From Streptomyces sp. NBC_01116 (GTDB lineage Bacteria > Actinomycetota > Actinomycetes > Streptomycetales > Streptomycetaceae), in the NCBI RefSeq assembly GCF_041435495.1, contig NZ_CP108644.1:1550001-1614000 (forward strand): a stretch of 64,000 nt of DNA. Direction: 5' to 3'. Below, one piece after another: positions 1 through 64,000 of this stretch. Below the pieces are notes generated by a model. The model saw only the letters and a list, made by a program, of their open reading frames with translations. It was not told the DNA's origin and made no database searches. The first letter of the stretch is position 1. Each line of letters opens with the position of its first letter. The position numbers and the translations under genes were made by a program.

Positions 1-114
1 GGCATGCCGCGGGCTTCTTTCGATGCGGTGTGCGAGCGGATGATCGCGCACAGCAAAGCGGTAGGCCATGCTCCCCGTCAAGAGGCGCCTGATGTCAACT
101 CTGTTCACTTTTAG
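1..114 (+). CDS. possible 3' end of a gene entering from upstream
   Basis: The first frame of the window stays open from base 1 to a TAG at 112-114. It would encode a 37-residue tail that ends in NSVHF. The tail has no domain I recognise. Its third codon positions are less GC-rich than those of neighbouring genes, so it may be a real low-GC gene end or chance. A competing frame on the other strand starts with ATG at 67-69 and also runs off the window. Sequence to the left of the window would settle which is real. Confidence 0.25.
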   Translation, partial: GMPRASFDAVCERMIAHSKAVGHAPRQEAPDVNSVHF

Positions 115-208
115 CCTACTTGGCTGGAACACAGCCCGTCGGGTGTGGTGTTCGCACAGCGTGCGGCGGGGTCGGCGGGTGCGGAGTGGCGCCTGACACA
201 CTGAGGAC

Positions 209-634
209 ATGGAACCTCGCGAACCCCTCAGCCCCTTCCTTCTCGCCTTTCCCGGGCCGCTGCGCGACCGGTTGGTGGCGGCGGTCCTCGCCGGCGAAAA
301 GGTGTCCACCTCCGGGCTGTTGGCCGAGTACGAACAGGAGCGGGAGGAGCTGCCCCCCGTGGGCGAACGGTCCGCGCTGATCGACTCGGAGGGGCGGGAG
401 GTGGCGGTGCTGGAGCTGACCGACGTACGGGTGCTGCCCCTGGGGGAGGTGGATCTCCAGCACGCGCTCGACGAGGGCGAGGGATACCGGTCGGTCGCCG
501 AGTGGCGGGCGGGGCACGAGCGGTTCTGGCACGGCGAGGAGATGCGGGAGGCGCTGGGGGATCCGGGGTTCACGGTGGACGACGGGACGCTGATCGTCGC
601 GGAGCGGTTCCGGGTGGTCGAGCGGCTGGTCTGA
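209..634 (+). CDS. ASCH domain-containing protein
   Basis: This is a 141-residue soluble protein of the ASCH family, a PUA-related beta-barrel that is generally thought to bind RNA or nucleotides. The sequence shows the opening turn GEKVST at residues 29-34, the paired strands EVAVLELTDVRVLPL near 65-80, a helix containing EWRAGHERFW near 98-108, and a closing strand LIVAERFRVV. Its length fits stand-alone ASCH proteins. ATG 209 is the only sensible start, although only a weak GAGG lies just in front of it. The gene stands alone and converges on the flavin dehydrogenase gene. The ligand is unknown. Confidence 0.7.
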   Translation: MEPREPLSPFLLAFPGPLRDRLVAAVLAGEKVSTSGLLAEYEQEREELPPVGERSALIDSEGREVAVLELTDVRVLPLGEVDLQHALDEGEGYRSVAEWRAGHERFWHGEEMREALGDPGFTVDDGTLIVAERFRVVERLV

Positions 635-697
635 CCGCCGGGCTCCGCCCCGGCCCCCGCTCCTCGATCGCCGGAGGGGCCGCGAACGCGGGCCCGC

Positions 698-2353
698 CTA
701 CAGTGCCTCCGCCGCCGCCCTGCCCGCCGCCCTGCCGGAGAAGATGCAGCCGCCCAGGAACGTGCCCTCCAGGGAGCGGTAGCCGTGGACTCCGCCGCCG
801 CCGAAGCCTGCGGCCTCGCCCGCCGCGTACAGGCCGGGAAGGGGGGTGCCCTCCGCGGTCAGGACGCGGGAGGACAGGTCCGTCTCCAGGCCGCCCAGGG
901 ACTTGCGGGTGAGGATGTTGAGGCGGACGGCGATCAGCGGGCCCGCCGCCGGGTCGAGGACGCGGTGCGGCTTCGCGGTGCGGATGAGGCGGTCGCCGAG
1001 GTAGGCGCGGGCCCCGTGGATCGCGGTGACCTGGAGGTCCTTGGTGAAGGGGTTGGCGATCTCGCGGTCCCGGGCGGTGATCTCGCGGCGCAGGCTCTCC
1101 TCGTCGACGAGGTCCTCGCCGGTGACCGCGTTCATGCCCCGGACCAGCGCGCCGAGGTCCTTCTCGACGACGAAGTCGACACCGTGGTCCATGAACGCCT
1201 TGACCGGTGCGGGCACGTCCGCGCGGGCCCGGCCGATCACGTCGCGGACCGACTTGCCGGTCAGGTCGGGGTTCTGTTCGGAGCCGGAGAGCGCGAACTC
1301 CTTGCCGATGATGCGCTGGTTGAGCACGAACCAGGTGTAGCCGTGGCCGGAGCGCATGATGTGTTCGAGGGTGCCGAGCGTGTCGAAGCCGGGGAAGAGC
1401 GGGACGGGCAGCCGCTTGCCGCGCGCGTCGAGCCAGAGGGACGAGGGGCCGGGCAGGATCCGGATGCCGTGCTCGGCCCAGATCGGGTTCCAGTTCTCGA
1501 TGCCCTCGGTGTAGTGCCACATCCGGTCGCGGTTGATGTGGTGCGCGCCCGCCTGCTCGGCGATGCCGAGCATCAGCCCGTCGACGTGCGCGGGCACCCC
1601 GGAGAGCATCTTCTCGGGCGGGGTGCCCAGGCGCTCGGGCCACTGGGAGCGGACCAGGTCGTGGTTGCCGCCGATGCCGCCGGAGGTGACGATCACCGCC
1701 TGGGCCTTCAGCTCGAAGGCGCCGGCGACCTCCCGGCCGCTCGCGGTGCCCCGCTCCGCCGCGCTGGGCTCCAGGATCTCGCCGGTGACCGTGTCGAGCG
1801 CCCCGGCGGTACGGGCGAGGCCGGTGACCCGGTGGCGGAACCTGAGCTGGACGAGCCCCTTGGCGACGCCCTCGCGGACCCGCCGCTCGAAGGGGGCGAC
1901 GACGCCGGGGCCGGTGCCCCAGGTGATGTGGAAGCGGGGTACGGAGTTGCCGTGGCCCGTCGCGTCGTAACCGCCGCGTTCCGCCCAGCCGACGACCGGG
2001 AAGATGCGCAGCCCCTGCTGGTGCAGCCAGGAGCGCTTCTCGCCCGCGGCGAAGTCGACGTACGCCTCGGCCCACTTCCGCGGCCAGCGGTCCTCCTCCT
2101 CGCGGTCGAAGCCCGCCGTGCCGTACCAGTCCTGGAGGGCCAGCTCCCGGCTGTCCTTGATCCGCAGCCGGCGCTGTTCGGGCGAGTCGACGAGGAAGAG
2201 GCCGCCGAAGGACCAGTGCGCCTGGCCGCCGATGGACTGCTCGGGCTCCTGGTCGAGGAGGATCACGGACCGGCCGGCGTCGACCAGTTCGGCGGTGGCC
2301 ACGAGCCCGGCGAGTCCCGCCCCGATCACGATCACATCAGCGTCGTACGCCAT
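698..2353 (-). CDS. FAD-binding dehydrogenase (fumarate reductase/KstD-like flavoprotein)
   Basis: This 551-residue flavoprotein opens with the dinucleotide-binding fold VIVIGAGLAGLVATAEL followed by an acidic strand end (DQEPE), the classic GxGxxG FAD site. It closes with AAGEAAGFGGGGVHGYRSL and an LGG turn, typical of the FAD_binding_2 family. That family includes 3-ketosteroid dehydrogenases and fumarate reductase-like enzymes, and the substrate cannot be read from the sequence. I start it at ATG 2353 (MAYDADV); an upstream in-frame ATG would add 24 residues that are not family-like. It is divergent from the Nudix gene. The 148-bp gap between them contains AAGCAAGTTACTCG near 2424, resembling half of a TetR site. 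Confidence 0.8.
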   Translation of the reverse strand: MAYDADVIVIGAGLAGLVATAELVDAGRSVILLDQEPEQSIGGQAHWSFGGLFLVDSPEQRRLRIKDSRELALQDWYGTAGFDREEEDRWPRKWAEAYVDFAAGEKRSWLHQQGLRIFPVVGWAERGGYDATGHGNSVPRFHITWGTGPGVVAPFERRVREGVAKGLVQLRFRHRVTGLARTAGALDTVTGEILEPSAAERGTASGREVAGAFELKAQAVIVTSGGIGGNHDLVRSQWPERLGTPPEKMLSGVPAHVDGLMLGIAEQAGAHHINRDRMWHYTEGIENWNPIWAEHGIRILPGPSSLWLDARGKRLPVPLFPGFDTLGTLEHIMRSGHGYTWFVLNQRIIGKEFALSGSEQNPDLTGKSVRDVIGRARADVPAPVKAFMDHGVDFVVEKDLGALVRGMNAVTGEDLVDEESLRREITARDREIANPFTKDLQVTAIHGARAYLGDRLIRTAKPHRVLDPAAGPLIAVRLNILTRKSLGGLETDLSSRVLTAEGTPLPGLYAAGEAAGFGGGGVHGYRSLEGTFLGGCIFSGRAAGRAAAEAL

Positions 2354-2501
2354 GGGTTCCATCCTGTCGGGGTGGCTCGGGGGCGGGCGAGGGAGGTCGG
2401 TCCACCACGTCGGCGAAACGTTCAAGCAAGTTACTCGTGCGTCAGATCTTGGATACCAGCCGGTGCCACGTCAACCATCCGGGTGCTGTTGGATGAAACG
2501 C

Positions 2502-3017
2502 ATGACGCCCTCTGACGAGATCCTGGACATCGTCGACGAGAACGACGAGGTCATCGGGCAGGCTCCACGTGGTGAGGCGACCGCGCGGAGGCTGCGGCAC
2601 CGCTGTGTCTTCATCGAGGCGCGCGACGCCGACGGGCGGGTCTTCGTCCATCGGCGTACGCCCACGAAGCTGCTCTTCCCCTCGCACTACGCCATGTTCG
2701 TCGGCGGGGTGGTGGGCGCGGGCGAGTCGTACGACGAGGCGGCGCTGCGCGAGGCGGAGGAGGAGCTGGGAGTCTCGGGTCTGCCGCGGCCCGAGCCGCT
2801 GTTCCGGTTCCTCTACGCCGACGCGGACACCGGGCACACCTGGTGGTCCGCCGTCTACCGGGTGCGGTGCGAGCTGCCGGTGGCCCCGCAGGTGGAGGAG
2901 GTCGCCTGGCACACGTTCCTGGACGACGCGGAGCTGGAGCGGCGGCTCGACGCGTGGCCCTGGGTGCCGGACGGGGTGGAGGCGTACCGGCGGCTGCGGG
3001 AGTTCCGGGCTGCCTGA
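2502..3017 (+). CDS. Nudix hydrolase
   Basis: This is a 171-residue Nudix-family pyrophosphohydrolase, cleaving a nucleoside diphosphate linked to some other moiety. The Nudix box is visible as G-(5)-E-(7)-REAEEELG around residues 69-90. The opening DEILDIVDENDEVIG and the tail of alternating acid residues and tryptophans resemble the isopentenyl-diphosphate isomerase-like and YfcD-like branch. ATG 2502 and ATG 2493 are both possible starts; neither has a strong ribosome site, and I prefer 2502 because the family begins close to this point. The gene is divergent from the flavin dehydrogenase and has no obvious partner. Confidence 0.8.
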   Translation: MTPSDEILDIVDENDEVIGQAPRGEATARRLRHRCVFIEARDADGRVFVHRRTPTKLLFPSHYAMFVGGVVGAGESYDEAALREAEEELGVSGLPRPEPLFRFLYADADTGHTWWSAVYRVRCELPVAPQVEEVAWHTFLDDAELERRLDAWPWVPDGVEAYRRLREFRAA

Positions 3018-3064
3018 CCGGGACCGGACGCCCTGAACACCTCCGAACGCCCCTGAACGAATCC

Positions 3065-3101
3065 GACCGGGGCTGACCGGGGCTGACCGGGGCTGACCGG
3101 G
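3065..3101. repeat. tandem 10-bp repeat
   Basis: Three exact copies of the unit GACCGGGGCT at 3065-3094 are followed by a partial fourth. They sit in the short gap before the DUF202 pair, about 35-70 bases upstream of its start. Confidence 0.85.
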
Positions 3102-3134
3102 CCCGATCGGTGGGCAGCCTCTAGGGTTCCAGGT

Positions 3135-3530
3135 GTGGACAAGATCGTGCAGAGCGTACGGCTGTGGTTCGCGCCGCAGCGGATCCGGGAGGAGGGGGAC
3201 ACCCCCGACTACCGGTTCTCGCTGGCCAACGAGCGGACGTTCCTCGCGTGGATCCGGACGGCGCTGGCCCTGATCGGCGGGGGTTTCGCCGTCGATCAGT
3301 TCCTGCCGGAGCTGGTGTGGGGCGTGCGGGCCGGGCTCGCGCTCGGGCTGCTCGCGGCCGGGGTGCTCTGCGCGCTGCGGGCGGTCAACCACTGGGTGCG
3401 GTGCGAGCGGGCGATGCGGCGGGGCGAGGACCTGCCGGTGTCCCGGTTCCCGACGCTGCTGAGCCTCGTGGTCGCCGTCGTCGCCGTGGCGATGGTGGTG
3501 GTGGTCCTCTTCGGCTGGGAGGGCGTGTGA
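3135..3530 (+). CDS. DUF202 (YidH-like) membrane protein
   Basis: This is a 131-residue inner-membrane protein of the YidH/DUF202 family. The family signature is clear: a cytoplasmic N-terminus ending in RFSLANERTFLAWIRTALALI (residues about 26-46), then three hydrophobic segments near 36-55, 60-80 and 107-128. The GTG start at 3135 lies 7 bases after a TAGGGT -10-like box (3122-3127), so the message is probably leaderless or nearly so. Its stop codon overlaps the start of the next DUF202 gene by 4 bases (GTGA), showing a translationally coupled pair. The molecular role of DUF202 proteins is not established. Confidence 0.85.
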   Translation: MDKIVQSVRLWFAPQRIREEGDTPDYRFSLANERTFLAWIRTALALIGGGFAVDQFLPELVWGVRAGLALGLLAAGVLCALRAVNHWVRCERAMRRGEDLPVSRFPTLLSLVVAVVAVAMVVVVLFGWEGV

Positions 3531-3841
3531 CGGCGGCGGTGGACCGGGATCCCGGGTTGCAGCCCGAGCGGACGCGGCTGGCCTGGCGGCGTACGACGCT
3601 GTCCGCCACGGTCGTCGCGCTGCTCGCGGTGCGGCAGGCGCTGCACGGCGGGACGACGCCGGCCGCGCTGGTCGCGGTGGCGCTGAGCGCGCTGGCCTGG
3701 CTGGGGTTCCTCGTGGTGGCCCACCGCCGGATGCTGCGGATGGAGGCGGCCCGGCCGGGGCCGCTCGCCCCGCGCGGGGCGCTGGCGGCGACGCTGTGCA
3801 CGGTGGCGCTGGCGGTGTTCGCGGCGGCGATGCTGTTCTGA
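3527..3841 (+). CDS. DUF202 membrane protein, second of the pair
   Basis: This is a 104-residue partner of the preceding gene and shares the DUF202 signature LQPERTRLAWRRTTLS at residues 9-24. Three membrane helices follow near 22-42, 47-66 and 80-103. Translation starts at GTG 3527 inside the stop of the upstream gene (GTGA overlap), which suggests the two products are made in a fixed ratio and act together in the membrane. An open frame in another phase spans both genes but lacks family features. The function of such pairs is unknown. Confidence 0.85.
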   Translation: MTAAVDRDPGLQPERTRLAWRRTTLSATVVALLAVRQALHGGTTPAALVAVALSALAWLGFLVVAHRRMLRMEAARPGPLAPRGALAATLCTVALAVFAAAMLF

Positions 3842-3871
3842 GCCCGGCCGGAGACCCGCGACCGGCCGGCT
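3841..3871. terminator. hairpin between convergent genes
   Basis: An AGCC/GGCT and CCGGCCGG inverted repeat with one bulged C surrounds a loop of about ten bases. It lies immediately after the DUF202 stop and before the stop of the oxidoreductase gene on the other strand, so it could serve both. Confidence 0.5.
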
Positions 3872-3884
3872 CCGGCGGGGCCCC

Positions 3885-4820
3885 TCAGCCGTCCCAGTCC
3901 ACCGTCACCACGATCTTGCCGCGGGTCCGCCCCTCCTCGTTGAGCCGGTACGCGTCGGCGGCCCGCTCCAGCGGGAACACCCGGTCCACATGGACGGTGA
4001 GGATGCCCCGTTCGGCCAGTTCCGCGACCTGGGCCAGGTCGTCGGCGTCGGGGCGCACGAAGGCGTAGCGGCCGCCGAAGGAGAAGACCTCGCCGTCCGC
4101 GATGGAGGCGAGCCGGCCGCCCGGGGCGAGGGTGTCGGCACTGGCGCGCAGCGCGTCGCCGCCCACCGTGTCGAAGGAGGCGTCGAAGCCGTCCGGGACC
4201 AGTGCGCGGAGCCGGTCGACGAGGCCCTCGCCGTACTCCACGGGCTCCGCGCCGAGGCTGCGGAGGTGCTCGTGGTTGCGGGGGCTCGCGGTGCCGATCA
4301 CCCGGCAGCCGGCGTGCCGGGCGATCTGGACGGCGAGCGATCCGACGCCGCCGGCCGCCGCGTGGACCAGGACGGTGTCACCGTCGCGGATCTTCAGGGT
4401 GCGGTGCAGCACCTGGTAGGCGGTCAGCCCGGCCAGCGGCAGGCCCGCGGCCTCCTCGAAGCTCAGGCTCAGGGGCTTGCGGGCGAGGGTGCGCACGGGT
4501 GCGGCGACGTACTCGGCGAACGTACCGCGCGAGAGGAAGTCCTCGCGTACGTAGCCGATGACCTCGTCGCCGACCGCGAACTCGTCGACGGCGACGCCGG
4601 GCTGCACGACGACCCCGGAGACGTCCCAGCCGGGGATCACCGGGAAGACGGCTTCGAGGCCACCCTGGAGGTAGCCCTCGCGGGCCTTCCAGTCGACCGG
4701 GTTGACGGCGGCTGCCCGGACCTTCACCAGGACCGTGTCGGGGCCGACCTTGGGGTCGGGCCGCTCGCCGTACTCCATGACGTCGGCGGAACCGTACGCG
4801 CTGTAGCTGATCGCCTTCAT
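3885..4820 (-). CDS. NADP-dependent quinone oxidoreductase-like protein (MDR family)
   Basis: This 311-residue enzyme belongs to the zinc-free medium-chain dehydrogenase/reductase family. It has an N-terminal GroES-like barrel (residues about 1-115, with the NPVDWKAREGYL patch) and a nucleotide-binding domain containing VHAAAGGVGSLAVQIAR near 135-151, the NADPH-binding A-A-x-G-G-V-G motif. The cysteine zinc ligands of alcohol dehydrogenases are absent, so a quinone or enone reductase is more likely than an alcohol dehydrogenase. ATG 4820 begins the typical MKAISYSAYG. It is followed by the glucarate dehydratase-like gene upstream on the same strand with a 64-bp gap, possibly as one unit. Confidence 0.85.
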   Translation of the reverse strand: MKAISYSAYGSADVMEYGERPDPKVGPDTVLVKVRAAAVNPVDWKAREGYLQGGLEAVFPVIPGWDVSGVVVQPGVAVDEFAVGDEVIGYVREDFLSRGTFAEYVAAPVRTLARKPLSLSFEEAAGLPLAGLTAYQVLHRTLKIRDGDTVLVHAAAGGVGSLAVQIARHAGCRVIGTASPRNHEHLRSLGAEPVEYGEGLVDRLRALVPDGFDASFDTVGGDALRASADTLAPGGRLASIADGEVFSFGGRYAFVRPDADDLAQVAELAERGILTVHVDRVFPLERAADAYRLNEEGRTRGKIVVTVDWDG

Positions 4821-4884
4821 CCCTCGACCTTCGGTGCGGGCCGGGGCCGCCGCAACTCAGGGGGACGGCCGGGGCCGGCCCCTC

Positions 4885-6174
4885 TCACCAGCGCGGGACC
4901 GCCGGCGTGGTCCACTCCGGGTCCGCCGCGCGCATCGCCGCCGCGTCGTCGCGCTCGCGGTGGGTCTCGTCCGCCAGCCAGCGCCGGTGCAGGGCGGACA
5001 GGCGCTCGCGGTCCAGCTCGACGCCGAGGCCGGGGGCGTCGGAGACGGTCAGCCGCCCGCCGGTGAAGGTGTGGCGCTCGGTGATGACGTCCTCGGTCTG
5101 CCAGGGGTAGTGGCTGTCGCAGGCGTGACCGAGGTCCGGCACCGTGGCGGCGACGTGGGTCATCGCGGCGAGGCTGATGCCGAGGTGGGTGTTGGAGTGC
5201 ATGGAGATTCCGACGCCGAATGTGCGGCAGATGCCCGCCAGTTCCCGGGTGCGGTGCAGTCCGCCCCAGTAGTGGTGGTCGCTCAGGACGATCTGGACGG
5301 CGTCGCGGGCGAAGGCTTCGGGGATCTCGGCGAGGGTGGTGACGCACATGTTGGTGGCGAGCGGGACGTCGGTCCCGGCCGAGACGGCTGCCATACCGTC
5401 GGTGCCGCTGGTGGGGTCCTCCAGGTATTCGAGGACGCCCTTCAGCCGCTCGGCGACGTACAGCGAGGTGGGGACGGACCAGGCGCCGTTCGGGTCCAGG
5501 CGCAGCGGGCGGCCCGGGAACGCCTCGGCCAGGGCGTGGATCGCGGCGATCTCCCGGTCGGGCTCGAAGACGCCGCCCTTGAGCTTGAAGGAGCCGAAGC
5601 CGTAGGTGTCGGCGAAGTGGCGGGCCTGGGCGACGACACCCGCCGGGTCGAGCGCCGCACCCCAGTCGTCGGCCTCGCCCGCGCCGGGGTGGGCGGCCCA
5701 GCGGTAGAAGAGGTACGCGCTGTACTCGACGCTGTCGCGGACCTTGCCGCCGAGCAGGGCGTGGACCGGCAGTCCCCGCGCCCTGCCGAGGGCGTCCAGG
5801 CAGGCGACCTCGAAGGCGGAGACGACCGAGAGGCGGATCTTCTCGGCGTTGCGGACTCCGCGCAGTCCTCCGGCGTCGACCCGGTCGTCGGCTGCGCGCG
5901 ACGCACCGCACACCTCCTCGGCCAGGGCGAAGAGCCCGTTCAGATCGGTGACCGCCCGGCCGGGGAGCGCCTCGGCGAGGGAGCGCGCGGGCTCCAGGTA
6001 GGCGCCGTCGCCGTAGGTCTCCCCCACGCCGGTCGTTCCGCCCCGGGTGACGACCTCCACGATCAGGCGCGGGGTGTACGGCTGGTGGACGCCCTGCGTG
6101 TTCAGCAGGGGCGGATCGGACACGAGGACCGGGGTGAGCCGGACGCCTTCGATCACCAGATCATCTGTATTCAT
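4885..6174 (-). CDS. gudD: glucarate dehydratase family enolase-superfamily enzyme
   Basis: This 429-residue member of the enolase superfamily resembles D-glucarate dehydratase, which removes water from glucarate to give 5-keto-4-deoxyglucarate. I see the N-terminal capping domain (PRLIVEVVTRGGTTGVGETYG), the base motif FKLKGG near residue 196, the metal-binding strand LRLDPNGAW near 224, later acidic metal ligands, and the diagnostic histidine loop MHSNTHLGISLA near 328-340. Length is normal. A TAGAGT -10-like box (6181-6186, minus) ends 6 bases before ATG 6174, so the message appears leaderless. No dedicated transporter or aldolase is adjacent, so the substrate stays open. Confidence 0.8.
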   Translation of the reverse strand: MNTDDLVIEGVRLTPVLVSDPPLLNTQGVHQPYTPRLIVEVVTRGGTTGVGETYGDGAYLEPARSLAEALPGRAVTDLNGLFALAEEVCGASRAADDRVDAGGLRGVRNAEKIRLSVVSAFEVACLDALGRARGLPVHALLGGKVRDSVEYSAYLFYRWAAHPGAGEADDWGAALDPAGVVAQARHFADTYGFGSFKLKGGVFEPDREIAAIHALAEAFPGRPLRLDPNGAWSVPTSLYVAERLKGVLEYLEDPTSGTDGMAAVSAGTDVPLATNMCVTTLAEIPEAFARDAVQIVLSDHHYWGGLHRTRELAGICRTFGVGISMHSNTHLGISLAAMTHVAATVPDLGHACDSHYPWQTEDVITERHTFTGGRLTVSDAPGLGVELDRERLSALHRRWLADETHRERDDAAAMRAADPEWTTPAVPRW

Positions 6175-6258
6175 ACGTGAACTCTATTCAGGGATGCGAT
6201 TCACCGCCAGGGTCGGGCGGGCGTCCGCTCCGCCGGATCACGGAAGGGCACTGGACGA

Positions 6259-6274
6259 CATACCGACTGGTCGG
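6259..6274. promoter_or_regulatory. TetR-type operator, CATACCGACYGGT set (site 1)
   Basis: The site CATACCGACTGGT at 6259-6271 forms a perfect inverted repeat CCGAC-TG-GTCGG at 6263-6274. It lies 58 bases in front of the phosphotransferase/acyl-CoA dehydrogenase operon. The same 13-base core (C or T at one position) recurs in front of the SDR operon and the molybdopterin oxidoreductase gene. Confidence 0.65.
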
Positions 6275-6329
6275 CATCATGGTTCCCGATCGTCCAGTCG
6301 CCTCGTTCCGTCGCCCGGAGGTACGCACC

Positions 6330-7352
6330 ATGAGCTCAGTCCCCCCACCAGGTCTCGACCCGGAGCTGCTGCGCGGCCATCTCGACCGCGAGCGGCCGGG
6401 GCTGGTGAGCGGACCCCTCGAAGCGCGGCTGATCGAGGGCGGCCGCTCGAACCTGACGTACGTCGTCGGCGACGGGACGGGGCAGTGGGTGGTGCGCAGA
6501 CCTCCGCTCGGCCATGTGCTGGCCACCGCGCACGACATGGCGCGCGAGCACCGGGTGATCAGCGGCCTGTACCCCACCGCCGTCCCGGTGCCGGAGCCGC
6601 TGCTGCTCTGCGAGGACGACAGCGTGATCGGCGCCCCGTTCTACGTGATGGAGTACGTCGAGGGCACCCCGTACCGCACCGCCGAGCAGCTCGCCCCGCT
6701 GGGCCCCGAGCGCACCCGGGCGGCGGTCCTCGGGCTCGTCGACACCCTGGTCGACCTGCACGCCGTGGACCCCGAGGCGGTCGGGCTCGGGGACTTCGGG
6801 CGGCCCGAGGGCTTCCTGGACCGGCAGTTGCGGCGCTGGGGCAAGCAGCTGGACGCCTCCCGCAACCGCGACCTGGCGGGCATCGACGAGCTCCACGCCT
6901 CCCTCGGCCGCAGGCTGCCCTCCTCCCCCGCGCCCACCGTCGTCCACGGCGACTACCGCCTGGACAACGTGCTGCTCGGCTCCGACGACCGGATCAAGGC
7001 CGTCCTCGACTGGGAGATGTCCACGCTCGGCGATCCCCTGACCGACCTCGGGCTGCTCGTGATGTACAGCTCCGACCTGGACCTGCCGGAGTCCCCCGTC
7101 TCCACCACCAGCGGCGCGGCCGGGCATCCGTCGCCCGCCGAGCTGATCGAGCGCTACGCGGCCCGCTCGGGCCGGGACACCTCCGCCATCTCCTGGTACA
7201 CCGCGTTCGCGTGGTTCAAGCTCGCCGTGATCCTGGAGGGCATCCACTACCGCTACACCCTCGGCCAGACCGTCGGCGCGGGCTTCGACCGGATCGGCGA
7301 TCTGGTCCCCGTCTTCATCGAGCACGGCCTCACCACCCTCCAGGAAGGCTGA
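6330..7352 (+). CDS. APH-family phosphotransferase (acyl-CoA dehydrogenase-associated)
   Basis: This is a 340-residue aminoglycoside-phosphotransferase-fold kinase. The catalytic loop HGDYRLDNVLL near residues 209-219 and the metal-binding DWEMSTLGDPLTDLG near 230-244 are intact. The N-lobe shows IEGGRSNLTY, the phosphate loop seen in this branch. Proteins like this are the bacterial counterparts of the ACAD10/11 kinase domain, where they phosphorylate 4-hydroxyacyl-CoA before dehydration; that assignment is inference from the neighbour. ATG 6330 has GGAGG at 6317-6321 with 8-base spacing. Its stop lies 5 bases before the acyl-CoA dehydrogenase start, so the two are one operon. Confidence 0.85.
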   Translation: MSSVPPPGLDPELLRGHLDRERPGLVSGPLEARLIEGGRSNLTYVVGDGTGQWVVRRPPLGHVLATAHDMAREHRVISGLYPTAVPVPEPLLLCEDDSVIGAPFYVMEYVEGTPYRTAEQLAPLGPERTRAAVLGLVDTLVDLHAVDPEAVGLGDFGRPEGFLDRQLRRWGKQLDASRNRDLAGIDELHASLGRRLPSSPAPTVVHGDYRLDNVLLGSDDRIKAVLDWEMSTLGDPLTDLGLLVMYSSDLDLPESPVSTTSGAAGHPSPAELIERYAARSGRDTSAISWYTAFAWFKLAVILEGIHYRYTLGQTVGAGFDRIGDLVPVFIEHGLTTLQEG

Positions 7353-7357
7353 ACCCC

Positions 7358-8572
7358 GTGGATTTCGCATTCGACGCCCGTACCGAGGAGCTGCGGAGCC
7401 GGCTGCTCGCGTTCATGGACGAGCACGTGTATCCGGCCGAGGAGGTCGCGGAGGAGCAGCGGGCCCGGCTCGCCTCCCCGTGGGACACCCCGGCGGTGGT
7501 GGGTGAGCTGAAGGCCGAGGCGCGTCGGCAGGGGCTGTGGAACCTCTTCCTGCCGGACGCGGAGTACGGGGCCGGGCTGACCAACCTCCAGTACGCCCCG
7601 CTCGCGGAGATCACCGGGCGTTCCCCGCATCTCGCGCCGACCGCGCTGAACTGCGCGGCCCCGGACACCGGGAACATGGAGGTCCTCTCCCAGTTCGCCA
7701 CCGACGAGCAGAAGAAGCAGTGGCTGGAGCCGCTGCTGGCCGGGGAGATCCGCTCCGCGTTCGCGATGACGGAGCCGGACGTGGCGTCCTCGGACGCGAC
7801 GAACATCGAGACGCGGATCGCCCGGGACGGCGGGGACTACGTCGTCAACGGGCGCAAGTGGTACATCTCCGGGGCGATGAACCCGGACTGCGCGGTCTTC
7901 ATCGTGATGGGCAAGACCGACCCGGACGGCGCGGACCTCCGCCGCCAGCAGTCGATGATCCTGGTGCCGCGCGACACCCCGGGCGTCGAGGTGCGGCGCG
8001 CGATGCGGGTGTACGGGTACGAGGACCACGCGCACGGCGGTCACGCCGAGGTCGTCTTCCACGACGTCCGGGTGCCCGCGTCGAACCTGATCGGGGAGGA
8101 GGGCGGCGGCTTCGCCATCGCCCAGGCGCGGCTGGGTCCGGGGCGGATCCACCACTGCATGCGGCTGATCGGGATGGCGGAGCGGGCCATCGAGCTGATG
8201 TGCCGGCGGGCGGTGGCGCGTACGGCGTTCGGCAAGCCGCTCGCCCAGCAGGGCGTCGTGCGGAACTGGATCGCGGACGCCCGGGTCACGGTGGAGCAGT
8301 TGCGGCTGCTGGTGCTGAAGACGGCCTGGCTGATGGACACCGTGGGCAACAAGGGCGCGCACACCGAGATCCAGGCCATCAAGATCGCCACCCCGCGCGC
8401 GGTGGTGGACATCCTCGACTCGGCGGTGCAGCTGTACGGCGCGGGCGGGGTGAGCCAGGACTTCCCGCTGGCGGAGCTGTGGGCCTCGGCGCGGACGCTG
8501 CGGCTGGCGGACGGGCCGGACGAGGTGCACCAGCGGTCGCTGGCGAGGCGGGAGATCAAGCGGTACGTGTGA
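7358..8572 (+). CDS. acyl-CoA dehydrogenase (ACAD11-like)
   Basis: This 404-residue flavoenzyme oxidises an acyl-CoA at the alpha-beta bond. It shows the long N-terminal helical domain, the FAD/substrate strands FAMTEPDVASSDATNIETRI near residues 130-149 and YVVNGRKWYISGAMNPDC, and the C-terminal helices with ARTAFGKPLAQQG and LYGAGGVSQDFPLAELW. The extended N-terminus and NMEVLSQFATDEQKKQWLEPL match the ACAD10/11-like branch. The GTG start at 7358 follows the kinase stop by 5 bases. Kinase plus dehydrogenase suggests breakdown of hydroxylated fatty acids. The operon is probably under the TetR-type site at 6259. Confidence 0.9.
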   Translation: MDFAFDARTEELRSRLLAFMDEHVYPAEEVAEEQRARLASPWDTPAVVGELKAEARRQGLWNLFLPDAEYGAGLTNLQYAPLAEITGRSPHLAPTALNCAAPDTGNMEVLSQFATDEQKKQWLEPLLAGEIRSAFAMTEPDVASSDATNIETRIARDGGDYVVNGRKWYISGAMNPDCAVFIVMGKTDPDGADLRRQQSMILVPRDTPGVEVRRAMRVYGYEDHAHGGHAEVVFHDVRVPASNLIGEEGGGFAIAQARLGPGRIHHCMRLIGMAERAIELMCRRAVARTAFGKPLAQQGVVRNWIADARVTVEQLRLLVLKTAWLMDTVGNKGAHTEIQAIKIATPRAVVDILDSAVQLYGAGGVSQDFPLAELWASARTLRLADGPDEVHQRSLARREIKRYV

Positions 8573-8583
8573 GAAACAGCGGT

Positions 8584-8621
8584 GCGGCCCCCTCCCGAGG
8601 TGCTCGTCGGGAGGGGGCCGC
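8584..8621. terminator. bidirectional terminator hairpin
   Basis: A 15-base-pair perfect stem (GCGGCCCCCTCCCGA paired with its complement) has an 8-base loop. It sits 11 bases after the dehydrogenase stop and 22 bases before the stop of the convergent aminopeptidase gene, so it can end both transcripts. Confidence 0.9.
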
Positions 8622-8643
8622 GGCCGTACGCGTGCGGCGGGAA

Positions 8644-9975
<1,332 letters not shown>

Positions 9976-10316
9976 TCACGGGCTCCGGATTCCGTTGGGG
10001 ACTGACGGAACGTGCGGGGGGTCCCCGGCCGCGTGGTGATCCGGCCGGGTCCTGGAGCGTGGGCCCGGACAAGCGGCCCAGAGGTGCGCAATGCGTGACC
10101 GATGCTCAAGGAAATGACCGCGCTCCGTCAAGAGCGGAAACCGGACAGGACCGTTCTATTAACGGACGGCGCTGTGCCCGTGAACCCTGGCGCCTCATCG
10201 GGAGGCAGGACATACGTCATACATCCAGACTCACCCCGACCGGCGGAGCGGGCCAGTGGGTAGCGCTACGTCGGCGCTCCCGTGGGCAGCGCGGTCCGTC
10301 GGCCGGCGGACCGCCC
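9976..10316. other. 341-bp gene-free region
   Basis: This stretch holds the promoter region and ribosome site of the aminopeptidase gene and, at its right end, the terminator of the TetR gene. GTTAATAGAACGG on the minus strand near 10155 is AT-rich for the region and may include a -10 element. I see no coding frame with normal codon use. Confidence 0.6.
10291..10314. terminator. terminator of the SDR-ligase-TetR operon
   Basis: An 8-base-pair stem GCGGTCCG/CGGACCGC with an 8-base loop begins 3 bases past the TetR stop codon on the minus strand. Confidence 0.75.
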
Positions 10317-10910
10317 TTACGGCCGCAGGGCCCGCAGCAGCAGGTCCGCGAGGTGGTCGGCGACCTCCTGGCGGCTGAGCGGGCCGTCCGGGCGGTACCA
10401 GGTGGAGAGGTGGTGGACCGAGCCGAAGTGGTAGTCGACGACCAGGTCGGCGGGGGTGGCCGAGGAGAACACGCCACTGCGCTGGCCCTCCTCGATCAGC
10501 GCCCGGAAGCGCTCGTGGTAGCGGCGGCGCTCGACGCGCACCTGCTTGTTCTTCTCGGGGCTCAGGTGGTGCATGGAGCGGAAGAAGATCGCCGCGTCGT
10601 CCAGGTTGTCGATGGTCGTGACGACCACGTCGGCCGCCGCGTCGCGCAACCGCCGCTCGACGGGCGCCTCGGCGTCCGCGAAGGCGTCGAGCCGCTCCTG
10701 CTGGAGCCGCAGCACCCGGGCGTAGACCTCCTGGAGCAGGTCCTCCTTGGAGCCGAAGTAGTGGTAGAGCGCCCCTTTGGTGACGCCCGCCGCCTCGACG
10801 ATCTCCTGGACCGAGGTGCGGTCGTACCCGCGCTCGGCGAAGAGCCGGGTGGCGGCGGCCAGCAGCCTCTGGGGGACGGGAGTGCCGTTCTGATCCGTCG
10901 CCTTGGCCAT
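10317..10910 (-). CDS. TetR family transcriptional regulator
   Basis: This is a 197-residue repressor with an N-terminal helix-turn-helix (QRLLAAATRLFAERGYDRTSVQEIVEAAGVTKGALYHYFGSKEDLL split across residues about 13-58) and an all-helical ligand domain. ATG 10910 has GGAAGG 9 bases upstream; an earlier frame extension is not conserved-looking. It is the last gene behind the acyl-CoA ligase (49-base gap), so it is probably autoregulated within its own operon. The ligand is most likely an acyl-CoA made by the operon, which is inference. Candidate operators are the three CATACCGACYGGT sites at 6259, 13459 and 34875. Confidence 0.88.
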   Translation of the reverse strand: MAKATDQNGTPVPQRLLAAATRLFAERGYDRTSVQEIVEAAGVTKGALYHYFGSKEDLLQEVYARVLRLQQERLDAFADAEAPVERRLRDAAADVVVTTIDNLDDAAIFFRSMHHLSPEKNKQVRVERRRYHERFRALIEEGQRSGVFSSATPADLVVDYHFGSVHHLSTWYRPDGPLSRQEVADHLADLLLRALRP

Positions 10911-10959
10911 GAGCCGCCACCTTCCTTTCGTACCGTGCGTGCACTGTTTCGACGCTGTT

Positions 10960-12657
10960 CTAACGGGGGGAACGCAGTTCCCGCCTGAGGATCTTCCCAC
11001 TCGCCGTCTTCGGCAACTCGGCCAGGATCTCCACCTCGCGCGGATACTTGTACGCGGCGAGCCGTTCCTCGCAGTACGCGCTCAGCTCGCCCGGCTCCAC
11101 GACGGCCCCCGGACGCAGGCTGACGTACGCCCGGACCGTCTCCCCCCGGTACGCGTCGGGCACGCCCACGACGGCCGCCTCGCGCACCGCCGGGTGGGTG
11201 TGGAGGACGTCCTCCACCTCGCGCGGCCACACCTTGAACCCGGAGGCGTTGATCATGTCCTTCTTGCGGTCGACGACGTACAGCCAGCCCGCCGCGTCCA
11301 TGAAGCCGATGTCGCCGGTGCGCAGTTCGCCGTCCGGGAAGGCGGCTGCCGTGGCCTCGGGGAGGTTCCAGTAGCCGGAGACGACCTGGGGCCCGCGCAC
11401 CGCGATCTCGCCCTGCTCCCCGAAGGGGACCTCCCGGCCCGTCTCGTCGAGGATGCGTACGACGGTGTCGGGGCCCGGCACACCCACGGAGAGGGTGCCC
11501 GAGACCGGGTCCACGGGGGCCTCGTGCTCGGGCGGGACCGAGGCGCAGGGGGCGGTGCACTCGGTGAGGCCGTAGCCGTTGCGGATGTACGGGCCGAAGC
11601 CCGCGCGGAACTTCTCCACGAGCGCGGGCGGCAGGGGCGCGCCGCCGGAGGAGATCACCCGGAACGAGGCGAAGTGGTCCGGGGTGGCGTCCGGATGCGC
11701 GGCCAGCGCCATGAACGCGGTGGACGGGCCCACGGTGTAGGCGGGGCGGTGGGCGGCGAAGGCCTCCAGGACGACGCCCGCCTCGAAGCGGTGGGCCAGG
11801 ACGAGGGTGCCCGCGTTGGTGACGCAGGCGGCGAACTGGCAGACCATGCCGGTGATGTGGAAGAGCGGGGCGAGCGCGAAGTAGGCGGAGCCCTCGGCGA
11901 TCGGGTGGCCTGCGCGCTGGCGTTCGGCGTTGACCATGATGTTGCCGTGGGTGTTCAACGCGCCCTTGGGGGTGCCGCTGGTCCCTGAGGTGTAGCTGAT
12001 CAGTGCCGTGTCGGCGGCGGTGAGCTCCCGGCCGTCCGGGGCCGGGTTCCCGGCGCGGGCCGCGGTGAGCAGGTCGTCGGCGAGGTCGTCCGGGCCGGGC
12101 GCCGGGAGCCGTGCGAAGCCGAGGACACGGGGGTCGTTCACGGTCTGGAGGTCCAGCTCGCAGGCGGTGAGCACCACGGTGAGGTCCGGGGCCGCCGCCG
12201 CGGTGTCCCGCAGATACGCCTCCCACGCCCGGTCCGAGCAGATCAGCGCGGTGACCCCGGCGTCCGCGAGGACGTGGCCGACCTCGCCGGACTTGTACAT
12301 CGGGTTGAGCGGGACGACGGTCGCGCCCGCCTTCCAGGCGCCGAGCAGCGCGAGGACGAAGTGCGGGCTGTTCTGGAGCATGATCGCGACCCGGTCGCCG
12401 CGGCGCAGACCCCGGGCGGCGAGGTGCCCGGCCACCGAGTCGGACAGCTCGTCGGTCTCGCGGTAGCCCAGGCGGCCGTCGAAGTAGGCCAGGGCCGGGT
12501 GCTCGGGTGCGCGCCCCACCGCGGCGCGGAAGGCGTGCAGCACGGTCGCGGGCGGGGCGACGGGGGCGCGCTGGGCGTCGCTGAGCAGCGCGAGCCACGG
12601 CTGGGCCGCGTAGATCGAGCCGCCGGGGTCCGGGGTGGCCGGGGTCGGGGCGCTCAT
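10960..12657 (-). CDS. acyl-CoA ligase (class I adenylate-forming enzyme)
   Basis: This 565-residue AMP-forming ligase activates a carboxylic acid to its CoA thioester. The phosphate-binding loop SYTSGTSGTPKG lies near residues 218-229, YGLTEC near 360, the hinge/ATP motif TGD near 437, DRKKDMI near 456, and the catalytic lysine in KTASGKILRREL near 550. The length is normal for fatty- or aromatic-acid CoA ligases; specificity cannot be read. The start ATG 12657 overlaps the SDR stop by 4 bases (ATGA), so the two are translationally coupled. It is followed by the TetR gene, giving an SDR-ligase-TetR operon. Confidence 0.92.
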   Translation of the reverse strand: MSAPTPATPDPGGSIYAAQPWLALLSDAQRAPVAPPATVLHAFRAAVGRAPEHPALAYFDGRLGYRETDELSDSVAGHLAARGLRRGDRVAIMLQNSPHFVLALLGAWKAGATVVPLNPMYKSGEVGHVLADAGVTALICSDRAWEAYLRDTAAAAPDLTVVLTACELDLQTVNDPRVLGFARLPAPGPDDLADDLLTAARAGNPAPDGRELTAADTALISYTSGTSGTPKGALNTHGNIMVNAERQRAGHPIAEGSAYFALAPLFHITGMVCQFAACVTNAGTLVLAHRFEAGVVLEAFAAHRPAYTVGPSTAFMALAAHPDATPDHFASFRVISSGGAPLPPALVEKFRAGFGPYIRNGYGLTECTAPCASVPPEHEAPVDPVSGTLSVGVPGPDTVVRILDETGREVPFGEQGEIAVRGPQVVSGYWNLPEATAAAFPDGELRTGDIGFMDAAGWLYVVDRKKDMINASGFKVWPREVEDVLHTHPAVREAAVVGVPDAYRGETVRAYVSLRPGAVVEPGELSAYCEERLAAYKYPREVEILAELPKTASGKILRRELRSPR

Positions 12658-13424
12658 GCCTCGCTCGCCTCCCACTTCTGCTGGAGGCGGTTCATACCGC
12701 CCATCCACCGGTCGGGGTCGGCCGCGCGGGCCTGGTAGTAGCGGCCGACCTCGGGGTGCGGCAGGACCAGGAAGCGGTCGGCGTCCATCGCCTCGAACAG
12801 TGCGTCGGCGACGGCTTCCGGCTCGACGGCCCCGGGGGCGAGGACCAGCTCGCCGGCCGAACCGGCGGCGGTGAGCATGTCGGTGCGCACGCCCTGCGGG
12901 CAGATCGCGTGGACCTTGATCCCGCGGTGGCGGTAGGTGAGCGAGAGCCACTCGGCGAAGGCGACCGCCCCGTGCTTGGTGACGCTGTACGGGGCCGCGC
13001 CGATCATCGTCAGCAGCCCGGCGGCGGAGGCGGTGGTGACGAAACGGCCGCTGCCGCGCTCCAGCCAGTCGGGCAGGAGGGCCCTGGCCGCGCGGACGTG
13101 TGCCATCACGTTGACGTCCCAGGCGGCGGCCCAGACCTCCTCGTCGGCGAACACGTCGCCGGGCGAGGCCAGGCCCGCGTTGGCGCAGTAGACGTCCACC
13201 GTGCCGTCCAGCGCCTCCCGGGCCGCGTCCACGATGCCCGAGGCGTCCCCGGCGACGGCGAAGCCGCCGATCTCCTTCGCGAGCGGTTCGATCCGGGCGG
13301 GATCGAGGTCGTTGACGACGACCCGCGCACCCCCGGCGGCGAACCTGCGGGCCAGAGCGGCGCCGATGCCGCCTCCGGCCCCTGTGACCACTACGCCGGC
13401 GCCCTGCACCGTACCCATCGTCAT
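12654..13424 (-). CDS. SDR family oxidoreductase
   Basis: This is a 256-residue classical short-chain dehydrogenase. It has the nucleotide motif TGAGGGIG near residues 13-20, an acidic residue after the second strand (ND LDP) favouring NAD, CANAGLA near 84-90, and the catalytic pair Y-S-V-T-K near 150-154 with an upstream Ser. ATG 13424 has GGAAGG 5 bases upstream; ATG 13418 two codons later is an alternative. It is the first gene of the SDR, acyl-CoA ligase and TetR operon. In that context it probably acts on a hydroxyacyl or alcohol intermediate. Confidence 0.9.
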   Translation of the reverse strand: MTMGTVQGAGVVVTGAGGGIGAALARRFAAGGARVVVNDLDPARIEPLAKEIGGFAVAGDASGIVDAAREALDGTVDVYCANAGLASPGDVFADEEVWAAAWDVNVMAHVRAARALLPDWLERGSGRFVTTASAAGLLTMIGAAPYSVTKHGAVAFAEWLSLTYRHRGIKVHAICPQGVRTDMLTAAGSAGELVLAPGAVEPEAVADALFEAMDADRFLVLPHPEVGRYYQARAADPDRWMGGMNRLQQKWEASEA

Positions 13425-13458
13425 CCCGCCCTTCCCATCCGGCTGCACCGGCAGACTA

Positions 13459-13471
13459 ACCGGTCGGTATG
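13459..13471 (-). promoter_or_regulatory. TetR-type operator, CATACCGACYGGT set (site 2)
   Basis: On the minus strand this reads CATACCGACCGGT with the inverted core ACCG-AC-CGGT. It lies 35 bases upstream of the SDR start, where a repressor would block the operon promoter. Flanking bases ACATACCGAC are identical to those of site 1. Confidence 0.65.
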
Positions 13472-13578
13472 TGATCCGGGAAGGGTCGGGAGCGGTCGGG
13501 CGGGGCCCGTACGGATCCCGGGGACCGGCTGGGGGAATCGGCGCGGTCCAGGTCGTTCCGTGCGGCCCCGGCCCGCGC

Positions 13579-13584
13579 TAGCGT
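13579..13584 (+). promoter_or_regulatory. -10 box of the namZ leader transcript
   Basis: TAGCGT, a common Streptomyces -10 sequence, lies 9 bases before the ATG of the short leader frame. The -35 region (GTTCCG/TTCCGT near 13556) is weak. The spacing predicts a leaderless transcript beginning at or near ATG 13593. Confidence 0.5.
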
Positions 13585-13592
13585 GCGTGGCC

Positions 13593-13628
13593 ATGACAGT
13601 CGGCGCGATCATGGAGGTAGCCCAATGA
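13593..13628 (+). CDS. 11-residue leader peptide before namZ (putative)
   Basis: The frame ATG to TGA encodes MTVGAIMEVAQ. It starts 9 bases after a TAGCGT -10 box and its stop codon overlaps the next start as ATGA. Ribosomes leaving this frame would be delivered to the namZ start, whose own ribosome site GGAGG (13613-13617) lies inside the leader. This could be a translational coupling device or simply chance. Confidence 0.4.
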   Translation: MTVGAIMEVAQ

Positions 13629-14893
13629 GCCTGTCCCGACGTGGTGTGCTGGCCGTGGGAGCGCTCGCGGCGACGGCGGCGGGCGCCGGTCCCGCCGCGG
13701 CGTCGCCCGCCCCCGGACGCGGCCCCGGGCACGGGCGGGGCCGGGTGCTCACCGGCTTCGACCGGCTGGCGGCCGACGGCTACCGCCTGCTGCGGGGCCA
13801 GAAGGTCGGGATCGTCACCAACCCGACCGGCGTCACGGCCGACGTCCGGCACGTCGTCGACGTGATGCACCCGGACGCACGGGTGGACCTGACCGCCGTC
13901 TTCGGGCCCGAGCACGGGTTCCGGGGCACCGCACAGGCGGGCGGCTCCGAGGGGCGCTACGACGACCCGGCGACCGGGCTGCCGGTCTACGACACGTACC
14001 TCAAGAGCGGGCAGCCGCTCGCGGACGTCTTCACCGCCTCGGGCGTGGACACGGTCCTCTTCGACATCCAGGACGCGGGCGCGCGCTTCTACACGTACAT
14101 CTGGACGCTGTACGACTGCATGGAGGCGGCGGCGCTCGCGGGCAAGCGCCTCGTCGTGCTGGACCGGCCGAATCCGGTGACCGGGCGGGCCGCGCTGGGC
14201 CCGGTGCTGGACCCGGCGTTCGGCACGTTCGTCGGCCGCCGGGAGATCGCCCAGGCGCACGGGATGACGGTGGCGGAGCTGGCGCTGTTCTTCAACGCGG
14301 AGTTCCTGCACGAGAATCCGGTGCGGCTGGACGTGGTGACGATGTCGGGGTGGCGGCGCTCGGACTTCTTCGACGGGACCGGGCTGCCGTGGGTGCCGCC
14401 GAGCCCGAACATGCCGACGCCCGAGACGGCGCTCGTCTACTCCGGCACCTGCCTCTTCGAGGGCACGAACCTCTCCGAGGGCCGCGGCACCACGCGCCCC
14501 TTCGAGCTGCTGGGCGCGGAGGGCGTCGACGGCCGCTGGGCGGCCGCCGCGAACGCCCTGGAGCTGCCCGGGGTGGCCTTCCGCGAGGCGTACTTCGCGC
14601 CGACCTTCTCCAAGTTCGCGGGGAAGACGGTGGGCGGGGTGCAGGTGCACGTCCGGGACCGGGAGGTCTTCGACCCGGTCCGCTCCGGGATCGCCCTGCT
14701 GGTGACGGCGAAGCAGACGTGGAGCGGCTTCGCCTGGCGGCCGGACAACTGGATCGACAAGCTCACCGGGAACACCCGGGTCCGCACGATGATCGACGCG
14801 GGCGCGGACACGGACGAGGTCGTACGGGCCTGGCAGCGGGACCTGTCGGCGTTCCGGGCGAAGCGGCGGAGGTATCTGCGGTACGGGGGGTAG
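13625..14893 (+). CDS. exported exo-beta-N-acetylmuramidase NamZ-like (DUF1343)
   Basis: This 422-residue exported protein belongs to the DUF1343 family, whose characterised member NamZ removes terminal N-acetylmuramic acid from peptidoglycan fragments. The N-terminus MSLSRRGVLAVGALAA has twin arginines followed by a hydrophobic stretch and AAA-SPA, a likely Tat signal. Conserved blocks include GIVTNPTGVTADVRHVVD, VFGPEHGFRGTAQAG near residues 97-111, DIQDAGARFYTYIWT near 147-161, LDRPNPVTGR, and NLSEGRGTTRPFELLGA near 280-296. GGAGG sits 7 bases before ATG 13625. It likely serves wall recycling or turnover outside the membrane. Confidence 0.88.
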   Translation: MSLSRRGVLAVGALAATAAGAGPAAASPAPGRGPGHGRGRVLTGFDRLAADGYRLLRGQKVGIVTNPTGVTADVRHVVDVMHPDARVDLTAVFGPEHGFRGTAQAGGSEGRYDDPATGLPVYDTYLKSGQPLADVFTASGVDTVLFDIQDAGARFYTYIWTLYDCMEAAALAGKRLVVLDRPNPVTGRAALGPVLDPAFGTFVGRREIAQAHGMTVAELALFFNAEFLHENPVRLDVVTMSGWRRSDFFDGTGLPWVPPSPNMPTPETALVYSGTCLFEGTNLSEGRGTTRPFELLGAEGVDGRWAAAANALELPGVAFREAYFAPTFSKFAGKTVGGVQVHVRDREVFDPVRSGIALLVTAKQTWSGFAWRPDNWIDKLTGNTRVRTMIDAGADTDEVVRAWQRDLSAFRAKRRRYLRYGG

Positions 14894-14906
14894 GCCCCGC
14901 GTCCGG

Positions 14907-15389
14907 TCAGGCCGTGAGGTCCAGGTCGCCGAGGTACTCGCCGTCGTCCGTGAGGCCGCGCTTGCGGTAGCCGAGGCGGAGGTAGAACTCCTCGGGGCCG
15001 CCCTCGCCGGGCTTCCAGGTCACGGTCGAGACCGTCCCGCCCCGCCGGCGGATCTCCTCGTTCACCGCGCCCACGGCGAACCGGCCGTAGCCCCGGCCCT
15101 GCTCGTCGGCGGCGACGGCGAGCCGCCAGAGCCCGGAGCGGGGCGGGGCGTCCGGCACCTCGGCGTCGAAGTCGAACGGCAGGTCGAAGTAGGCCATCAC
15201 GAAGCCGACGAGGCGATCGCCGTCGCGGATGAGCCGGGGCCATGCCAGGTCGGGATGCACATAGGCCTCGGCCAGGGACCGCGCGACCGGGGCGACGAAC
15301 CGGCGCTGTTCGGGCGCGACTTCCAGCCGACAGGCGGCGAGCACGTTGTCGGGGGTGACCTTTTCCAGGCGCGGAGAAGCTGTGTCCAT
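14907..15389 (-). CDS. GNAT family N-acetyltransferase
   Basis: This 160-residue acetyltransferase has the acetyl-CoA-binding loop EQGRGYGRFAVGAV (R/Q-x-x-G-x-G/A pattern) near residues 95-108, preceded by the strand LWRLAVAADE and followed by FYLRLGYRKRG near the end. Phe-Asp-rich residues around 68-78 probably shape the acceptor site, and the substrate is unknown. I start it at ATG 15389 (MDTASPRLEKV); another ATG 6 codons upstream is possible and neither has a clear ribosome site. It converges on namZ with 13 bases between the stops. Confidence 0.8.
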   Translation of the reverse strand: MDTASPRLEKVTPDNVLAACRLEVAPEQRRFVAPVARSLAEAYVHPDLAWPRLIRDGDRLVGFVMAYFDLPFDFDAEVPDAPPRSGLWRLAVAADEQGRGYGRFAVGAVNEEIRRRGGTVSTVTWKPGEGGPEEFYLRLGYRKRGLTDDGEYLGDLDLTA

Positions 15390-15479
15390 GAGGGCACACA
15401 ACCTCATCGGGCCAGGGTGGCACCACTGAATTCCCCTGGTCAGGTGGCCGGCACGGCCCGCACTCCGCCGCGGAGGCCT

Positions 15480-15516
15480 GCCCTCGCCGGGAGCGGCGCC
15501 CGCGCCCGGCGAGGGC
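15480..15516. terminator. hairpin, first of two
   Basis: A 12-base-pair stem (GCCCTCGCCGGG with its complement) surrounds a 13-base GC-rich loop in the gap between the GNAT gene and the small membrane protein gene. Confidence 0.6.
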
Positions 15517-15527
15517 GGGACACCGGA

Positions 15528-15559
15528 AGGCGGCTCCCCAGTCCTCCGGGGAGCCGCCT
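15528..15559. terminator. terminator of the DUF6973-membrane protein pair
   Basis: A 12-base-pair perfect stem AGGCGGCTCCCC with its complement has an 8-base loop. It starts 26 bases beyond the stop at 15585 of the minus-strand gene, the usual place for a terminator. Confidence 0.85.
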
Positions 15560-15584
15560 CCGTACGGGCCATCGGCCCGTCGCG

Positions 15585-16025
15585 TCAGCCGGCCGTGTTC
15601 GCCCGGAGCGCGCCGGAGCCCGTACGGATGGTCAGCGCACAGGCGACGGCCACCACGGCACAGCCCGCCGCGAACAGCAGGGCGACCGGCAGGCCGATCC
15701 CCGCCGAGCTGTCGTGGGTGGCCAGGGCCACCACTGCCAACACGGTCTGGCCGAGGCCCACCAGGGCCAGCCAGGTCACCGTCAGCGCACGCGGCGCCCG
15801 GGACCGTACGCGCTCCAGGCCCAGCAGGAGCGCACCACCGGCCAGGCCCACCAGGGTGAACAGCGCCAGGCCGGCGTTCAGCGGGCTGAAGCCGGAGGGA
15901 TCGGTGTGGTCGATCTCCGCGGTGTCCGGCCCGAGTGTCAGAAAGGCGATCTGGAGCAGCGCCGCGTAGGCGACCTGGAGCAGCAGAAGCACGGACGCGA
16001 CACGACGCGCGAGAAGAGAGGTCAT
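15585..16025 (-). CDS. small four-helix membrane protein, function unknown
   Basis: This 146-residue protein has four hydrophobic segments near residues 10-30, 48-68, 80-101 and 112-133, separated by short charged loops such as LERVRSRAPRAL. I recognise no family. ATG 16025 overlaps the stop of the DUF6973-like gene by 4 bases (ATGA) and has GAGGAG 6 bases upstream, so the two are translated together. In toxin or wall-protein loci such a partner can be an immunity or anchoring protein, which is a guess based only on position. Confidence 0.65.
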   Translation of the reverse strand: MTSLLARRVASVLLLLQVAYAALLQIAFLTLGPDTAEIDHTDPSGFSPLNAGLALFTLVGLAGGALLLGLERVRSRAPRALTVTWLALVGLGQTVLAVVALATHDSSAGIGLPVALLFAAGCAVVAVACALTIRTGSGALRANTAG

Positions 16026-16618
16026 GCGTTGCTCCTCACAAGCTTCTTGCTCTTGATGATCCACAGTTTTCCGTTCTTCGTGTAACTGATGCACTTGTCG
16101 CGGGCCTTGTGGTTCGCCTTGCTCTTACCACGGTAGTCCCGGCCGATCTTGCGGCCGATCTTGTTGTTGCGGAGATCCATCTCCTTGTCGACACCACGAG
16201 ACTCCGACTCATGGCGGGTCGCGACCTCGTATGCGGTGTCATGGTCGATGTTGATCTCCATGCGCGCGTTCCAGTAGCAGTGCCGGAACGCGTCGCCGGT
16301 CCCCTGGTACAGGGACTTCTTCGAGTACCGCTTCGCGGCCTCGGCGAAAGCCTTCTCGGCGTCCTTGCGGGCCTTGTTGCAGTCGTAGGGGTTGGTGGAG
16401 CAGTAACGCCGTTCCGCGGGGGTCAGGTCGCCGTATCCGGCGCCCGGGTCGAGCAGGACCGGGAAGGCCACCGTCTGTCCGGGCGCGGGGGCGAGGGAGA
16501 CGATGATGTCGTTGCCGGAGAGCCGCATGGAGACCGGCACGGTTCTGCCCAGGGCGTCCAGGGCCAGCGGGGCGGAGATGAACGCGGTCGCGTCACCCTG
16601 CGCGTCGGAGATCATCAA
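16022..16618 (-). CDS. DUF6973-like C-terminal domain protein, probably shortened at the N-terminus
   Basis: This is a 198-residue protein. Residues 1-60 (ISAPLALDALGRTVPVSM, then FPVLLDPG) resemble the end of the long N-terminal region of actinobacterial wall-associated or RHS-like proteins. Residues 105-160 carry a domain with DAFRHCYWNARM, ATRHE and MDLRNNKIGRKIG, as in DUF6973. Family-like sequence (EITAVSENTL) continues 10 codons upstream of ATG 16618 until a TAG at 16649-16651. No good ribosome site is present, so the gene looks like a truncated remnant. Codons are less GC-rich and lysine content is high, hinting at transfer. It is coupled to the membrane protein gene downstream. Confidence 0.6.
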   Translation of the reverse strand: MMISDAQGDATAFISAPLALDALGRTVPVSMRLSGNDIIVSLAPAPGQTVAFPVLLDPGAGYGDLTPAERRYCSTNPYDCNKARKDAEKAFAEAAKRYSKKSLYQGTGDAFRHCYWNARMEINIDHDTAYEVATRHESESRGVDKEMDLRNNKIGRKIGRDYRGKSKANHKARDKCISYTKNGKLWIIKSKKLVRSNA

Positions 16619-17052
16619 GGTGTTCTCGCTGACCGCGGTGATCTCCTACGGAGCTGATCGTAGATGTGCGCACATGGGCCTGATGGCCGGTCAGAACCCC
16701 GCAGATCACCTATATTTCGCCAATCAGCCTGCTGCCGGCACCTGATCCCGATCACCGGCCGCCTTCTGGCCGCACCGCTCCGACCTGGCATTCCACCGCC
16801 CCCCGGAACGCGACGGCCGGGGCCGGGGCCCACCGACGGGGCCGTGACGCCGCCCTTGGCCATCGCCACCCGCGCGAGGGCCGCACGCCCTCGCACCACC
16901 CGTCCGCGCGCCGCTCCGCTTCCGCCCCGGCAGCCCTTCCGACATGGGGAGTCTCGGCCAATGGACGGATTTCATCTTTCGATGGAGCCGAAACGGGCAG
17001 GCGTACGTCCATTCCATGACGTCCAAGGACGAGCGACGGAGGTGGCGGTGTC
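16619..17052. other. 434-bp gene-free region
   Basis: The left part contains 10 codons of decayed coding sequence for the DUF6973-like gene up to a TAG at 16649. Around 16705-16745 there is an AT-rich patch (CTATATTTCGCC), unusual here and a possible promoter. The right part leads into the gene at 17053. Open frames cross the region in both directions but have poor codon position bias. Confidence 0.55.
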
Positions 17053-17667
17053 ATGGCCGGTTTCCGGAGTATGGCGAGACAGGTCCGCGATCCGATGGGG
17101 GATCTGGCCCTGCGGCGGTATTCGCTGCGCAAGTGTCTGGAGAGGTTCGCCCCGTACGGGCACCGGGCGACCTGGGACCATCTGTGCGCCCGGCACGGGA
17201 TCGACCCCGAGGACCGGGCGCCCGATCCGGCGCGTCTGCTGGGCGCGCTGGACGAACTGGAGGAGGCGCGGGCCGTCTGGCTCGCGTACGAGGCGGGTTT
17301 CGCCGAGCGGCGTCGGCGCGAGAAGCACGCGGGACTGCGGCGGCCCGGCGCGTTCGACGACTGGCACCGCCGCACCTGGGGCGGCCACGGGGTGGCCCGC
17401 TGCTCCGACCCGGGCATCCACCCCACCGAGCCGCTCGCCGAGGTCCTGCGCCGCCTGATCACCGCTCTGGGCGCCGGCCCCGGCTCCGCCTGCCCGGTCT
17501 GCGCGGGCACCGGCATCGAGTGGCGGCAGGAGCGGGGCGAGGCGCCGTGGGCGGGGCCGGTGTGCACGGGCTGCGGGATCGCGGTGCCGCAGCCCGCCCT
17601 GACCGACCGCACGCTGGCCAGGGCCCGGCTGCCGCGGCACCGGAGGCCGGCCACGGCGGCGGCGTGA
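17053..17667 (+). CDS. hypothetical protein with C-terminal CxxC zinc-ribbon pair
   Basis: This is a 204-residue protein of unknown function. The N-terminal 120 residues are helical and charged (LRRYSLRKCLERFAPYGHR, then EELEEARAVWLAYEAGF). The last 60 residues hold CPVCAGTGIEW and CTGCGI about 26 residues later, two CxxC knuckles that would bind one zinc ion. ATG 17053 has GGAGGTGGCGG upstream. Codon use is normal for the window, so I regard it as a real gene. It converges on soxR. Nothing beyond metal binding can be proposed. Confidence 0.65.
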   Translation: MAGFRSMARQVRDPMGDLALRRYSLRKCLERFAPYGHRATWDHLCARHGIDPEDRAPDPARLLGALDELEEARAVWLAYEAGFAERRRREKHAGLRRPGAFDDWHRRTWGGHGVARCSDPGIHPTEPLAEVLRRLITALGAGPGSACPVCAGTGIEWRQERGEAPWAGPVCTGCGIAVPQPALTDRTLARARLPRHRRPATAAA

Positions 17668-17691
17668 GGCCTCGCGCTCCCGCCTCGGGAA

Positions 17692-18168
17692 CTACGCGCG
17701 CCGGGGCGGCTTCCGGCGCTCGGGCATCAGACGGGAACCGGTGATCCGCTCCCCGACGACGTCGTCGGGGTTGGACAGCACGCAGGTCTCCAACGACAGA
17801 CAGCCGCATCCGATGCAGTCGGCCAGGTGGTCGCGCAGGCGGTGCAACTGCCCGATGCGCTCGTCCAGTTCCTTGCGCCAGACCTCGGAGAGGCGGGCCC
17901 AGTCCTCGCGGTTGGGCGTGCGCTCCTCGGGCAGTTCGGCGAGCGCCTCCCGGATCGTGGCCAGGGGGATGCCGACGCGCTGGGCCGCGCGCACGAAGGC
18001 GACCCGGCGCAGCGCGTCCCGCGAGTAGCGGCGCTGGTTGCCGCTGGTGCGGCTGCTGCTGATCAGGCCTTTGGACTCGTAGAAGTGCAGGGCCGAGACG
18101 GCCGCGCCGCTGCGCGCCGAGAGCTGGCCGACCGAGAGTTCGTGGAGTGTCTGGGGAATCTGGGGCAC
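17692..18168 (-). CDS. soxR: redox-sensing MerR family activator SoxR
   Basis: This is a 158-residue homologue of SoxR. The MerR helix-turn-helix occupies residues about 11-60 ([20 protein letters not shown], then [13 protein letters not shown]), a dimerisation helix follows, and the [2Fe-2S] cluster site is C118-x2-C121-x-C123-x5-C129 ([12 protein letters not shown]). In actinomycetes SoxR senses redox-active metabolites such as phenazines and quinones and activates a handful of oxidoreductase genes; the targets are not evident here. It is divergent from the MaoC gene. ATG 18168 is used because the family starts at this point. Confidence 0.93.
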
Positions 18169-18218
18169 CCCTCGAATCTACTGCCATGTCGTTGACAGGA
18201 ACGCGCCGCACAACGATG

Positions 18219-18234
18219 CTGAGCAAGCGCTTAG
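18219..18234. promoter_or_regulatory. TetR-type operator, CTGAGCAAGCGCTTAG (copy 1)
   Basis: This 16-base sequence, centred on the palindrome AAGCGCTT, lies 48 bases before the MaoC start and 51 bases before the soxR start. An identical copy lies in front of the TetR gene on the other side of maoC. It resembles the KstR2-type consensus AnCAAGnnCTTGnT. Confidence 0.75.
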
Positions 18235-18281
18235 ACATCGCGCCTGATGGTGCGCCGAGCCGGAAGGCAGGAACCGGGAAC

Positions 18282-18743
18282 ATGGCAGAGCCGAGGATCT
18301 TCACGTCCGCGCAGGAGCTGCGGGACGGAGTGGGCGAGCAGCTGGGACACAGCGACTGGCTGGAGATCGAGCAGGAGAGGGTCGACCGGTTCGCCGAGGC
18401 GACCGGCGACCACCAGTGGATCCACGTGGACCCGGAGCGGGCGAAGGACGGGCCGTTCGGCACGACCATCGCGCACGGCTACCTGACGCTCTCGCTGCTG
18501 CCCGCGCTGGTACCGCAGGTGATGCGGGTCGAGGGCATGAAGATGGGCATCAACTACGGGACCAACAAGGTCCGCTTCCCCTCGACCGTCCCGGTCGGCT
18601 CGCGGCTGCGGGCGACGGCGGTGCTCCGCGAGGTCGAGGAGACGGGCGGCGGCGTGCAGGTCACGGCGGTCGTCACGGTCGAGCGCGAGGGCGGCGAGAA
18701 GCCGGCCTGCGTCGCCGAGTCGGTGTCCCGCTACTACTTCTGA
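18282..18743 (+). CDS. MaoC family (R)-specific enoyl-CoA hydratase
   Basis: This is a 153-residue single hot-dog domain protein. The MaoC hydratase motif is intact: FAEATGDHQWIHVD near residues 36-49 (catalytic Asp-His pair), then GPFGTTIAHGYLTLSLLPAL near 57-76. It adds water to 2-enoyl-CoA to give (R)-3-hydroxyacyl-CoA. It stands between soxR and a TetR gene, and the 16-base operator on each side indicates that TetR controls it. ATG 18282 is chosen because MAEPRIFTSAQEL matches the family N-terminus; in-frame sequence further upstream is promoter DNA. Confidence 0.92.
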   Translation: MAEPRIFTSAQELRDGVGEQLGHSDWLEIEQERVDRFAEATGDHQWIHVDPERAKDGPFGTTIAHGYLTLSLLPALVPQVMRVEGMKMGINYGTNKVRFPSTVPVGSRLRATAVLREVEETGGGVQVTAVVTVEREGGEKPACVAESVSRYYF

Positions 18744-18751
18744 AACCCGCC

Positions 18752-18833
18752 GGGCCGCCCCGGAGAGCGCCGGGCCGCTTCCGCGCCTGCCGGGCCGCTC
18801 CGGGAGCGCCGGGCCGGCTACTCCCGCGCCTGC
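18752..18833. repeat. imperfect tandem duplication of about 40 bp
   Basis: Two similar units, each running from CCGGGCCGC through CCGGGAGCGCCGGGCCG to CGCGCCTG, fill the space between the convergent maoC and tetR stops. They are GC-rich and self-complementary in part, so they may also act as terminators. Confidence 0.6.
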
Positions 18834-19450
18834 CGGGCGCCGACCATCCGCAGGACGAGGCCGGCGTAGAGTTCGCCGACCTCGTCGGGGGTGCGGCTGC
18901 CCCGGGTGTTGAACCAGCGGGCCACGTCGATGCAGAGGGAGAGCACCGCGAGCGCGGTGCCGGGGACGTCGGGGACGTCGAACTCGCCGTCCCGCACCCC
19001 TTCGCCGATGATCCGGCGCACCACCGCGTCGCTCCTGCGCCGCAGCGCGACGATCTCGGTGCGGTGCTCCTCGCCCAGCGCGTCGAGCTCGTACTGCACG
19101 ACCCGGGCGGTGGTGTGCCGCTCCGCGTGCCAGCGGACGAAGGAGCGGACGGCCCCGGCGAGCCGGTCGGCGGCGGTGCCGTCCCGGTCGGCCTCGGCTT
19201 CGAGCACGTGCAGCGCGCGCTCGTGGCCGATCGTGCTGATCCGGTGGAGCAGCTCTTCCTTGGTCTTGTAGTGGATGTAGAGCGCGGCCGGGCTCATCCC
19301 GGCCCGGCCGGCGATGTCACGGGTGGTGGTCGCGTGGTACCCGCGCTCGGCGAAGGCGTCCACGGCGGCGACGAGGAGCCGCCTGGCCGCCTCCGGAGTG
19401 ACCTCGCCCCACGGCGCGTCCTCGCCGCTCGTCTCCTCCGCCGTACTCAT
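18818..19450 (-). CDS. TetR/AcrR family regulator (KstR2-like)
   Basis: This 210-residue repressor has its helix-turn-helix at residues about 20-66 (AAVDAFAERGYHATTTRDIA, then GMSPAALYIHYKTKEELL) and a ligand domain ending with ALAVLSLCIDVARWFNTRG, the C-terminal type shared with KstR2 and other acyl-CoA sensors. The operator CTGAGCAAGCGCTTAG occurs 47 bases upstream of ATG 19450 and again before maoC. It therefore very likely represses itself and maoC, with a CoA thioester as inducer (family inference). Confidence 0.9.
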   Translation of the reverse strand: MSTAEETSGEDAPWGEVTPEAARRLLVAAVDAFAERGYHATTTRDIAGRAGMSPAALYIHYKTKEELLHRISTIGHERALHVLEAEADRDGTAADRLAGAVRSFVRWHAERHTTARVVQYELDALGEEHRTEIVALRRRSDAVVRRIIGEGVRDGEFDVPDVPGTALAVLSLCIDVARWFNTRGSRTPDEVGELYAGLVLRMVGARQARE

Positions 19451-19496
19451 CGCCAGGACCCCTCTCCGTCAACAGGACGCACACCATACCCCGAAC

Positions 19497-19512
19497 CTGA
19501 GCAAGCGCTTAG
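19497..19512. promoter_or_regulatory. TetR-type operator, CTGAGCAAGCGCTTAG (copy 2)
   Basis: This is a 16-base exact copy of the site at 18219, located 47 bases upstream of the TetR start. The two copies bracket the maoC-tetR pair. Confidence 0.75.
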
Positions 19513-19537
19513 GGGTAGCCCGGTCGATCCTGCCGGG

Positions 19538-19828
19538 TCAGAGCTTCTGGAAGGGGTCGTGCTCGGCGAGGATCTTCTCCAGCCGGGCCTGGTCCACCCG
19601 GCTGACGATCTGACCGGCCTCCTGGCGGTCCCTGATCACCTTGGCGAGCGTGAAGCAGGACGTGACCAGGTAGAGCACGCCGATGGCGAGGAAGCCGCGC
19701 ACCCAGGCGTCGGCGTCGAGGAAGAAGATTCCGAAGGCGACCGCGCCGATCGCCACCATGAAGGAGGCGACGGCCTGCAGGTAGAAGGCGGCGGTGCTCT
19801 GCTGCTTGACGGATGTCGTGTCACTCAT
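19538..19828 (-). CDS. YiaA/YiaB family inner membrane protein
   Basis: This is a 96-residue membrane protein. Two helices near residues 13-35 and 40-62 (FYLQAVASFMVAIGAVAFGI and WVRGFLAIGVLYLVTSCFTL) match the YiaAB two-helix domain; a charged helical tail follows (VIRDRQEAGQIVSRVDQARL). ATG 19828 gives MSDTTSVKQQST, and a longer frame upstream lacks a ribosome site. The role of the family is not known. It is a single gene between the TetR and acyl-CoA dehydrogenase genes on the same strand. Confidence 0.8.
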   Translation of the reverse strand: MSDTTSVKQQSTAAFYLQAVASFMVAIGAVAFGIFFLDADAWVRGFLAIGVLYLVTSCFTLAKVIRDRQEAGQIVSRVDQARLEKILAEHDPFQKL

Positions 19829-19870
19829 GGGTTCAGCATCCGCCGACGTGGCGCACGCCACATCCGTGTC

Positions 19871-19909
19871 CGTACTCAGACCCGTGCCCGTACTCAGGCA
19901 CGTACTCAG
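19871..19909. repeat. short CGTACTCAG direct repeats
   Basis: The nonamer CGTACTCAG occurs three times, at 19871, 19889 and 19901, in the gap between the dehydrogenase stop and the YiaA/B start. The significance is unknown. Confidence 0.7.
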
Positions 19910-19934
19910 ACACCCGTACGAACCCGGGCGCCGG

Positions 19935-21086
19935 TCAGAAGGCGGAGACGCCGGTCAGCGCGCGGCCGATGATCAGCTTCTGGATCTGGCTGGTGCCCTC
20001 GTAGAGCGTCATCACGCGGGCGTCCCGCAGCAGCTTGCCGACCGGGTACTCGTCGATGTAGCCGTAGCCGCCGAAGACCTGGAGGGCGTTGTTGGCGCAG
20101 CGCACGGCGGCCTCGGAGGCGTACAGCTTGGCCGTGGACGCGGCGGTGGCGAAATCCTGGCCCCGGTCGATCAGGTCGGCGACCCGCCAGGTCAGCAGCC
20201 GGGCGGCGTCCACGTCGACGGCGATGTCACTGAGCAGTTCCTGGACGAGTTGATGGCGGGCGATGGCCTTGCCGAACTGTTCGCGCTCGCCGGCGTAGCG
20301 CACGGCCGCGTCCAGGGCGGCCTGCGCGATGCCCACGCAGCCCGCCGCTACGGACATCCGCCCCTTGGTCAGGGCGGACATGGCGATGGAGAAGCCCTTG
20401 CCCTCGGGGCCGAGGAGGGACCCGGCCGGTATCCGGACGTCTTCCAGGACCAGTTCCGCGGTGGCCTGGCCGCGCAGGCCGAGCTTGCCGTGGAGGGTGC
20501 GGCGGGTGAGGCCGGGGGTGTCGGCGGGGACGAGGAAGGCGGAGACGCCGCGGTGGCCGGGGGCGTCGTCCGTCCGCGCGAAGAGCAGCACGACATCGGC
20601 CCAGGTGCCGTTGGTGATGAACATCTTGGTGCCGTTGACGACGTAGTCCCCGCCGTCGCGCACGGCGCGGGTGGCGAGGTTCCCGGCGTCCGATCCGGTG
20701 CCGGGCTCGGTGAGGCCGAAGCAGCCGATCGCCTCGCCCGCCGTCAGCCGGGGCAGCCACCGCCGCTTCTGCTCCTCGCTCCCCCAGGCCGCGACGGTCT
20801 TGGCCACGAGGCCGAGCGATACGGAGACGATGCCGCGCACCGAGGAGTCACCGCGCCCCAGCTCCTCGGTGACCAGGCAGTAGGACAGGTGGTCGCCGCC
20901 GGAGCCGCCGTACTCCTCGGGGACGGTCAGACCGAGGAAGCCGAGGTCCCCGAGCTTCTTCACGATCGACTTGTCGACGTTCTCGGCGCGGTCCCACGCG
21001 GCGGCATGGGGGGCGACCTCGCGGGCGACGAAATCCTCGGCCAGCTTCCGGACGGCTTCCTGCTCCTCGCTGAGCGCCAGGTCCAT
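19935..21086 (-). CDS. acyl-CoA dehydrogenase
   Basis: This is a 383-residue flavoenzyme of beta-oxidation or branched-chain catabolism. It shows CFGLTEPGTGSDAGNL near residues 120-135 (FAD contact), YVVNGTKMFITNGTWADVV near 148-166, ERKQF-like ERE QFGKAIARHQ, and the catalytic-region helix VFGGYGYIDEYPVGKLLRDA near 345-364, where the glutamate or neighbouring acid acts as base. ATG 21086 (MDLALSEEQEAV) fits the family; GTG 21095 three codons upstream has a better ribosome site (GAGAGG, 6 bases). It is divergent from a TetR gene with a palindromic operator between them. Confidence 0.92.
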   Translation of the reverse strand: MDLALSEEQEAVRKLAEDFVAREVAPHAAAWDRAENVDKSIVKKLGDLGFLGLTVPEEYGGSGGDHLSYCLVTEELGRGDSSVRGIVSVSLGLVAKTVAAWGSEEQKRRWLPRLTAGEAIGCFGLTEPGTGSDAGNLATRAVRDGGDYVVNGTKMFITNGTWADVVLLFARTDDAPGHRGVSAFLVPADTPGLTRRTLHGKLGLRGQATAELVLEDVRIPAGSLLGPEGKGFSIAMSALTKGRMSVAAGCVGIAQAALDAAVRYAGEREQFGKAIARHQLVQELLSDIAVDVDAARLLTWRVADLIDRGQDFATAASTAKLYASEAAVRCANNALQVFGGYGYIDEYPVGKLLRDARVMTLYEGTSQIQKLIIGRALTGVSAF

Positions 21087-21131
21087 CGTGCCCACCCACT
21101 GCCTCTCACCGGCGCCGCTCGGACGCGCTTT

Positions 21132-21148
21132 AATTAGCACTGCTAGTT
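21132..21148. promoter_or_regulatory. TetR-type operator, AAYTAGCRCYGYTAGTT (site A)
   Basis: This 17-base imperfect palindrome (AATTAGCACTGCTAGTT, 7 of 8 base pairs matching around a central C) lies between the divergent acyl-CoA dehydrogenase and TetR genes, 46 bases from the former start and 21 from the latter. A second site with 13 of 17 identical bases precedes the aldehyde dehydrogenase gene. Confidence 0.8.
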
Positions 21149-21168
21149 TCTGGTTCGCAGGCCCTACT

Positions 21169-21855
21169 ATGAGCCGCATGGCCCGACCGCGCAAGCCCCT
21201 CCTCAGCAGAGACCGCATCGTGGGGGCGGCGAGCGCCCTCGTGGACTCCGAAGGGCTCGACGCCGTCTCCACGCGTCGGCTGGCGGCCGTCCTGGGGGTC
21301 AGCGGGCCCTCGCTCTACAACCACTTCCGCAACAAGGAGGAGATCCTCGACGCCGTCGCCGACGCGGTCTCCGCGCAGGTCGATCTGTCGATGTTCGAGG
21401 AGTCGGATCCGCGCGACTGGCGCGAGGCGCTGCACGACTGGGCGCTGTCCTACCGGGCCGCCCTCGCCGCGCACCCGCACATCGTCCCGGTCCTCGCCCG
21501 GGGCCCCGGGCGGCGCCCGGCCGGGCTGCGGGTCGCCGACGCGGTGTTCGGGGCGATGACCGGCGCGGGCTGGCCGCCCGCCCAGGCCACCCGGATCGGG
21601 GCTCTGATGCGCTACTTCATCACCGGTTCCGCGCTGGGCTCCTTCGCCGGGGGGTTCGTCGACGACGAGACCGCCTACGACCCCGCCGACTACCCGCACC
21701 TCGGCCAGGCCCACCTGCTGGCCGACCACCGCCGCCAGGTCGACGAAGGGGCCTTCGAGACCGGGCTGCGGGCCCTGCTGGACGGGCTGGCGATCCAGTA
21801 CGAGCCGTACGCGCCGCCCACGGACGAGCGGCTGTCCACTCCGTCCGGCGCCTGA
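21169..21855 (+). CDS. TetR family transcriptional regulator
   Basis: This 228-residue repressor has its helix-turn-helix at residues about 14-58 (IVGAASALVDSEGLDAVSTR, then GVSGPSLYNHFRNKEEIL). Its C-terminal domain (YRAALAAHPHIVPVLARGPG and GALMRYFITGSALGSFAGGF) is of the TetR_C_1 type. The 17-base palindrome at 21132 sits in its own promoter region and in that of the divergent acyl-CoA dehydrogenase. A near-identical site at 25763 suggests it also controls the aldehyde/alcohol dehydrogenase genes. Starts at 21169 and 21178 are both possible; neither has a ribosome site. Confidence 0.88.
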   Translation: MSRMARPRKPLLSRDRIVGAASALVDSEGLDAVSTRRLAAVLGVSGPSLYNHFRNKEEILDAVADAVSAQVDLSMFEESDPRDWREALHDWALSYRAALAAHPHIVPVLARGPGRRPAGLRVADAVFGAMTGAGWPPAQATRIGALMRYFITGSALGSFAGGFVDDETAYDPADYPHLGQAHLLADHRRQVDEGAFETGLRALLDGLAIQYEPYAPPTDERLSTPSGA

Positions 21856-21953
21856 GGGCGGGCCGCGCACGACGAGGCCCCGTGGTGGTCGCCGATTGAC
21901 GGTCCTCGACAATTCGGTGGGGTCCGCGGCGTTCCGGCTCTACGGTCGTGGCC

Positions 21954-22934
21954 ATGACGACGACCCCGACACCCCTTCCGGTCTCCCCGCCGGCCCACCG
22001 CTGGCGCGCCACCGCCGCCGCCTGCACCACCGTCGTGCTGTGGGCCTCCGCCTTCGTGTCCATCCGCAGCGCGGGCGAGTCCTACTCCCCCGGCGCACTC
22101 GCCCTCGGACGGCTGGTGACGGGCGCTCTGGTGCTCGGGGCGATCCTCCTCGTACGGCGGGAGGGGCTGCCCGGGCGCGGCGCCTGGCGCGGAATCATCA
22201 CGTCCGGGGTGCTGTGGTTCGGGCTGTACATGGTGGCGCTCAACTGGGGTGAGCAGGAGGTCGACGCCGGGACGGCGGCCATGCTGGTGAACATCGGGCC
22301 GATCCTGATGGCCCTGATGGGCGCCCGCATGCTCGGCGAGGGGCTGCCGCGCCGCCTGCTGCTGGGCATGGGCATCTCGTTCTCGGGCGCGGTCGTCGTC
22401 GGCCTCGCGATGTCCGGGCACGGCAGCTCCTCCGTGCTGGGCGTGGCGCTCTGCCTGCTGGCCGCGGTGGTCTACGCGCTGGGCGTGGTCAGCCAGAAGC
22501 CGGCGCTCGCGTACGGCTCCTCGTTGCAGATCAACACCTTCGGCTGCGCGATCGGCGCCGTCGCCTGCCTGCCGTTCACCGGGGTGCTGGTCTCCGAGGC
22601 GGCCGACGCCCCGATGTCCGCCACGCTGAACATGATCTATCTGGGCGTCTTCCCGACCGCGCTGGCCTTCACCACCTGGGGCTACGCCCTGGCCCGGACC
22701 ACCGCCGGACGGATGGGCGCCACCACGTACGCGGTCCCGGCGATCGTCGTGCTCATGGCGTGGGTGCTGCTGGACGAGGTGCCGACGCCGCTCGGGGTCC
22801 TCGGCGGGCTGCTCTGCCTGGTCGGGGTGGCGGTCTCCCGGAGCCGTCGGCGGACTGGGGCCACACGCGGAGATCAGGCCCGGCCGGTGGAGGGGTCCCG
22901 TCATGACGAGGAGCGCCGGGCGGAACGGACCTAG
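21954..22934 (+). CDS. EamA/DMT family transporter
   Basis: This is a 326-residue inner-membrane transporter of the drug/metabolite superfamily, with ten predicted helices arranged as two EamA repeats (residues about 20-145 and 160-295). Typical features are ASAFVSIRSAGESYSPGALALGRL in the first helix pair and the closing helix EVPTPLGVLGGLLCLVGVAVS. The tail is short and charged. It would export or import an amino acid or other small metabolite, not identifiable here. A TACGGT -10-like box 7 bases upstream of ATG 21954 suggests a nearly leaderless message; GTG 21948 is an alternative start. Confidence 0.88.
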   Translation: MTTTPTPLPVSPPAHRWRATAAACTTVVLWASAFVSIRSAGESYSPGALALGRLVTGALVLGAILLVRREGLPGRGAWRGIITSGVLWFGLYMVALNWGEQEVDAGTAAMLVNIGPILMALMGARMLGEGLPRRLLLGMGISFSGAVVVGLAMSGHGSSSVLGVALCLLAAVVYALGVVSQKPALAYGSSLQINTFGCAIGAVACLPFTGVLVSEAADAPMSATLNMIYLGVFPTALAFTTWGYALARTTAGRMGATTYAVPAIVVLMAWVLLDEVPTPLGVLGGLLCLVGVAVSRSRRRTGATRGDQARPVEGSRHDEERRAERT

Positions 22935-22952
22935 CGGGGCCGGCCGGAGGCG

Positions 22953-23168
22953 ATGCGGCAGGTGCTGGACCGCTTCGACCACCCCGGCAGGGACCTGGAA
23001 GTGGCCGGGAGGCCGGACCCGCTGATCGTGGGCCCGGCCTCCCGGCTGTTCGAGGAGGGCGAGATGGACGCCCGGCCGCTGGGCCCGGTGACGCCGACGT
23101 CCCGGACCACGGACTTCCAGGGCCTTCAGCCGGAGGTGGAGGACGGCCGCCGGAGAAGGAGCGGCTAG
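22953..23168 (+). CDS. small frame of doubtful status (71 residues)
   Basis: The frame begins at ATG 22953 with GGAGG two bases upstream and ends with a TAG that overlaps the alcohol dehydrogenase stop region on the other strand. The product MRQVLDRFDHPGRDLEVAGR and onward is hydrophilic, and I do not recognise it. Codon bias is fair, which leaves open a real small protein, a gene remnant, or chance in GC-rich DNA. Confidence 0.3.
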   Translation: MRQVLDRFDHPGRDLEVAGRPDPLIVGPASRLFEEGEMDARPLGPVTPTSRTTDFQGLQPEVEDGRRRRSG

Positions 23169-24244
23169 AAGACGACCAGTGCCCGGCCGCCCTTGCCGGC
23201 GATCATGTTGTCGAAGGCGGCGGGGATGGCGTCCAGGGCGATGTGCTCGGTGACCATCATCGACAGGTCGAAGCGGCCCGCGCGGATGTGTCCGGCGAGG
23301 ACGGGCAGGTCGCGGGCCGGGTCGCTGTTGCCGTAGACGCAGCCGGTCAGGGACCTGCCCCAGTGGAAGATCTCCAGGGCGTTGAAGGTGACTTCCTGGT
23401 CCTTGCCGCCGATCCCGACGACCGTGGTGCGCCCGCCGCGCCGGGTGGACTCCCAGGCGGCCCGGATGGTCGCGGGCCGGCCGACGCACTCGACGGCCAC
23501 GTCCGTGCCCTGGCCGCCCGTCAGCTTGCGGATCTCGCGCGGGGTGGTGGCGGAGGCGATGACGTAGTCGGTGGCCCCGGCCCGCCGGGCCAGCTCCTCC
23601 TTGGCCGGGGAGACGTCGACCGCGATGATGCGGGCGGCGCCCGCGATCCGGGCGGCCTGGAGCACGGCGAGGCCGACGCCGCCGACCCCGAAGACGACGA
23701 CGCTCTCGCCCTCGCGGACCTTGGCGCTGTGGTGGATCGCCCCGTAGCCGGTCAGGACCGCGCAGCCGAGGAGGGCGGCGTCGGTGAGCGGGATGCCGTC
23801 GGGGGCGGGGAGCACGCAGTTCGCGGCGACGACGGTCTCCTCCGCGAAGGCCGCGACGTTGAGCCCGGGGTGGAGGTCGGTGCCGTCCGCCGTACGGGCG
23901 TGGAGGTTGGCGGTCCCCTTCAGGGCATCGGCGCAGAGCCACACCTCGCCGATCCCGCAGTGGAAGCAGGCCCCGCAGGAGGGGGCCCAGTTGAGGACCA
24001 CGCCGTCGCCGGGGGCCACCCGCGTGACGCCCTCGCCGACCGCCAGGACCGTACCGGAGCCCTCGTGGCCGAGGACGGCGGGCACCGGGACGCGCATGGT
24101 GCCGTTGGACAGGGACAGGTCGGAGTGGCAGACGCCGGCGGCGGCGAGGGAGACGCGCACCTGGCCGGGGCCGGGCTCCGGCAGGACGATGTCGGTGATC
24201 TCCAGCGGAGCTCCGACGGCGGGCAGTACGGCGGCGCGGACCAC
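23165..24244 (-). CDS. zinc-dependent alcohol dehydrogenase
   Basis: This 359-residue enzyme of the class III-like medium-chain dehydrogenase group oxidises an alcohol with NAD(P). The catalytic zinc site CHSD (residues about 40) with GHEGSG near 61-66, the structural zinc cysteines CGACFHCGIGEVWLC near 92-106, and the Rossmann motif VFGVGGVGLAVLQAARIAGA near 190-209 are all present. The GTG start at 24244 has AAGGAG 7 bases upstream. It lies 34 bases downstream of the aldehyde dehydrogenase on the same strand. The pair would convert alcohol to aldehyde to acid. Confidence 0.92.
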   Translation of the reverse strand: MVRAAVLPAVGAPLEITDIVLPEPGPGQVRVSLAAAGVCHSDLSLSNGTMRVPVPAVLGHEGSGTVLAVGEGVTRVAPGDGVVLNWAPSCGACFHCGIGEVWLCADALKGTANLHARTADGTDLHPGLNVAAFAEETVVAANCVLPAPDGIPLTDAALLGCAVLTGYGAIHHSAKVREGESVVVFGVGGVGLAVLQAARIAGAARIIAVDVSPAKEELARRAGATDYVIASATTPREIRKLTGGQGTDVAVECVGRPATIRAAWESTRRGGRTTVVGIGGKDQEVTFNALEIFHWGRSLTGCVYGNSDPARDLPVLAGHIRAGRFDLSMMVTEHIALDAIPAAFDNMIAGKGGRALVVF

Positions 24245-24278
24245 GGACAGGCTCCTTGTGAGGGAAGGGTTACGGGTT

Positions 24279-25673
24279 TCAGAACTGGAGCGACTTGGTC
24301 TGGAGGTACTCCGCCAGGCCGTGCGGCCCCAGCTCGCGTCCCACCCCCGACTGCTTGTAGCCGCCGAACGGGGCCAGCGGGTTGAACCGGCCGCCGTTGA
24401 TGTCGACCTGCCCGGTGTCCATCCGGCGGGCGAAGGCCACCGCCTCCTCGTCGTCGGCGGCCCAGACGGCGCCGGCGAGCCCGTACACGGTGTCGTTGGC
24501 GATCCGCAGGGCGTCGTCCACGTCCTCGTACCGCAGGATCGAGACCACCGGGCCGAAGATCTCCTCGCGGGCGATCGTCATGTCGGGGGTGACGTCGGCG
24601 AAGACGGTGGGGCTGACGTAGTAGCCGGTCTCCAGGGGCGCGTCCGGGCCGCCCGCGATCAGCCGTGCGCCCTCCTCGACGCCCTTGGCGATGTAACCGC
24701 GCACCCGGGCCTGCTGCTTGGCGTTGACGAGGGGGCCGACCCGCTCGCCGGGGACGTACTTGGTGACGGCGTTCGCCGCGAGCTCCACGGCCTCCTCGTA
24801 CCGCTCGGCGTCCACCAGCATCCGGGTCCAGGCGCTGCACGTCTGGCCGGAGTTGCTCATCACGTTGGCGATGCCGACGTTGACCGCCTTGGCCAGATCC
24901 GCGCCGGGCAGGATCACGTTGGCGGACTTGCCTCCCAGCTCCAGGGCGACCCGCTTGACGGCGGCCCCGGCGGTCGCGCCGATCTGCCGGCCCACGGCGG
25001 TTGAGCCGGTGAACGAGACCAGGTCGACGTCCTCGTGGGCGGCGAGCGCCTGGCCGGCGACCGGTCCGAGACCGGTGACGAGGTTGAAGACGCCGGGCGG
25101 CAGACCGGCCGCCTCGGTGGCCTCGGCGAAGAGCTGGGCGGTGAGCGGGGTGTCCTCGGCGGGCTTGAGGACGACGGTGCAGCCCGCGGCGAGCGCGGGG
25201 GCGACCTTGGCGACGATCTGGTGGAGCGGGTAGTTCCAGGGGGTGATCGCGCCGACCACGCCGACCGGCTCCAGCAGCACGGTGGAATTGCCGATCCGCT
25301 CCTCGAAGGCGTGACGGGCGGCCAGTTCGGCGTACGAGGCGGCCACCAGCACGGGCACGCCCGCGTGGACCATCTGGGAAAGCGGCAGCGGCGAGCCCAG
25401 CTCGGCGGTGATGGTCTCGGCCAGCGTGTCCTTGCGGGCCGCCAGCGCGTCGGCCAGCGCGGTGAGCCGGGCGGCGCGCTCGGCGGGCGGGGTCGCGGCC
25501 CAGGCGGGGAAGGCGGCGCGCGCGGCCCGTACCGCCGCGTCGACGTCCTCGGCCGTCCCCGCCGGCACGTGGGCGATGACCTGCTCGTCGGCCGGGTTCA
25601 CGACCGCGATCGTGTCCTGGCCGGCGGCGGGCCGCCACGCACCGTCGATGTACATCTGGTCATGGGCCTTCAT
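24279..25673 (-). CDS. aldehyde dehydrogenase family protein
   Basis: This is a 464-residue NAD(P)-dependent aldehyde dehydrogenase. Landmarks are [20 protein letters not shown] near residues 142-161, [12 protein letters not shown] near 220-231, the general base glutamate in LELGGKS near 247-253, and the catalytic cysteine in [11 protein letters not shown] near 280-290. ATG 25673 has GGGAGGAA about 8 bases upstream. It is the first gene of an ALDH-ADH pair. The operator-like site at 25763, 90 bases upstream, matches that of the TetR/acyl-CoA dehydrogenase pair, linking alcohol oxidation to the acyl-CoA pathway. Confidence 0.93.
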
Positions 25674-25997
25674 GGCTGTTTCCTCCCGGACGTGCGGTGC
25701 GGAGCCGTGCTGTGCGGAGCGCCGGAGCCGTGCGGCGCGGGGCAGTACGTCGCACCCGCCCAAACTAGCGCCGTTAGTTTTCCGGCGCCAGGGAGCTTCC
25801 GGAGACGCCCGTCACGCCCGGCCCGCACGCCCCCGGCGCGGGCGTCCCGCCCCGACGCCGCGGACCGCGGGCGGAGACCGTCTGTATCGATCGCCGGGGT
25901 GGCGCTATGTTCTTCGGGCATCACCCGGGAGGAATTCGGCAGGCGGCGCGTGACCGGCGGTCCCGTGCCCGGACGCGCGACGGGGGCGGTCGAGCGG
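25674..25997. other. 324-bp divergent intergenic region
   Basis: It contains the aldehyde dehydrogenase ribosome site, the palindromic operator at 25762-25780 and a GC-rich stretch. On the right lies the region before the TIR-WD40 gene, where in-frame GTG codons at 25950 and 25965 are possible earlier starts. GGGAGGAATTC at 25927 is a strong ribosome-like element but too far from any start. Confidence 0.55.
25763..25779. promoter_or_regulatory. TetR-type operator, AAYTAGCRCYGYTAGTT (site B)
   Basis: AACTAGCGCCGTTAGTT here shares 13 of 17 bases with site A. Counting flanks (25762-25780) it forms 8 of 9 possible base pairs around a central C. It lies 90 bases before the aldehyde dehydrogenase start. 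Confidence 0.8.
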
Positions 25998-28874
25998 ATG
26001 AGCTCATCTCTGCGGCGTCCCGGCACACGGCAGGACCGCCGGTGGCGGCGCGTGGGCGGCGCCTCTCGCGGCGAGCCGGGCGCGTACGACGCGTTCATCT
26101 CGTACAGCCACGCCTGGGACAAGGACGTGGCGAAGGCCTTCCAGGACGCGTTGCAGGGTTTCGACCGCCCCTGGTACCGGCCGAGGAGCCTGAGGCTGTT
26201 CCGTGACGAGACCAATCTCGCGGCAAGTCCTCATCTGTGGCGGGAGATCGAGCAGGGGCTGGCCCGGTCACGGTGGCTCGTGATCATGGCGTGTCCGTCG
26301 GCCGCCGCGTCCCCGTGGGTGCGGCAGGAGATCCGCTGGTGGCTCACCCACCGTTCCGCGGACACCCTGCTCATCGGCTGGACCGACGGCACCCTGCTCT
26401 GGGACTCCGCACGGGCGGGGTTCGACTGGTCGCACACCGACGCCCTGCCGCAGCAGGAGATGGAGCGGGCGTTCGAGGAGGAGCCCCGTTGGGTGGACCT
26501 GCGCTGGCTGCGCAGTCCGGAACAGGCCAGTGCCGCGGACCCCCGGCTGGTCGAATGCGTCGCGGAGTTCTTCGCACCGCTGACGGGCCGGTCCAAGGAC
26601 GATGTGCTCGGCGACCACGTACGCCGGCACCGCCAGACCCGCCGCGTGGTGCGGGCCACGCTCGCGGCGCTCACCGTCCTGTTCCTCCTGGCCGTCGCCG
26701 GCGGGGTCACCGCCTACACCCAGCGCAACGAGGCCCGTGCCCAGACCCTGGTCGCACAGTCGAGGCAGCTGGTCGCCGAGGCCTCGTCGATCAGGGACGC
26801 CCAGCCGGACCTGGCACGCCAGTTGATGGTGCAGGCGTACCGGCTCGCGCCGACGGCCGAGGCGGTCGGCGCGCTCGTCGACAGCTACGCGATGCCTCGG
26901 GTCGTCCACGGCCGCGGACCGGTGCGGGCGGCCGTGTACAGCAGCCGGGGCCTGCTGGCCGTGGCCGACGACGGGCTACGGCTGTTCGACCCCGCGAGCG
27001 GAACGCGGCCGGTCTTCACGGAGTCCGTGAAGCGCCGGACGACGGCGCTCGCCTTCAGCCCGGACGGCAGACGGCTGGCTGTCGGCGGCCCGAACGGCAC
27101 CGTGCGGCTGCTGGACGTGACGGATGCCGGCAGCCCCAGGGTCCTGGCGGAGACGACGGGGGTGGGCGACCGCAGGGATGTCGCGGTCCTCGTCCTCACC
27201 TCCGACGGGCGGCTGATCGCCATGACGTGGAAGACCGGCGCCGTCCTCGACGTCTCGGACCCCGCCCGGCCGAAGCCTCTCGGATCGTTGCCCGACTATC
27301 CGGTAGCGGCGAGTCCGGACGGCGGTCTGCTCGTAACCGAGGGACGGGCCGCGAACGGAGGTTACTTGGGACACATGCGGCTGTGGGCCCTGTCCGGCTC
27401 CGGCGGGCCGCGCCCGGTCGCCACCATCGCCTCGCCCCCCGTCGACAACTCCGAATCCCCGCAGCGCGCGGTGTTCAGCCCCACCGGCCCGCTGCTGGCC
27501 ATCGCCGCCGAGGACAGCAGGGTGAAGCTCTGGGACGTCGCGGACCCCGCCCGGCCGGTCGCCCGGGCGGACCTGTACACGCGGAGCAGGTTCGGCGTCT
27601 ACGCGGTGGCCTTCTCCTCCGACGCGAGGACCCTCGCCACCGGGGACAGTGACGGCACCGTCGCCCTCTGGGACGTGTCCGACCCCTTGCGCCCCCGTTC
27701 CGGCGCCCGGTTGAGCGGCCACACCAGGACGGTGGGCAGGCTCTCCTTCAGCCCGGACGGGCACACCGTGGCGTCGGCCGACGCCCACGAAACGCTGCTC
27801 GACGACAGGACGGGCCCCCACGCCGTCCGCCTGTGGGCGGTGTCGGGAAGCGAGCGGACCTCCACGTTCACGACCCTGCCGACCGAGGGGGTCTTTCCGC
27901 CCTCGTTCGATCCGGACAGCCGCGTACTGGCCGCCGGCGGCCGGCCCACGACCGTGTGGAGCGTGGACGGCGCCACCCCGCCCCGGCTCCTCTCGACCGT
28001 GGAGACGGTCAATCCCGGCGGCCAGGCCGCGGCCTTCGGCACGGACGGGCGCACCCTGGTCTCCGGCACGCCCCTGAAGGCGTGGGACCTGACCGACCCG
28101 TCCCGCCCGCGGCTCTCGACCCGGGGCGCGGCCCGCACGGTCGGGGCGAAGAGCCTGGCCGTCAACCCCGTCCTGCCGTTGGCGGCGGCGCGGGGCGGTC
28201 CCGGTGACCGGGCGCAGGTGTGGGACATCGGTGACCCGGCCCGACCCGTTCTGCTCGGCGCGCTCGACAGCGCGGGCTCCGGTCACCAGGATCTCGCCTT
28301 CAGCCCGGACGGTGCGCTGCTGGCGGCGCCGACCCGGACGGGAGGCGTACGGCTGTGGCGGGTCGCCCGGCAGGCCCCGCCCGGCCCCGCGGGCGACCTC
28401 CCGGCGGCGAAGGGCGTGCGCGCGCTGGCATTCGGACCGCGGGGCCGCAGCCTGCTCGTCGGGGACGAGACGGGAACGATCAGCACCTGGGACGTGTCGC
28501 GGCCCGGGCATCCGGTGCGCCGGGGGGCCTCCACCCGGCACACGGACGCCGTCTCCGGGCTCGCCTTCCATCCCGACGGGGAACTCGTGGCCACCGCGGG
28601 CCTGGACGGCCGTATCCGCCTCTGGGACTTCAGGAACCCGGCCCGGCCCGTCGAAGTGACCACGTTGAGTACCGGTGCCCTGTACCACCACACGACCGTG
28701 GGCTTCAGCCCGGACGGGCGCCTGCTGGCGGTGACCGACGGCTCCGGCACCCGGCTGTGGACGGTGGACCGGACCGGCATCCTGCAGCGGCTGTGCGCCG
28801 AGTCCCCGCGCATCACCCCCGACCAGTGGGCCCAGTACCTCCCGGACCGGCCCTACGACCCGCCCTGTTCCTGA
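25998..28874 (+). CDS. TIR domain, transmembrane, WD40-repeat protein
   Basis: This is a 958-residue membrane protein. Residues about 28-180 form a TIR domain (YDAFISYSHAWDKDVAKAF, then RLFRDETNLAASPHLWREIE and SPWVRQEIRWW, whose glutamate near 112 sits where NAD-cleaving TIR enzymes keep their catalytic acid). One membrane helix lies near 216-236 (ATLAALTVLFLLAVAGGVTA), followed by a coiled linker. I then count 14 blade-ending motifs of the type VRLWDV-DPARP between about 325 and 940, fitting two seven-bladed propellers. The TIR domain would be cytoplasmic and the propellers extracytoplasmic, or both inside if the helix is not inserted. The start is ATG 25998. A lipoprotein gene follows at 26 bases. 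Confidence 0.85.
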   Translation: MSSSLRRPGTRQDRRWRRVGGASRGEPGAYDAFISYSHAWDKDVAKAFQDALQGFDRPWYRPRSLRLFRDETNLAASPHLWREIEQGLARSRWLVIMACPSAAASPWVRQEIRWWLTHRSADTLLIGWTDGTLLWDSARAGFDWSHTDALPQQEMERAFEEEPRWVDLRWLRSPEQASAADPRLVECVAEFFAPLTGRSKDDVLGDHVRRHRQTRRVVRATLAALTVLFLLAVAGGVTAYTQRNEARAQTLVAQSRQLVAEASSIRDAQPDLARQLMVQAYRLAPTAEAVGALVDSYAMPRVVHGRGPVRAAVYSSRGLLAVADDGLRLFDPASGTRPVFTESVKRRTTALAFSPDGRRLAVGGPNGTVRLLDVTDAGSPRVLAETTGVGDRRDVAVLVLTSDGRLIAMTWKTGAVLDVSDPARPKPLGSLPDYPVAASPDGGLLVTEGRAANGGYLGHMRLWALSGSGGPRPVATIASPPVDNSESPQRAVFSPTGPLLAIAAEDSRVKLWDVADPARPVARADLYTRSRFGVYAVAFSSDARTLATGDSDGTVALWDVSDPLRPRSGARLSGHTRTVGRLSFSPDGHTVASADAHETLLDDRTGPHAVRLWAVSGSERTSTFTTLPTEGVFPPSFDPDSRVLAAGGRPTTVWSVDGATPPRLLSTVETVNPGGQAAAFGTDGRTLVSGTPLKAWDLTDPSRPRLSTRGAARTVGAKSLAVNPVLPLAAARGGPGDRAQVWDIGDPARPVLLGALDSAGSGHQDLAFSPDGALLAAPTRTGGVRLWRVARQAPPGPAGDLPAAKGVRALAFGPRGRSLLVGDETGTISTWDVSRPGHPVRRGASTRHTDAVSGLAFHPDGELVATAGLDGRIRLWDFRNPARPVEVTTLSTGALYHHTTVGFSPDGRLLAVTDGSGTRLWTVDRTGILQRLCAESPRITPDQWAQYLPDRPYDPPCS

Positions 28875-28900
28875 CCCACGAGTACGAGACGGAGAACACT

Positions 28901-29581
28901 GTGGCAAACGGCTTACGGCACGTCCTCCCGTTCACCGCGTTCCTGACGGCCCTGCTGGCCACCGGCGCGTGCGACGCCTCCGACCCCGCTCCCCGGATCA
29001 CGCCTTCGACCCAGCGCCCGGCTTCCTCCGCCCCCGCCTCCCCGCCGGAGTCCCCTCGGGAGACCCCCTCGGTCGTCGGACCCGCGCCGGCGGACCTGCG
29101 CGACATGGACTGGTCAGAGGTCCCTGTCCCGGGAGAGTTCTGCGGCGTGCCGGGGCTGGTGCGCGTCGACGCCACGGGCGATGCCCTGGCCACCTCACGG
29201 ACCTGGGGAACGGTCCGCGTCAGCCGAACCCAGAACATCGTCTACGGCGATTCCGACGGCGACCGCCGCGACGAGGCCGCCGTCTTCGTCGGGTGCGACG
29301 ACAACGGCCTCACGCAGAACGCGGACATCGCCGTCGCGTACGTGGTGTACGGGCACGCGGGAAAGGACCTCGCCGTCATCGGCTCGATCACCCCGCGCCA
29401 GAAGTCCGCCGCTTACCACGCCGGGCTGGTGGGAGTGGAGTTCGCACCGGGCCGGATCGTCGTGAGCGAGAAGTGGTTCCGCCCCAACGACGCGCACTGC
29501 TGCCCGAGCGGGGACGCGACCACCGTCTGGACCCGTGAAGGCGACCGGCTGACTCCCGGCGCCCCCCGCGTCACCTCGTGA
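28901..29581 (+). CDS. putative lipoprotein with a TTA codon, partner of the TIR-WD40 protein
   Basis: This is a 226-residue exported protein. The N-terminus has a hydrophobic stretch followed by LLATGAC, a plausible lipobox with the cysteine near residue 24, then a Pro/Ser/Thr-rich spacer to about 60. The folded part (residues 68-226) contains paired cysteines (EFCGVPG, VGCDD, HCCPSG) and a calcium-type loop YGDSDGDRRDEA. I do not recognise the family. GGAG lies 7 bases before GTG 28901. Codon 5 is TTA (28913-28915), so translation should depend on the bldA tRNA. It is operonic with the gene upstream. Confidence 0.75.
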   Translation: MANGLRHVLPFTAFLTALLATGACDASDPAPRITPSTQRPASSAPASPPESPRETPSVVGPAPADLRDMDWSEVPVPGEFCGVPGLVRVDATGDALATSRTWGTVRVSRTQNIVYGDSDGDRRDEAAVFVGCDDNGLTQNADIAVAYVVYGHAGKDLAVIGSITPRQKSAAYHAGLVGVEFAPGRIVVSEKWFRPNDAHCCPSGDATTVWTREGDRLTPGAPRVTS

Positions 29582-29590
29582 GGGGGGCGC
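29559..29590. terminator. terminator overlapping the lipoprotein stop
   Basis: A 9-base-pair stem GCGCCCCCC/GGGGGGCGC encloses the last codons and the TGA of the lipoprotein gene. It separates it from the convergent MFS gene. Confidence 0.75.
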
Positions 29591-29656
29591 TTCGCGAGGG
29601 ACGAGGGAGGCGGTGTGACGGGAGCGGTGTGCGGGCGGCGGGCGTGCGGGGAGGCG

Positions 29657-30991
29657 TCAGGCTTCCGGGCCCTTGAGGGCCCGCCCCGGCCCGGTACGCC
29701 CGGTTCGTGCGGCGCGCCCGTCAGCGATGCTCCGGTGAGGTGCCGGGGGTGCCGGGGCGGGGTCCGGGGGTGCCGGGGCAGGGTCCGGGGGTGCCGGGGC
29801 AGGGTCCGGGCGCCCCTCGCCGCGCAGTCCGAGGCCCGCCGCCCCGATCAGGAAGACGCCGAGCAGCGCGAACGGGGCCGCCACTCCCACCGCGCCCGCG
29901 ATCAGCCCCGCCGCGGCGGGTGCGGCGACCTGGCCGAGCCGGTTGCCGGTCAGCCGGAGGGCGAGCGCGGTGGACCGGGCCCGGTCGGGGGCGGCCCGGA
30001 CCACGGTGGTCATGGACAGCGGCTGGCCGACGCCGAGGCAGAAGCCGAGCACGGCGAGCATGACGGCGAGGACCGGGACGGAGACGGGGAGGGCGACGCC
30101 CGCGCAGAGGAGTCCGGCGAGCAGGCAGCTGGTGGTCAGCAGGGCCCTGCGGCCCAGCAGCCGCAGCAGCGGCGACATGACCAGCCGGCAGGCGATCGTG
30201 GCGGCGGCGCGCAGGCTCAGCAGCAGCCCCACGGTGGCCGGCGCGATGGAGCGGTGTTCGCCGACGACCGGCAGGTAGGCGGTGAGGATGTCGGTGGCGG
30301 ACAGCACCGCCATGCTGATGAAGATGCCCGCGGGAACGCCCCGCGCGCCCAGGATCGCGCGGACCGGGACCTTGTGGCCCGGACCGGCGCCGGAGCCCTT
30401 CGCCCGGCGGTGCTCGATGCGCCAGAGCGAGGCGAGGGCGACGGCGGCGACCGCGGCCGAGACGAGGAGGGCCAGCGCGCTCGTCCGGCCCAGGATCCCG
30501 CCCTGCCCGGAGATGAGCGCGCCCGCGGCGACGGGGCCGATGAGCTGGCCGAGCGAGGCCCCGATGGTGAAGTGCCCGAAGTTGCGGTCCTGCTCGGCGG
30601 GCGCGGACTGCCGGGCCACGATCGACTGCGCGCCGATCACGAAGCACAGGTGGCCGAGGCCCATCACCCCGCTCCAGGCGGCCATCGCGGGCAGCGAGGA
30701 GGCGATGCCGCTCAGCGCGCAGCCGCCGGAGATCAGGAGCACGCCGAGCGGCAGCAGGGGCGCGCAGCGGCCGTGGTCGGTACGGCGGCCGAGCGGCACG
30801 GCGACGAACAGCGGGAGCAGGGCGTAGACCCCGGCGATGACGCCGACGGCGGCCTCGTCGGCGCCGAGCGCGAGGGCCCGGTAGGAGACGGCGGGCCGCG
30901 CCATCGACACCGCCCCCTGCGCGAAGGCGAAGGCGATGACGAGGCGCAGCAGCCAGCCCCTGCCGGGCCCGGTTCGCGGTGCGCGTGTCAT
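29657..30991 (-). CDS. MFS transporter
   Basis: This is a 444-residue major facilitator exporter with twelve hydrophobic helices; the loop 2-3 motif appears as PLGRRTDHGR near residues 69-78. The last 45 residues are a hydrophilic tail containing three copies of DPAPAPP. ATG 30991 shares one base with the stop of the CitMHS gene (TAATG), so the two genes are co-translated. An MFS efflux pump behind a citrate carrier is unusual, and the substrate is unknown. Confidence 0.85.
   Translation of the reverse strand: MTRAPRTGPGRGWLLRLVIAFAFAQGAVSMARPAVSYRALALGADEAAVGVIAGVYALLPLFVAVPLGRRTDHGRCAPLLPLGVLLISGGCALSGIASSLPAMAAWSGVMGLGHLCFVIGAQSIVARQSAPAEQDRNFGHFTIGASLGQLIGPVAAGALISGQGGILGRTSALALLVSAAVAAVALASLWRIEHRRAKGSGAGPGHKVPVRAILGARGVPAGIFISMAVLSATDILTAYLPVVGEHRSIAPATVGLLLSLRAAATIACRLVMSPLLRLLGRRALLTTSCLLAGLLCAGVALPVSVPVLAVMLAVLGFCLGVGQPLSMTTVVRAAPDRARSTALALRLTGNRLGQVAAPAAAGLIAGAVGVAAPFALLGVFLIGAAGLGLRGEGRPDPAPAPPDPAPAPPDPAPAPPAPHRSIADGRAARTGRTGPGRALKGPEA
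29750..29812. repeat. tandem 21-bp repeat inside the MFS gene
   Basis: Three copies of TGCCGGGGCRGGGTCCGGGGG encode the DPAPAPP repeats in the cytoplasmic tail. The copies differ at only one or two bases, which suggests recent expansion. Confidence 0.9.
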
Positions 30992-32451
30992 TACATGATG
31001 CCGAAGAGGACGCCCGCCGCGAGCACCACGAGCGAGGTGAGGATGGCCCACTTGACGGTGAAGCGGGTGTGGTCGCCGAACTCGACCTTCGCCATGCCGA
31101 CGAGGACGTACACGGCGGGCACGAGCGGCGAGGACATGTGCAGGGCCTGGCCGGCCAGGGAGGCGCGCGCGATCTCCAGCGGCGAGACCCCGTGGGCCGC
31201 GCCCGCCTCGGCGAGGACGGGGAGGACGCCGAAGTAGAAGCCGTCGTTGGACATGAAGTAGGTGAGCGGCAGGCTGAGCAGACCGGTGACGATGGCCATG
31301 TGCGGGCCCATCGCGTCGGGGACCGCGCCGACGACCCAGTCGGCCATGTTGTCGACCATGCCGGTGCCGGTGAGGACTCCGGTGAAGACGGCGGCGGCGA
31401 AGACCATGCCGGAGACGTTGAGGACGTTGTCGGCGTGCGCGGCGATCCGGGCCCGCTGGTCGGGCATGTGGGGGAAGTTGACGGTGAGCGCGAGGGCCGC
31501 GCCGAGCAGGAAGAGCACCGGGATCGGCATCAGTTCCATGATCATCGCCGTCAGCAGGGCGGCGGTGAGTCCGGCGTTGAACCAGTAGAGCTTCGGGCGG
31601 AGCGTGGACCGGTTCGGGTCGAGGCCCTGGAACTCGTCGTCGTCCCCGTCCCCGTCCGCGTCCGCGTCCGCGGGGTCGGCGTCGGTGCCGGCCCCCGCCG
31701 CCGTACCCGTACCGCCCGCGGAGGTCCGCTTGACGAGGCGGTCCTCACCGGCGGCGCGGCCCGCGCCGGTGCCGCCCGCGCCGGTGGACACGGTCTCCGG
31801 CTCCGGCTCCCGGGCCAGCGCCTCGTCGAGCGTGAGCATGCCCAGGCGCTTGCGCTCCCGGAGACCGAGCACGTACGCCAGCACGAACACGGCGAGCAGC
31901 CCCATGGCCAGCGCCGGGATCATCGGCACGAAGATCTCGGAGGCGTCCAGCTTGAGGGCGGTGGCGGCACGGGCGGTCGGGCCGCCCCAGGGGAGGGTGT
32001 TCATGACGCCGTTGGCGGTGGCCGCGACACCGGTCATGACGACCAGGCTCATCTTCAGGCGTTTGTAGAGGGGATACATCGCCGAGACGGTGATCATGAA
32101 GGTGGTGGAGCCGTCGCCGTCCAGCGAGACGATCGCGGCGAGCACCGCCGTACCGACGACGATGCGCATCGGGTCGGCCTGGCAGAACTTCAGGATGCCC
32201 CGGACGATCGGGTCGAACAGGCCGACGTCGATCATCACGCCGAAGTAGACGATGGCGAACATCAGCATGGCCGCGGTGGGCGCGAGGTTGCCGACGCCTT
32301 CGATGACGTAGTCGCCGAGCTGCGCTCCCTGTCCTACGGCGACACAGAACAGTGCGGGGATCAGTACCAGCGCCGCGATCGGCGACATCTTCTTCGTCAT
32401 GATCAGGACCAGGAAGGTCGCGATCATGGCGAAGCCGAGGATTGTCAGCAT
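30991..32451 (-). CDS. citM: CitMHS family citrate:metal symporter
   Basis: This is a 486-residue secondary transporter of the CitMHS family, which takes up citrate complexed with magnesium or another divalent metal. Family blocks visible are MLTILGFAMIATFLVLIMTK at the start, DGDGSTTFMITVSAMYPLYK near residues 110-129, NTLPWGGPTARAATAL near 150-166, and SNDGFYFGVLPVLAEAGAAHG near 400-420. A long acidic Gly/Asp-rich cytoplasmic loop (about 215-275) splits the two halves. No strong ribosome site is seen before ATG 32451. It is coupled to the downstream MFS gene. Confidence 0.92.
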   Translation of the reverse strand: MLTILGFAMIATFLVLIMTKKMSPIAALVLIPALFCVAVGQGAQLGDYVIEGVGNLAPTAAMLMFAIVYFGVMIDVGLFDPIVRGILKFCQADPMRIVVGTAVLAAIVSLDGDGSTTFMITVSAMYPLYKRLKMSLVVMTGVAATANGVMNTLPWGGPTARAATALKLDASEIFVPMIPALAMGLLAVFVLAYVLGLRERKRLGMLTLDEALAREPEPETVSTGAGGTGAGRAAGEDRLVKRTSAGGTGTAAGAGTDADPADADADGDGDDDEFQGLDPNRSTLRPKLYWFNAGLTAALLTAMIMELMPIPVLFLLGAALALTVNFPHMPDQRARIAAHADNVLNVSGMVFAAAVFTGVLTGTGMVDNMADWVVGAVPDAMGPHMAIVTGLLSLPLTYFMSNDGFYFGVLPVLAEAGAAHGVSPLEIARASLAGQALHMSSPLVPAVYVLVGMAKVEFGDHTRFTVKWAILTSLVVLAAGVLFGIM

Positions 32452-32586
32452 GGGGGATACCTAACGTTCATCCTTGAACTCCCACCGGTCCCGGCGGTCC
32501 GGATGACGTTAGGGGCGCTCTCCTGGCGTTAACAAGATGTTGACGTGTGAGCAATACGAGCAAAACCCCAGGTCAACACGGTGATG

Positions 32587-34791
32587 TTAAAGAGCCGGGG
32601 TCACGGAGACCGGAACGGCGTTCAGCACGGCGGTGCCGGACAGCGGATCCAGGAGCGTGCCGTCGAGCAGCTGGTTCACGTTCGCCCCCGGGTGCGCGGC
32701 GGCGACCGCCATACGGGTGCCGGGGCGGCTGTGGCCCCAGCCGTGCGGCAGGCTCACCACCCCGCGGCGCACGGTGTCGGTGATCTCGGCGGGGGCCTCG
32801 ATCGCGCCGCCCGACGACTCGATCCGGGCGCCGGCCCCGTCCACGAGACCGAGGCGGGCGGCGTCGTCGGGGTGGATCTGGAGGGTGCAGACGTTGGACC
32901 CTCCGGCGAGCGAGCCCACGTTGTGCATCCAGCTGTTGTTGGAGCGCAGATGCCGGCGGCCGACGAGGACGAGCGGGGCGGGCCGGTCGCCCAGCGCCCG
33001 GCGCAGGCGCGGCAGATCGGCGGCGATCGGCTCCGGGAGCAGTTCGATGCGGCCGGAGCGGGTGCGCAGGACCTCCGGGACGCGGGGTTTCAGCGGGCCG
33101 AGGTCGATGCCGTGCGGGTGGGCGAGGAGCTGCTCCAGCGTCAGCCCGTACGGGCCGAGGCGCAGCATGAGGTCCAGTCGCCGTTCGGGGCCGCTCTCGC
33201 CGGTGAGGCCGGCGGCCAGGTCCTCCGGGGCACCGGCGCGGGCGAGGGCGGCGGTGATGGCCAGGTCGTCGACGGCGGAGGGCGGCGCGCCGTGCAGGCC
33301 GCCCACCGCGAGGACGAGGCGGGCGTGGATCTCGCTCTCGTCCATCCGCCCGTCCTCCAGGGGCACGGCGGCGGGGGTGTAGCGGACCTGGTTGTGCACG
33401 GCGAAGCCGTTGAACGCGAAGTCGAAGTGGGCGCTCTGCGAGGGCGGCGGCGGTGGCAGGACGACGTCGGCGTGCCGGGAGGTCTCGTTCAGGTACGGGT
33501 CGACGCTCACCATGAAGTCGAGTCCGTCGGCGAGGGCCGCGTCGAGGCGGTCGCCGTCGGGCGCGGAGAGCACGGGGTTGGCCGCGATGACCAACAGGGC
33601 GCGGATGCGGTCCTCGCCCGGGGTGTCGATCTCCTCGGCGAGGGCGGCGATGGGCAGTTCGCCCTTGGCCTCGGGGTGCCCGGAGACCCGGCTCGACCAG
33701 CGGCCGAGCGCGAAGCCCTTGCCCGGGACGGCTTTACGCGTCCCGGGTTCGGCGGGCCGTGGGGCGCGCGCGGTCGCGGAGAGCGGGAACAGCGCGCCGC
33801 CGGGCCGGTCGAGGTTGCCGGTGAGGATGTTGAGGACGTCCACCAGCCAGCTGGCGAGGGTGCCGTGCTCGACGGTGCAGCTGCCGATGCGCCCGTAGAC
33901 GGCCGCGGTGGGGGCGGCGGCGAGTTCGCGCGCGATGGCGGTGATGGTGTCCGCGTCCACGTCGCAGGCGGCGGCCACGGCGTCCGGGGTGAAGCCGGCG
34001 AGGGCGGCGGCCAGTTCGTCGATCCCTTCCAGGTGGTCGGCGAGCGGACCGGGGTCGGCGAGCTTCTCGTCGATGAGCGTGTGCGCGAGCGCGGCCAGCA
34101 GCAGGGCGTCCGCGCCGGGCCGGATCGCGACGTGCCGGTCGGCGAGACGGGCGGTGCGGGTGCGGCGCGGGTCGATGACGGTGAGGGTGCCGCCGCGCCG
34201 GCGCAGGGCCTTGAGCCGGCCGGGGAAGTCCGGGGCGGTGCAGAGACTGCCGTTGGACTCCAGCGGGTTGGCGCCGATCAGGAGGAGGTGGTCGGTGCGG
34301 TCGAGGTCCGGTACGGGGATGGCGTGCGCGTCGCCGAAGAGCAGGCCGCTGGAGACGTGCTTGGGCATCTGGTCCAGGGTGCTCGCGGTGAACACGTTGC
34401 GGGTGCGCAGGGCCCCGAGCAGCAGGGGCGGGTAGAGGGAGCCCGCCATCGTGTGCACGTTGGGGTTGCCGAGGACCACGCCGACCGCGTTCGGCCCGTG
34501 GGCCTCCGTCAGCTCCGGTATCCGGGCGGCGATCAGGTCGAACGCCTCGCTCCAGGAGGCCTCGCGCAGCTCCCCGTCGTCGTCGCGCACGAGGGGGACG
34601 CGCAGCCGGTCGGGGTCGGCGTCGAGCCCTCCGAAGGAGGCCCCCTTGGGGCAGATGAAGCCCCGGCTGAAGATGTCCTCGCGGTCACCGCGCGCACCGG
34701 TGACGGTGGCGCCCTCGATGGTGAGGGTGAGGCCGCAGGTGGCCTCGCAGAGGGGGCAGATACGCGGTGCGGTGCGGGTGTCGTGGGACAT
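32587..34791 (-). CDS. molybdopterin-dependent oxidoreductase
   Basis: This is a 734-residue bis-MGD enzyme of the formate dehydrogenase/nitrate reductase superfamily. The [4Fe-4S] site is C12-x2-C15-x3-C19-x27-C47 with the conserved lysine K49. Domain blocks include VGVVLGNPN, LLLIGANPLESN, GRIGSCTVEHGTLASW and, near the end, NNSWMHNVGSLAGGSN with VSLPHGWGHSRPGTRMA. I do not see a cysteine or selenocysteine at the usual metal-ligand position, so the substrate is uncertain. No signal peptide is present, so it is cytoplasmic. GGGGAGG precedes ATG 34791. A TetR gene lies upstream on the same strand. Confidence 0.9.
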   Translation of the reverse strand: MSHDTRTAPRICPLCEATCGLTLTIEGATVTGARGDREDIFSRGFICPKGASFGGLDADPDRLRVPLVRDDDGELREASWSEAFDLIAARIPELTEAHGPNAVGVVLGNPNVHTMAGSLYPPLLLGALRTRNVFTASTLDQMPKHVSSGLLFGDAHAIPVPDLDRTDHLLLIGANPLESNGSLCTAPDFPGRLKALRRRGGTLTVIDPRRTRTARLADRHVAIRPGADALLLAALAHTLIDEKLADPGPLADHLEGIDELAAALAGFTPDAVAAACDVDADTITAIARELAAAPTAAVYGRIGSCTVEHGTLASWLVDVLNILTGNLDRPGGALFPLSATARAPRPAEPGTRKAVPGKGFALGRWSSRVSGHPEAKGELPIAALAEEIDTPGEDRIRALLVIAANPVLSAPDGDRLDAALADGLDFMVSVDPYLNETSRHADVVLPPPPPSQSAHFDFAFNGFAVHNQVRYTPAAVPLEDGRMDESEIHARLVLAVGGLHGAPPSAVDDLAITAALARAGAPEDLAAGLTGESGPERRLDLMLRLGPYGLTLEQLLAHPHGIDLGPLKPRVPEVLRTRSGRIELLPEPIAADLPRLRRALGDRPAPLVLVGRRHLRSNNSWMHNVGSLAGGSNVCTLQIHPDDAARLGLVDGAGARIESSGGAIEAPAEITDTVRRGVVSLPHGWGHSRPGTRMAVAAAHPGANVNQLLDGTLLDPLSGTAVLNAVPVSVTPAL
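33442..33469. repeat. 28-bp direct repeat, internal copy
   Basis: This copy lies inside the oxidoreductase gene and encodes DVVLPPPPP. It is identical over 28 bases to the copy at 34804-34831 in front of the same gene, and in the same reading phase. Confidence 0.9.
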
Positions 34792-34803
34792 GGGCCCTCC
34801 CCG

Positions 34804-34831
34804 GGGCGGCGGCGGTGGCAGGACGACGTCG
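34804..34831. repeat. 28-bp direct repeat, upstream copy
   Basis: This is identical to 33442-33469. It ends 13 bases before the start codon of the oxidoreductase, and in the upstream open frame reads AVDVVLPPPPP. It may be a remnant of gene conversion or of a longer ancestral N-terminus. Confidence 0.9.
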
Positions 34832-34874
34832 ACGGCATGGGCCGGGCGGGCGTGGGAGCCCCGGCACGGGCGAG

Positions 34875-34888
34875 CATACCGACCGGTA
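34875..34888 (+). promoter_or_regulatory. TetR-type operator, CATACCGACYGGT set (site 3)
   Basis: CATACCGACCGGT contains the perfect inverted repeat TACCG-AC-CGGTA (34877-34888). It lies 84 bases upstream of the molybdopterin oxidoreductase start. The core equals that of site 2 and differs at one base from site 1. Confidence 0.65.
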
Positions 34889-35016
34889 CGCACAGGGGGG
34901 AGGTGTCGCGCGCAGGAGAAGGCGAGCGGACCCCGGCGACCGGGCGCGCAGGCGCCCGGGCGCGCGGAGCCGAGGGCCCCGGTCAAAGGGCGACAACTAG
35001 GCACACGGGCCCATGC

Positions 35017-35059
<43 letters not shown>

Positions 35060-35114
35060 CAACCGTGGCCGGGCACGCGGCGCGGCCGGGGGCTCCCCGG
35101 CCAGGGGCCCGCAC

Positions 35115-35735
35115 TCAGTCGAGCGTCTGGGCGAGGTAGGCCCTGACCAGGGTCCGCGTCTCGGCCACGAGGGCCGCGTCCCCCGACGGTTCCGTGCGGA
35201 AGGCCAGTTGGAGGAGCGCGTCGGCGGCCTCGACGCTCACCAGGATCGCCCGGGACAGCGCCTCGTCGGGCCGTCGGCCGAGGTGGCCGGCGAGCAGGAC
35301 GGCGAGCCGGTCCGCCAGCCTCCGGTTGGCGTCGTCCGCCGCGTCCCCGGCCGGGGACGGCGGTCCGAAGTCGACGAGCGCGAAGCCGGGGATGCTCCGC
35401 TTCATCGCCAGGTACTCGTCGAGCACCGCGTCGATGGCGGCGCGCCAGTCGCCGGCCGGAAGGTCCGCGAGGCGGGCGGCGATGCGGTCGGCGTAGGTGT
35501 CCAGATTGCGCAGCGCGAGGGCGTCGACCAGCGCGCGCTTGTTGGGGAAGAACCGGTAGACGGAACCGATGGGCACCTCGGCACGCTCGGCGACGGCCCG
35601 GGTGGTGAGCTGCTCGTAGCCGGTCTCGTCGAGGAGCCCGGCGCAGGAGTCGAGTATCCGGGCCAGCCGGTCGGCGCTGCGCTGCTGCACGGGAGCGCGG
35701 CGGAGGTTCGGGTTGACGTGGGGCACGGGCCCCAT
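35115..35735 (-). CDS. TetR family transcriptional regulator
   Basis: This is a 206-residue repressor with its helix-turn-helix at residues about 20-66 (RILDSCAGLLDETGYEQLTT, then EVPIGSVYRFFPNKRALVDA) and a helical ligand domain with ALVDFGPPSP in the middle. AGGGGG about 9 bases before ATG 35735 serves as ribosome site. It precedes the molybdopterin oxidoreductase on the same strand, so that gene and site 3 at 34875 are its natural target; it could instead share targets with the TetR at 10317. The effector is unknown. Confidence 0.87.
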   Translation of the reverse strand: MGPVPHVNPNLRRAPVQQRSADRLARILDSCAGLLDETGYEQLTTRAVAERAEVPIGSVYRFFPNKRALVDALALRNLDTYADRIAARLADLPAGDWRAAIDAVLDEYLAMKRSIPGFALVDFGPPSPAGDAADDANRRLADRLAVLLAGHLGRRPDEALSRAILVSVEAADALLQLAFRTEPSGDAALVAETRTLVRAYLAQTLD

Positions 35736-35898
35736 GATGCCGTGCCCCCTCGCCCCGGCGGACGGGCGGCACCACCCGGCGGCCGGGCCGGCCGTCGGCC
35801 GCCGCGCTCACGCACCGGTCACGCACCGCATCGCATCGCATCGGTTGGGACAGGCCACGAATGGCGGGATGTATGCCGTTGACGTGCCCCACTCCGAT

Positions 35899-35918
35899 TC
35901 CTACGGTAGTACATAGGA
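35899..35918. promoter_or_regulatory. inverted repeat before hmgA
   Basis: TCCTA and TAGGA arms are separated by 10 bases (TCCTACGGTAGTACATAGGA), 50 bases upstream of hmgA. The local AT content is high, so promoter and operator probably coincide here. Confidence 0.5.
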
Positions 35919-35967
35919 TTCGTCGTCCGGCGGATCCGATGGCTTTCTTGGGCAACGGGAGTGCGGG

Positions 35968-37287
35968 ATGAGCGCGATCGACCAGGCGAGGAAGACGGCC
36001 GAGGGGCTGACGCATTCCTCGGGCTTCGGCAACGAGCACAGCTCGGAGGCGGTTCCCGGGGCGCTGCCGCACGGCCGCAACTCCCCCCAGCGCGCCCCGC
36101 TCGGGCTCTACGCGGAACAGCTGAGCGGCTCCGCCTTCACCGAGCCGCGCGCGGACAACCGCCGTTCCTGGCTCTACCGCGTCCGCCCCTCGGCCGCCCA
36201 CCCGGCGTTCGCCCGCGTCGACAACGGCGGCCTGCGCTCGGCGCCCTTCACGGAGACGACGCCGGACCCGAACCGGCTGCGCTGGAACCCGCTGCCCGAC
36301 CCCGCGCCCGGCACGGACTTCCTGAGCGGCCTGTGGACGCTCGGCGGCAACGGCGACGCCGCGCAGCGCGCGGGCATGGCGATCCACCTGTACAACGCCG
36401 ACTCCTCGATGACGGACCGCGTGTTCAGCGACTCCGACGGCGAGCTGCTGATCGTCCCCGAGCGCGGCGGACTGCTGCTGCGCACCGAACTGGGCCTGCT
36501 GCGCGCCGAGCCGGGCCACGTCGCGCTGATCCCGCGCGGGGTCCGCTTCCGGGTGGAGCTGCTGGAGGAGACCGCGCGCGGCTACGTCTGCGAGAACTAC
36601 GGCCGCCCGTTCGCGCTGCCCGACCTGGGCCCGATCGGCGCCAACGGCCTCGCGAACGCCCGGGACTTCCTCGCGCCCGTCGCCGCGTACGAGGACCACG
36701 AGGGCCCGGTGGAGGTGGTCAACAAGTTCTGCGGGAACCTCTGGTCGGCGACGTACGACCACTCGCCGCTCGACGTGGTGGCCTGGCACGGCAACCACAC
36801 CCCGTACGTCTACGACCTGCGCCGGTTCAATGTGATCGGCACGATCAGCTACGACCACCCCGACCCGTCGATCTTCACGGTGCTGACCTCGCCGTCCGAC
36901 ACCCCGGGGCTGGCCGGGGTGGACTTCGTCGTCTTCGCCCCGCGCTGGCTGGTCGGCGAGGACACCTTCCGCCCGCCGTACTTCCACCGCAATGTGATGA
37001 GCGAGTACATGGGCCTGATCGACGGGGCGTACGACGCGAAGGCGGACGGCTTCGTCCCGGGCGGCGGCTCCCTGCACAACATGATGTCGGCGCACGGACC
37101 GGACCGGGAGACCTTCGACCGGGCGAGCGCGGCGGAGCTGAAGCCGCAGAAGATCGACGACGGCCTGGCGTTCATGTTCGAGACCCGCTGGCCGGTCACG
37201 GCGACCGCGCAGGCAGCCTCCGCCGAACACCTGCAGCGCGGTTACGACGACGTGTGGCAGGGTCTGAGCCGCAACTTCCGGCCGTAG
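35968..37287 (+). CDS. hmgA: homogentisate 1,2-dioxygenase
   Basis: This is a 439-residue non-haem iron dioxygenase that opens the ring of homogentisate to maleylacetoacetate, the key step of tyrosine and phenylalanine breakdown. The N-terminus [20 protein letters not shown] and [17 protein letters not shown], the centre [40 protein letters not shown] (split), and the iron-ligand region [14 protein letters not shown] with [13 protein letters not shown] are all conserved. GCGGG precedes ATG 35968. The partner genes of the pathway (maleylacetoacetate isomerase, fumarylacetoacetase, HPPD) are not in the window. A GntR regulator follows 61 bases later. Confidence 0.95.
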
Positions 37288-37348
37288 ACGGCGGAAGGCC
37301 GGAGGGGACGGACGGGCACGGACGGGCACGGGACTGGACGGGGACGAC

Positions 37349-38272
37349 GTGACAGAGAGCCAGGAGAGAGCCGGATCGGACGACCGGAGGACCGGCGGCG
37401 ACGCCACGGTCGGCACCGGGCCCGGGGCCGGGGCCGTCCGGGCCGCCCCCGCCGGGACCGGAGACGACGGGGCCGCCCCCTCCGGGACCAGCGCGGACGT
37501 CCGGGCGGCCCCGGTGCCGCCCGCGCCCGCCTTCGCCCCCGACTCCCTCGTCCTGAACCGCAAGCTGCCGCTCTGGTACCAGGTCTCCCAGTCCCTGCGG
37601 GCCTCCATACTGGGCCGCCCCCGGGACGCCTCCGCCCGGCTGCCCACCGAGGAGCAGCTCGCCGCGCACTACGGGGTCAGCGTGCTCACGATGCGCCAGG
37701 CGCTCAAGGAACTGGAGGCGGAGGGGCTGATCAGCCGGCACCGGCGACGCGGCACGTTCATCGAGCCGCGCGCCCGGCGGGTCTCCCCCGTCCGGCTGCT
37801 GGGCTCGGTCGACGCGATCGTGGCCCAGCAGTCCGGCGAGGCGACGACCGTTCTGGGCCACGGCCCGACAGCGGTGCCCGGTGATCTGGCCGAGTTCTTC
37901 CCGGGCTGCGCCGAGGTGACCTGCTACCGGCGGCTGCGCCGCGACGGGCAGAGCGACGAGCCCACCAACTGGGCGGAGAACGCGGTCCTTCCCGACATCG
38001 CCGCCCGGATCGACGTGGCCGACCTCGAACGCTGGCCGATGACCAAGGTCCTGCGCGACGTCGTCGGGGTGAGGATCTCCCGGATCACCGACACGGTGGA
38101 GGCGCGGCTCGCCGACCCCGTCACCGCCGAGCTGCTCCAGGTCCCGCTGCTCAGCCCGATCCTGCACTACACGGGCGTGACGTACGACGAGGACGGGCGC
38201 GTGGTGGACGTGGCCCGGATCCGCTACCGGGGCGACCGGTTCTCCTTCTCCGTGACGGTGGAGGCCCACTGA
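37349..38272 (+). CDS. GntR family regulator with UTRA domain
   Basis: This is a 307-residue regulator. The first 65 residues are a low-complexity Gly/Ala/Pro tail. Residues about 72-135 form the GntR winged helix (PLWYQVSQSLRASILG, LPTEEQLAAHYGVSVLTMRQ, GLISRHRRRGTF), and residues 145-305 form a UTRA ligand domain (FFPGCAEVTCYRRLRRDG, PILHYTGVTYDEDGRVVDVA). It follows hmgA and may control it, since an inverted repeat precedes hmgA; this is inference from position. The GTG 37349 start is supported by family length, though no clear ribosome site is seen. Confidence 0.87.
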   Translation: MTESQERAGSDDRRTGGDATVGTGPGAGAVRAAPAGTGDDGAAPSGTSADVRAAPVPPAPAFAPDSLVLNRKLPLWYQVSQSLRASILGRPRDASARLPTEEQLAAHYGVSVLTMRQALKELEAEGLISRHRRRGTFIEPRARRVSPVRLLGSVDAIVAQQSGEATTVLGHGPTAVPGDLAEFFPGCAEVTCYRRLRRDGQSDEPTNWAENAVLPDIAARIDVADLERWPMTKVLRDVVGVRISRITDTVEARLADPVTAELLQVPLLSPILHYTGVTYDEDGRVVDVARIRYRGDRFSFSVTVEAH

Positions 38273-38343
38273 CCCCGCCCCACGGGGACGCCGCCCGCCG
38301 TTACGATGCGCAGGGGTCACGGCGGACAGGGGAGGACGGGCAG

Positions 38344-39744
38344 GTGACAGCGCACGGGACTGCGGCGGCCGGCGGCGACGGGAACGCCCGGTCCTCGCCG
38401 CCGGAGACACCCCGACCGCCGGACGGGCCTCCCTCGCCGAACGGGTCCCCGACTCCGAACGGGTCCCCCTCTCCGGACGAGCGCCCGTCAACCGACAGGC
38501 ACCCGTCAGCGGACGGGCTCCTGTCACTGGACGAGCTGATGCCGTGGTCCGTACGGCCGCTGCGAACCGGCCGCGCCTGGGTGCGCGGCCCCGACCCCGA
38601 GGCGCTCCGGGCCCGCTGGGAACGGCTGGCCGCCGCCGACCCGGCCGAGCAGGAACGGCTGTTCGCGCCCAGCCGCTCCCGTACGCCGCACACCTCGGTC
38701 GCGGCCCTGCCCGGCCGGTCCGCAGGAACGGGCCGCTTCGCCCGGACCCCGGGCCCCTGCCCCGACCCCGTACGGATCCTCCACGGCCCCTACGACGAAC
38801 AGTGGCTGCTCCCCGACCACCGGCTGATCGACGCGGCCCGTCCGGAGCTGTGGCGGGTCGCCGACGGGCGGCAGCTCTTCGCCGTCGAGCACGGCTCCGC
38901 CCCCGAGGACTCCGGGCCCGCCCTGTCCGTGACCGCGCTGCTGCCCGACGGGCACTCCCCGGCCGGGCGGCCCGGCCGGATCAGGCCGCTCTACCGCAGG
39001 CCGGGCGGCACGGAGCCCAACCTGGCTCCGGGGCTCACGGACCTGCTGCGCGAGCGGCTCGGCGGCGCGGCGGAGCCGGACGCGTTCACCCCGGAGGCGG
39101 TGCTGGCCTGGGTCCTGGCCGCAGCCCGGCCCTCCGCAACCGGCCCCCGGGTCCCGCTGCCGGCCGACGCGGAGGTGTGGTCGTCGGGGGTGGCGCTCGG
39201 CCGGGAGCTGATGCGGCTCCAGTTGCGCGGGGCCCGGGGCGGGGAGCGGCCCCGGATGCCGGGCGGACGCAGGCCCTATGTGCGGGCGGCCCTCCCGGCC
39301 CGCCCCACGGAGCTGGTCCATGAGGCCGGGGACGAGGCACTGGTCGTCGGCGATGGCCGGATCTCGCCGGTGCCCGCGGCGGCCTGGGAGTTCACGGTGG
39401 GCGGGGTGCGGGTGCTGGAGCTCTGGTTCGGGCGCCGGGCCGCGGCGGCGACGGGCCGGGGGCCGGACGGAATCGTCCCGGACGGCCTGGACGCGGTCGG
39501 TGCGCGCGGCTGGCCCCGGGAGTGGACGTCGGAGCTGCTCGAACTCATCACCGTGCTCGCCCTGCTGGACGGCACGGCGGGACCCCGGAAGGAGCTGCGG
39601 GCGGCGCTGGAGGCGGGAGAGCTGATCGGGCCCGCCGAACTGCGGGCGGCCGGGGTGCTGCCGGCGCCGCCCTCGGCACGGCGTCCCGCATCGGTGCTCG
39701 GGCACCAGGAGGAGGGCCCGGAGGGGCAGTTCGCGCTGCTGTAG
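38344..39744 (+). CDS. stand-alone type ISP restriction-modification C-terminal (specificity) domain
   Basis: This is a 466-residue protein. After a repetitive Pro/Ser/Asp-rich tail (residues 1-65), the body matches the C-terminal target-recognition domain of single-chain type ISP restriction enzymes: YDEQWLLPDHRLIDAARPEL near 150-169, LSVTALLPDGHSPAG, RIRPLYRRPGG and GISPVPAAAW-like segments, and ELWFGRR near the end. The nuclease, helicase and methyltransferase parts of a complete enzyme (about 1600 residues) are absent here and in the neighbouring genes. It may be a modulator, a solitary DNA-binding protein or a remnant; intact codon use argues for function. GGGGAGG precedes GTG 38344. Confidence 0.7.
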   Translation: MTAHGTAAAGGDGNARSSPPETPRPPDGPPSPNGSPTPNGSPSPDERPSTDRHPSADGLLSLDELMPWSVRPLRTGRAWVRGPDPEALRARWERLAAADPAEQERLFAPSRSRTPHTSVAALPGRSAGTGRFARTPGPCPDPVRILHGPYDEQWLLPDHRLIDAARPELWRVADGRQLFAVEHGSAPEDSGPALSVTALLPDGHSPAGRPGRIRPLYRRPGGTEPNLAPGLTDLLRERLGGAAEPDAFTPEAVLAWVLAAARPSATGPRVPLPADAEVWSSGVALGRELMRLQLRGARGGERPRMPGGRRPYVRAALPARPTELVHEAGDEALVVGDGRISPVPAAAWEFTVGGVRVLELWFGRRAAAATGRGPDGIVPDGLDAVGARGWPREWTSELLELITVLALLDGTAGPRKELRAALEAGELIGPAELRAAGVLPAPPSARRPASVLGHQEEGPEGQFALL

Positions 39745-39761
39745 CGGCGGCCGGGCAAACC

Positions 39762-39893
39762 ACAGAGCGGCCGGAGGTGGTCCGCAGAGCGGCCAGAGGT
39801 GGTCCACAGGGCGGCCGGAAGTGGCACGCAGAGCGGCCAGAGGTGGTCCGCAGAGCGGCCAGAGGTGGTCCGCAGAGCGGCCGGAGGTGGCAC
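39762..39893. repeat. six-copy tandem array of a 22-bp hairpin unit
   Basis: Six contiguous 22-base units at 39762, 39784, 39806, 39828, 39850 and 39872 have the consensus GCAGAGCGGCCAGAGGTGGTCC. Units 2, 4 and 5 are identical. Across each junction GG-t-CCGC and GCGG-CC pair around a loop AGA, so the array can fold into a row of small hairpins. It fills the gap between the type ISP-like gene and the CoA-transferase gene. Confidence 0.95.
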
Positions 39894-39923
39894 GCGCGGC
39901 GCTCAGCGGGTAAGCACGGGGGC

Positions 39924-41120
39924 ATGAACACCTCGCCACTCCCCCTCGACGGCATTACCGTGGTGGCCGTCGAGCAAGCGGTCGCCGCCCCCTTCGCCAC
40001 CCGGCAGCTCGCCGACCTCGGAGCGAGGGTGATCAAGGTGGAGCGCCCGGACGGCGGCGACTTCGCGCGCGGCTACGACACGGCGGCGCGCGGTCTCGCC
40101 TCGCACTTCGTGTGGTGCAACCGCGGCAAGGAGTCCCTCGCCGTCGACCTGAAGGATCCGCGCGGCCTCGCGGTGGTCCGTGAACTCGTCGCAGGGGCAG
40201 ACGTGTTCGTCCAGAACCTGGCCCAGGGTGCGGCGGCCCGGCTCGGCCTCGACGCCGCCTCGCTCTGCGCGGAGCACCCGCGCCTGGTGGCGGTCGACAT
40301 CTCCGGCTACGGCGCGGTGGGACCGTACGCGCACAAGCGGGCCTACGACATGCTCGTGCAGTGCGAGGCCGGCCTGGTCTCGGTGACGGGGACGGCCGAG
40401 CAGCCGGTGAAGGCGGGCGTGCCGGCGGCGGACATCGCGGCGGCGATGTACGCGTTCTCCGGGGTGCTCGCGGCGCTGCTGCGGCGGGCGACCACCGGAC
40501 GGGGCGGCCCGGTGGAGGTCTCCATGCTGGACGCGCTGGCCGAGTGGATGGGCCACCCGCTGCACCAGGGGACGCACGGCTCCGCTCCCCCGGCGCGTAC
40601 CGGTCTCGCGCACTCGGTGATCGTTCCGTACGACGCGTACGCGACGGCCGACGGCGAGCAGGTGCTGCTCTCGGTGCAGAACGACAGGGAGTGGCGGCGG
40701 CTGGCGGAACAGGTCCTCGGGCGGCCCGAGTTGGCCGACGACCCGGACTTCGCGACGAACGCGGCACGGACCGCGAACCGGGAGCGGACCGACGAGGCGG
40801 TGGGCCGGGCGCTGGCGGGCCTGACGGGGCGGAAGGCGCTGGCGGGTCTTGAGGCGGCGGGCATCGCCTGTGCCCGGCTGAACACGGTGGCCGATGTGGC
40901 GGCGCATCCGCAGCTCGCGGCACGGGACCGGTGGCGGGAGGTGGGGACACCGGTGGGGCCGTTGCGGGCGCTGCTGCCGCCGATCACGCTGCCGGGGAGC
41001 GAGGAAGCACGGATGGGTGCCGTACCGGCGCTGGGTGAGCACACCGATGCGCTGCTGCGAGCCCTGGGGATGACGGACGAGCAGGCATCGGTGCTGCGCC
41101 GGGACGGAGTGATCGCCTGA
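39924..41120 (+). CDS. CaiB/BaiF family CoA-transferase
   Basis: This is a 398-residue class III CoA-transferase that moves CoA between carboxylic acids. The N-terminal block GITVVAVEQAVAAPFATRQL, DLGARVIKVERP near residues 32-43, NRGKESLAVDLKDP near 66-79, and the catalytic aspartate in KRAYDMLVQ (D142) are present, as is GRGGPVEVSMLDALAEWMG near 190-208. Length is normal. The donor and acceptor acids are unknown. ATG 39924 is preceded by GGGGG. The hairpin array upstream ends 30 bases before the start codon and so lies within its promoter or leader. Confidence 0.9.
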   Translation: MNTSPLPLDGITVVAVEQAVAAPFATRQLADLGARVIKVERPDGGDFARGYDTAARGLASHFVWCNRGKESLAVDLKDPRGLAVVRELVAGADVFVQNLAQGAAARLGLDAASLCAEHPRLVAVDISGYGAVGPYAHKRAYDMLVQCEAGLVSVTGTAEQPVKAGVPAADIAAAMYAFSGVLAALLRRATTGRGGPVEVSMLDALAEWMGHPLHQGTHGSAPPARTGLAHSVIVPYDAYATADGEQVLLSVQNDREWRRLAEQVLGRPELADDPDFATNAARTANRERTDEAVGRALAGLTGRKALAGLEAAGIACARLNTVADVAAHPQLAARDRWREVGTPVGPLRALLPPITLPGSEEARMGAVPALGEHTDALLRALGMTDEQASVLRRDGVIA

Positions 41121-41156
41121 ACCGCCCCGAGCGGCGGGCCGGTCCCGACGGGCGGT
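41121..41156. terminator. weak hairpin after the CoA-transferase gene
   Basis: ACCGCCC and GGGCGGT arms directly follow the CoA-transferase stop, with a 22-base GC-rich loop that can pair further. They lie between convergent genes. Confidence 0.45.
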
Positions 41157-41164
41157 GCCGTGGG

Positions 41165-41428
41165 TCAGCGGCGGCTGCCGAAGAGCGAGCGCCGCAGTCG
41201 CCGCAGGGGCGCGAAGAGCGACACACGTGCGCTCCTGCTCCTGCGGGTGTGCGCGGCATCACGCGAGGTCAGCTCACGCATGAGCAGCGTCGCTTCCGCC
41301 GACTCGCGCTGCGGGACGACAGGGCCGCCGAGCACCGCGAGATGGCGGTCGAGGCGCGTACTGGTCGCACCGCTCCCGCATGTGATGGCAGGCACGCGCG
41401 GCCTGCTTCGCACCGTTATCTGTTCCAT
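41165..41428 (-). CDS. small conserved basic protein, function unknown
   Basis: This is an 87-residue protein, very rich in arginine at its C-terminus (RRSRSARVSLFAPLRRLRRS). The N-terminal half VRSRPRVPAITCGSGATSTR followed by LDRHLAVLGGPVVPQRE has the look of a conserved streptomycete hypothetical protein, but I know of no function. GGGGAG with 4-5 base spacing precedes ATG 41428, which supports real translation. No membrane segment or signal peptide is seen. Confidence 0.65.
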   Translation of the reverse strand: MEQITVRSRPRVPAITCGSGATSTRLDRHLAVLGGPVVPQRESAEATLLMRELTSRDAAHTRRSRSARVSLFAPLRRLRRSLFGSRR

Positions 41429-41707
41429 GTCACTCCCCACCCGTACGAGGGCACCCGGTCCGGGCAGGTTAACCCTATCGTCCCGCGGTGACACCCGTGT
41501 ATCCCGGCCACAGGATTACGCACACACATACGGAGGTTGACGCCTCGTTACCGAATCCGCGCGATTTCGGGGCGACTTCGGGCAGTTCGCACGGTTCAGG
41601 CGGTTCGCACGGTTCGGCGGCCCCGCCCCGTCCGCCCCCCTGCGCGTGCCGCGCGGAGGGACCGCGGGAAGGGTGGACGCCCCGGTCGGGAGCGCCACCC
41701 CTCCGGG

Positions 41708-42511
41708 TCAGAGGGCGGACTTGAGAACGGAGAGGTAGCCGCCCGACTGTCCGGCGGCGGTGGGGTGGTAGGACTCGCCGATGTTGAGCCAGTTCACGCT
41801 GTGCAGCCAGGCGCTGCCCGAGCAGATCTCGTGCCCGGTGAAGGCCTGCCTGACGTCGCCGAACGTGAAGCCGTGGTCCGCGGCCCGCTTGGCGGTGGCC
41901 GTGTTGAGGTGGTCGGACGCCCCGTTGATGGCGGAGCGCTCCTTCTCGCTCAGACCCGCGAGGCAGCCGCCGCCGAGCTGGTAGAAGCGCGGGTAGCCGA
42001 GGACGACGACCTGCGCGGAGGGGGCCTTGGAGCGTATGGCCGAGTACACGGAGTCGAGCCTGCCGGGCAGGGTGGAGTCGACGTAGGAGCGGGCGGTGGC
42101 GACGCGGTTGAGGCAGGTGGCCTCGGACTGCAGGACACAGGTCGTCATGACGTCGGCGAAGCCCGCGTCGTTGCCGCCGATGGAGATCGAGACGAGGTCG
42201 GTCGAGGCGTTCAGCCGGCCGAGCTGACTGCCCGTGACGTCTCCGGTCCGGGCGCCGGAACAGGCGGCGAAGTCGAACGAGGAGGGGGAGTTGGCGGCCG
42301 CCCAGAGGGCGGGATAGGCGCGGCTGCTGCGCTTGCAGCTGGAGCCGTCGTAGCTGCCCGCTCCGACACCGGAGGAGTACGAGTCGCCGAGGGCGACGTA
42401 GTCGACCGCCGCGGCGGACGAGTCGGCGTTCGCGATCCCCGCACCGGTGAGGGCGAGGGCGGCGCCGAGCAGGAGCGAGGACGAGAACGCCACGAGTCTG
42501 GACATTTTCAT
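41708..42511 (-). CDS. secreted SGNH/GDSL lipase-esterase
   Basis: This is a 267-residue secreted hydrolase of the type studied in Streptomyces rimosus and S. coelicolor. A signal peptide covers residues 1 to about 29 (ending IANA). The active serine is S44 in GDSYSSG, the oxyanion blocks are ACSGARTGDV and SIGGNDAGF, and the catalytic histidine is H249 in YHPTAAG with its preceding acidic partner. Six cysteines would form three disulphides. AAGGAGG lies 4 bases before ATG 42511. About 65-78 bases upstream is TTTGGCATGAACAC, nearly identical to a motif before the lipase at 53453. Confidence 0.93.
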   Translation of the reverse strand: MKMSRLVAFSSSLLLGAALALTGAGIANADSSAAAVDYVALGDSYSSGVGAGSYDGSSCKRSSRAYPALWAAANSPSSFDFAACSGARTGDVTGSQLGRLNASTDLVSISIGGNDAGFADVMTTCVLQSEATCLNRVATARSYVDSTLPGRLDSVYSAIRSKAPSAQVVVLGYPRFYQLGGGCLAGLSEKERSAINGASDHLNTATAKRAADHGFTFGDVRQAFTGHEICSGSAWLHSVNWLNIGESYHPTAAGQSGGYLSVLKSAL

Positions 42512-42575
42512 GGGACCTCCTTGAGCAGGGGGTTTCTGCCTACTCCGTAGTAGCAGCACTCGCACCGCACTGGAA

Positions 42576-42589
42576 GTGTTCATGCCAAA
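42576..42589 (-). promoter_or_regulatory. shared lipase promoter motif, copy 1
   Basis: On the minus strand this reads TTTGGCATGAACAC. It starts 65 bases upstream of the GDSL lipase. A copy with one mismatch is found at 53525-53538, 72 bases upstream of another secreted lipase. Confidence 0.6.
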
Positions 42590-42747
42590 AATAGGCGTGG
42601 TGTGCTTCCGTCCGCCCCCGGTCGTTCAACGGGCGCTCCTTGACGCCGTGTTGTCGCTCCGTCGGCTGCCGGGAGCGCCGCCGGCCCGGTCCGCGAGCCC
42701 GCGAAACCCGGGTGCACGGGGCCACACGGTGCCGGATCATGGGCGCC

Positions 42748-43840
<1,093 letters not shown>

Positions 43841-43842
<2 letters not shown>

Positions 43843-43935
43843 CCCCGTGTGTCACGGGCAGCAAGCCAGTTGACCTCGTGCGTGTCACGGGCAGTACGCC
43901 AGTCGACCCCGTGTGTCACGGGCAGTGCGTCAGTC
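43841..43935. repeat. three-copy 31-33-bp hairpin repeat at a convergent gene junction
   Basis: Units at 43841-43871, 43872-43904 and 43905-43935 begin GACCYCGTG and end GCCAGTT or a close variant. Units 1 and 3 contain the perfect hairpin CCCGTG-TGT-CACGGG; unit 2 has a weaker form. The array starts within the AAA gene stop codon and runs over the GntR stop codon, so it most likely works as a two-way terminator. Confidence 0.9.
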
Positions 43936-44304
43936 CCCGTACGCCGCGCGCACCGCGTCCTCGGCCAGCGACAGGGCCTGCTGCCGGGTGAGGCCGAGCC
44001 GCTCGGCGGTCTCCGCGTACACCTGCGCGGCGGTCGCGGCCCGCTGTTCGGCCGCTCCCCCGGCGGCCGCGACGAAGGTTCCGTTGCGGCCCCGGGTCTC
44101 GATCACCCCGTCCGCCTCCAGGGCCCGGTAGGCCTTGGCGACGGTGTTGGCGGCGAGGCCCAGCTCCTCGGCGAAGCCGCGTACGGTCGGGAGCCGGTGG
44201 CCGACGGGGAGCGCGCCGGAACGGGCCAGTCCGGAGAGCTGGGTGCGCAGTTGCTCGTACGGCGCGATGCCGGAGTCCGGGTCGAGGACGATCTTGTCAG
44301 TCAC
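43930..44304 (-). CDS. GntR family regulator (YtrA-like, short)
   Basis: This is a 124-residue GntR protein of the YtrA subfamily: a winged helix (PYEQLRTQLSGLARSGALPV, then RLPTVRGFAEELGLAANTVAKAYRALE in pieces, residues about 14-75) and only a short helical tail for dimerisation. No ligand domain is present, typical for YtrA-type regulators of ABC transporter genes. GTG 44304 (VTDKIVLDP) is the family-like start. It is divergent from the tandem GNAT gene, 70 bases apart, and its own regulation or that of the GNAT operon is the likely role. Confidence 0.87.
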   Translation of the reverse strand: MTDKIVLDPDSGIAPYEQLRTQLSGLARSGALPVGHRLPTVRGFAEELGLAANTVAKAYRALEADGVIETRGRNGTFVAAAGGAAEQRAATAAQVYAETAERLGLTRQQALSLAEDAVRAAYGD

Positions 44305-44374
44305 GGGCCGATTCTCCCCCACCGGCGGAAAAATGAGAGGCGTTCGGGACGCGACTGCGCATACGGTCCACCGC

Positions 44375-45292
44375 ATGACTGTGATCGTGCGCGATTTCCG
44401 GCCGTCCGACGCGGAGGCGTGGACCCGTGCCCGCAGGGCCTCGGTCCCCTGGATGGTGGCCACCCCCGAACAGGTCGTCCACGATCTGGCCCACGCCCAT
44501 CCGGACCGTCACTACCGGCTGCTGGTCGCCGAGGAGGACGGCGAGATCATCGCCACGGCGCAGGCGGGCATCGCCTACGACAGTCCCGAGCCGGGGCAGG
44601 GGTACTTCACACCGCAGACGCTTCCCGGCCGGACGAACCGCGGCGCGGGCTCGCTGCTGCTGCGCACGGCGGAGGAGCACCTGGCCCAGGCCGGGGCCAC
44701 GGTCCTGTACGCGTGGGTCCTGGACAACCCGGAGAGCCTGGAGTTCGCCCGCAAGCGGGGCTACCGGGCCAGGCGCTCCGCGCACTTCCAGCACCTCGAC
44801 CTCGCGGGCGGGGCCCTGCCGCCGCGTCAGGAACCGCCGGCGGGCGTCGAGCTGCGGGCCGGCTCGGACTTCGCCGACGATCCCCGGCCGCTGTTCGAGG
44901 CTGACGTCGAGGTGACGGCCGACGAGCCGGGCGACATCACCTCCGAGCTGGACGACTACGAGGACTGGCTGACGAACATCTGGCGGCACCCTGCCTTCGA
45001 CCAGGGGCTCACCTCGGTGGCGCTGGTCGACGGCGAGGTGGCGGCGTTCAGCGCGGCCACCACCGACGGCGCGCGGACGTATCTGAGCGCCATGACCGGC
45101 ACCTTGCGGGACTTCCGGGGGCGGGGTCTGGCGAAGCTGGCGAAGAACGACTCGCTGCACCGGGCGCGGGCGGCCGGATACACGGACGCGTACACCTCCA
45201 ACGACACCGGCAACGGCCCGATGCTGGCCGTCAACCAGTGGTTCGGGTACCAGGTCTGCGCGACGGAGGTCCGCCATGTCCGCACCCTCTGA
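44375..45292 (+). CDS. tandem GNAT-domain acetyltransferase
   Basis: This is a 305-residue protein with two GNAT folds. The first (residues about 1-150) has QTLPGRTNRGAGSLLLRTAE as acetyl-CoA loop. The second (about 155-305) has TGTLRDFRGRGLAKLAKNDS near 250-269 and the closing NGPMLAVNQWFGYQV near 285-299. In many such pairs only one half is catalytic; the R-G-R-G-L loop of the second half looks the better conserved. The substrate is unknown. A CATACGGT box just upstream of ATG 44375 suggests a short or absent leader. It overlaps the DUF402 gene by 17 bases. Confidence 0.85.
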   Translation: MTVIVRDFRPSDAEAWTRARRASVPWMVATPEQVVHDLAHAHPDRHYRLLVAEEDGEIIATAQAGIAYDSPEPGQGYFTPQTLPGRTNRGAGSLLLRTAEEHLAQAGATVLYAWVLDNPESLEFARKRGYRARRSAHFQHLDLAGGALPPRQEPPAGVELRAGSDFADDPRPLFEADVEVTADEPGDITSELDDYEDWLTNIWRHPAFDQGLTSVALVDGEVAAFSAATTDGARTYLSAMTGTLRDFRGRGLAKLAKNDSLHRARAAGYTDAYTSNDTGNGPMLAVNQWFGYQVCATEVRHVRTL

Positions 45293-45785
45293 GCCCCGCG
45301 CCGGCCGCACGAAGGGCCTGGTCGTCGACCTGTCCAAGGCGGGCCGCACCAAGATCAGGTATCCGGCGGAGCTGGTCCGGGACGACGGAGTCCGCGTCAC
45401 GGTCCGGGCGCCGTGGGCCGCTCCGGGGGCGCGGGACTTCGGCTTCGTCCGGTTCGAGCCGGGCGACGTCCTGACCGAGCACTACTGGCGGGACCGGTGG
45501 TTCGCGGTGAAGGAGGTCCGCACCGGGGACGGCAGGCTCAAGGGCTGGTACTGCGACATCACGCGGCCCGCCGTGCTCGCGGACGGGGTGCTGAGGGTCG
45601 AGGACCTGGACCTGGACCTGTGGGTGTCGGCCGACGGCGCGACGGTCCTGCGGCTGGACGAGGACGAGTTCGCGGCGAGCGGCCTGGCCGGACGCGATCC
45701 GGCGGCGGCCGGAGCGGCGGCCCGGGCCCTGGACGAGCTGGAGGACCTGGCCCGGACGGACGGGCTGACCGCGCTCCTCGACTGA
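45276..45785 (+). CDS. DUF402 domain-containing protein
   Basis: This is a 169-residue protein of the DUF402 (FomD-like) family, a beta-barrel whose studied members hydrolyse nucleoside diphosphates or cytidylyl conjugates with divalent metals. The family core is RFEPGDVLTEHYWRDRWFAV near residues 51-70, GRLKGWYCDITRPA near 76-90 and VEDLDLDLWVSADG near 97-110, with several acidic residues for metal binding. ATG 45276 lies inside the 3' end of the acetyltransferase gene (17-base overlap), so both are one operon. Confidence 0.85.
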   Translation: MSAPSEPRAGRTKGLVVDLSKAGRTKIRYPAELVRDDGVRVTVRAPWAAPGARDFGFVRFEPGDVLTEHYWRDRWFAVKEVRTGDGRLKGWYCDITRPAVLADGVLRVEDLDLDLWVSADGATVLRLDEDEFAASGLAGRDPAAAGAAARALDELEDLARTDGLTALLD

Positions 45786-45834
45786 ACGCCCCGTCGGGCG
45801 CGGGGGCCGGGGCCCGCACGCACCGCCGGGCGGC

Positions 45835-47328
45835 TCAGGGGCGGGGCCGGGAGTCGGCGACGAGCTCCACCTCGTACCCCGCCGGGTCCTCCAGATAGGC
45901 GGCGTGATGCCCCTCGCCGCCCGCGTACGGATGGCGGTCGGGGAACAGCAGCCGCCATCCGTACGCCGGGGCCCCGGCGACCAGGGCGTCGAGGGCGGCC
46001 CGGTCCGCGACGTGGAACGCCAGGTGGTTGAGGCCGGGGCGGCGGCGGTCGTGGCCGCCGGCGGCCAGGTCGGGCGACCGCTCCACCACGACGTACGTGT
46101 CACCGCGCCGCCAACTGCGGCCGTGGGCCCAGCGCTGGTACGGGACATGGCCGAGCCGGCCCAGCAGCCAGCCCCAGCCGCGCTCCGCCTCCGCCAGGTC
46201 AGCCACCCACAGCTCGATGTGGTGCACCCTCCCGGTGGTCTCCTCGGCTGCGGGCAGCGGGACGGCCGTGCGGGGGCCTCCCGGCACATACGCGATCGGC
46301 TCCCCGTCCCGGTGCCAGTGGATCATGAAGTGCTCGCCCGCCCGGTATCCGTCCAGGCCCGCGCGGCAGTACGCGACCATGTCGTCCGGCAGGGCGGCCA
46401 GCGGGAACCAGTCCAGCTCGGAGCACTTCTCCGGCTCGGCGTTGCGCGGCGGGCGGGCCGGGTCGTGCTCCGCGACGAAGAACCAGCCCATGCGCGCGCC
46501 GCCGCCGGGTCCCCGGTGCTGCATCACGAGGGCCACCTTCAGCTCCTCGGGCTCCAGATCGAGGCCGATCTCCTCGGCAGCCTCCCGGACCATCGCCTCG
46601 CGGACGTCCTCGCCGTCCTCCGCGTGGCCGGAGGGCATGTGGAGCAGTCCGTCCGCGTACCCCGTTCCGGAGCGGCGGGCCAGCAGGACGTCCGGGCCGC
46701 GCCGCAGGATCAGATGGACGTCGACGACCTCGGTGTGCCGGTGCGTCGGCATCGCGCGGGCGACCAGTGCGTAGCGCTCGTCGTGGACCTGCCTGCCCCA
46801 CAGCCGGGAGTCGGGGACCAGGTCCTCGTGGTGGATGCGCTCGGTGTGCGCGGAGAGCAGGGCGGTGAGCGTGGTGGCGGACAGGCCGGCGCCGCCCCAC
46901 ACCCCCTCGACGAGCACGAGCCGCCCGCCCGGCTTCAGCAGGCCGAACCAGTGCTTCAGGGCCGCCGCCGGGTCGGGCAGCAGCCAGACGACGTGCCGGG
47001 CCACGACGACGTCGAACAGCCGCTCCCCGACCGGGGGCCGGGCGGCGTCCCCGACGAGGACCTCCGCACCGGTCCCGGCGAGCTTGGCGCGGGCCAGGTC
47101 GGCCATGCGGGGCGCGCGGTCGACGGCGGTGACGCGGTGGCCCTGGCCCACGGCGAGCAGGGAGAGGCTGCCGGTGCCGCACCCCAGGTCCAGCACCTCG
47201 GCGCGGGTGCCGGGCAGCCAGCTCTCCAGCCGCCCGGCCCAGGCGTCGCGCACCGCGGGGTCGAGGAGCCCGTGGTCGGGCTCCTCGTCGAAGGATCCGG
47301 CAGCCGCGTCCCAGTCGATCGTGGTCAT
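45835..47328 (-). CDS. methyltransferase-Nudix-VOC three-domain fusion protein
   Basis: This is a 497-residue protein made of three enzyme modules. Residues about 1-200 are a class I SAM methyltransferase (EVLDLGCGTGS near 44-54, VTAVDRAPRM, LLKPGGRLVLVEG). Residues about 200-355 are a Nudix hydrolase with the box G-x5-E-x7-REAAEEIG near 233-255. Residues about 365-490 are a VOC/glyoxalase barrel (HHIELWVADLAEAERGW and GLNHLAFHVADR, the latter with a potential metal histidine). The reading frame is continuous with no stop or obvious join. ATG 47328 lies 13 bases after the tctA stop, so it may share the tct transcript. Confidence 0.88.
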   Translation of the reverse strand: MTTIDWDAAAGSFDEEPDHGLLDPAVRDAWAGRLESWLPGTRAEVLDLGCGTGSLSLLAVGQGHRVTAVDRAPRMADLARAKLAGTGAEVLVGDAARPPVGERLFDVVVARHVVWLLPDPAAALKHWFGLLKPGGRLVLVEGVWGGAGLSATTLTALLSAHTERIHHEDLVPDSRLWGRQVHDERYALVARAMPTHRHTEVVDVHLILRRGPDVLLARRSGTGYADGLLHMPSGHAEDGEDVREAMVREAAEEIGLDLEPEELKVALVMQHRGPGGGARMGWFFVAEHDPARPPRNAEPEKCSELDWFPLAALPDDMVAYCRAGLDGYRAGEHFMIHWHRDGEPIAYVPGGPRTAVPLPAAEETTGRVHHIELWVADLAEAERGWGWLLGRLGHVPYQRWAHGRSWRRGDTYVVVERSPDLAAGGHDRRRPGLNHLAFHVADRAALDALVAGAPAYGWRLLFPDRHPYAGGEGHHAAYLEDPAGYEVELVADSRPRP

Positions 47329-47341
47329 GGAGCCGATGCTC

Positions 47342-48871
47342 TCAGCCGCCACCGACCGTGCGGGACTCCTCTGCCGTTTTCCGGCCACCGCGCCGCCGCA
47401 GGACCAGGCGGCCGATCAGCGGCCACGCCACGATCAGCACCACGATCGCGTAGACGGTGACGGAGAACGGGGTGTTGACCAGTCCGGACACACTCCCGTC
47501 GCTGATCTGGAGCGCTCGGCGCAACTGCTGTTCGGCGGCCGGGCCGAGGATCACCCCGATGACGGCGGGCAGCACCGGCAGCCCGTAGCGCCGCATGCCG
47601 AATCCGATCAGCCCGATGATCAGGAGGATCACCAGGTCGAGGGACTCGCCGCCGACCGCGTACGCGCCGACCGCGGCGAAGAAGAGGATGCCCGCGTACA
47701 GATAGGGGCGCGGGATCCGCAGGAGCTTCGCCCAGACCGGGGCGAGCGGCAGGTTGAGGGCGAGCAGCAGCACCATGCCGACGAAGAGCGAGGCGATGAG
47801 GCCCCAGACCAGCTCCGGTTCGCGTTCGAACAGCAGGGGCCCCGGCTGGATCCCGTACTGCTGGAAGGCGGCCAGCATCACGGCGGCGACGGCGGTGGTG
47901 GGCAGTCCGAGCGTGAGCATCGAGACGAGCGTTCCGGCGGCGGAGGCGGAGGCGGCGGCCTCGGGTCCGGCGACGCCTTCGATGGCTCCCTTGCCGAACT
48001 GGTCGCGGTGCTTGGAGAGCCGCTTCTCGGTGACGTAGCTGAGGAAGGTGGGGATCTCCGCACCGCCCGCCGGGATCGCCCCGAAGGGGAAGCCGATGAC
48101 GGGACCGCGCAGCCAGGGCTTCCAGGTGCGCTTCAGGTCGGCGCGGCCGAGCCACGGTCTGCCGACGGGTATCGGCTTTCCGGTGGAGCGGCGCAGATGG
48201 GCGGCGACCCAGAGCGCTTCGCCGATCGCGAAGAGTCCGACCGCGACGATGACCACGTCGACGCCGTCGGCCAGTTGGAGCGAGCCGAAGGTGAGGCGCT
48301 GCTGGCCGGTCATCTGGTCGAGGCCGACCAGCCCGATGGTGAGGCCGATGAGGAGCGAGGCGATGCCGCGGATGCGGGAGGCGCCGAGGACGGAGGTGAC
48401 GGCGATGAAGGCCAGCACCATGATGGCGAAGTAGTCGGGGGCTCCGATGCCGATGGCGAGGGAGGCGACGGTCGGGGCGAGGACGACCAGCAGGATCGTG
48501 CCGATCATGCCGCCCGCGAAGTGACCGATCGCGGCGGCGGCGAGCGCCTGGGCGCCGCGTCCGCCCTTCGCCATCGGGTTGCCCTCGATCGCGGCGACCA
48601 CGGCCGCGCTCTCCCCGGGGGTGTTGAGGAGGATCGAGGTGGTGGAGCCGCCGAACATCGCGCCGTAGTAGATCCCGGCGAACATGATGAACGCGCCGGT
48701 CGGATCGAGTCCGTACGTCACCGGGAGCAGCAGCGCCACGGCCATCGCCGGGCCGATGCCGGGGAGCACGCCGATCGCGGTGCCGAGCAGCACGCCGATC
48801 GCGGCCCAGAGCAGGTTCATCGGGGTGAGCGCGGTACCGAAGCCGTCGATGAGGGAGTTGAGGGAATCCAT
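47342..48871 (-). CDS. tctA: tripartite tricarboxylate transporter permease TctA
   Basis: This is the 509-residue large membrane subunit of a TctABC-type uptake system for citrate-like acids. It has about twelve helices; family signatures are [20 protein letters not shown] near residues 38-57, [19 protein letters not shown] near 74-92, and in the second half [20 protein letters not shown] near 262-281 with a repeat of the GLPTTA type. It lies 3 bases after tctB in the order tctC-tctB-tctA, forming one operon that probably continues into the three-domain fusion gene. Confidence 0.93.
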
Positions 48872-48874
48872 CGG

Positions 48875-49444
48875 TCAGAGCACCCCCATCAGCGGGCCGC
48901 CCGGAAGGGGGACACCGAGCAGGTTGTCGAAGACGAAATAGGTGGCGAGGGAGATGCCGGCCGCGATGAGCGGGTCCCGGCCGTGGTGCCGGCTGCCGAG
49001 TGCGTAGGCGGAGCCCCAGAAGAGCAGCGCCCCGGCGATCGGGAAGCCCAGCGGGCCGATCAGGACGGCGGCGCCGAGGAAGACCCCGGTGAGCAGGAGG
49101 ACGGTGCGCCAGTCGGCCGGTTCGTCGAGGTCGACGTCCTCGCCGCCCTCCGCCTCGCCGCGTCCGCCGCGCAGGACGTCGCCGGCGAGCAGGACGGAGA
49201 TGAGGAGGAACAGCCCGCCGATGACGAAGGGGACCGTCCGGGGGCCGACGGGACCGCGCTGGGCGATGTCGACGCTCATGGTGAACGCGTCGGTGAGAAC
49301 GAGCACGCCGAGCGCGAACAGCAGGACGCAGACGCCGAGTTCGGAGTGCTCGCGCAGCCAGGCGAGGGTGGTGTTCGGCTCGTGCGCGGCTTCGCCGCCC
49401 GGCTGCGCCGCGGAACCGGTGGGTTCGGTGGGTTCGGTGGTCAC
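48875..49444 (-). CDS. tctB: tripartite tricarboxylate transporter small membrane subunit TctB
   Basis: This is a 189-residue membrane protein with four helices (residues about 30-50, 65-88, 115-135 and 150-178) and a cytoplasmic loop rich in Glu and Arg (RGGRGEAEGGEDVDLDEPAD). This topology and its place between tctC and tctA identify it as TctB. The GTG start at 49444 overlaps the tctC stop by 4 bases (GTGA), and it is spaced 3 bases from tctA. Confidence 0.9.
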   Translation of the reverse strand: MTTEPTEPTGSAAQPGGEAAHEPNTTLAWLREHSELGVCVLLFALGVLVLTDAFTMSVDIAQRGPVGPRTVPFVIGGLFLLISVLLAGDVLRGGRGEAEGGEDVDLDEPADWRTVLLLTGVFLGAAVLIGPLGFPIAGALLFWGSAYALGSRHHGRDPLIAAGISLATYFVFDNLLGVPLPGGPLMGVL

Positions 49445-50424
49445 AGCCCCAGCTCCTTGAGAACGGTGGCGACCCGCTGGTTCTGCTCGTCGAGGAAGTC
49501 GCCGAAGGGTTCACCGATGAGGAGGGCGTCGTCCCAGCCGTTCTTCTTCATCGACTCCTTCCACTGCTTCGTGCCGTGGAGTTCGCGGATCAGGCCGGTG
49601 AGCTTGTCGCGTTCGGCCGGCGAGAGGCCGGGCGGGGCGACGATGCCGCGCCAGTTGGTGAACTCGGTGTCGAGTCCGGCTTCGCGCAGGGTGGGGGCGT
49701 CGAGGCCCGGCACCCGCTTCGGGCCGGTCACGGCGAGGAGGCGCAGCTCGCCCGCCTCGATCTGGTCGCGGTACTCGCCGAGGCCGGAGACCCCGAAGCC
49801 GACCTTGTCGCCGAGGATCGAGGCGAGGAGTTCGCCGCCGCCGTCGAACGGGACGTAGTTGACCGTCCTCGGGGCGATGCCGGCCGCCTGCGCCATGAGC
49901 ATCGGGGCGAGGTGGTCCGGGCCGCCGGGCGAGGACCCGCCGCCGACCGGGACGCGGGCCGGGTCCTTCTTCCAGGCGGCGAGCAGGTCGGCGATGGTCC
50001 GGTACGGGGAGTCCTTGGAGACGACGACGATGTCCGGCTCCTCGGTGAGCCGGGCGATCGGGGTGGTGTCGGCGAGCGTGCTCGGGGACTTGTTGGTGTG
50101 TACGGCTCCGACGACGCCGAGCCCCATGGAGAGCGCCAGCTTGCCGTTGCCGTGCTCGCCGACGAGCCGGCTCAGGCCGACCGTTCCGCCGGCGCCCGGC
50201 AGGTTGAACACCTCGATGTTGTGGGTGAGCTCGGCGTCCTCGGCGTTCTTGGCCAGGGTGCGCGCGGTGATGTCGTAGCCGCCGCCGGGAGTGTTGGGGA
50301 CCATGAAGCGGAGCCCGGGAATCTGGGTGCCGGTGTCGGAACCGTCACCGGTGGACAGCAGGGGTGGTCCTACCACCACCAGCAACGTGGCCCCCAAAAG
50401 GGCGAGGAGAGTGCGCAGTCGCAC
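49441..50424 (-). CDS. tctC: tripartite tricarboxylate transporter substrate-binding protein TctC
   Basis: This is a 327-residue extracytoplasmic binding protein with an N-terminal hydrophobic segment (LLALLGATLLVVVGPPLLS) that serves as signal or anchor. The TctC fingerprint is clear: RFMVPNTPGGGYDITARTLA near residues 39-58, NLPGAGGTVGLSRL near 75-88, GGSSPGGPDHLAPM and the closing EFTNWRGIVAPPGLSP. It hands a di- or tricarboxylate to TctA-TctB. It is the first gene of the operon, divergent from a response regulator gene across 116 bases, as in tct systems that are induced by their substrate. Confidence 0.92.
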   Translation of the reverse strand: MRLRTLLALLGATLLVVVGPPLLSTGDGSDTGTQIPGLRFMVPNTPGGGYDITARTLAKNAEDAELTHNIEVFNLPGAGGTVGLSRLVGEHGNGKLALSMGLGVVGAVHTNKSPSTLADTTPIARLTEEPDIVVVSKDSPYRTIADLLAAWKKDPARVPVGGGSSPGGPDHLAPMLMAQAAGIAPRTVNYVPFDGGGELLASILGDKVGFGVSGLGEYRDQIEAGELRLLAVTGPKRVPGLDAPTLREAGLDTEFTNWRGIVAPPGLSPAERDKLTGLIRELHGTKQWKESMKKNGWDDALLIGEPFGDFLDEQNQRVATVLKELGL

Positions 50425-50496
50425 GGGTTCCGCCTTTCAACTGTGAAGTGGCCCACATGTTGCCTGCGCGTTAAGAAGCTGTCTCTCTTCCGGTAT

Positions 50497-50508
50497 CAAC
50501 GGACGTTG
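50497..50508. promoter_or_regulatory. inverted repeat between tctC and the response regulator gene
   Basis: CAACG-GA-CGTTG forms a perfect 5-base-pair inverted repeat. It overlaps the -35 region of the response regulator promoter and lies 73 bases from the tctC start, a good place for the regulator to bind. Confidence 0.5.
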
Positions 50509-50534
50509 TGGTCATTGCGGTCGCCGCCTAGCGT
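50506..50534 (+). promoter_or_regulatory. promoter of the response regulator gene
   Basis: TTGTGG (50506-50511) and TAGCGT (50529-50534) are separated by 17 bases. The -10 box ends 6 bases before GTG 50541, so transcription should begin at the start codon and the message is leaderless. Confidence 0.65.
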
Positions 50535-50540
50535 GGCGGC

Positions 50541-51227
50541 GTGACAACTGTGCTGGTGGTGGACGACGACTTCATGGTCGCGAAACTGCACAGCCGCTAT
50601 GTGTCCGCTATGGACGGCTTCGCGGTCGTCGGGGTGGCGCACAACGGTGCCGACGCCTTGCGGGCGGCCGAGCGGCTGCGCCCCGATCTGGTGCTACTGG
50701 ACATCTATCTGCCCGATATGGACGGGATCGGGGTGCTGCGTGCCCTGCGTGCTGCGGAGGAGCAGGACGCCTCGCGCCCCAGCGCGGACGCCCTGTTCAT
50801 CACAGCGGCCCGGGACGCGGGGGTCATCCGGGCGGCGCTGCGGGCGGGGGCCCTGCACTATCTGATCAAGCCGTTCAGCCACTCGGCGCTCCAGGAGCAG
50901 CTGCGCCACGTCGCCTCGCTGCGCACCCGCCTGGACAGGCTGGGAGAGGCCCGCCAGGAGGACGTCGACCAGATCTTCGGCACCCGCCCGCCCGGCTCGC
51001 GCGAGCTGCCGAAGGGCCTGGCCGCCCCCACGGCGGACCTGGTGGAACGCACCCTGCGCGACCACCCGGCGGGCCTGTCCGCGTCGGAGTGCGCCGAGGT
51101 GGGAGCACTGTCCCGGGTGAGCGCGCGCCGCTACCTGGAGCACTTCACCGCGACGGGCCGGGCGGAGGTGACCCTGCGCTACGGGGGCACGGGGCGGCCG
51201 GAGCGGCGGTACCGGTGGACGGGGTGA
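50541..51227 (+). CDS. CitB/DcuR-type response regulator
   Basis: This is a 228-residue two-component regulator. The receiver domain (residues 1-122) keeps the acidic pocket D8-D10, phosphoacceptor D54, T88 and K110. After a linker, residues about 160-228 form a winged helix (GLSASECAEVGALSRVSARR), as in the CitB/DpiA/DcuR group that responds to external di- and tricarboxylates. It is divergent from tctC, so it probably activates tctCBA. The sensor kinase normally encoded next door is absent: the next gene is a monooxygenase. Confidence 0.9.
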   Translation: MTTVLVVDDDFMVAKLHSRYVSAMDGFAVVGVAHNGADALRAAERLRPDLVLLDIYLPDMDGIGVLRALRAAEEQDASRPSADALFITAARDAGVIRAALRAGALHYLIKPFSHSALQEQLRHVASLRTRLDRLGEARQEDVDQIFGTRPPGSRELPKGLAAPTADLVERTLRDHPAGLSASECAEVGALSRVSARRYLEHFTATGRAEVTLRYGGTGRPERRYRWTG

Positions 51228-51390
51228 GGTGGCACGTCCCGGCCCTCCACCTGAGCGCCCACTTAGCGGCGCCTTAAAGCGACCATAAGGATCGTCACCA
51301 CCCCCTCCCATCAGGCGTTTTGGAACTTCTCAGCGGCTAGCTTGCTGATCGCCACCCTCACAGCCGTGCCGTTTCGAAGGAGATCCATCC

Positions 51391-52428
51391 ATGACCGCTC
51401 GCCGCAAGGCCGCACGTGTCCTCGCCCTCGGTCTGGCCCCGCTCGCACTGGCCGGGCTGGCCTCCGCCCCGGCCGTCGCGCACGGTTCGCTCACCGACCC
51501 GGTGAGCCGGGTGTCCGCGTGCTTCGCGGAGGGGCCGGAGAGCCCGACGTCGGCGGCGTGCCGGGCGGCGGTCGCGGCGGGCGGGACGCAGGCGCTGTAC
51601 GACTGGAACGGGGTGAACATCGCCGACGCGGCGGGCAAGCACCGTGAGTTGATCCCGGACGGCAAGCTGTGCAGCGCGGCCAACGACAAGTTCAAGGGCC
51701 TGGACCTCCCGCGCGCCGACTGGCCGGCCACCGCGATGTCGGCGGGCGAGCACACCTTCCGGTTCCGTGCGACGGCCCCGCACCGGGGGTCGTTCGAGCT
51801 GTACCTCACCAAGCCCGGCTACGACCCCACGAAGCCGCTGGCCTGGTCGGACCTGGAGGCGAAGCCCTTCGCCGAGGCCACCGACCCGAAGCTGGAGAAC
51901 GGTTCGTACGTCTTCGACGGGACGATCCCCGAGCGTTCGGGCCGGCAGCTGGTCTACACGGTCTGGCAGCGCTCCGACTCCCCCGAGGCGTTCTACGCCT
52001 GCTCCGACGTGACGTTCGGCGGCGGGGCGCAGGACGGCGGGGCGGAGAAGGAGGAAGGGCAGCAGGGTTCCGGTGGTGACTCCGGCGCCGAGGCTCCGGC
52101 CGCGGCCCCCTCCGCGCCGTCCGAGGACGCCATCGCCGAGGGTTCCGAGAAGTCGTCGGTCGAGCACGGCGGCCACGGGGACGACGACGCGAGCACCGGG
52201 GCGAAGGTCACCGCCGCCGCCCCGGCCGCCCCGGAGGCAAAGTCTGAGGGCAACGCCCCGGAGGCCAACGCGGCGGGCGCCGAGGAGGTGCTGGCCGAGA
52301 CGGGCGGCTCCGGCGGCAGCACCTACCTGGCGATCGGGGGCGCCGGGGTGCTCGCAGCCGGTGCGGCCGTACTGTTCGCCACGCAGCGCCGACGGGCCGC
52401 CGCCGCGGCGGGCCGCCACAGCCGCTGA
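51391..52428 (+). CDS. AA10 lytic polysaccharide monooxygenase with LAETG wall-anchor signal
   Basis: This is a 345-residue secreted copper enzyme that cuts chitin or cellulose chains oxidatively. Signal peptidase cleavage after A30 exposes H31, the first histidine of the copper brace; H131 (TAPHRGS) is the second. The catalytic domain ends near residue 212 (FYACSDVTFGG). A Gly/Ala/Glu-rich linker leads to LAETG at 301-305, a membrane segment to about 331 and the basic tail QRRR, a class E sortase signal. AAGGAG lies 7 bases before ATG 51391. It is a single gene with terminators behind it. Confidence 0.93.
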   Translation: MTARRKAARVLALGLAPLALAGLASAPAVAHGSLTDPVSRVSACFAEGPESPTSAACRAAVAAGGTQALYDWNGVNIADAAGKHRELIPDGKLCSAANDKFKGLDLPRADWPATAMSAGEHTFRFRATAPHRGSFELYLTKPGYDPTKPLAWSDLEAKPFAEATDPKLENGSYVFDGTIPERSGRQLVYTVWQRSDSPEAFYACSDVTFGGGAQDGGAEKEEGQQGSGGDSGAEAPAAAPSAPSEDAIAEGSEKSSVEHGGHGDDDASTGAKVTAAAPAAPEAKSEGNAPEANAAGAEEVLAETGGSGGSTYLAIGGAGVLAAGAAVLFATQRRRAAAAAGRHSR

Positions 52429-52453
52429 CCTTCGCAGCAGCCCTCCCATACCC

Positions 52454-52487
52454 CTGCCGCGCCCCTCCGGGACGTCGGGCGCGGCAG
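52454..52487. terminator. terminator of the monooxygenase gene
   Basis: An 11-base-pair perfect stem CTGCCGCGCCC with its complement has a 12-base loop, 26 bases beyond the stop. Confidence 0.85.
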
Positions 52488-52494
52488 GAAGTGA

Positions 52495-52544
52495 CGGGCC
52501 GGGGTTCCGCCGTCCGCCCCATCGGACGCCGGGGCCCCGGCCCG
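52495..52544. terminator. second hairpin between convergent genes
   Basis: A CGGGCCGGGG stem with its complement is 10 base pairs long and encloses an inner GTCCG/CGGAC stem. It lies 16 bases from the lipase stop on the minus strand. Confidence 0.8.
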
Positions 52545-52559
52545 TCTTCGCGTGCCGGG

Positions 52560-53453
52560 TCAGCCGGTGACCGAGCCGCAGGTGGTCGGGGTGGCGCGTG
52601 CCGGGTCGAGGGCGTTGGCCACTTCGTGGAAGGCGATGCGGTCGACGGTCCCGATCGCCACGTGCTCGGACAGGTCGAGCGGGCAGAGGTCCTGGAGCAG
52701 CACGTTGCGTACGTTCGGCCCGTCCAGGTACTGCGTGCGGTACGGGGTCACGACCTGGTCGTACTTGGTCGCGATGACGGTGTAGCGGACGCCGGGGACG
52801 GTGTCGCCGCCCGCCGTGAGCTTGGTGATGAAGGGTGATCCGGCGATCTGGTCGGCGAGTCCGGGGGTCTTGTCGCTGATGAACCTCTCGACGCCGGGGA
52901 AGAACGGCAGCAGCTTGGTGAGGCCGAGCAGCGTGGTGCCGTGGTTGTCCGGGGCGATGCCGACGAGGGCGTTGACCTTGTCGGCGCCGCCGAGGAACTT
53001 CAGGTAGTAGTTCGGCATCATGCCGCCCTGGGAGTGGCCGACGAGGTCGGCCTTCGGGGCTCCGGTGGCGTCGAGGACCTTGTCGACGAACACGTCGAGC
53101 TGTTCCGCGGACTTGTCGATGGGGCCGAGGCCGTGGAAGAGCGGCACGCCGGGGAGCCGGCCGTAGTCGAGGGAGAAGACGCAGTAGCCCCGGTTGACCA
53201 GGTAGGGGGCGAGGACCAGCCAGTTGTCGATCGAGTTCCCGAAGGTTCCGTGGACCAGGACGACGGGACGGGGATGGGCTGCGGAGGGCTTGCAGGAGTA
53301 GTCGTTCCAGCCGCGCGAAGTGGCCTCGGCGGCGGCCGGGGCGGCGGCGGTCGCGGTCGCCGTGGGGGCGACGAGAACGGTGAGGGCGAGGAGCAGGGCG
53401 GCGAGCAGACTGCGCGTGCGGGGAACGCGCGCAGCACGGATCCAGGGCAGCAT
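52560..53453 (-). CDS. secreted triacylglycerol lipase/esterase
   Basis: This is a 297-residue secreted alpha/beta hydrolase. A signal peptide covers residues 1 to about 38 (ALLLALTVLVAPTATATAAA). The oxyanion HGTFG starts at 68, the nucleophile is S141 in GHSQGG, and the family 2-like histidine is near 266 (LSEHVAIG). Two cysteines near the start and two near the end probably form disulphides. It degrades lipids or esters outside the cell. TTTGGCATGAGCAC, 72-85 bases upstream, matches the motif before the GDSL lipase at 42511. Confidence 0.9.
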   Translation of the reverse strand: MLPWIRAARVPRTRSLLAALLLALTVLVAPTATATAAAPAAAEATSRGWNDYSCKPSAAHPRPVVLVHGTFGNSIDNWLVLAPYLVNRGYCVFSLDYGRLPGVPLFHGLGPIDKSAEQLDVFVDKVLDATGAPKADLVGHSQGGMMPNYYLKFLGGADKVNALVGIAPDNHGTTLLGLTKLLPFFPGVERFISDKTPGLADQIAGSPFITKLTAGGDTVPGVRYTVIATKYDQVVTPYRTQYLDGPNVRNVLLQDLCPLDLSEHVAIGTVDRIAFHEVANALDPARATPTTCGSVTG

Positions 53454-53524
53454 CGTGTGGTCTCCTTGCGGCTCAAGGGAGGTGCGATGGCGGTGCGCCC
53501 TGTGGCCCGGACCACAAGCTTTAT

Positions 53525-53538
53525 GTGCTCATGCCAAA
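53525..53538 (-). promoter_or_regulatory. shared lipase promoter motif, copy 2
   Basis: On the minus strand this reads TTTGGCATGAGCAC, 72 bases upstream of the lipase start. It differs from copy 1 (42576-42589) at a single base. The surrounding DNA (CGTAATTTGG) is AT-rich for the window. Confidence 0.6.
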
Positions 53539-53711
53539 TTACGCACGAGTAAGGTGGCGAGGGAAGTTACGCGTCGGTAAAAACTGGCGGGCGGCCACGC
53601 TCGCGCGCCCCCGGCCACCGACGCGACCGGCCACCGTCTCCCCCGGCGGGGCGACCCACGGCCGGCCGCACGGTGAGCGGTCAGGTCGGGCGAGGCCGGG
53701 GCGGGGCCAGG

Positions 53712-55334
53712 TCAGGACGTCGTCACCTCAGCCGTGAGCATCGACTTGTCCATGTTTCCCGCTTCGGTGTCTCCTCCCGTTTCGTCCGCGCCCCCTTCGC
53801 GATCCACGCCCCCACCGACGCGCCCCACCTTCCGGAGCAGCAACGTGGCCGTGACGGCCAGCGCGAGCATGACCGGGATGGCTCCCATCGCGATCCACGC
53901 GAGCCCTTGGGCGAAGGATTCCCGTGCCGCGGCGACGAGTTGGGCCCCCGTATCCGCGGGCAGCCGGCCTGCGGCGTCGAGGGCCGCGGGCAGGTTGTCG
54001 GTGGCCGTTTCGCGAGCGGAGGCCGGTAGGCCGTCCGGCACCGAGCCCGTCATCCCGCTGTGGTACGCGACGTTCAGCACGCTGCCGAGGACCGCGATGC
54101 CGAGGGCGCCGCCCAGTTCCTGGGTCGTCTCCCCCACCGCGGCCGCCGAGCCCGCCTGCTCGGGCGGCGCGGCGTCGACGATCATCCCGATCCCGAGGGA
54201 CGAGACCGGCATCAGGCCGGCGAACAGCAGGGACGCGGCCGTGACGACGGTCCCGATCCCGGAGTCGCCGCCCACCTGCGCGAGCACGGTGAAGCCGATG
54301 GCGGCGACCGTGAGGCCGGCGCCGAAGACGTACCCCTTGCCCACCCGGTCCGCGACACCCTGGGCGATGAACATCGCGAGTGTCCCACCGACCACCATCG
54401 GCAGGCTCCACACCGCCGACTCCAGCGGCTCCATGCCCAGCACCATCTGGATGTACTGGGAGACGAGGAACTGACTGCCCAGCATGAACACCACGGTCAG
54501 GGTCAGCGTTCCGAGGGAGACACTGAAGCCGCGGTTCGCGAAGAGCTTCAGGTCGAGCAGCGGGGCGGTGAGCCGACGCTGCCGTACGACGAAGAGGCCG
54601 CCGATCACGAGGCCCGCCACCAGGGACAGCAGCGGCGGCCGGGCGACACCCTCCTCGGCGAGTCCCTTCACACCGAAGACGACCAGCAGAACGGCGGCCG
54701 TCGACATCGCGGCGCTGGTCAGGTCCAGTCGGCCCGCATCCGGGTCACGGACCTCCGGAAGCACCAGTGGGCCCGCCACCAACAGGAACACCATGACCGG
54801 CACGGCCACGAGGAAGACCGAACCCCACCAGAAGACCTCCAGCAGCACGCCGCCGACCAGCGGCCCGACCGCACCGCCCAGCATGAAGCTCGTCATCCAC
54901 ACCGTGATGGCGAAGCCGCGCTGCCCGGCGTCCTGGAACATGGCGCTGATCAGCGACAGCGTCGACGGGCCCAGCACCGCGCCGGCGAGGCCGAGGAGGG
55001 CGCGGGCCGCGATCAGCGTCTCCGCGGTGGGCGCGTAGGCGGCGAGCACCGAGGCGCAGCCGAACGCGACGGCCCCGATCAGCAGCATCCGGCGCCGGCC
55101 GACGCGGTCGCCTAGCGTGCCCATGGTGATCATCGCGCCCGCGATGACGAATCCGTAGACGTCGGTGATCCAGAGCAGTTGCGCCCCCGAGGGCTCCAGA
55201 TCCCGGCTCAGGGTGGGCAGCGCCAGATGGAGCACGCTCATGTCCATGATCACGAGCATCGCCGGCAGGGCCAGCGCTGCCAGCCCGATCCACTCGCGCA
55301 CCCCTGCACGCGGCGCGGTTTCCGTGTCCACCAC
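53712..55334 (-). CDS. DHA2 family MFS drug exporter
   Basis: This is a 540-residue exporter with 14 hydrophobic helices, the DHA2 group. Helix 1 has VIMDMSVLHLALPTLSRDL, loop 2-3 has GDRVGRRRMLLIG near residues 74-86, and motif C appears as RALLGLAGAVLGPSTLSL near 111-128. The last 35 residues are hydrophilic. GTG 55334 has GGGAG 6 bases upstream. An HxlR gene lies just upstream on the same strand. The GTAAGGGCTTACCC site 61 bases before the start recurs before the HxlR gene, so expression is very probably controlled by HxlR in response to an exported compound or oxidant. Confidence 0.93.
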   Translation of the reverse strand: MVDTETAPRAGVREWIGLAALALPAMLVIMDMSVLHLALPTLSRDLEPSGAQLLWITDVYGFVIAGAMITMGTLGDRVGRRRMLLIGAVAFGCASVLAAYAPTAETLIAARALLGLAGAVLGPSTLSLISAMFQDAGQRGFAITVWMTSFMLGGAVGPLVGGVLLEVFWWGSVFLVAVPVMVFLLVAGPLVLPEVRDPDAGRLDLTSAAMSTAAVLLVVFGVKGLAEEGVARPPLLSLVAGLVIGGLFVVRQRRLTAPLLDLKLFANRGFSVSLGTLTLTVVFMLGSQFLVSQYIQMVLGMEPLESAVWSLPMVVGGTLAMFIAQGVADRVGKGYVFGAGLTVAAIGFTVLAQVGGDSGIGTVVTAASLLFAGLMPVSSLGIGMIVDAAPPEQAGSAAAVGETTQELGGALGIAVLGSVLNVAYHSGMTGSVPDGLPASARETATDNLPAALDAAGRLPADTGAQLVAAARESFAQGLAWIAMGAIPVMLALAVTATLLLRKVGRVGGGVDREGGADETGGDTEAGNMDKSMLTAEVTTS

Positions 55335-55394
55335 GATCTCCCTTCCGGGCCACCCGGCCCGTCGGGCTCACCTTAGGTAGTGAGCTTTCGATAG

Positions 55395-55408
55395 GTAAGG
55401 GCTTACCC
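55395..55408. promoter_or_regulatory. HxlR-type operator (GTAAGGGCWTRCCC), exporter copy
   Basis: GTAAGGGCTTACCC contains the palindrome GGTAAG-GG-CTTACC (55394-55407). It starts 61 bases upstream of the exporter start codon. Confidence 0.75.
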
Positions 55409-55478
55409 ATCGGTCAGCCCTGGACCAGGTCGATAGCGCGCAGGCCGGACCGCCGGACCGGGGAGAAATTCACCACGC

Positions 55479-55515
55479 GAACGCGACACGGGAACGCGAC
55501 ACGGGAACGCGACAC
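55479..55515. repeat. tandem 13-bp repeat
   Basis: Three copies of GAACGCGACACGG (the last one incomplete) lie between the HxlR terminator and the exporter promoter. Confidence 0.85.
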
Positions 55516-55520
55516 AGAAA

Positions 55521-55548
55521 GGCGCCCCGTTCCGGAGAGCGGGGCGCC
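55521..55548. terminator. terminator of the HxlR gene
   Basis: A 9-base-pair stem GGCGCCCCG/CGGGGCGCC has a 10-base loop and starts 14 bases after the HxlR stop on the minus strand. Confidence 0.85.
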
Positions 55549-55562
55549 GGCGAACAGCAGGG

Positions 55563-55916
55563 TCACATCACCTCGTCGTGGCGCTCGCGCGCGGCGACGA
55601 TGTCTCCGATCCGCTGCGTGATCCACTCGACCAGGCCGCCCAGCGTCAGCGCCAGCTCCCGCCCCAGAGGAGTGAGCGAGTAGGTCACCCGGGGCGGCAC
55701 CGTGGGTTCGACCTCACGGGCGATCAGCCCGTCCCGCACGAACACCCGCAGATTCTGGGACAGCATCTTCTCGCTGATGCCGCCGATCCTGTCCCGCAGC
55801 ACGTAGAAGCGCATCGGCCCCTCCTGCAACGAGGCCAGGATCAGCACGCCCCAGCGGCTGCTGACATGGTTCAGCACCGTGCGGGCCGGGCAGTCCGCCG
55901 TGAAGGCGTCACTCAT
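55563..55916 (-). CDS. HxlR family transcriptional regulator
   Basis: This is a 117-residue winged-helix regulator. The HxlR signature C-P-A-R near residues 9-12, SSRWGVLILASLQEGPMRFY, LRDRIGGISEKMLSQNLRVF and VTYSLTPLGREL are all present; the single cysteine can act as a redox or electrophile sensor in this family. I choose ATG 55916 over GTG 55958: GGAAGG lies 8 bases before it, and the shared operator then lies 60 bases upstream, matching the 61 bases at the exporter. It is transcribed toward the exporter but has its own terminator. Confidence 0.88.
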   Translation of the reverse strand: MSDAFTADCPARTVLNHVSSRWGVLILASLQEGPMRFYVLRDRIGGISEKMLSQNLRVFVRDGLIAREVEPTVPPRVTYSLTPLGRELALTLGGLVEWITQRIGDIVAARERHDEVM

Positions 55917-55975
55917 CGCGACGGCCTTCCCCTCCTTGACCTCAGAACTCACGTCCACGCCGGAAACTTACCGCA

Positions 55976-55989
55976 GGGCATGCCCTTAC
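55976..55989. promoter_or_regulatory. HxlR-type operator (GTAAGGGCWTRCCC), autoregulatory copy
   Basis: On the minus strand this reads GTAAGGGCATGCCC, containing the perfect palindrome AGGGCATGCCCT. It starts 60 bases upstream of ATG 55916 and shares 12 of 14 bases with the exporter site. Confidence 0.75.
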
Positions 55990-56102
55990 GAAAGGAAAGC
56001 CGGGAGCCACCCGCCCCCGCCGCCACGCCACCCGCCCCGGGCGCTACGCCGTTCGGCCCCGCCCCGCCTGCGCGCACGCCGCCCCGCCCGGACCGTGGGG
56101 GT

Positions 56103-57155
56103 ATGACATTCGTCGACGAGGTGAAGAATGCCGTCACCCCGCGGGCCGCTCTGCTCGTGATCGGTGTGCTCGGCCTGCAACTGTTGTTCATCGCGTCCTA
56201 CGTCGGAGCACTGCACAAGCCGAAGCCGACGGATGTCGCCTTCGGAGTGGTGGCCCCGCGGCAGCTGTCCCAGCAGCTCGTCGACCGGTTGGACGGGCTG
56301 CCCGGCGGGCCGCTCGACCCCCGTACGGTGAGCAGCGCCGCCGAGGCCCGCGAGCAGATCATGAACCGCGACATCGACGGCGCCCTGATCGTCTCGCCGG
56401 AAGGCCGCACCGACACCCTGCTGGTCGCCTCCGGCGGCGGGACCGTGCTGTCCGGGGCGCTGGAGCGGATCCTCACCCAGGTCGAGGCATCCCAGCAGCG
56501 GACCGTACGGACCGTGGACGTGGCCCCGGCCTCGCCCGACGACTTCGACGGACTCTCGTCCTTCTACCTGGTGGTCGGCTGGTGCGTGGGCGGCTATCTC
56601 TGCGCCTCGATCCTGGCGATCAGCGCGGGCTCCAAGCCCGCCAACCGACAGCGCGCGGCGATCCGGACAGCGGTCATGGCGCTGTACGCGATCGCGGGCG
56701 GCATCGGCGGCGCGATCATCATCGGCCCGATCCTCGGCGCCCTGCCGGGCAGCTTCTGGGGACTCTCCGGCCTGGGCGCGCTGGTGGTCTTCGCGGTCGG
56801 CATGACCACGCTCGCGCTACAGGCCCTCACCGGCATCGTCGGCATCGGCCTGGCCGTCCTCATCGTCGTCATCGCGGGCAACCCGAGCGCGGGCGGCGCC
56901 TTCCCGCTGCCGATGCTCCCGGACTTCTGGCGGGCGATCGGCCCGGCCCTCCCTCCGGGCGCGGGCACGTGGACGGCCCGCTCGATCGCCTACTTCCGGG
57001 GCAACGCGGTCACCGGGCCACTGCTGGTGCTCTCGGCCTGGGCGGTCGCCGGCACGGCTCTGACCCTGCTGCTGTCGATGCGGCACCGGCCGGGGCGGGC
57101 AGACGACAGCGGTACGGAGACGGCGCGCGCGGCGGGCGGATCGACCGCCGCCTGA
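56103..57155 (+). CDS. membrane protein of the YhgE/ABC-2-like type
   Basis: This is a 350-residue protein with one N-terminal membrane helix (residues about 18-38), a soluble extracytoplasmic domain (40-150, with VVAPRQLSQQLVDRLDGLPG and MNRDIDGALIVSPEGRTDTL), and five or six C-terminal helices (about 155-330). This layout matches YhgE/Pip-like and ABC-2-type permease-related proteins, some of which export toxins or lipids; no ATPase is adjacent. ATG 56103 follows GGGGGT. It is divergent from the HxlR gene, 186 bases away, and therefore may respond to the same regulator. The function is not established. Confidence 0.75.
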   Translation: MTFVDEVKNAVTPRAALLVIGVLGLQLLFIASYVGALHKPKPTDVAFGVVAPRQLSQQLVDRLDGLPGGPLDPRTVSSAAEAREQIMNRDIDGALIVSPEGRTDTLLVASGGGTVLSGALERILTQVEASQQRTVRTVDVAPASPDDFDGLSSFYLVVGWCVGGYLCASILAISAGSKPANRQRAAIRTAVMALYAIAGGIGGAIIIGPILGALPGSFWGLSGLGALVVFAVGMTTLALQALTGIVGIGLAVLIVVIAGNPSAGGAFPLPMLPDFWRAIGPALPPGAGTWTARSIAYFRGNAVTGPLLVLSAWAVAGTALTLLLSMRHRPGRADDSGTETARAAGGSTAA

Positions 57156-57238
57156 CACCCGCTCACGCCTCACATCCCCCATCTCCCTGCCCGCTCCCTC
57201 CCTCCATCCCGCTCCCACTCCCGCTCGGTGACATGTTC

Positions 57239-57265
57239 ATGGGGCCGCCCCGATGGCGGCCCCAT
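57239..57265. terminator. terminator after the YhgE-like gene
   Basis: An 11-base-pair perfect stem ATGGGGCCGCC with its complement has a 5-base loop, about 83 bases after the stop. Confidence 0.8.
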
Positions 57266-57284
57266 CTGACGTACGCCCCAATTC

Positions 57285-57314
57285 TTGATGTCCGGTCAGC
57301 GCGACACCTAGTCA
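57285..57314 (+). promoter_or_regulatory. promoter of the phospholipase A2 gene
   Basis: TTGATG (57285-57290) and TAGTCA (57309-57314) are 18 bases apart, about 90 bases upstream of the phospholipase start. Confidence 0.5.
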
Positions 57315-57407
57315 TGACAGGTACATGGCTACATGCTGGAGCCGCCTCGTACCACCCGACGAGAAGCACGGCCAGGACCACTCCTTCCACCCCCACGGAG
57401 GTCGCTC

Positions 57408-57905
57408 ATGCGTCGTCGATTCACGGTTCCGCTCGCCGCGGTCGCCCTGTCGCTCCCGCTCAGCCTGATCACCGCCGCTTCCGCCTCGGCCGCTCCCGCC
57501 GACAAGCCCCAGGTGCTCAGCGCCTGGACCCAGACCAGCGCCTCCAGTCACAACGCCTGGAAGGCCGCCCGCAACAACCAGGGCGCCTGGTCCGCCTACG
57601 GCTTCAACTGGTCGACGGACTACTGCAGCAGCTCCCCCGACAACCCGTTCGGCTTCCCCTTCCAGACCTCCTGCGCCCGCCATGACTTCGGCTACCGGAA
57701 CTACAAGGCCGCCGGTACGTTCTCCGCCAACAAGGCCCGCGTCGACTCCGCCTTCTACGAGGACCTCAAGCGCGTGTGCGCCGGCTACTCGGGCGCGACG
57801 AAGACCTCGTGCAACGGCACGGCCTGGACCTACTACCAGGCCGTGAGCGTCTTCGGCGTCTCGCCGGCCAAGGCCGGCTCCGCCCGTCTGCCGAAGGCCG
57901 CCTGA
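57408..57905 (+). CDS. secreted prokaryotic phospholipase A2
   Basis: This is a 165-residue secreted enzyme that releases the sn-2 fatty acid from phospholipids. A signal peptide covers residues 1-29 (ending ASA-AP). The catalytic core is C-A-R-H92-D93-F-G-Y, with the His-Asp pair and the calcium-binding region before it (FNWSTDYCSSSPDNPFGF). Four cysteines pair as in the Streptomyces violaceoruber enzyme. GGAGG lies 6 bases before ATG 57408. It is the only gene between two terminators and converges on the protease gene. Confidence 0.93.
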   Translation: MRRRFTVPLAAVALSLPLSLITAASASAAPADKPQVLSAWTQTSASSHNAWKAARNNQGAWSAYGFNWSTDYCSSSPDNPFGFPFQTSCARHDFGYRNYKAAGTFSANKARVDSAFYEDLKRVCAGYSGATKTSCNGTAWTYYQAVSVFGVSPAKAGSARLPKAA

Positions 57906-57986
57906 CCGCCCGACCGCCCGACAGCCCGACAGCCCGCGGTGCCCGCTCCACCCACTCCGCACCGCACCGCACCGCACCGCACCGCA
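57904..57986. repeat. short tandem repeats after the phospholipase gene
   Basis: Four 8-base units (GACCGCCC twice, GACAGCCC twice, 57904-57935) overlap the stop codon. They are followed by six exact copies of CCGCA (57957-57986). Both are slippage-prone. Confidence 0.9.
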
Positions 57987-57992
57987 CACGAG

Positions 57993-58024
57993 GGAGAGGC
58001 CCCCGGCGTACCGGGGGCCTCTCC
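57993..58024. terminator. strong bidirectional terminator
   Basis: A 14-base-pair perfect stem GGAGAGGCCCCCGG with its complement is capped by the tetraloop CGTA. It lies between the convergent phospholipase and protease genes. Confidence 0.92.
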
Positions 58025-58056
58025 GTGTCGCTGTGGTGCGGTGGAACGGTGGAGCG

Positions 58057-59142
58057 TCAGCCGATCTCGGCGCCGTAGGCGGCCAGCGCCTCCGGTACCG
58101 GCTGGAAGAAGGTCGTACCGCCCGAGGAGCAGTCGCCGCTGCCGCCCGAGGTCAGACCGAGCGCGGTGTCGCCCGCGAAGAGGGCGCCGCCGCTGTCGCC
58201 GGGCTCGGCGCAGACGGTCGTCTGGATGAGGCCGTTGACGATGTCGCCGTTGCCGTAGTTGACCGTGGCGTCCAGCGCGGTGACCTCGCCGTCGTGCACC
58301 TGGGTGGTGGAGCCGCTGCGGGTGACCGCCTGGCCGACCGTCGCGTCGCCCGCCCGGGTGATCGCCTGGGTCGAGCCGTCGTAGAGGTTCACCTCGCTCG
58401 GGTGCGCGGTGTCCGAGGTGTACTTGACCAGGCCGTAGTCGTTCTCCGGGAAGCTGGAGCCCTCGTTCGCCCCGATCTCCGAGCCGCCCTGGGTGTCCGA
58501 CCAGCTGGTGACCGACTCGGTGCAGTGGCCGGCGGTCAGGAAGTACGGCTCGCCGCCCTTGACCACGTTGAAGCCGAGCGAGCAGCGGGAGCCGGAGCCC
58601 CAGATCGCGTCGCCGCCCGCGATGAGCGGCGTGAACTCGCCCGCCGTCCTGTTGAGTTCGGCCGTGCCGCCGAGGCCCTCGACCACGGTCGAGAGCTTCT
58701 TCCAGGCCGCCCCGTCGACCGTGCTGTCGGCGGTGACGAGGACCTTGTTGCTCACCGGGTCGACCGCCCAGGAGGTGCCCGGGATCGTCGCCTTCTCGGT
58801 GAGGGCCTGCCGGGCCGACTTCAGCTCGGCGAGGGAGTTCTCCACGATTCTGGCCTTGCCGCCCGCCTGGCGGACCTGCTCGGCGCCCGCCTCGTCGACG
58901 ACGTTCACGACGAGGGCCTTCGCCGTGGTGTCGTAGTACGAGCCTGCCGCGTCCGCGCCCAGGTCGCGGTCCAGGGCGGTGGCCAGCTTTCCGGCCGCGT
59001 CCGCGCTGAGGGTCTTGGCCGCGAACGCCGGCACATCGTCACTGGCGTTCGCAGTCTGGAACGTGAATCCCGCTGCGACGAGGGCGACGACGGCCGAGCC
59101 GGCCAGCGTCGTGCGCTTCCTGGATATGCGTCGATGCTTCAA
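58057..59142 (-). CDS. streptogrisin-like secreted serine protease (S1E)
   Basis: This is a 361-residue pre-pro-protease. A TTG start at 59142 is used: GGAGG lies 6 bases before it and the product [15 protein letters not shown] matches streptogrisin N-termini; no ATG fits. A signal peptide covers residues 1-33 (ending TANA), and a chaperone-like pro-region runs to about residue 175. The mature protease begins near IAGGDAIWG. The catalytic triad is in [13 protein letters not shown] and GDSGG (S317), with three disulphide pairs. The specificity pocket residues GGSGDC suggest chymotrypsin-like cleavage. Confidence 0.93.
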
Positions 59143-59584
59143 CTTCGACCTCCTGTGGGGCCGCGCACGGAGCAAGTGGGGTGCCCGTACACGGAGGATG
59201 GGGCGCCCACTATTCCGAGGCCGTGAAACGCACACAAGGCCGACTTCCAGACGTGCACACGACAGCGACGCTTCGCACGCGAGGCGTTCACCTGCCCCGG
59301 GTCGTACCACGTCGGTTCCGATCGCGAACACCCGGTGCAACCACGGAAGGCCCCTGGGTGAGGACTAGTCCTGTCCGGTATTCGCCGTAGCAGGCCCGGA
59401 TGGTGTGCCCACCCGTCCGGATGTCGGCGGAATTCGCCCTCCGGCGGCCTCCCCGTACCTTCACCATTCCTTCCTGTCGTAGAACAGTCCCGGTAGCGCC
59501 TCTGATGGGTCATCATCGAAAGGGCAGCACACGCCGGGCACACCGTGTCCGGGCCGGCCGGGTGACCGAGCGGAGGAGGAACGG
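59143..59584. other. 442-bp divergent regulatory region
   Basis: It contains the protease leader with its GGAGG, a 12-base perfect palindrome (59361), the imperfect palindrome GTTCCGATCGCGAAC near 59315, and on the right the ribosome site GGAGGA for the hydrolase. No coding frame has normal codon use. Confidence 0.6.
59361..59372. promoter_or_regulatory. perfect palindrome AGGACTAGTCCT
   Basis: This 12-base palindrome lies in the gap between the divergent protease and hydrolase genes, 219 bases from the protease start and 213 from the hydrolase start. It is a candidate operator. Confidence 0.5.
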
Positions 59585-60496
59585 GTGCGCAATCGGGTGC
59601 TCGCGGCGGACGGGCGGCATCTGATGGTGGAGCGGATGGGCGACCCACGGGGAAGACCGGTCTTCCTCCTCCACGGGACTCCGGGCAGCAGGCTCGGACC
59701 GGCTCCCCGCGGCATGGTGCTGTACCAGCGCCATACGCAGCTGATCACCTACGACCGCCCCGGATACGGCGGCAGCGACCGGCACGAGGGCCGCCGGATC
59801 AAGGACGTCGTCGAGGACGTCCGGGCCATCGCCGACGCCCTGGGCCTGGACCGGTTCGCCGTGGTGGGCCGCTCCGGCGGGGCCCCGCACGCCCTGGCCT
59901 GCGCGGCGCTGATGCCGGAACGGATCACCCGGACCGCGGCTCTGGTCAGTCTCGCGCCCCCGGACGCGGCCGGTCTCGACTGGTTCGACGGGATGGCCGC
60001 GTCCAATGTGCTCGCGTACTCCACGGCGGCCGACGACCCCGACGGCCTGGCGGAGTCCTTCATCACGCGCTCCGCGCAGATCCGGCGGGACCCGGTGCGG
60101 CTTCTGGACGATCTGCGCCGGGAGCTGACCGACTCCGACCGGGTGGTGGTCAACGACGCGGGGATCCGCTCCATGCTGCTGCGCAACTACAGCGAGGGGC
60201 TGCGCACCTCCGCGTACGGCTGGATCGACGACGCCATCGCGTTCTGCAGCCCCTGGGGGTTCGATCCCGGCCGGATCACCGGCAAGGTGCTCCTCTGGCA
60301 CGGGGTGAAGGACGTCTTCTCCCCGGTCGGCCACTCCCGCTGGCTGGCCGGGCAGATACCGGGCGCCACCGCCGTACTCGAACCGAAGGCGGCCCACTTC
60401 GACGCGTTCCCCATGCTCCCCCGCGTCCTCGACTGGCTGCTGGACGAGCGGGAGCACCCGGACGGGGCCATGCGGGCCGCCATGCCGGGAGGGTGA
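59585..60496 (+). CDS. alpha/beta hydrolase
   Basis: This is a 303-residue cytoplasmic hydrolase. The oxyanion motif HGTPGS lies near residues 30-35, YDRPGYGGSDR near 56-66, the nucleophile serine in VVGRSGGAPHA near 92-102 (G-R-S-G-G, a variant of the usual GxSxG), an acid near WHGVKDVFSP and a histidine in AAHFDAFP near 277. The substrate is unknown. GTG 59585 has GGAGG 6 bases upstream. It converges on the fxsT gene with 18 bases between stops. Confidence 0.87.
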   Translation: MRNRVLAADGRHLMVERMGDPRGRPVFLLHGTPGSRLGPAPRGMVLYQRHTQLITYDRPGYGGSDRHEGRRIKDVVEDVRAIADALGLDRFAVVGRSGGAPHALACAALMPERITRTAALVSLAPPDAAGLDWFDGMAASNVLAYSTAADDPDGLAESFITRSAQIRRDPVRLLDDLRRELTDSDRVVVNDAGIRSMLLRNYSEGLRTSAYGWIDDAIAFCSPWGFDPGRITGKVLLWHGVKDVFSPVGHSRWLAGQIPGATAVLEPKAAHFDAFPMLPRVLDWLLDEREHPDGAMRAAMPGG

Positions 60497-60514
60497 GCCC
60501 TCCCGGCCGGACGG

Positions 60515-63500
60515 TCACACCGACATCGGTTCCAGTTCCCGCCGGAACCGCTGCTCGGTCCGGGCTATCCGGACCAGCGGATGGTCGTCGCCCAGCTGGC
60601 GCGACAGCTCGACGACGATCTCCGCCCGCAACTGCGCCGCCTCGTCCTCCCGGCCCATGGCATCGAGCGTGACCGCCATGTTCGAGGTCATGGACAGGGT
60701 CTCCGGATGGTGCGCCCCGAGCGCCTCGCGCAACTGCCCGGACAGCCGCAGTTCGGTCTCCAGCACGATGTCCAGCTCTCCCCGGTCCGCTGTCGCGCTG
60801 GCCAGGTTCATCACGCAGAACAGGGTGTTGGGGTGCTCCCGGCCGAAGGTGTCCCGCATGGAGGCGACGACCAGCTTCAGCACCCGCTCCGCCGCTTCCG
60901 GCTCCCCGGCGCCCGTCAGATAGACGCCCAGGTTGTTCTGGGCCGCCAGGGTGTACGGGTGCTTCTCCCCCGGCACCTTCATGTACTGGTCGACGACCTC
61001 CTGCGCCGTGTCCCTCGCCTCGGCGCTCTCGCCCGCCGCGAACAGGTCCGCGGCGAGGTTGAGGTCGCAGGCCAGCGAATCGGGGTTGGCGGTGGTGTAC
61101 TTCGCCCGGTAGCGGGCGCGGGTCGCCACCGTGAGCCGGCGGGCGTCCTCCAGCCGGCCCGCCCTGCGCAAGGACACCGCGAGGCTCTTCGCCGCGCTCA
61201 GCGTGGCGGGGAAGCTGCGGCCCATCGTCGCCTTGAAGCTGTTGTACGTCGTGCTGAGCAGCCCCACCGAGTCCTCGTACCGTCCGACCTCCCGCAGGTC
61301 GCGGGCGAGGTTCATGGCGGAGGACAGGCTGTAGGGGTGTTCCGGTCCGAGCACCTGGGAGCGCAGGTCGTAGACGTCCTGGTCGATCTCACGGGCGCGG
61401 GCGTACTGCCCGACGCTGCGGAGGTTCAGGGCCAGGTTGTTGGCGGCGGCCAGGGTCCGGGGGTGGGAGTCGTGGAAGATCTGCCCGAAGCCCTCGTGGG
61501 CCTCGGTCGCCATCTCGATCGCCCGCGCGTAGTCCCCCAGCAGCCCGAGGTCGATGGCCAGGCTGCTGGTGGTCATGTACGTGTGCGGGTGCTCTGGCCC
61601 CAGCACCGCCCGCTGGCGTTCCAGGGTGATCTCGTCCAGTTCCTTCGCCTCGACGTAACGACCGCGGGTACGCAGGATGTTGGAGAGGTGGAAGCAGAGG
61701 TAGAGGTACTGCAGATCGCTGACGCCCAGCTTCTCCCGCCAGATGTCCCGCAGTTCGTCGCCCAGCGCTCCCGCGGTCCTGACGTCACCGCGCTTCCAGA
61801 GGTAGCGGACCCGGTCGATCAGGAGCCTGCGGGTCTCCGGCTCCGTGCAGTTGCGGGCGTCGGAGGGGCCGAGGTGCGGCCAGATCGTCGCGAAGCGCGG
61901 CCAGGTCTCCGGGTTGTCGATCGGCTCGTCGTCGTCGGGCCGGGCTCCGGCGAGGATGCGGTGCACGACGTGCCGGGTCTCGTTCTGCTCCTCCTCGCTG
62001 AGCTGCGCCTTGATGACGGCCTGGACGAGGCGGTGGACCTGGATGGAGTTGGAGACCTGGTCGACCTTGGCGAGGGCGAACCGGCCGATCTCCCGGATGA
62101 CCCGGCCGAGCACCAGCTTCTCCTGGAGCGAGGAGTCGTACGGCTTCAGCGCGTCGATCATCTCCTTGCTGTAGAGGAGGTTCGCGGAGATCGGTTCCGG
62201 GGCGAAGAAGGCGCAGAGCTGGAGCAGCCGCACGGCGGCGGGCGAGCGCTCCTTGAGCCGGGCGATGGAGATGTTCCAGGTCGCGGCGACCGGTTCCGGA
62301 TAGCCGGCCGGCTGGTTGAGGCCGAGGACCTGGGGCGCCTGCTGGGCGAGCTGTTCGAGGTAGGCGTCGACGGGGGTGGCGGTCTCCGCGATCCAGGCCG
62401 CCGCCTGCTCCACGGCGAGCGGCAGGTCGCCCACGGCGGTCGCCACCTGGTCGGCGTCCTCGTCGCCGAGCCCCGGCGCCCGGCGCTGGAGGTGCTCGAT
62501 CGACTCCTCGCGCAGGAAGACGTCCACGGGCAGCGCGTCGCCGTGCTGGGACCAGCTCTGGTTGCGGGAGGTCACCAGGATGTGGCCCGAGCCGCCCTGC
62601 GGGAAGTAGCGGCGCAGCTGCTCGGGGTCGTCGGCGTTGTCGAAGACCAGCAGCCAGCGGTCCGAGGGCACGCCGCGCCGCAGCAGGTCGACGGCCTCCT
62701 GGGAGGCGGCGGCCATGTCGTCGCCGCCCTGGGCGCCGAGCCGGACGGCGAGTTCGGCGAGCGAGGCGACCACGTCGTCGGGCTGCTCGGACGATATCCA
62801 CCAGACCAGGTCGTAGTCGGCCATGAAGCGGTGCACGTACTCCAGCGCCACCTGGGTCTTGCCGACGCCGCCGAGTCCGTACAGGGTCTGCGGCTGCGGC
62901 AGGACCACGGCCAGGCCGCCGCCGAGCTGGTCGCGCATCCGCTCCAGGACGAGCGAGCGGCCGGTGAAACCGGGGTTGCGGGGCGGCGCGTTCCAGATCC
63001 TCGGCACGGTGCCGGGGAAGCGGGGACCGGGCGAGAACCCGTCCGCCGCCTGCACCGGGCGGTCCAGGGCCCGCATCACGGCGGTGGTGGCGTGCACCTC
63101 GTCCAGCCGGAAGAGGTCGACGGGGTTGCGGTCGATGTACGGGGCGCTCAGGCGTACGTCCCCGACGCGCAGGGGGACCAGTCGGCCGCGGCCGCTGCCG
63201 ACGGCATCCGCGGCGGTCCGTTCCCACAGCTCGACCGCGCGCTGGGACTTCAGATAGGCGCTGGAGAGCAGCACCACGGTGCGGGCGGCGCTCGCGGCGG
63301 TGGCCTCCGCCTCCTCCGGGGGACGTTCGGCGGAGACGTCGCGCGGAACCACCCGGAAGCCGGCCCGGGTGAGAATCGATTCGAGCCAGTCGGCCCACAT
63401 CCGGTTCTCCGCCACGTAGCTGAGGAAGAGATCGGCGGGGAGGGCGGGCCTGCGCCGGGTGAAGGCGTCGCGGATCCGCAGGCGGACCTCCTCGCCGATC

Positions 63501-64000
63501 GGGGGCATCGAGGTGATCTCCCGGTCGGTGATGACCGCGGTGAGCCGTTCGAAGGCGGAGAGCAGCGAGTTGGCGAGCCCGGCCTCGTCGCCGAAGGTGG
63601 CGAGCGTCTCCTCGTAGGCGTAGTAGGGCCGGTAGGGGATCTCCACCGCGCCCCAGTAGGCGGTGAGTTCGTCGCTGGACAGATCGCGCGGCAGCCGGTC
63701 GAACTTCAGCCGGGCCAGCGCCCGCCCGGCGTCCGCCTTCTCCTTCTCGCCCTCGTCGATGCGCATCGGGACGGGGTAGAGGGCGATGGGGCGGCCGGTG
63801 TTGCGCTCGGCGATCTGGCGGGCGACGGAGGCCGCGCCGTCGATGGACTGGTCGCTGAGGGTGAAGCAGTCGACGAGCACGTCCGGGAGGTGGACGGTGC
63901 AGATGTCGGCGATGTCGCTGAGGCCGGTGCGGCTGTCGATGAGGACGTAGTCGTAGTTGGCCTTCATGTCGTCGCGCAGCGCGTCGAAGAAGTGGCCGCC
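60515..64000 (-). CDS. fxsT: FxSxx-COOH system TPR/NB-ARC protein (5' end outside the window)
   Basis: 1161 codons of a very large gene are visible; it runs off the right edge. The order is: a ParA/MinD-like ATPase end (YDYVLIDSRTGLSDIADICT, DQSIDGAASVARQIAERN), a TIR domain (ADLFLSYVAENRMWADWLES, about 188-300 counted from the edge), an NB-ARC ATPase (P-loop YGLGGVGKTQVALEY near 372, LLVFDNADDPEQL, ILVTSRNQSW), a winged helix, and about ten TPR units (AANNLALNLRSVGQYARARE type) to the C-terminus. This order is characteristic of FxsT, encoded beside a small FxSxx-COOH peptide, the radical-SAM maturase FxsB and FxsC. Those should lie beyond position 64000. Confidence 0.85.
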   Translation of the reverse strand, partial: GGHFFDALRDDMKANYDYVLIDSRTGLSDIADICTVHLPDVLVDCFTLSDQSIDGAASVARQIAERNTGRPIALYPVPMRIDEGEKEKADAGRALARLKFDRLPRDLSSDELTAYWGAVEIPYRPYYAYEETLATFGDEAGLANSLLSAFERLTAVITDREITSMPPIGEEVRLRIRDAFTRRRPALPADLFLSYVAENRMWADWLESILTRAGFRVVPRDVSAERPPEEAEATAASAARTVVLLSSAYLKSQRAVELWERTAADAVGSGRGRLVPLRVGDVRLSAPYIDRNPVDLFRLDEVHATTAVMRALDRPVQAADGFSPGPRFPGTVPRIWNAPPRNPGFTGRSLVLERMRDQLGGGLAVVLPQPQTLYGLGGVGKTQVALEYVHRFMADYDLVWWISSEQPDDVVASLAELAVRLGAQGGDDMAAASQEAVDLLRRGVPSDRWLLVFDNADDPEQLRRYFPQGGSGHILVTSRNQSWSQHGDALPVDVFLREESIEHLQRRAPGLGDEDADQVATAVGDLPLAVEQAAAWIAETATPVDAYLEQLAQQAPQVLGLNQPAGYPEPVAATWNISIARLKERSPAAVRLLQLCAFFAPEPISANLLYSKEMIDALKPYDSSLQEKLVLGRVIREIGRFALAKVDQVSNSIQVHRLVQAVIKAQLSEEEQNETRHVVHRILAGARPDDDEPIDNPETWPRFATIWPHLGPSDARNCTEPETRRLLIDRVRYLWKRGDVRTAGALGDELRDIWREKLGVSDLQYLYLCFHLSNILRTRGRYVEAKELDEITLERQRAVLGPEHPHTYMTTSSLAIDLGLLGDYARAIEMATEAHEGFGQIFHDSHPRTLAAANNLALNLRSVGQYARAREIDQDVYDLRSQVLGPEHPYSLSSAMNLARDLREVGRYEDSVGLLSTTYNSFKATMGRSFPATLSAAKSLAVSLRRAGRLEDARRLTVATRARYRAKYTTANPDSLACDLNLAADLFAAGESAEARDTAQEVVDQYMKVPGEKHPYTLAAQNNLGVYLTGAGEPEAAERVLKLVVASMRDTFGREHPNTLFCVMNLASATADRGELDIVLETELRLSGQLREALGAHHPETLSMTSNMAVTLDAMGREDEAAQLRAEIVVELSRQLGDDHPLVRIARTEQRFRRELEPMSV

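Follow-up and report, generated by a model that had tools for sequence, protein, structure and literature searches.

A predicted transmembrane TIR receptor with WD40 propellers and a lipoprotein partner, encoded by an inserted gene module in Streptomyces

An inserted gene module

We propose that a gene module in Streptomyces sp. NBC_01116 acts as a receptor-type TIR conflict system in which a lipoprotein serves as co-receptor, and we assign to this proposal as a whole a probability of about 0.5. In the window, the whole stretch of 64,000 nucleotides that was analyzed, the module lies on the forward strand (as do all features given below) at 25863-29600 and, by locus comparison, comprises the 5' remnant of a gene named here P3, a gene for a protein with a TIR domain, a transmembrane helix and propellers, and a lipoprotein gene. 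The original prediction described a unit of two genes; both are real, but the module extends further, taking in the 5' end of a third gene that has been deleted. The retained glutamate, the partnership with the lipoprotein, here within one receptor subtype, and the TTA codon, now found conserved and enriched, support the original prediction, and the topology agrees with it as a prediction; P3 and its deletion, the variety of receptor subtypes, and the TTA codon in the receptor gene of other strains had been overlooked.

The module (25863-29600) is an insertion between conserved flanking genes, which Pfam identifies as coding for an aldehyde dehydrogenase and an MFS transporter. Only two stretches of the region 20001-36000 match the S. 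triculaminicus locus L030, with 82% and 86% identity, and in two relatives the site is empty, the conserved flanks being separated by about 145 and 207 bp, which suggests that the module is mobile. Its occurrence is patchy, with relatives in 25 of 392 genomes. The two genes on each side have Pfam matches to Aldedh, ADH, MFS_1, and CitMHS; these neighbors are metabolism and transport genes, not defense genes. PADLOC matched the propellers only to a HEAT/ARM model and the TIR part only to a candidate family, PDC-S66. The dN/dS ratio is below 1 throughout the gene pair.

Architecture and predicted topology of the receptor

The receptor gene runs from ATG at 25998 to TGA ending at 28874 and encodes 958 amino acids, arranged according to Pfam and an AlphaFold2 model as a TIR domain, a membrane helix, a helical linker, and two WD40 propellers. 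Its N-terminus is a member of the TIR family, since it passes the curated cut-offs of PF13676 (TIR_2; residues 33-117, E 1.2e-8, 35.9 bits against a cut-off of 28) and PF08937 (ThsB_TIR; residues 33-114, 25.0 bits against 21.2). Together with a conserved C-terminal extension, defined by columns conserved in A1 and A2, the domain spans residues 30-170 (26085-26507). Glutamate 111 (codon 26328-26330), invariant in all 78 relatives, aligns with the W-x-x-x-E-[IL] glutamate of the structures 3jrn and 7uxr, which we take to be catalytic. The receptor therefore keeps the glutamate that marks NAD-cleaving TIR domains, expected by the original prediction near residue 112, and E111 is presumed to serve in a predicted NADase.

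The WD40 half matches PF00400 with E 3e-42. In the AlphaFold2 model (mean pLDDT 84.9), one long helix covers residues 200-265, and 52 listed strands of at least three residues fall within residues 301-922 (26898-28763); this number corresponds to 13-14 four-stranded blades, which we read as two seven-bladed propellers, and the PDB matches of this region include double propellers such as 1nr0. The predicted combination of TIR domain, single membrane helix, and about 14 blades is thus confirmed by the Pfam matches and the model. The C-terminal tail (28764-28871) contains the cysteine pair C933/C957, invariant in 26 aligned sequences, within the subtype-A signature LCAxSPxITPDQWxQYLPxxPYDPPC.

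The membrane helix, at about residues 217-235 (26646-26702), shortly follows the basic sequence RRHRQTRR, lies inside the long model helix, and has a mean hydropathy of 2.17. Six lysines or arginines occur in the 18 residues before it and two in the 18 residues after it, and the same bias is seen in 68 of the 78 relatives; also in 68 of 78, the number of cysteines behind the helix is even. The charge bias and the apparently paired cysteines point to propellers outside the cell, so that the TIR domain is predicted to be cytoplasmic and the propellers extracytoplasmic, in agreement with the original proposal of an outside sensor and an inside TIR domain.

The lipoprotein and its conservation with the receptor

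The second gene (28901-29581, 226 amino acids) starts with GTG 26 bases past the receptor stop codon. By inspection, a hydrophobic stretch followed by a cysteine (C24) invariant in ten aligned sequences, its product is classed as a bacterial lipoprotein, with a signal peptide, the putative lipid-bearing C24, a Pro/Ser linker, and a globular beta domain at about residues 57-219 that holds four invariant cysteines. The lipobox is weak here (LLATGAC, with T at -3) and better in orthologs (LAVAGC, LLTAGC, LLSAGC). Residues 115-121 (YGDSDGD; 29243-29263) form a loop of the DxDxD type, similar to calcium-binding or FG-GAP loops, in which Y115 and G116 are invariant and D117, G120, and D121 nearly so; the likeness to FG-GAP repeats is limited to a weak match in one ortholog (E 0.043), under the curated cut-off. 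Similarity to LppP/LprE (PF14041) is likewise weak (E 0.024), and membership was rejected at 15.2 bits against a cut-off of 25. The structural model (pLDDT 75.5) had no confident fold match by Foldseek (best E 0.13) or VIA (best Z 8.6, mostly propeller fragments), and no PDB sequence matched at E 5; the modeled fold is perhaps a beta-meander related to propellers.

For the comparative counts, frames were kept if they extended at least 700 residues from the start of the TIR domain and had a TIR match of at least 200 residues. This removed L036 and L057, both subtype-A-like with a broken frame, as well as L061, L063/L081, the L087 fragment, L096, and L104, and left 86 full-length receptor frames, or 78 without duplicates. 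Among the dropped loci, the lipoprotein is present in L057, and no match to it was found in the broken L036 or in the L087 fragment. We divided the receptors into subtypes, for which the names A, B, and C were coined in this analysis. Joint conservation of the pair, on which the original prediction depended, was observed in subtype A: the lipoprotein gene lies directly 3' of the receptor gene in 13 of 13 testable genes (14 in all). A script detected 12 of the 14; the second gene of L034 was added by hand, its own downstream copy having been masked by a better upstream match, and L038 offers no test, as only about 230 bases of contig follow the TIR stop. Subtype B receptors are paired with another lipoprotein, lipo2, except for one row, L046 from Rubrivivax, which is a B mislabel from its C-terminal pattern. 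Neither lipoprotein occupies the paired position in subtype C (0 of 19) or in the remaining types (0 of 31). The predicted partnership is thus constant within subtype A but does not extend to the other subtypes, which have another lipoprotein or none; the two lipoprotein families, in two receptor subtypes, have no detectable similarity.

In the reverse search, the lipoprotein matched in 10 of 199 genomes. Two matches are strong (G000 and G118), and both adjoin TIR genes; at six of the eight weak ones (L105-L110; G150 and G095 excluded), no TIR gene was found by the A1 profile at E 1e-10. Pairwise lipoprotein distances track those of the propellers (r 0.90, Mantel p 2e-4), the correlation with TIR distances being 0.74, and dN/dS is 0.30-0.63 for the propellers, 0.38-0.68 for the lipoprotein, and 0.18-0.24 for the TIR core. 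The lipoprotein and the propellers appear to diverge in step, which supports their partnership.

The P3 gene and its deletion

The third gene, P3, encodes a membrane protein of no known family: we found no convincing match to a Pfam family, PADLOC model, or PDB chain, and 13 P3 members compared with Pfam, which presumably contains an EACC1 model, had no EACC1 match at E 0.1. Of the 14 subtype-A receptor genes, six have P3 directly upstream in operon position and two have it close by on the opposite strand; within 3 kb it is absent at the window locus, L028, L032, L038, and L078, so P3 may not be needed. In the window, 25863-26060 is a P3 remnant, consisting of the upstream region, the start codon, and some 20 codons that continue in frame into the TIR gene. 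It is 82% identical to positions 9004-9206 of L030, at the start of an intact P3 gene. From this comparison, P3 is deleted in the window strain, and its start codon is now in frame with the TIR gene; another P3 copy is found at 6.85 Mb of the same genome.

P3 adjoins TIR genes or is fused to TIR proteins in several phyla, and in rhizobia it is fused to patatin, which points to a role in conflict. In a phylum-wide sample it was found at E 1e-8 only in its own genome (1 of 178). Paired P3 matches 0.9-2.6 kb apart occur in nine genomes (G001, G002, G022, G060, G096 (twice), G102, G103, G152, and G182); one match of the pair lies in a frame of 622-758 amino acids in seven of them and in a frame of 278-279 amino acids in G152 and G182. 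Four longer P3 proteins (L151, L152, L155, and L156) start with a TIR domain by eye, confirmed by Pfam in L152, the sole one scanned. A P-loop-like motif was also seen by eye in the longer proteins; in L152 Pfam called only TIR_2.

A NUDIX gene adjoins P3 in five distinct loci, not counting that of L030 (35-36% identity to the others), and NudF and ADP-ribose pyrophosphatases rank best among its PDB matches. Both P3 and a NUDIX gene are missing from the window copy, and receptor copies are broken in L036, L057, L063/L081, L087, and L104, so the system may be decaying. That the window copy is a drifting relic, inactivated by the loss of P3, seems unlikely to us. The in-frame deletion and at least five broken copies among relatives would fit such a history; however, both window frames are intact, the fusion preserved the TIR frame, L032 and L078 likewise have both genes intact where P3 is missing, and a P3 copy exists at 6.85 Mb. 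Moreover, dN/dS between the window and L030 is 0.18 for the TIR domain, 0.37 for the propellers, and 0.38 for the lipoprotein, though much of this divergence may predate the deletion.

Another possibility is that the TIR domain is a scaffold and not an NADase, the module being a developmental signaling receptor that recruits other proteins through its TIR domain and P3. The accessible part of a TIR survey (PMC7075850) ranks the assembly of signaling complexes as a common TIR function and NAD degradation as a less common one, and the membrane helices of P3 and the TTA codons described below would suit developmental membrane signaling. We nevertheless give this explanation a low probability, in view of the invariance of E111, the similarity of the NUDIX neighbors to ADP-ribose pyrophosphatases, the patchy distribution and insertion of the module, and the P3-patatin fusions.

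TTA codons and possible developmental timing

As predicted, codon 5 of the lipoprotein gene is TTA (28913-28915). The same codon is TTA in four of the six closest aligned orthologs (the window, L030, L031, and the first L034 gene; not L033 and L057), which fall into three groups that agree at only 57-64% of fourfold sites. Overall, TTA occurs in 6 of 13 lipoprotein genes, compared with 25 of 363 control genes of the same neighborhoods, in counts that come from related, not independent, genes, omit L028 from S. altiplanensis (lipoprotein frame broken), and include the lipoprotein but not the receptor of L040 (Streptosporangiaceae). All six codons are within the first 11 of the chosen starts; the L037 gene has several possible starts, and its TTA is codon 8 with the one chosen. 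The lipoprotein gene carries a TTA conserved among orthologs, the sequence mark of bldA control, and is in this sense putatively bldA-dependent. The bldA tRNA itself is presumably present in this strain, as in Streptomyces generally; a guessed pattern for its gene matched only an unrelated site.

The placement of TTA in the lipoprotein gene holds for the window but is not universal: the codon is in the lipoprotein gene only in the window, L030, L031, and the first L034 gene, in the receptor gene only in L028, L032, L033, and L078, and in neither gene of the second L034 pair and the L039 pair. The TTA counts of the receptor genes are 8 in subtype C (3.6 expected), 11 among the unclassified (1.9 expected), and 2 in subtype B (2.1 expected); subtype C and the unclassified receptors are enriched although they have no such lipoprotein.

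We consider it rather unlikely that the codons are incidental. On that account they say nothing about timing, because accessory genes of Streptomyces often carry TTA; the control genes with TTA and the enrichment in receptors without the lipoprotein agree with it. It is opposed by the retention of codon 5 in orthologs so diverged at fourfold sites, by the confinement of all six lipoprotein codons to gene starts, and by the lack of enrichment in subtype B. In addition, the available portion of a study of TTA codons (PMC4255298) describes a preference of TTA for gene starts that was absent outside Streptomycineae.

The distribution of TTA also bears on what the lipoprotein does. It might be a restraint that binds the propellers and keeps the TIR domain silent until its loss or capture by a foreign agent frees it, and the adjacency of the genes and the joint change of lipoprotein and propellers fit this as well as co-reception. 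But where only the lipoprotein gene has TTA, young hyphae would carry an unrestrained receptor, other strains have the codon in the receptor gene only, and subtype C and others lack this lipoprotein; we therefore regard a restraint as quite improbable. Since TTA in either gene, depending on the strain, would keep the complete receptor off, the lipoprotein would rather be a required positive component, not an antidote.

Proposed mechanism

In the proposed co-receptor mechanism, the outside propellers and the lipid-anchored surface protein would recognize an extracellular cue, possibly a phage particle, a product of a competitor, or damage to the envelope. The resulting signal would cross the single membrane helix to the cytoplasmic TIR domain, which may then cluster and cleave NAD+, with the result that the hypha shuts down or dies, or that a signal is produced. 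Where present, P3, pictured as a membrane protein with two helices and an adaptor domain in the cytoplasm, would join the TIR end, in the window strain perhaps in trans from the copy elsewhere in the genome, and the NUDIX enzyme of some loci could remove ADP-ribose. The complete receptor would stay off until the bldA tRNA is abundant, and the module may act in defense.

Comparison with known systems

To our knowledge, the known bacterial TIR defense proteins (Thoeris, CBASS, and STAND proteins) sense inside the cell. STAND NTPase-WD40 proteins have effector N-termini and an Apaf-1-like logic, and their helical linker and WD40 half are comparable to those of the receptor; plasmid-borne Streptomyces proteins annotated as helix-turn-helix, trypsin-like, or WD40 match receptor residues 240-957 at about 33-34%. 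In contrast to STAND-WD40 proteins, the module has a membrane helix and no NTPase between effector and propellers, and membership was rejected: residues 182-298 form only helices and loops in the model, and no NTPase profile matched in residues 1-305. The TIR domain passes the ThsB_TIR cut-off and in this resembles ThsB, the TIR protein of the Thoeris defense system, but is fused to a membrane helix and propellers, and no ThsA is found among the two genes on each side. No description of this architecture, or of TTA codons with phage defense, was found in the searched part of the open-access literature.

The two-gene membrane conflict system EACC1, in the available part of its description (Kaur et al. 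2020, PMC7159879), resembles the module in having adjacent actinobacterial genes, the 5' one for a small membrane component and the other for a large effector protein linked to the membrane. The module differs in that its effector is a TIR domain, not a caspase or cyclase, and in the added lipoprotein; with no EACC1 match in the P3 family, membership was rejected. The same source describes effector-associated domains (EADs), of which a free copy is encoded beside a copy in a longer protein. P3 follows this rule, some of its longer proteins having a TIR domain, and with free and effector-fused copies in adjacent genes it can be classed as a putative EAD-type adaptor, albeit one without the database matches that would place it in a described family. 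Its domain offers a way to search other phyla for proteins that partner TIR systems.

Finally, animal Toll-like receptors likewise combine one membrane helix, an outside sensor, and an inside TIR domain, an arrangement predicted here. The module differs in its N-terminal TIR domain, and hence opposite orientation, in a sensor of two WD40 propellers instead of leucine-rich repeats, and in keeping the glutamate of NADase TIRs. Leucine-rich repeats with a C-terminal TIR domain being absent, the likeness is convergence and not membership. Our broadest reading is tentative and falls somewhat short of an even chance: a family of transmembrane TIR receptors, Toll-like by convergence, with double propellers and a dedicated lipoprotein co-receptor, an NAD-cleaving TIR domain, an undescribed P3 adaptor that also occurs in TIR and patatin proteins of several phyla, an ADP-ribose pyrophosphatase off-switch in some members, and developmental arming by TTA in either essential gene. 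If this holds, bacteria would have a counterpart of receptor-type innate immunity, in which a TIR protein looks outward together with a lipoprotein on the cell surface, and its timing through a codon tied to development would connect immunity or cell death with Streptomyces differentiation.

Distribution of the receptor-like module

The module located at window 25863..29600 (+ strand) is real, conserved and mobile, and consists of two to three genes. A TIR profile of five rows matched 25 of 392 Streptomyces genomes (41 places) at E 1e-30 and 47 loci in a named genome collection; once duplicates were removed, 78 full-length TIR-helix-propeller frames were left, which we sorted on their C-terminal tails into subtypes A (14, window included), B (14), C (19) and others (31). 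The originally proposed pairing of receptor and lipoprotein is kept within subtype A, where each of the 13 testable receptor genes has the lipoprotein gene immediately 3' of it, including those of S. cynarae (plasmid NZ_CP106794), S. triculaminicus, S. boluensis, S. griseus BIG105, S. calvus (two pairs), Streptantibioticus rubrisoli and a Streptosporangiaceae MAG; in S. altiplanensis the gene is in place with a broken frame. No receptor gene of subtype B, subtype C or the remaining group is followed by this lipoprotein gene. Subtype B has a different lipoprotein-like gene, lipo2, directly upstream of the receptor gene in 13/14 cases, the fourteenth being a mislabelled Rubrivivax protein; no similarity between lipo2 and the first lipoprotein was found at E 1e-5. 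Distant lipoprotein relatives with no TIR gene nearby (loci L105-L108) have similar D-W, PG-x-x-C and CCPSG motifs. Broken or truncated receptor or P3 gene copies (L036, L057, L063/L081, L087, L104) were also observed, suggesting frequent gain and loss of these genes.

Relatives without the module keep the aldehyde dehydrogenase and MFS genes (Pfam) that flank it in the window. Only ~145 and 207 bp separate these flanks in genomes G019 and G021, and several of the other ten intervals hold ABC-ATPase-like or sortase-like genes (by eye). Homology between the window and the S. triculaminicus locus (L030) ends at the module ends. Within its 3' end the MFS gene contains a tandem GC-rich repeat (window 29700-29830) that encodes PAPAPPDP repeats.

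Architecture and topology

In the receptor (window 25998-28874, + strand; 958 residues), a TIR domain spans residues 33-117 (PF13676, 35.9 bits against a cut-off of 28; ThsB_TIR, 25.0 against 21.2), a hydrophobic helix lies at residues ~217-235, and WD40 repeats are also present (Pfam). In an AlphaFold2 model built on 26 aligned sequences (mean pLDDT 84.9), there are an unbroken helix 200-265 and two more helices, and residues 301-922 contain 52 listed strands of at least three residues, that is 13-14 blades, in line with the predicted number of about 14. Given this count and PDB matches that include double 7-bladed propeller proteins such as 1nr0, the modeled putative sensor half is best read as two propellers. 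The glutamate expected at the NADase position is indeed retained: residue 111 is E in 78/78 relatives and aligns with the W-x-x-x-E glutamates of plant TIR 3jrn and of 7uxr, which we take to be catalytic.

K/R residues in the 18-residue flanks are more numerous before the helix than after it in 68/78 receptors. Cysteines behind the helix are even in number in 68 (two in 39, four in 18, six in 8, ten in 2, none in 1) and odd in 10, counts over related receptors that do not amount to 78 independent trials; two tail cysteines (C933 and C957 in the window protein) are conserved, and the lipoprotein has four invariant cysteines apart from the lipid cysteine. Even, conserved cysteines are the pattern of disulfide-bonded extracytoplasmic domains, and we infer, in agreement with the original prediction, that the TIR domain would be inside and the propellers and lipoprotein outside.

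Over 13 pairs, the distances between lipoproteins track those between propellers (r 0.90, Mantel p 2e-4) more closely than those between TIR domains (r 0.74); TIR and propeller distances themselves correlate at 0.84, so shared ancestry explains part of this agreement. Against four orthologues, dN/dS was 0.18-0.24 in the TIR core, 0.30-0.63 in the propellers and 0.38-0.68 in the lipoprotein.

TTA codons

The lipoprotein gene (window 28901-29581) starts with GTG 26 bases past the TIR stop and has TTA as codon 5, the spacing and the codon position being as first read. TTA occurs in 6/13 lipoprotein genes: at codon 5 in the window, L030, L031 and the first L034 gene, at codon 11 in L019, and at codon 8 in L037 with the start chosen. 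It makes up 6/188 leucine codons (expected 0.39) versus 29/14146 in 363 control genes, an excess whose Poisson probability of 3e-6 assumes an independence that the 13 genes do not have. Between groups, the orthologues with TTA at codon 5 are identical at 57-64% of fourfold sites (72% for the window and L030), so this TTA has survived much silent change. According to a review, S. coelicolor has 147 TTA genes, TTA is biased to gene starts, a bias unseen outside Streptomycineae, and there are clusters in which TTA occurs in one or another gene (PMC4255298). Together these observations support bldA timing as a putative trait. TTA is present in the receptor frame and absent from the lipoprotein gene in L028, L032, L033, L040, L057 and L078, present in both genes in L019 and L037, and in neither in the second L034 pair and L039. 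Its occurrence now in one gene, now in the other, argues that both proteins would be needed and that the lipoprotein would not be an antidote.

The third gene, P3, and relation to known TIR systems

P3, the third gene found upstream in some relatives, encodes a domain of ~160 residues and, as predicted by eye, one or two membrane helices; the helices are absent from versions near subtype C. In subtype A, 6/14 receptor genes (L019, L030, L031, L033, L037, L039) have P3 immediately upstream and co-oriented, and 2/14 have it on the opposite strand; within 3 kb on either strand it accompanies 8/14 A, 7/14 B, 11/19 C and 4/31 other receptor genes, some loci entering for two receptors. The window has lost it: 25863-26060 matches the P3 5' end of S. 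triculaminicus (82%), 26055-29600 aligns with the TIR and lipoprotein genes of that species (86%), and ~0.77 kb between them is missing. Near the junction (RRWRRVGG-ASRGEPG) the first P3 codons run in frame into the TIR gene, so the ATG at 25998, where the frame does begin as originally assigned, was P3's start codon. The same genome carries at 6.85 Mb (L029 4622-12217) two further receptor genes, of subtypes C and B, with one P3 copy and lipo2 between them.

P3 was detected in 20/199 Streptomyces genomes at E 1e-15 and phylum-wide in 1/178, the window's own. It lies near TIR genes on plasmids of Photobacterium, Calothrix (a TIR seen by eye in a protein annotated GUN4), Vibrio, Mesorhizobium, Sinorhizobium and S. 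longwoodensis, with a TIR gene nearby in 7/8 plasmid contexts, Ruegeria being the exception. On two rhizobial plasmids P3 is N-terminal to patatin in one protein (L128 4959-7535, by Pfam; L129 4902-7526, by resemblance), flanked by several small TIR genes. In Streptomyces it is also C-terminal in longer proteins with a P-loop-like middle and a free P3 gene near (L151-L156, L159); a TIR start is visible in four (TIR_2 by Pfam in L152), and this arrangement looks like a separate TIR system.

Among 86 loci, some duplicates of each other, NUDIX genes of one family (55-84% to an S. longwoodensis query) directly adjoin P3 in five distinct ones (L019 6586-7155; L037 8562-9056; L062 7554-8078; L085 11595-12119; L113 7622-8161); none of this family was found within the searched window sequence. 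Their nearest PDB relatives are NudF proteins and ADP-ribose pyrophosphatases, which indirectly supports ADP-ribose as a candidate TIR product; the NUDIX gene is possibly an off-switch or antidote.

We give the proposed mechanism, an inferred one, a probability of about one half. P3 had no convincing match in Pfam, PADLOC or the PDB; its pattern of occurrence is that of the effector-associated domains described by Kaur et al. 2020 (PMC7159879). Among bacterial TIR systems the module is a receptor-like variant, of which the window strain has the P3-less form.
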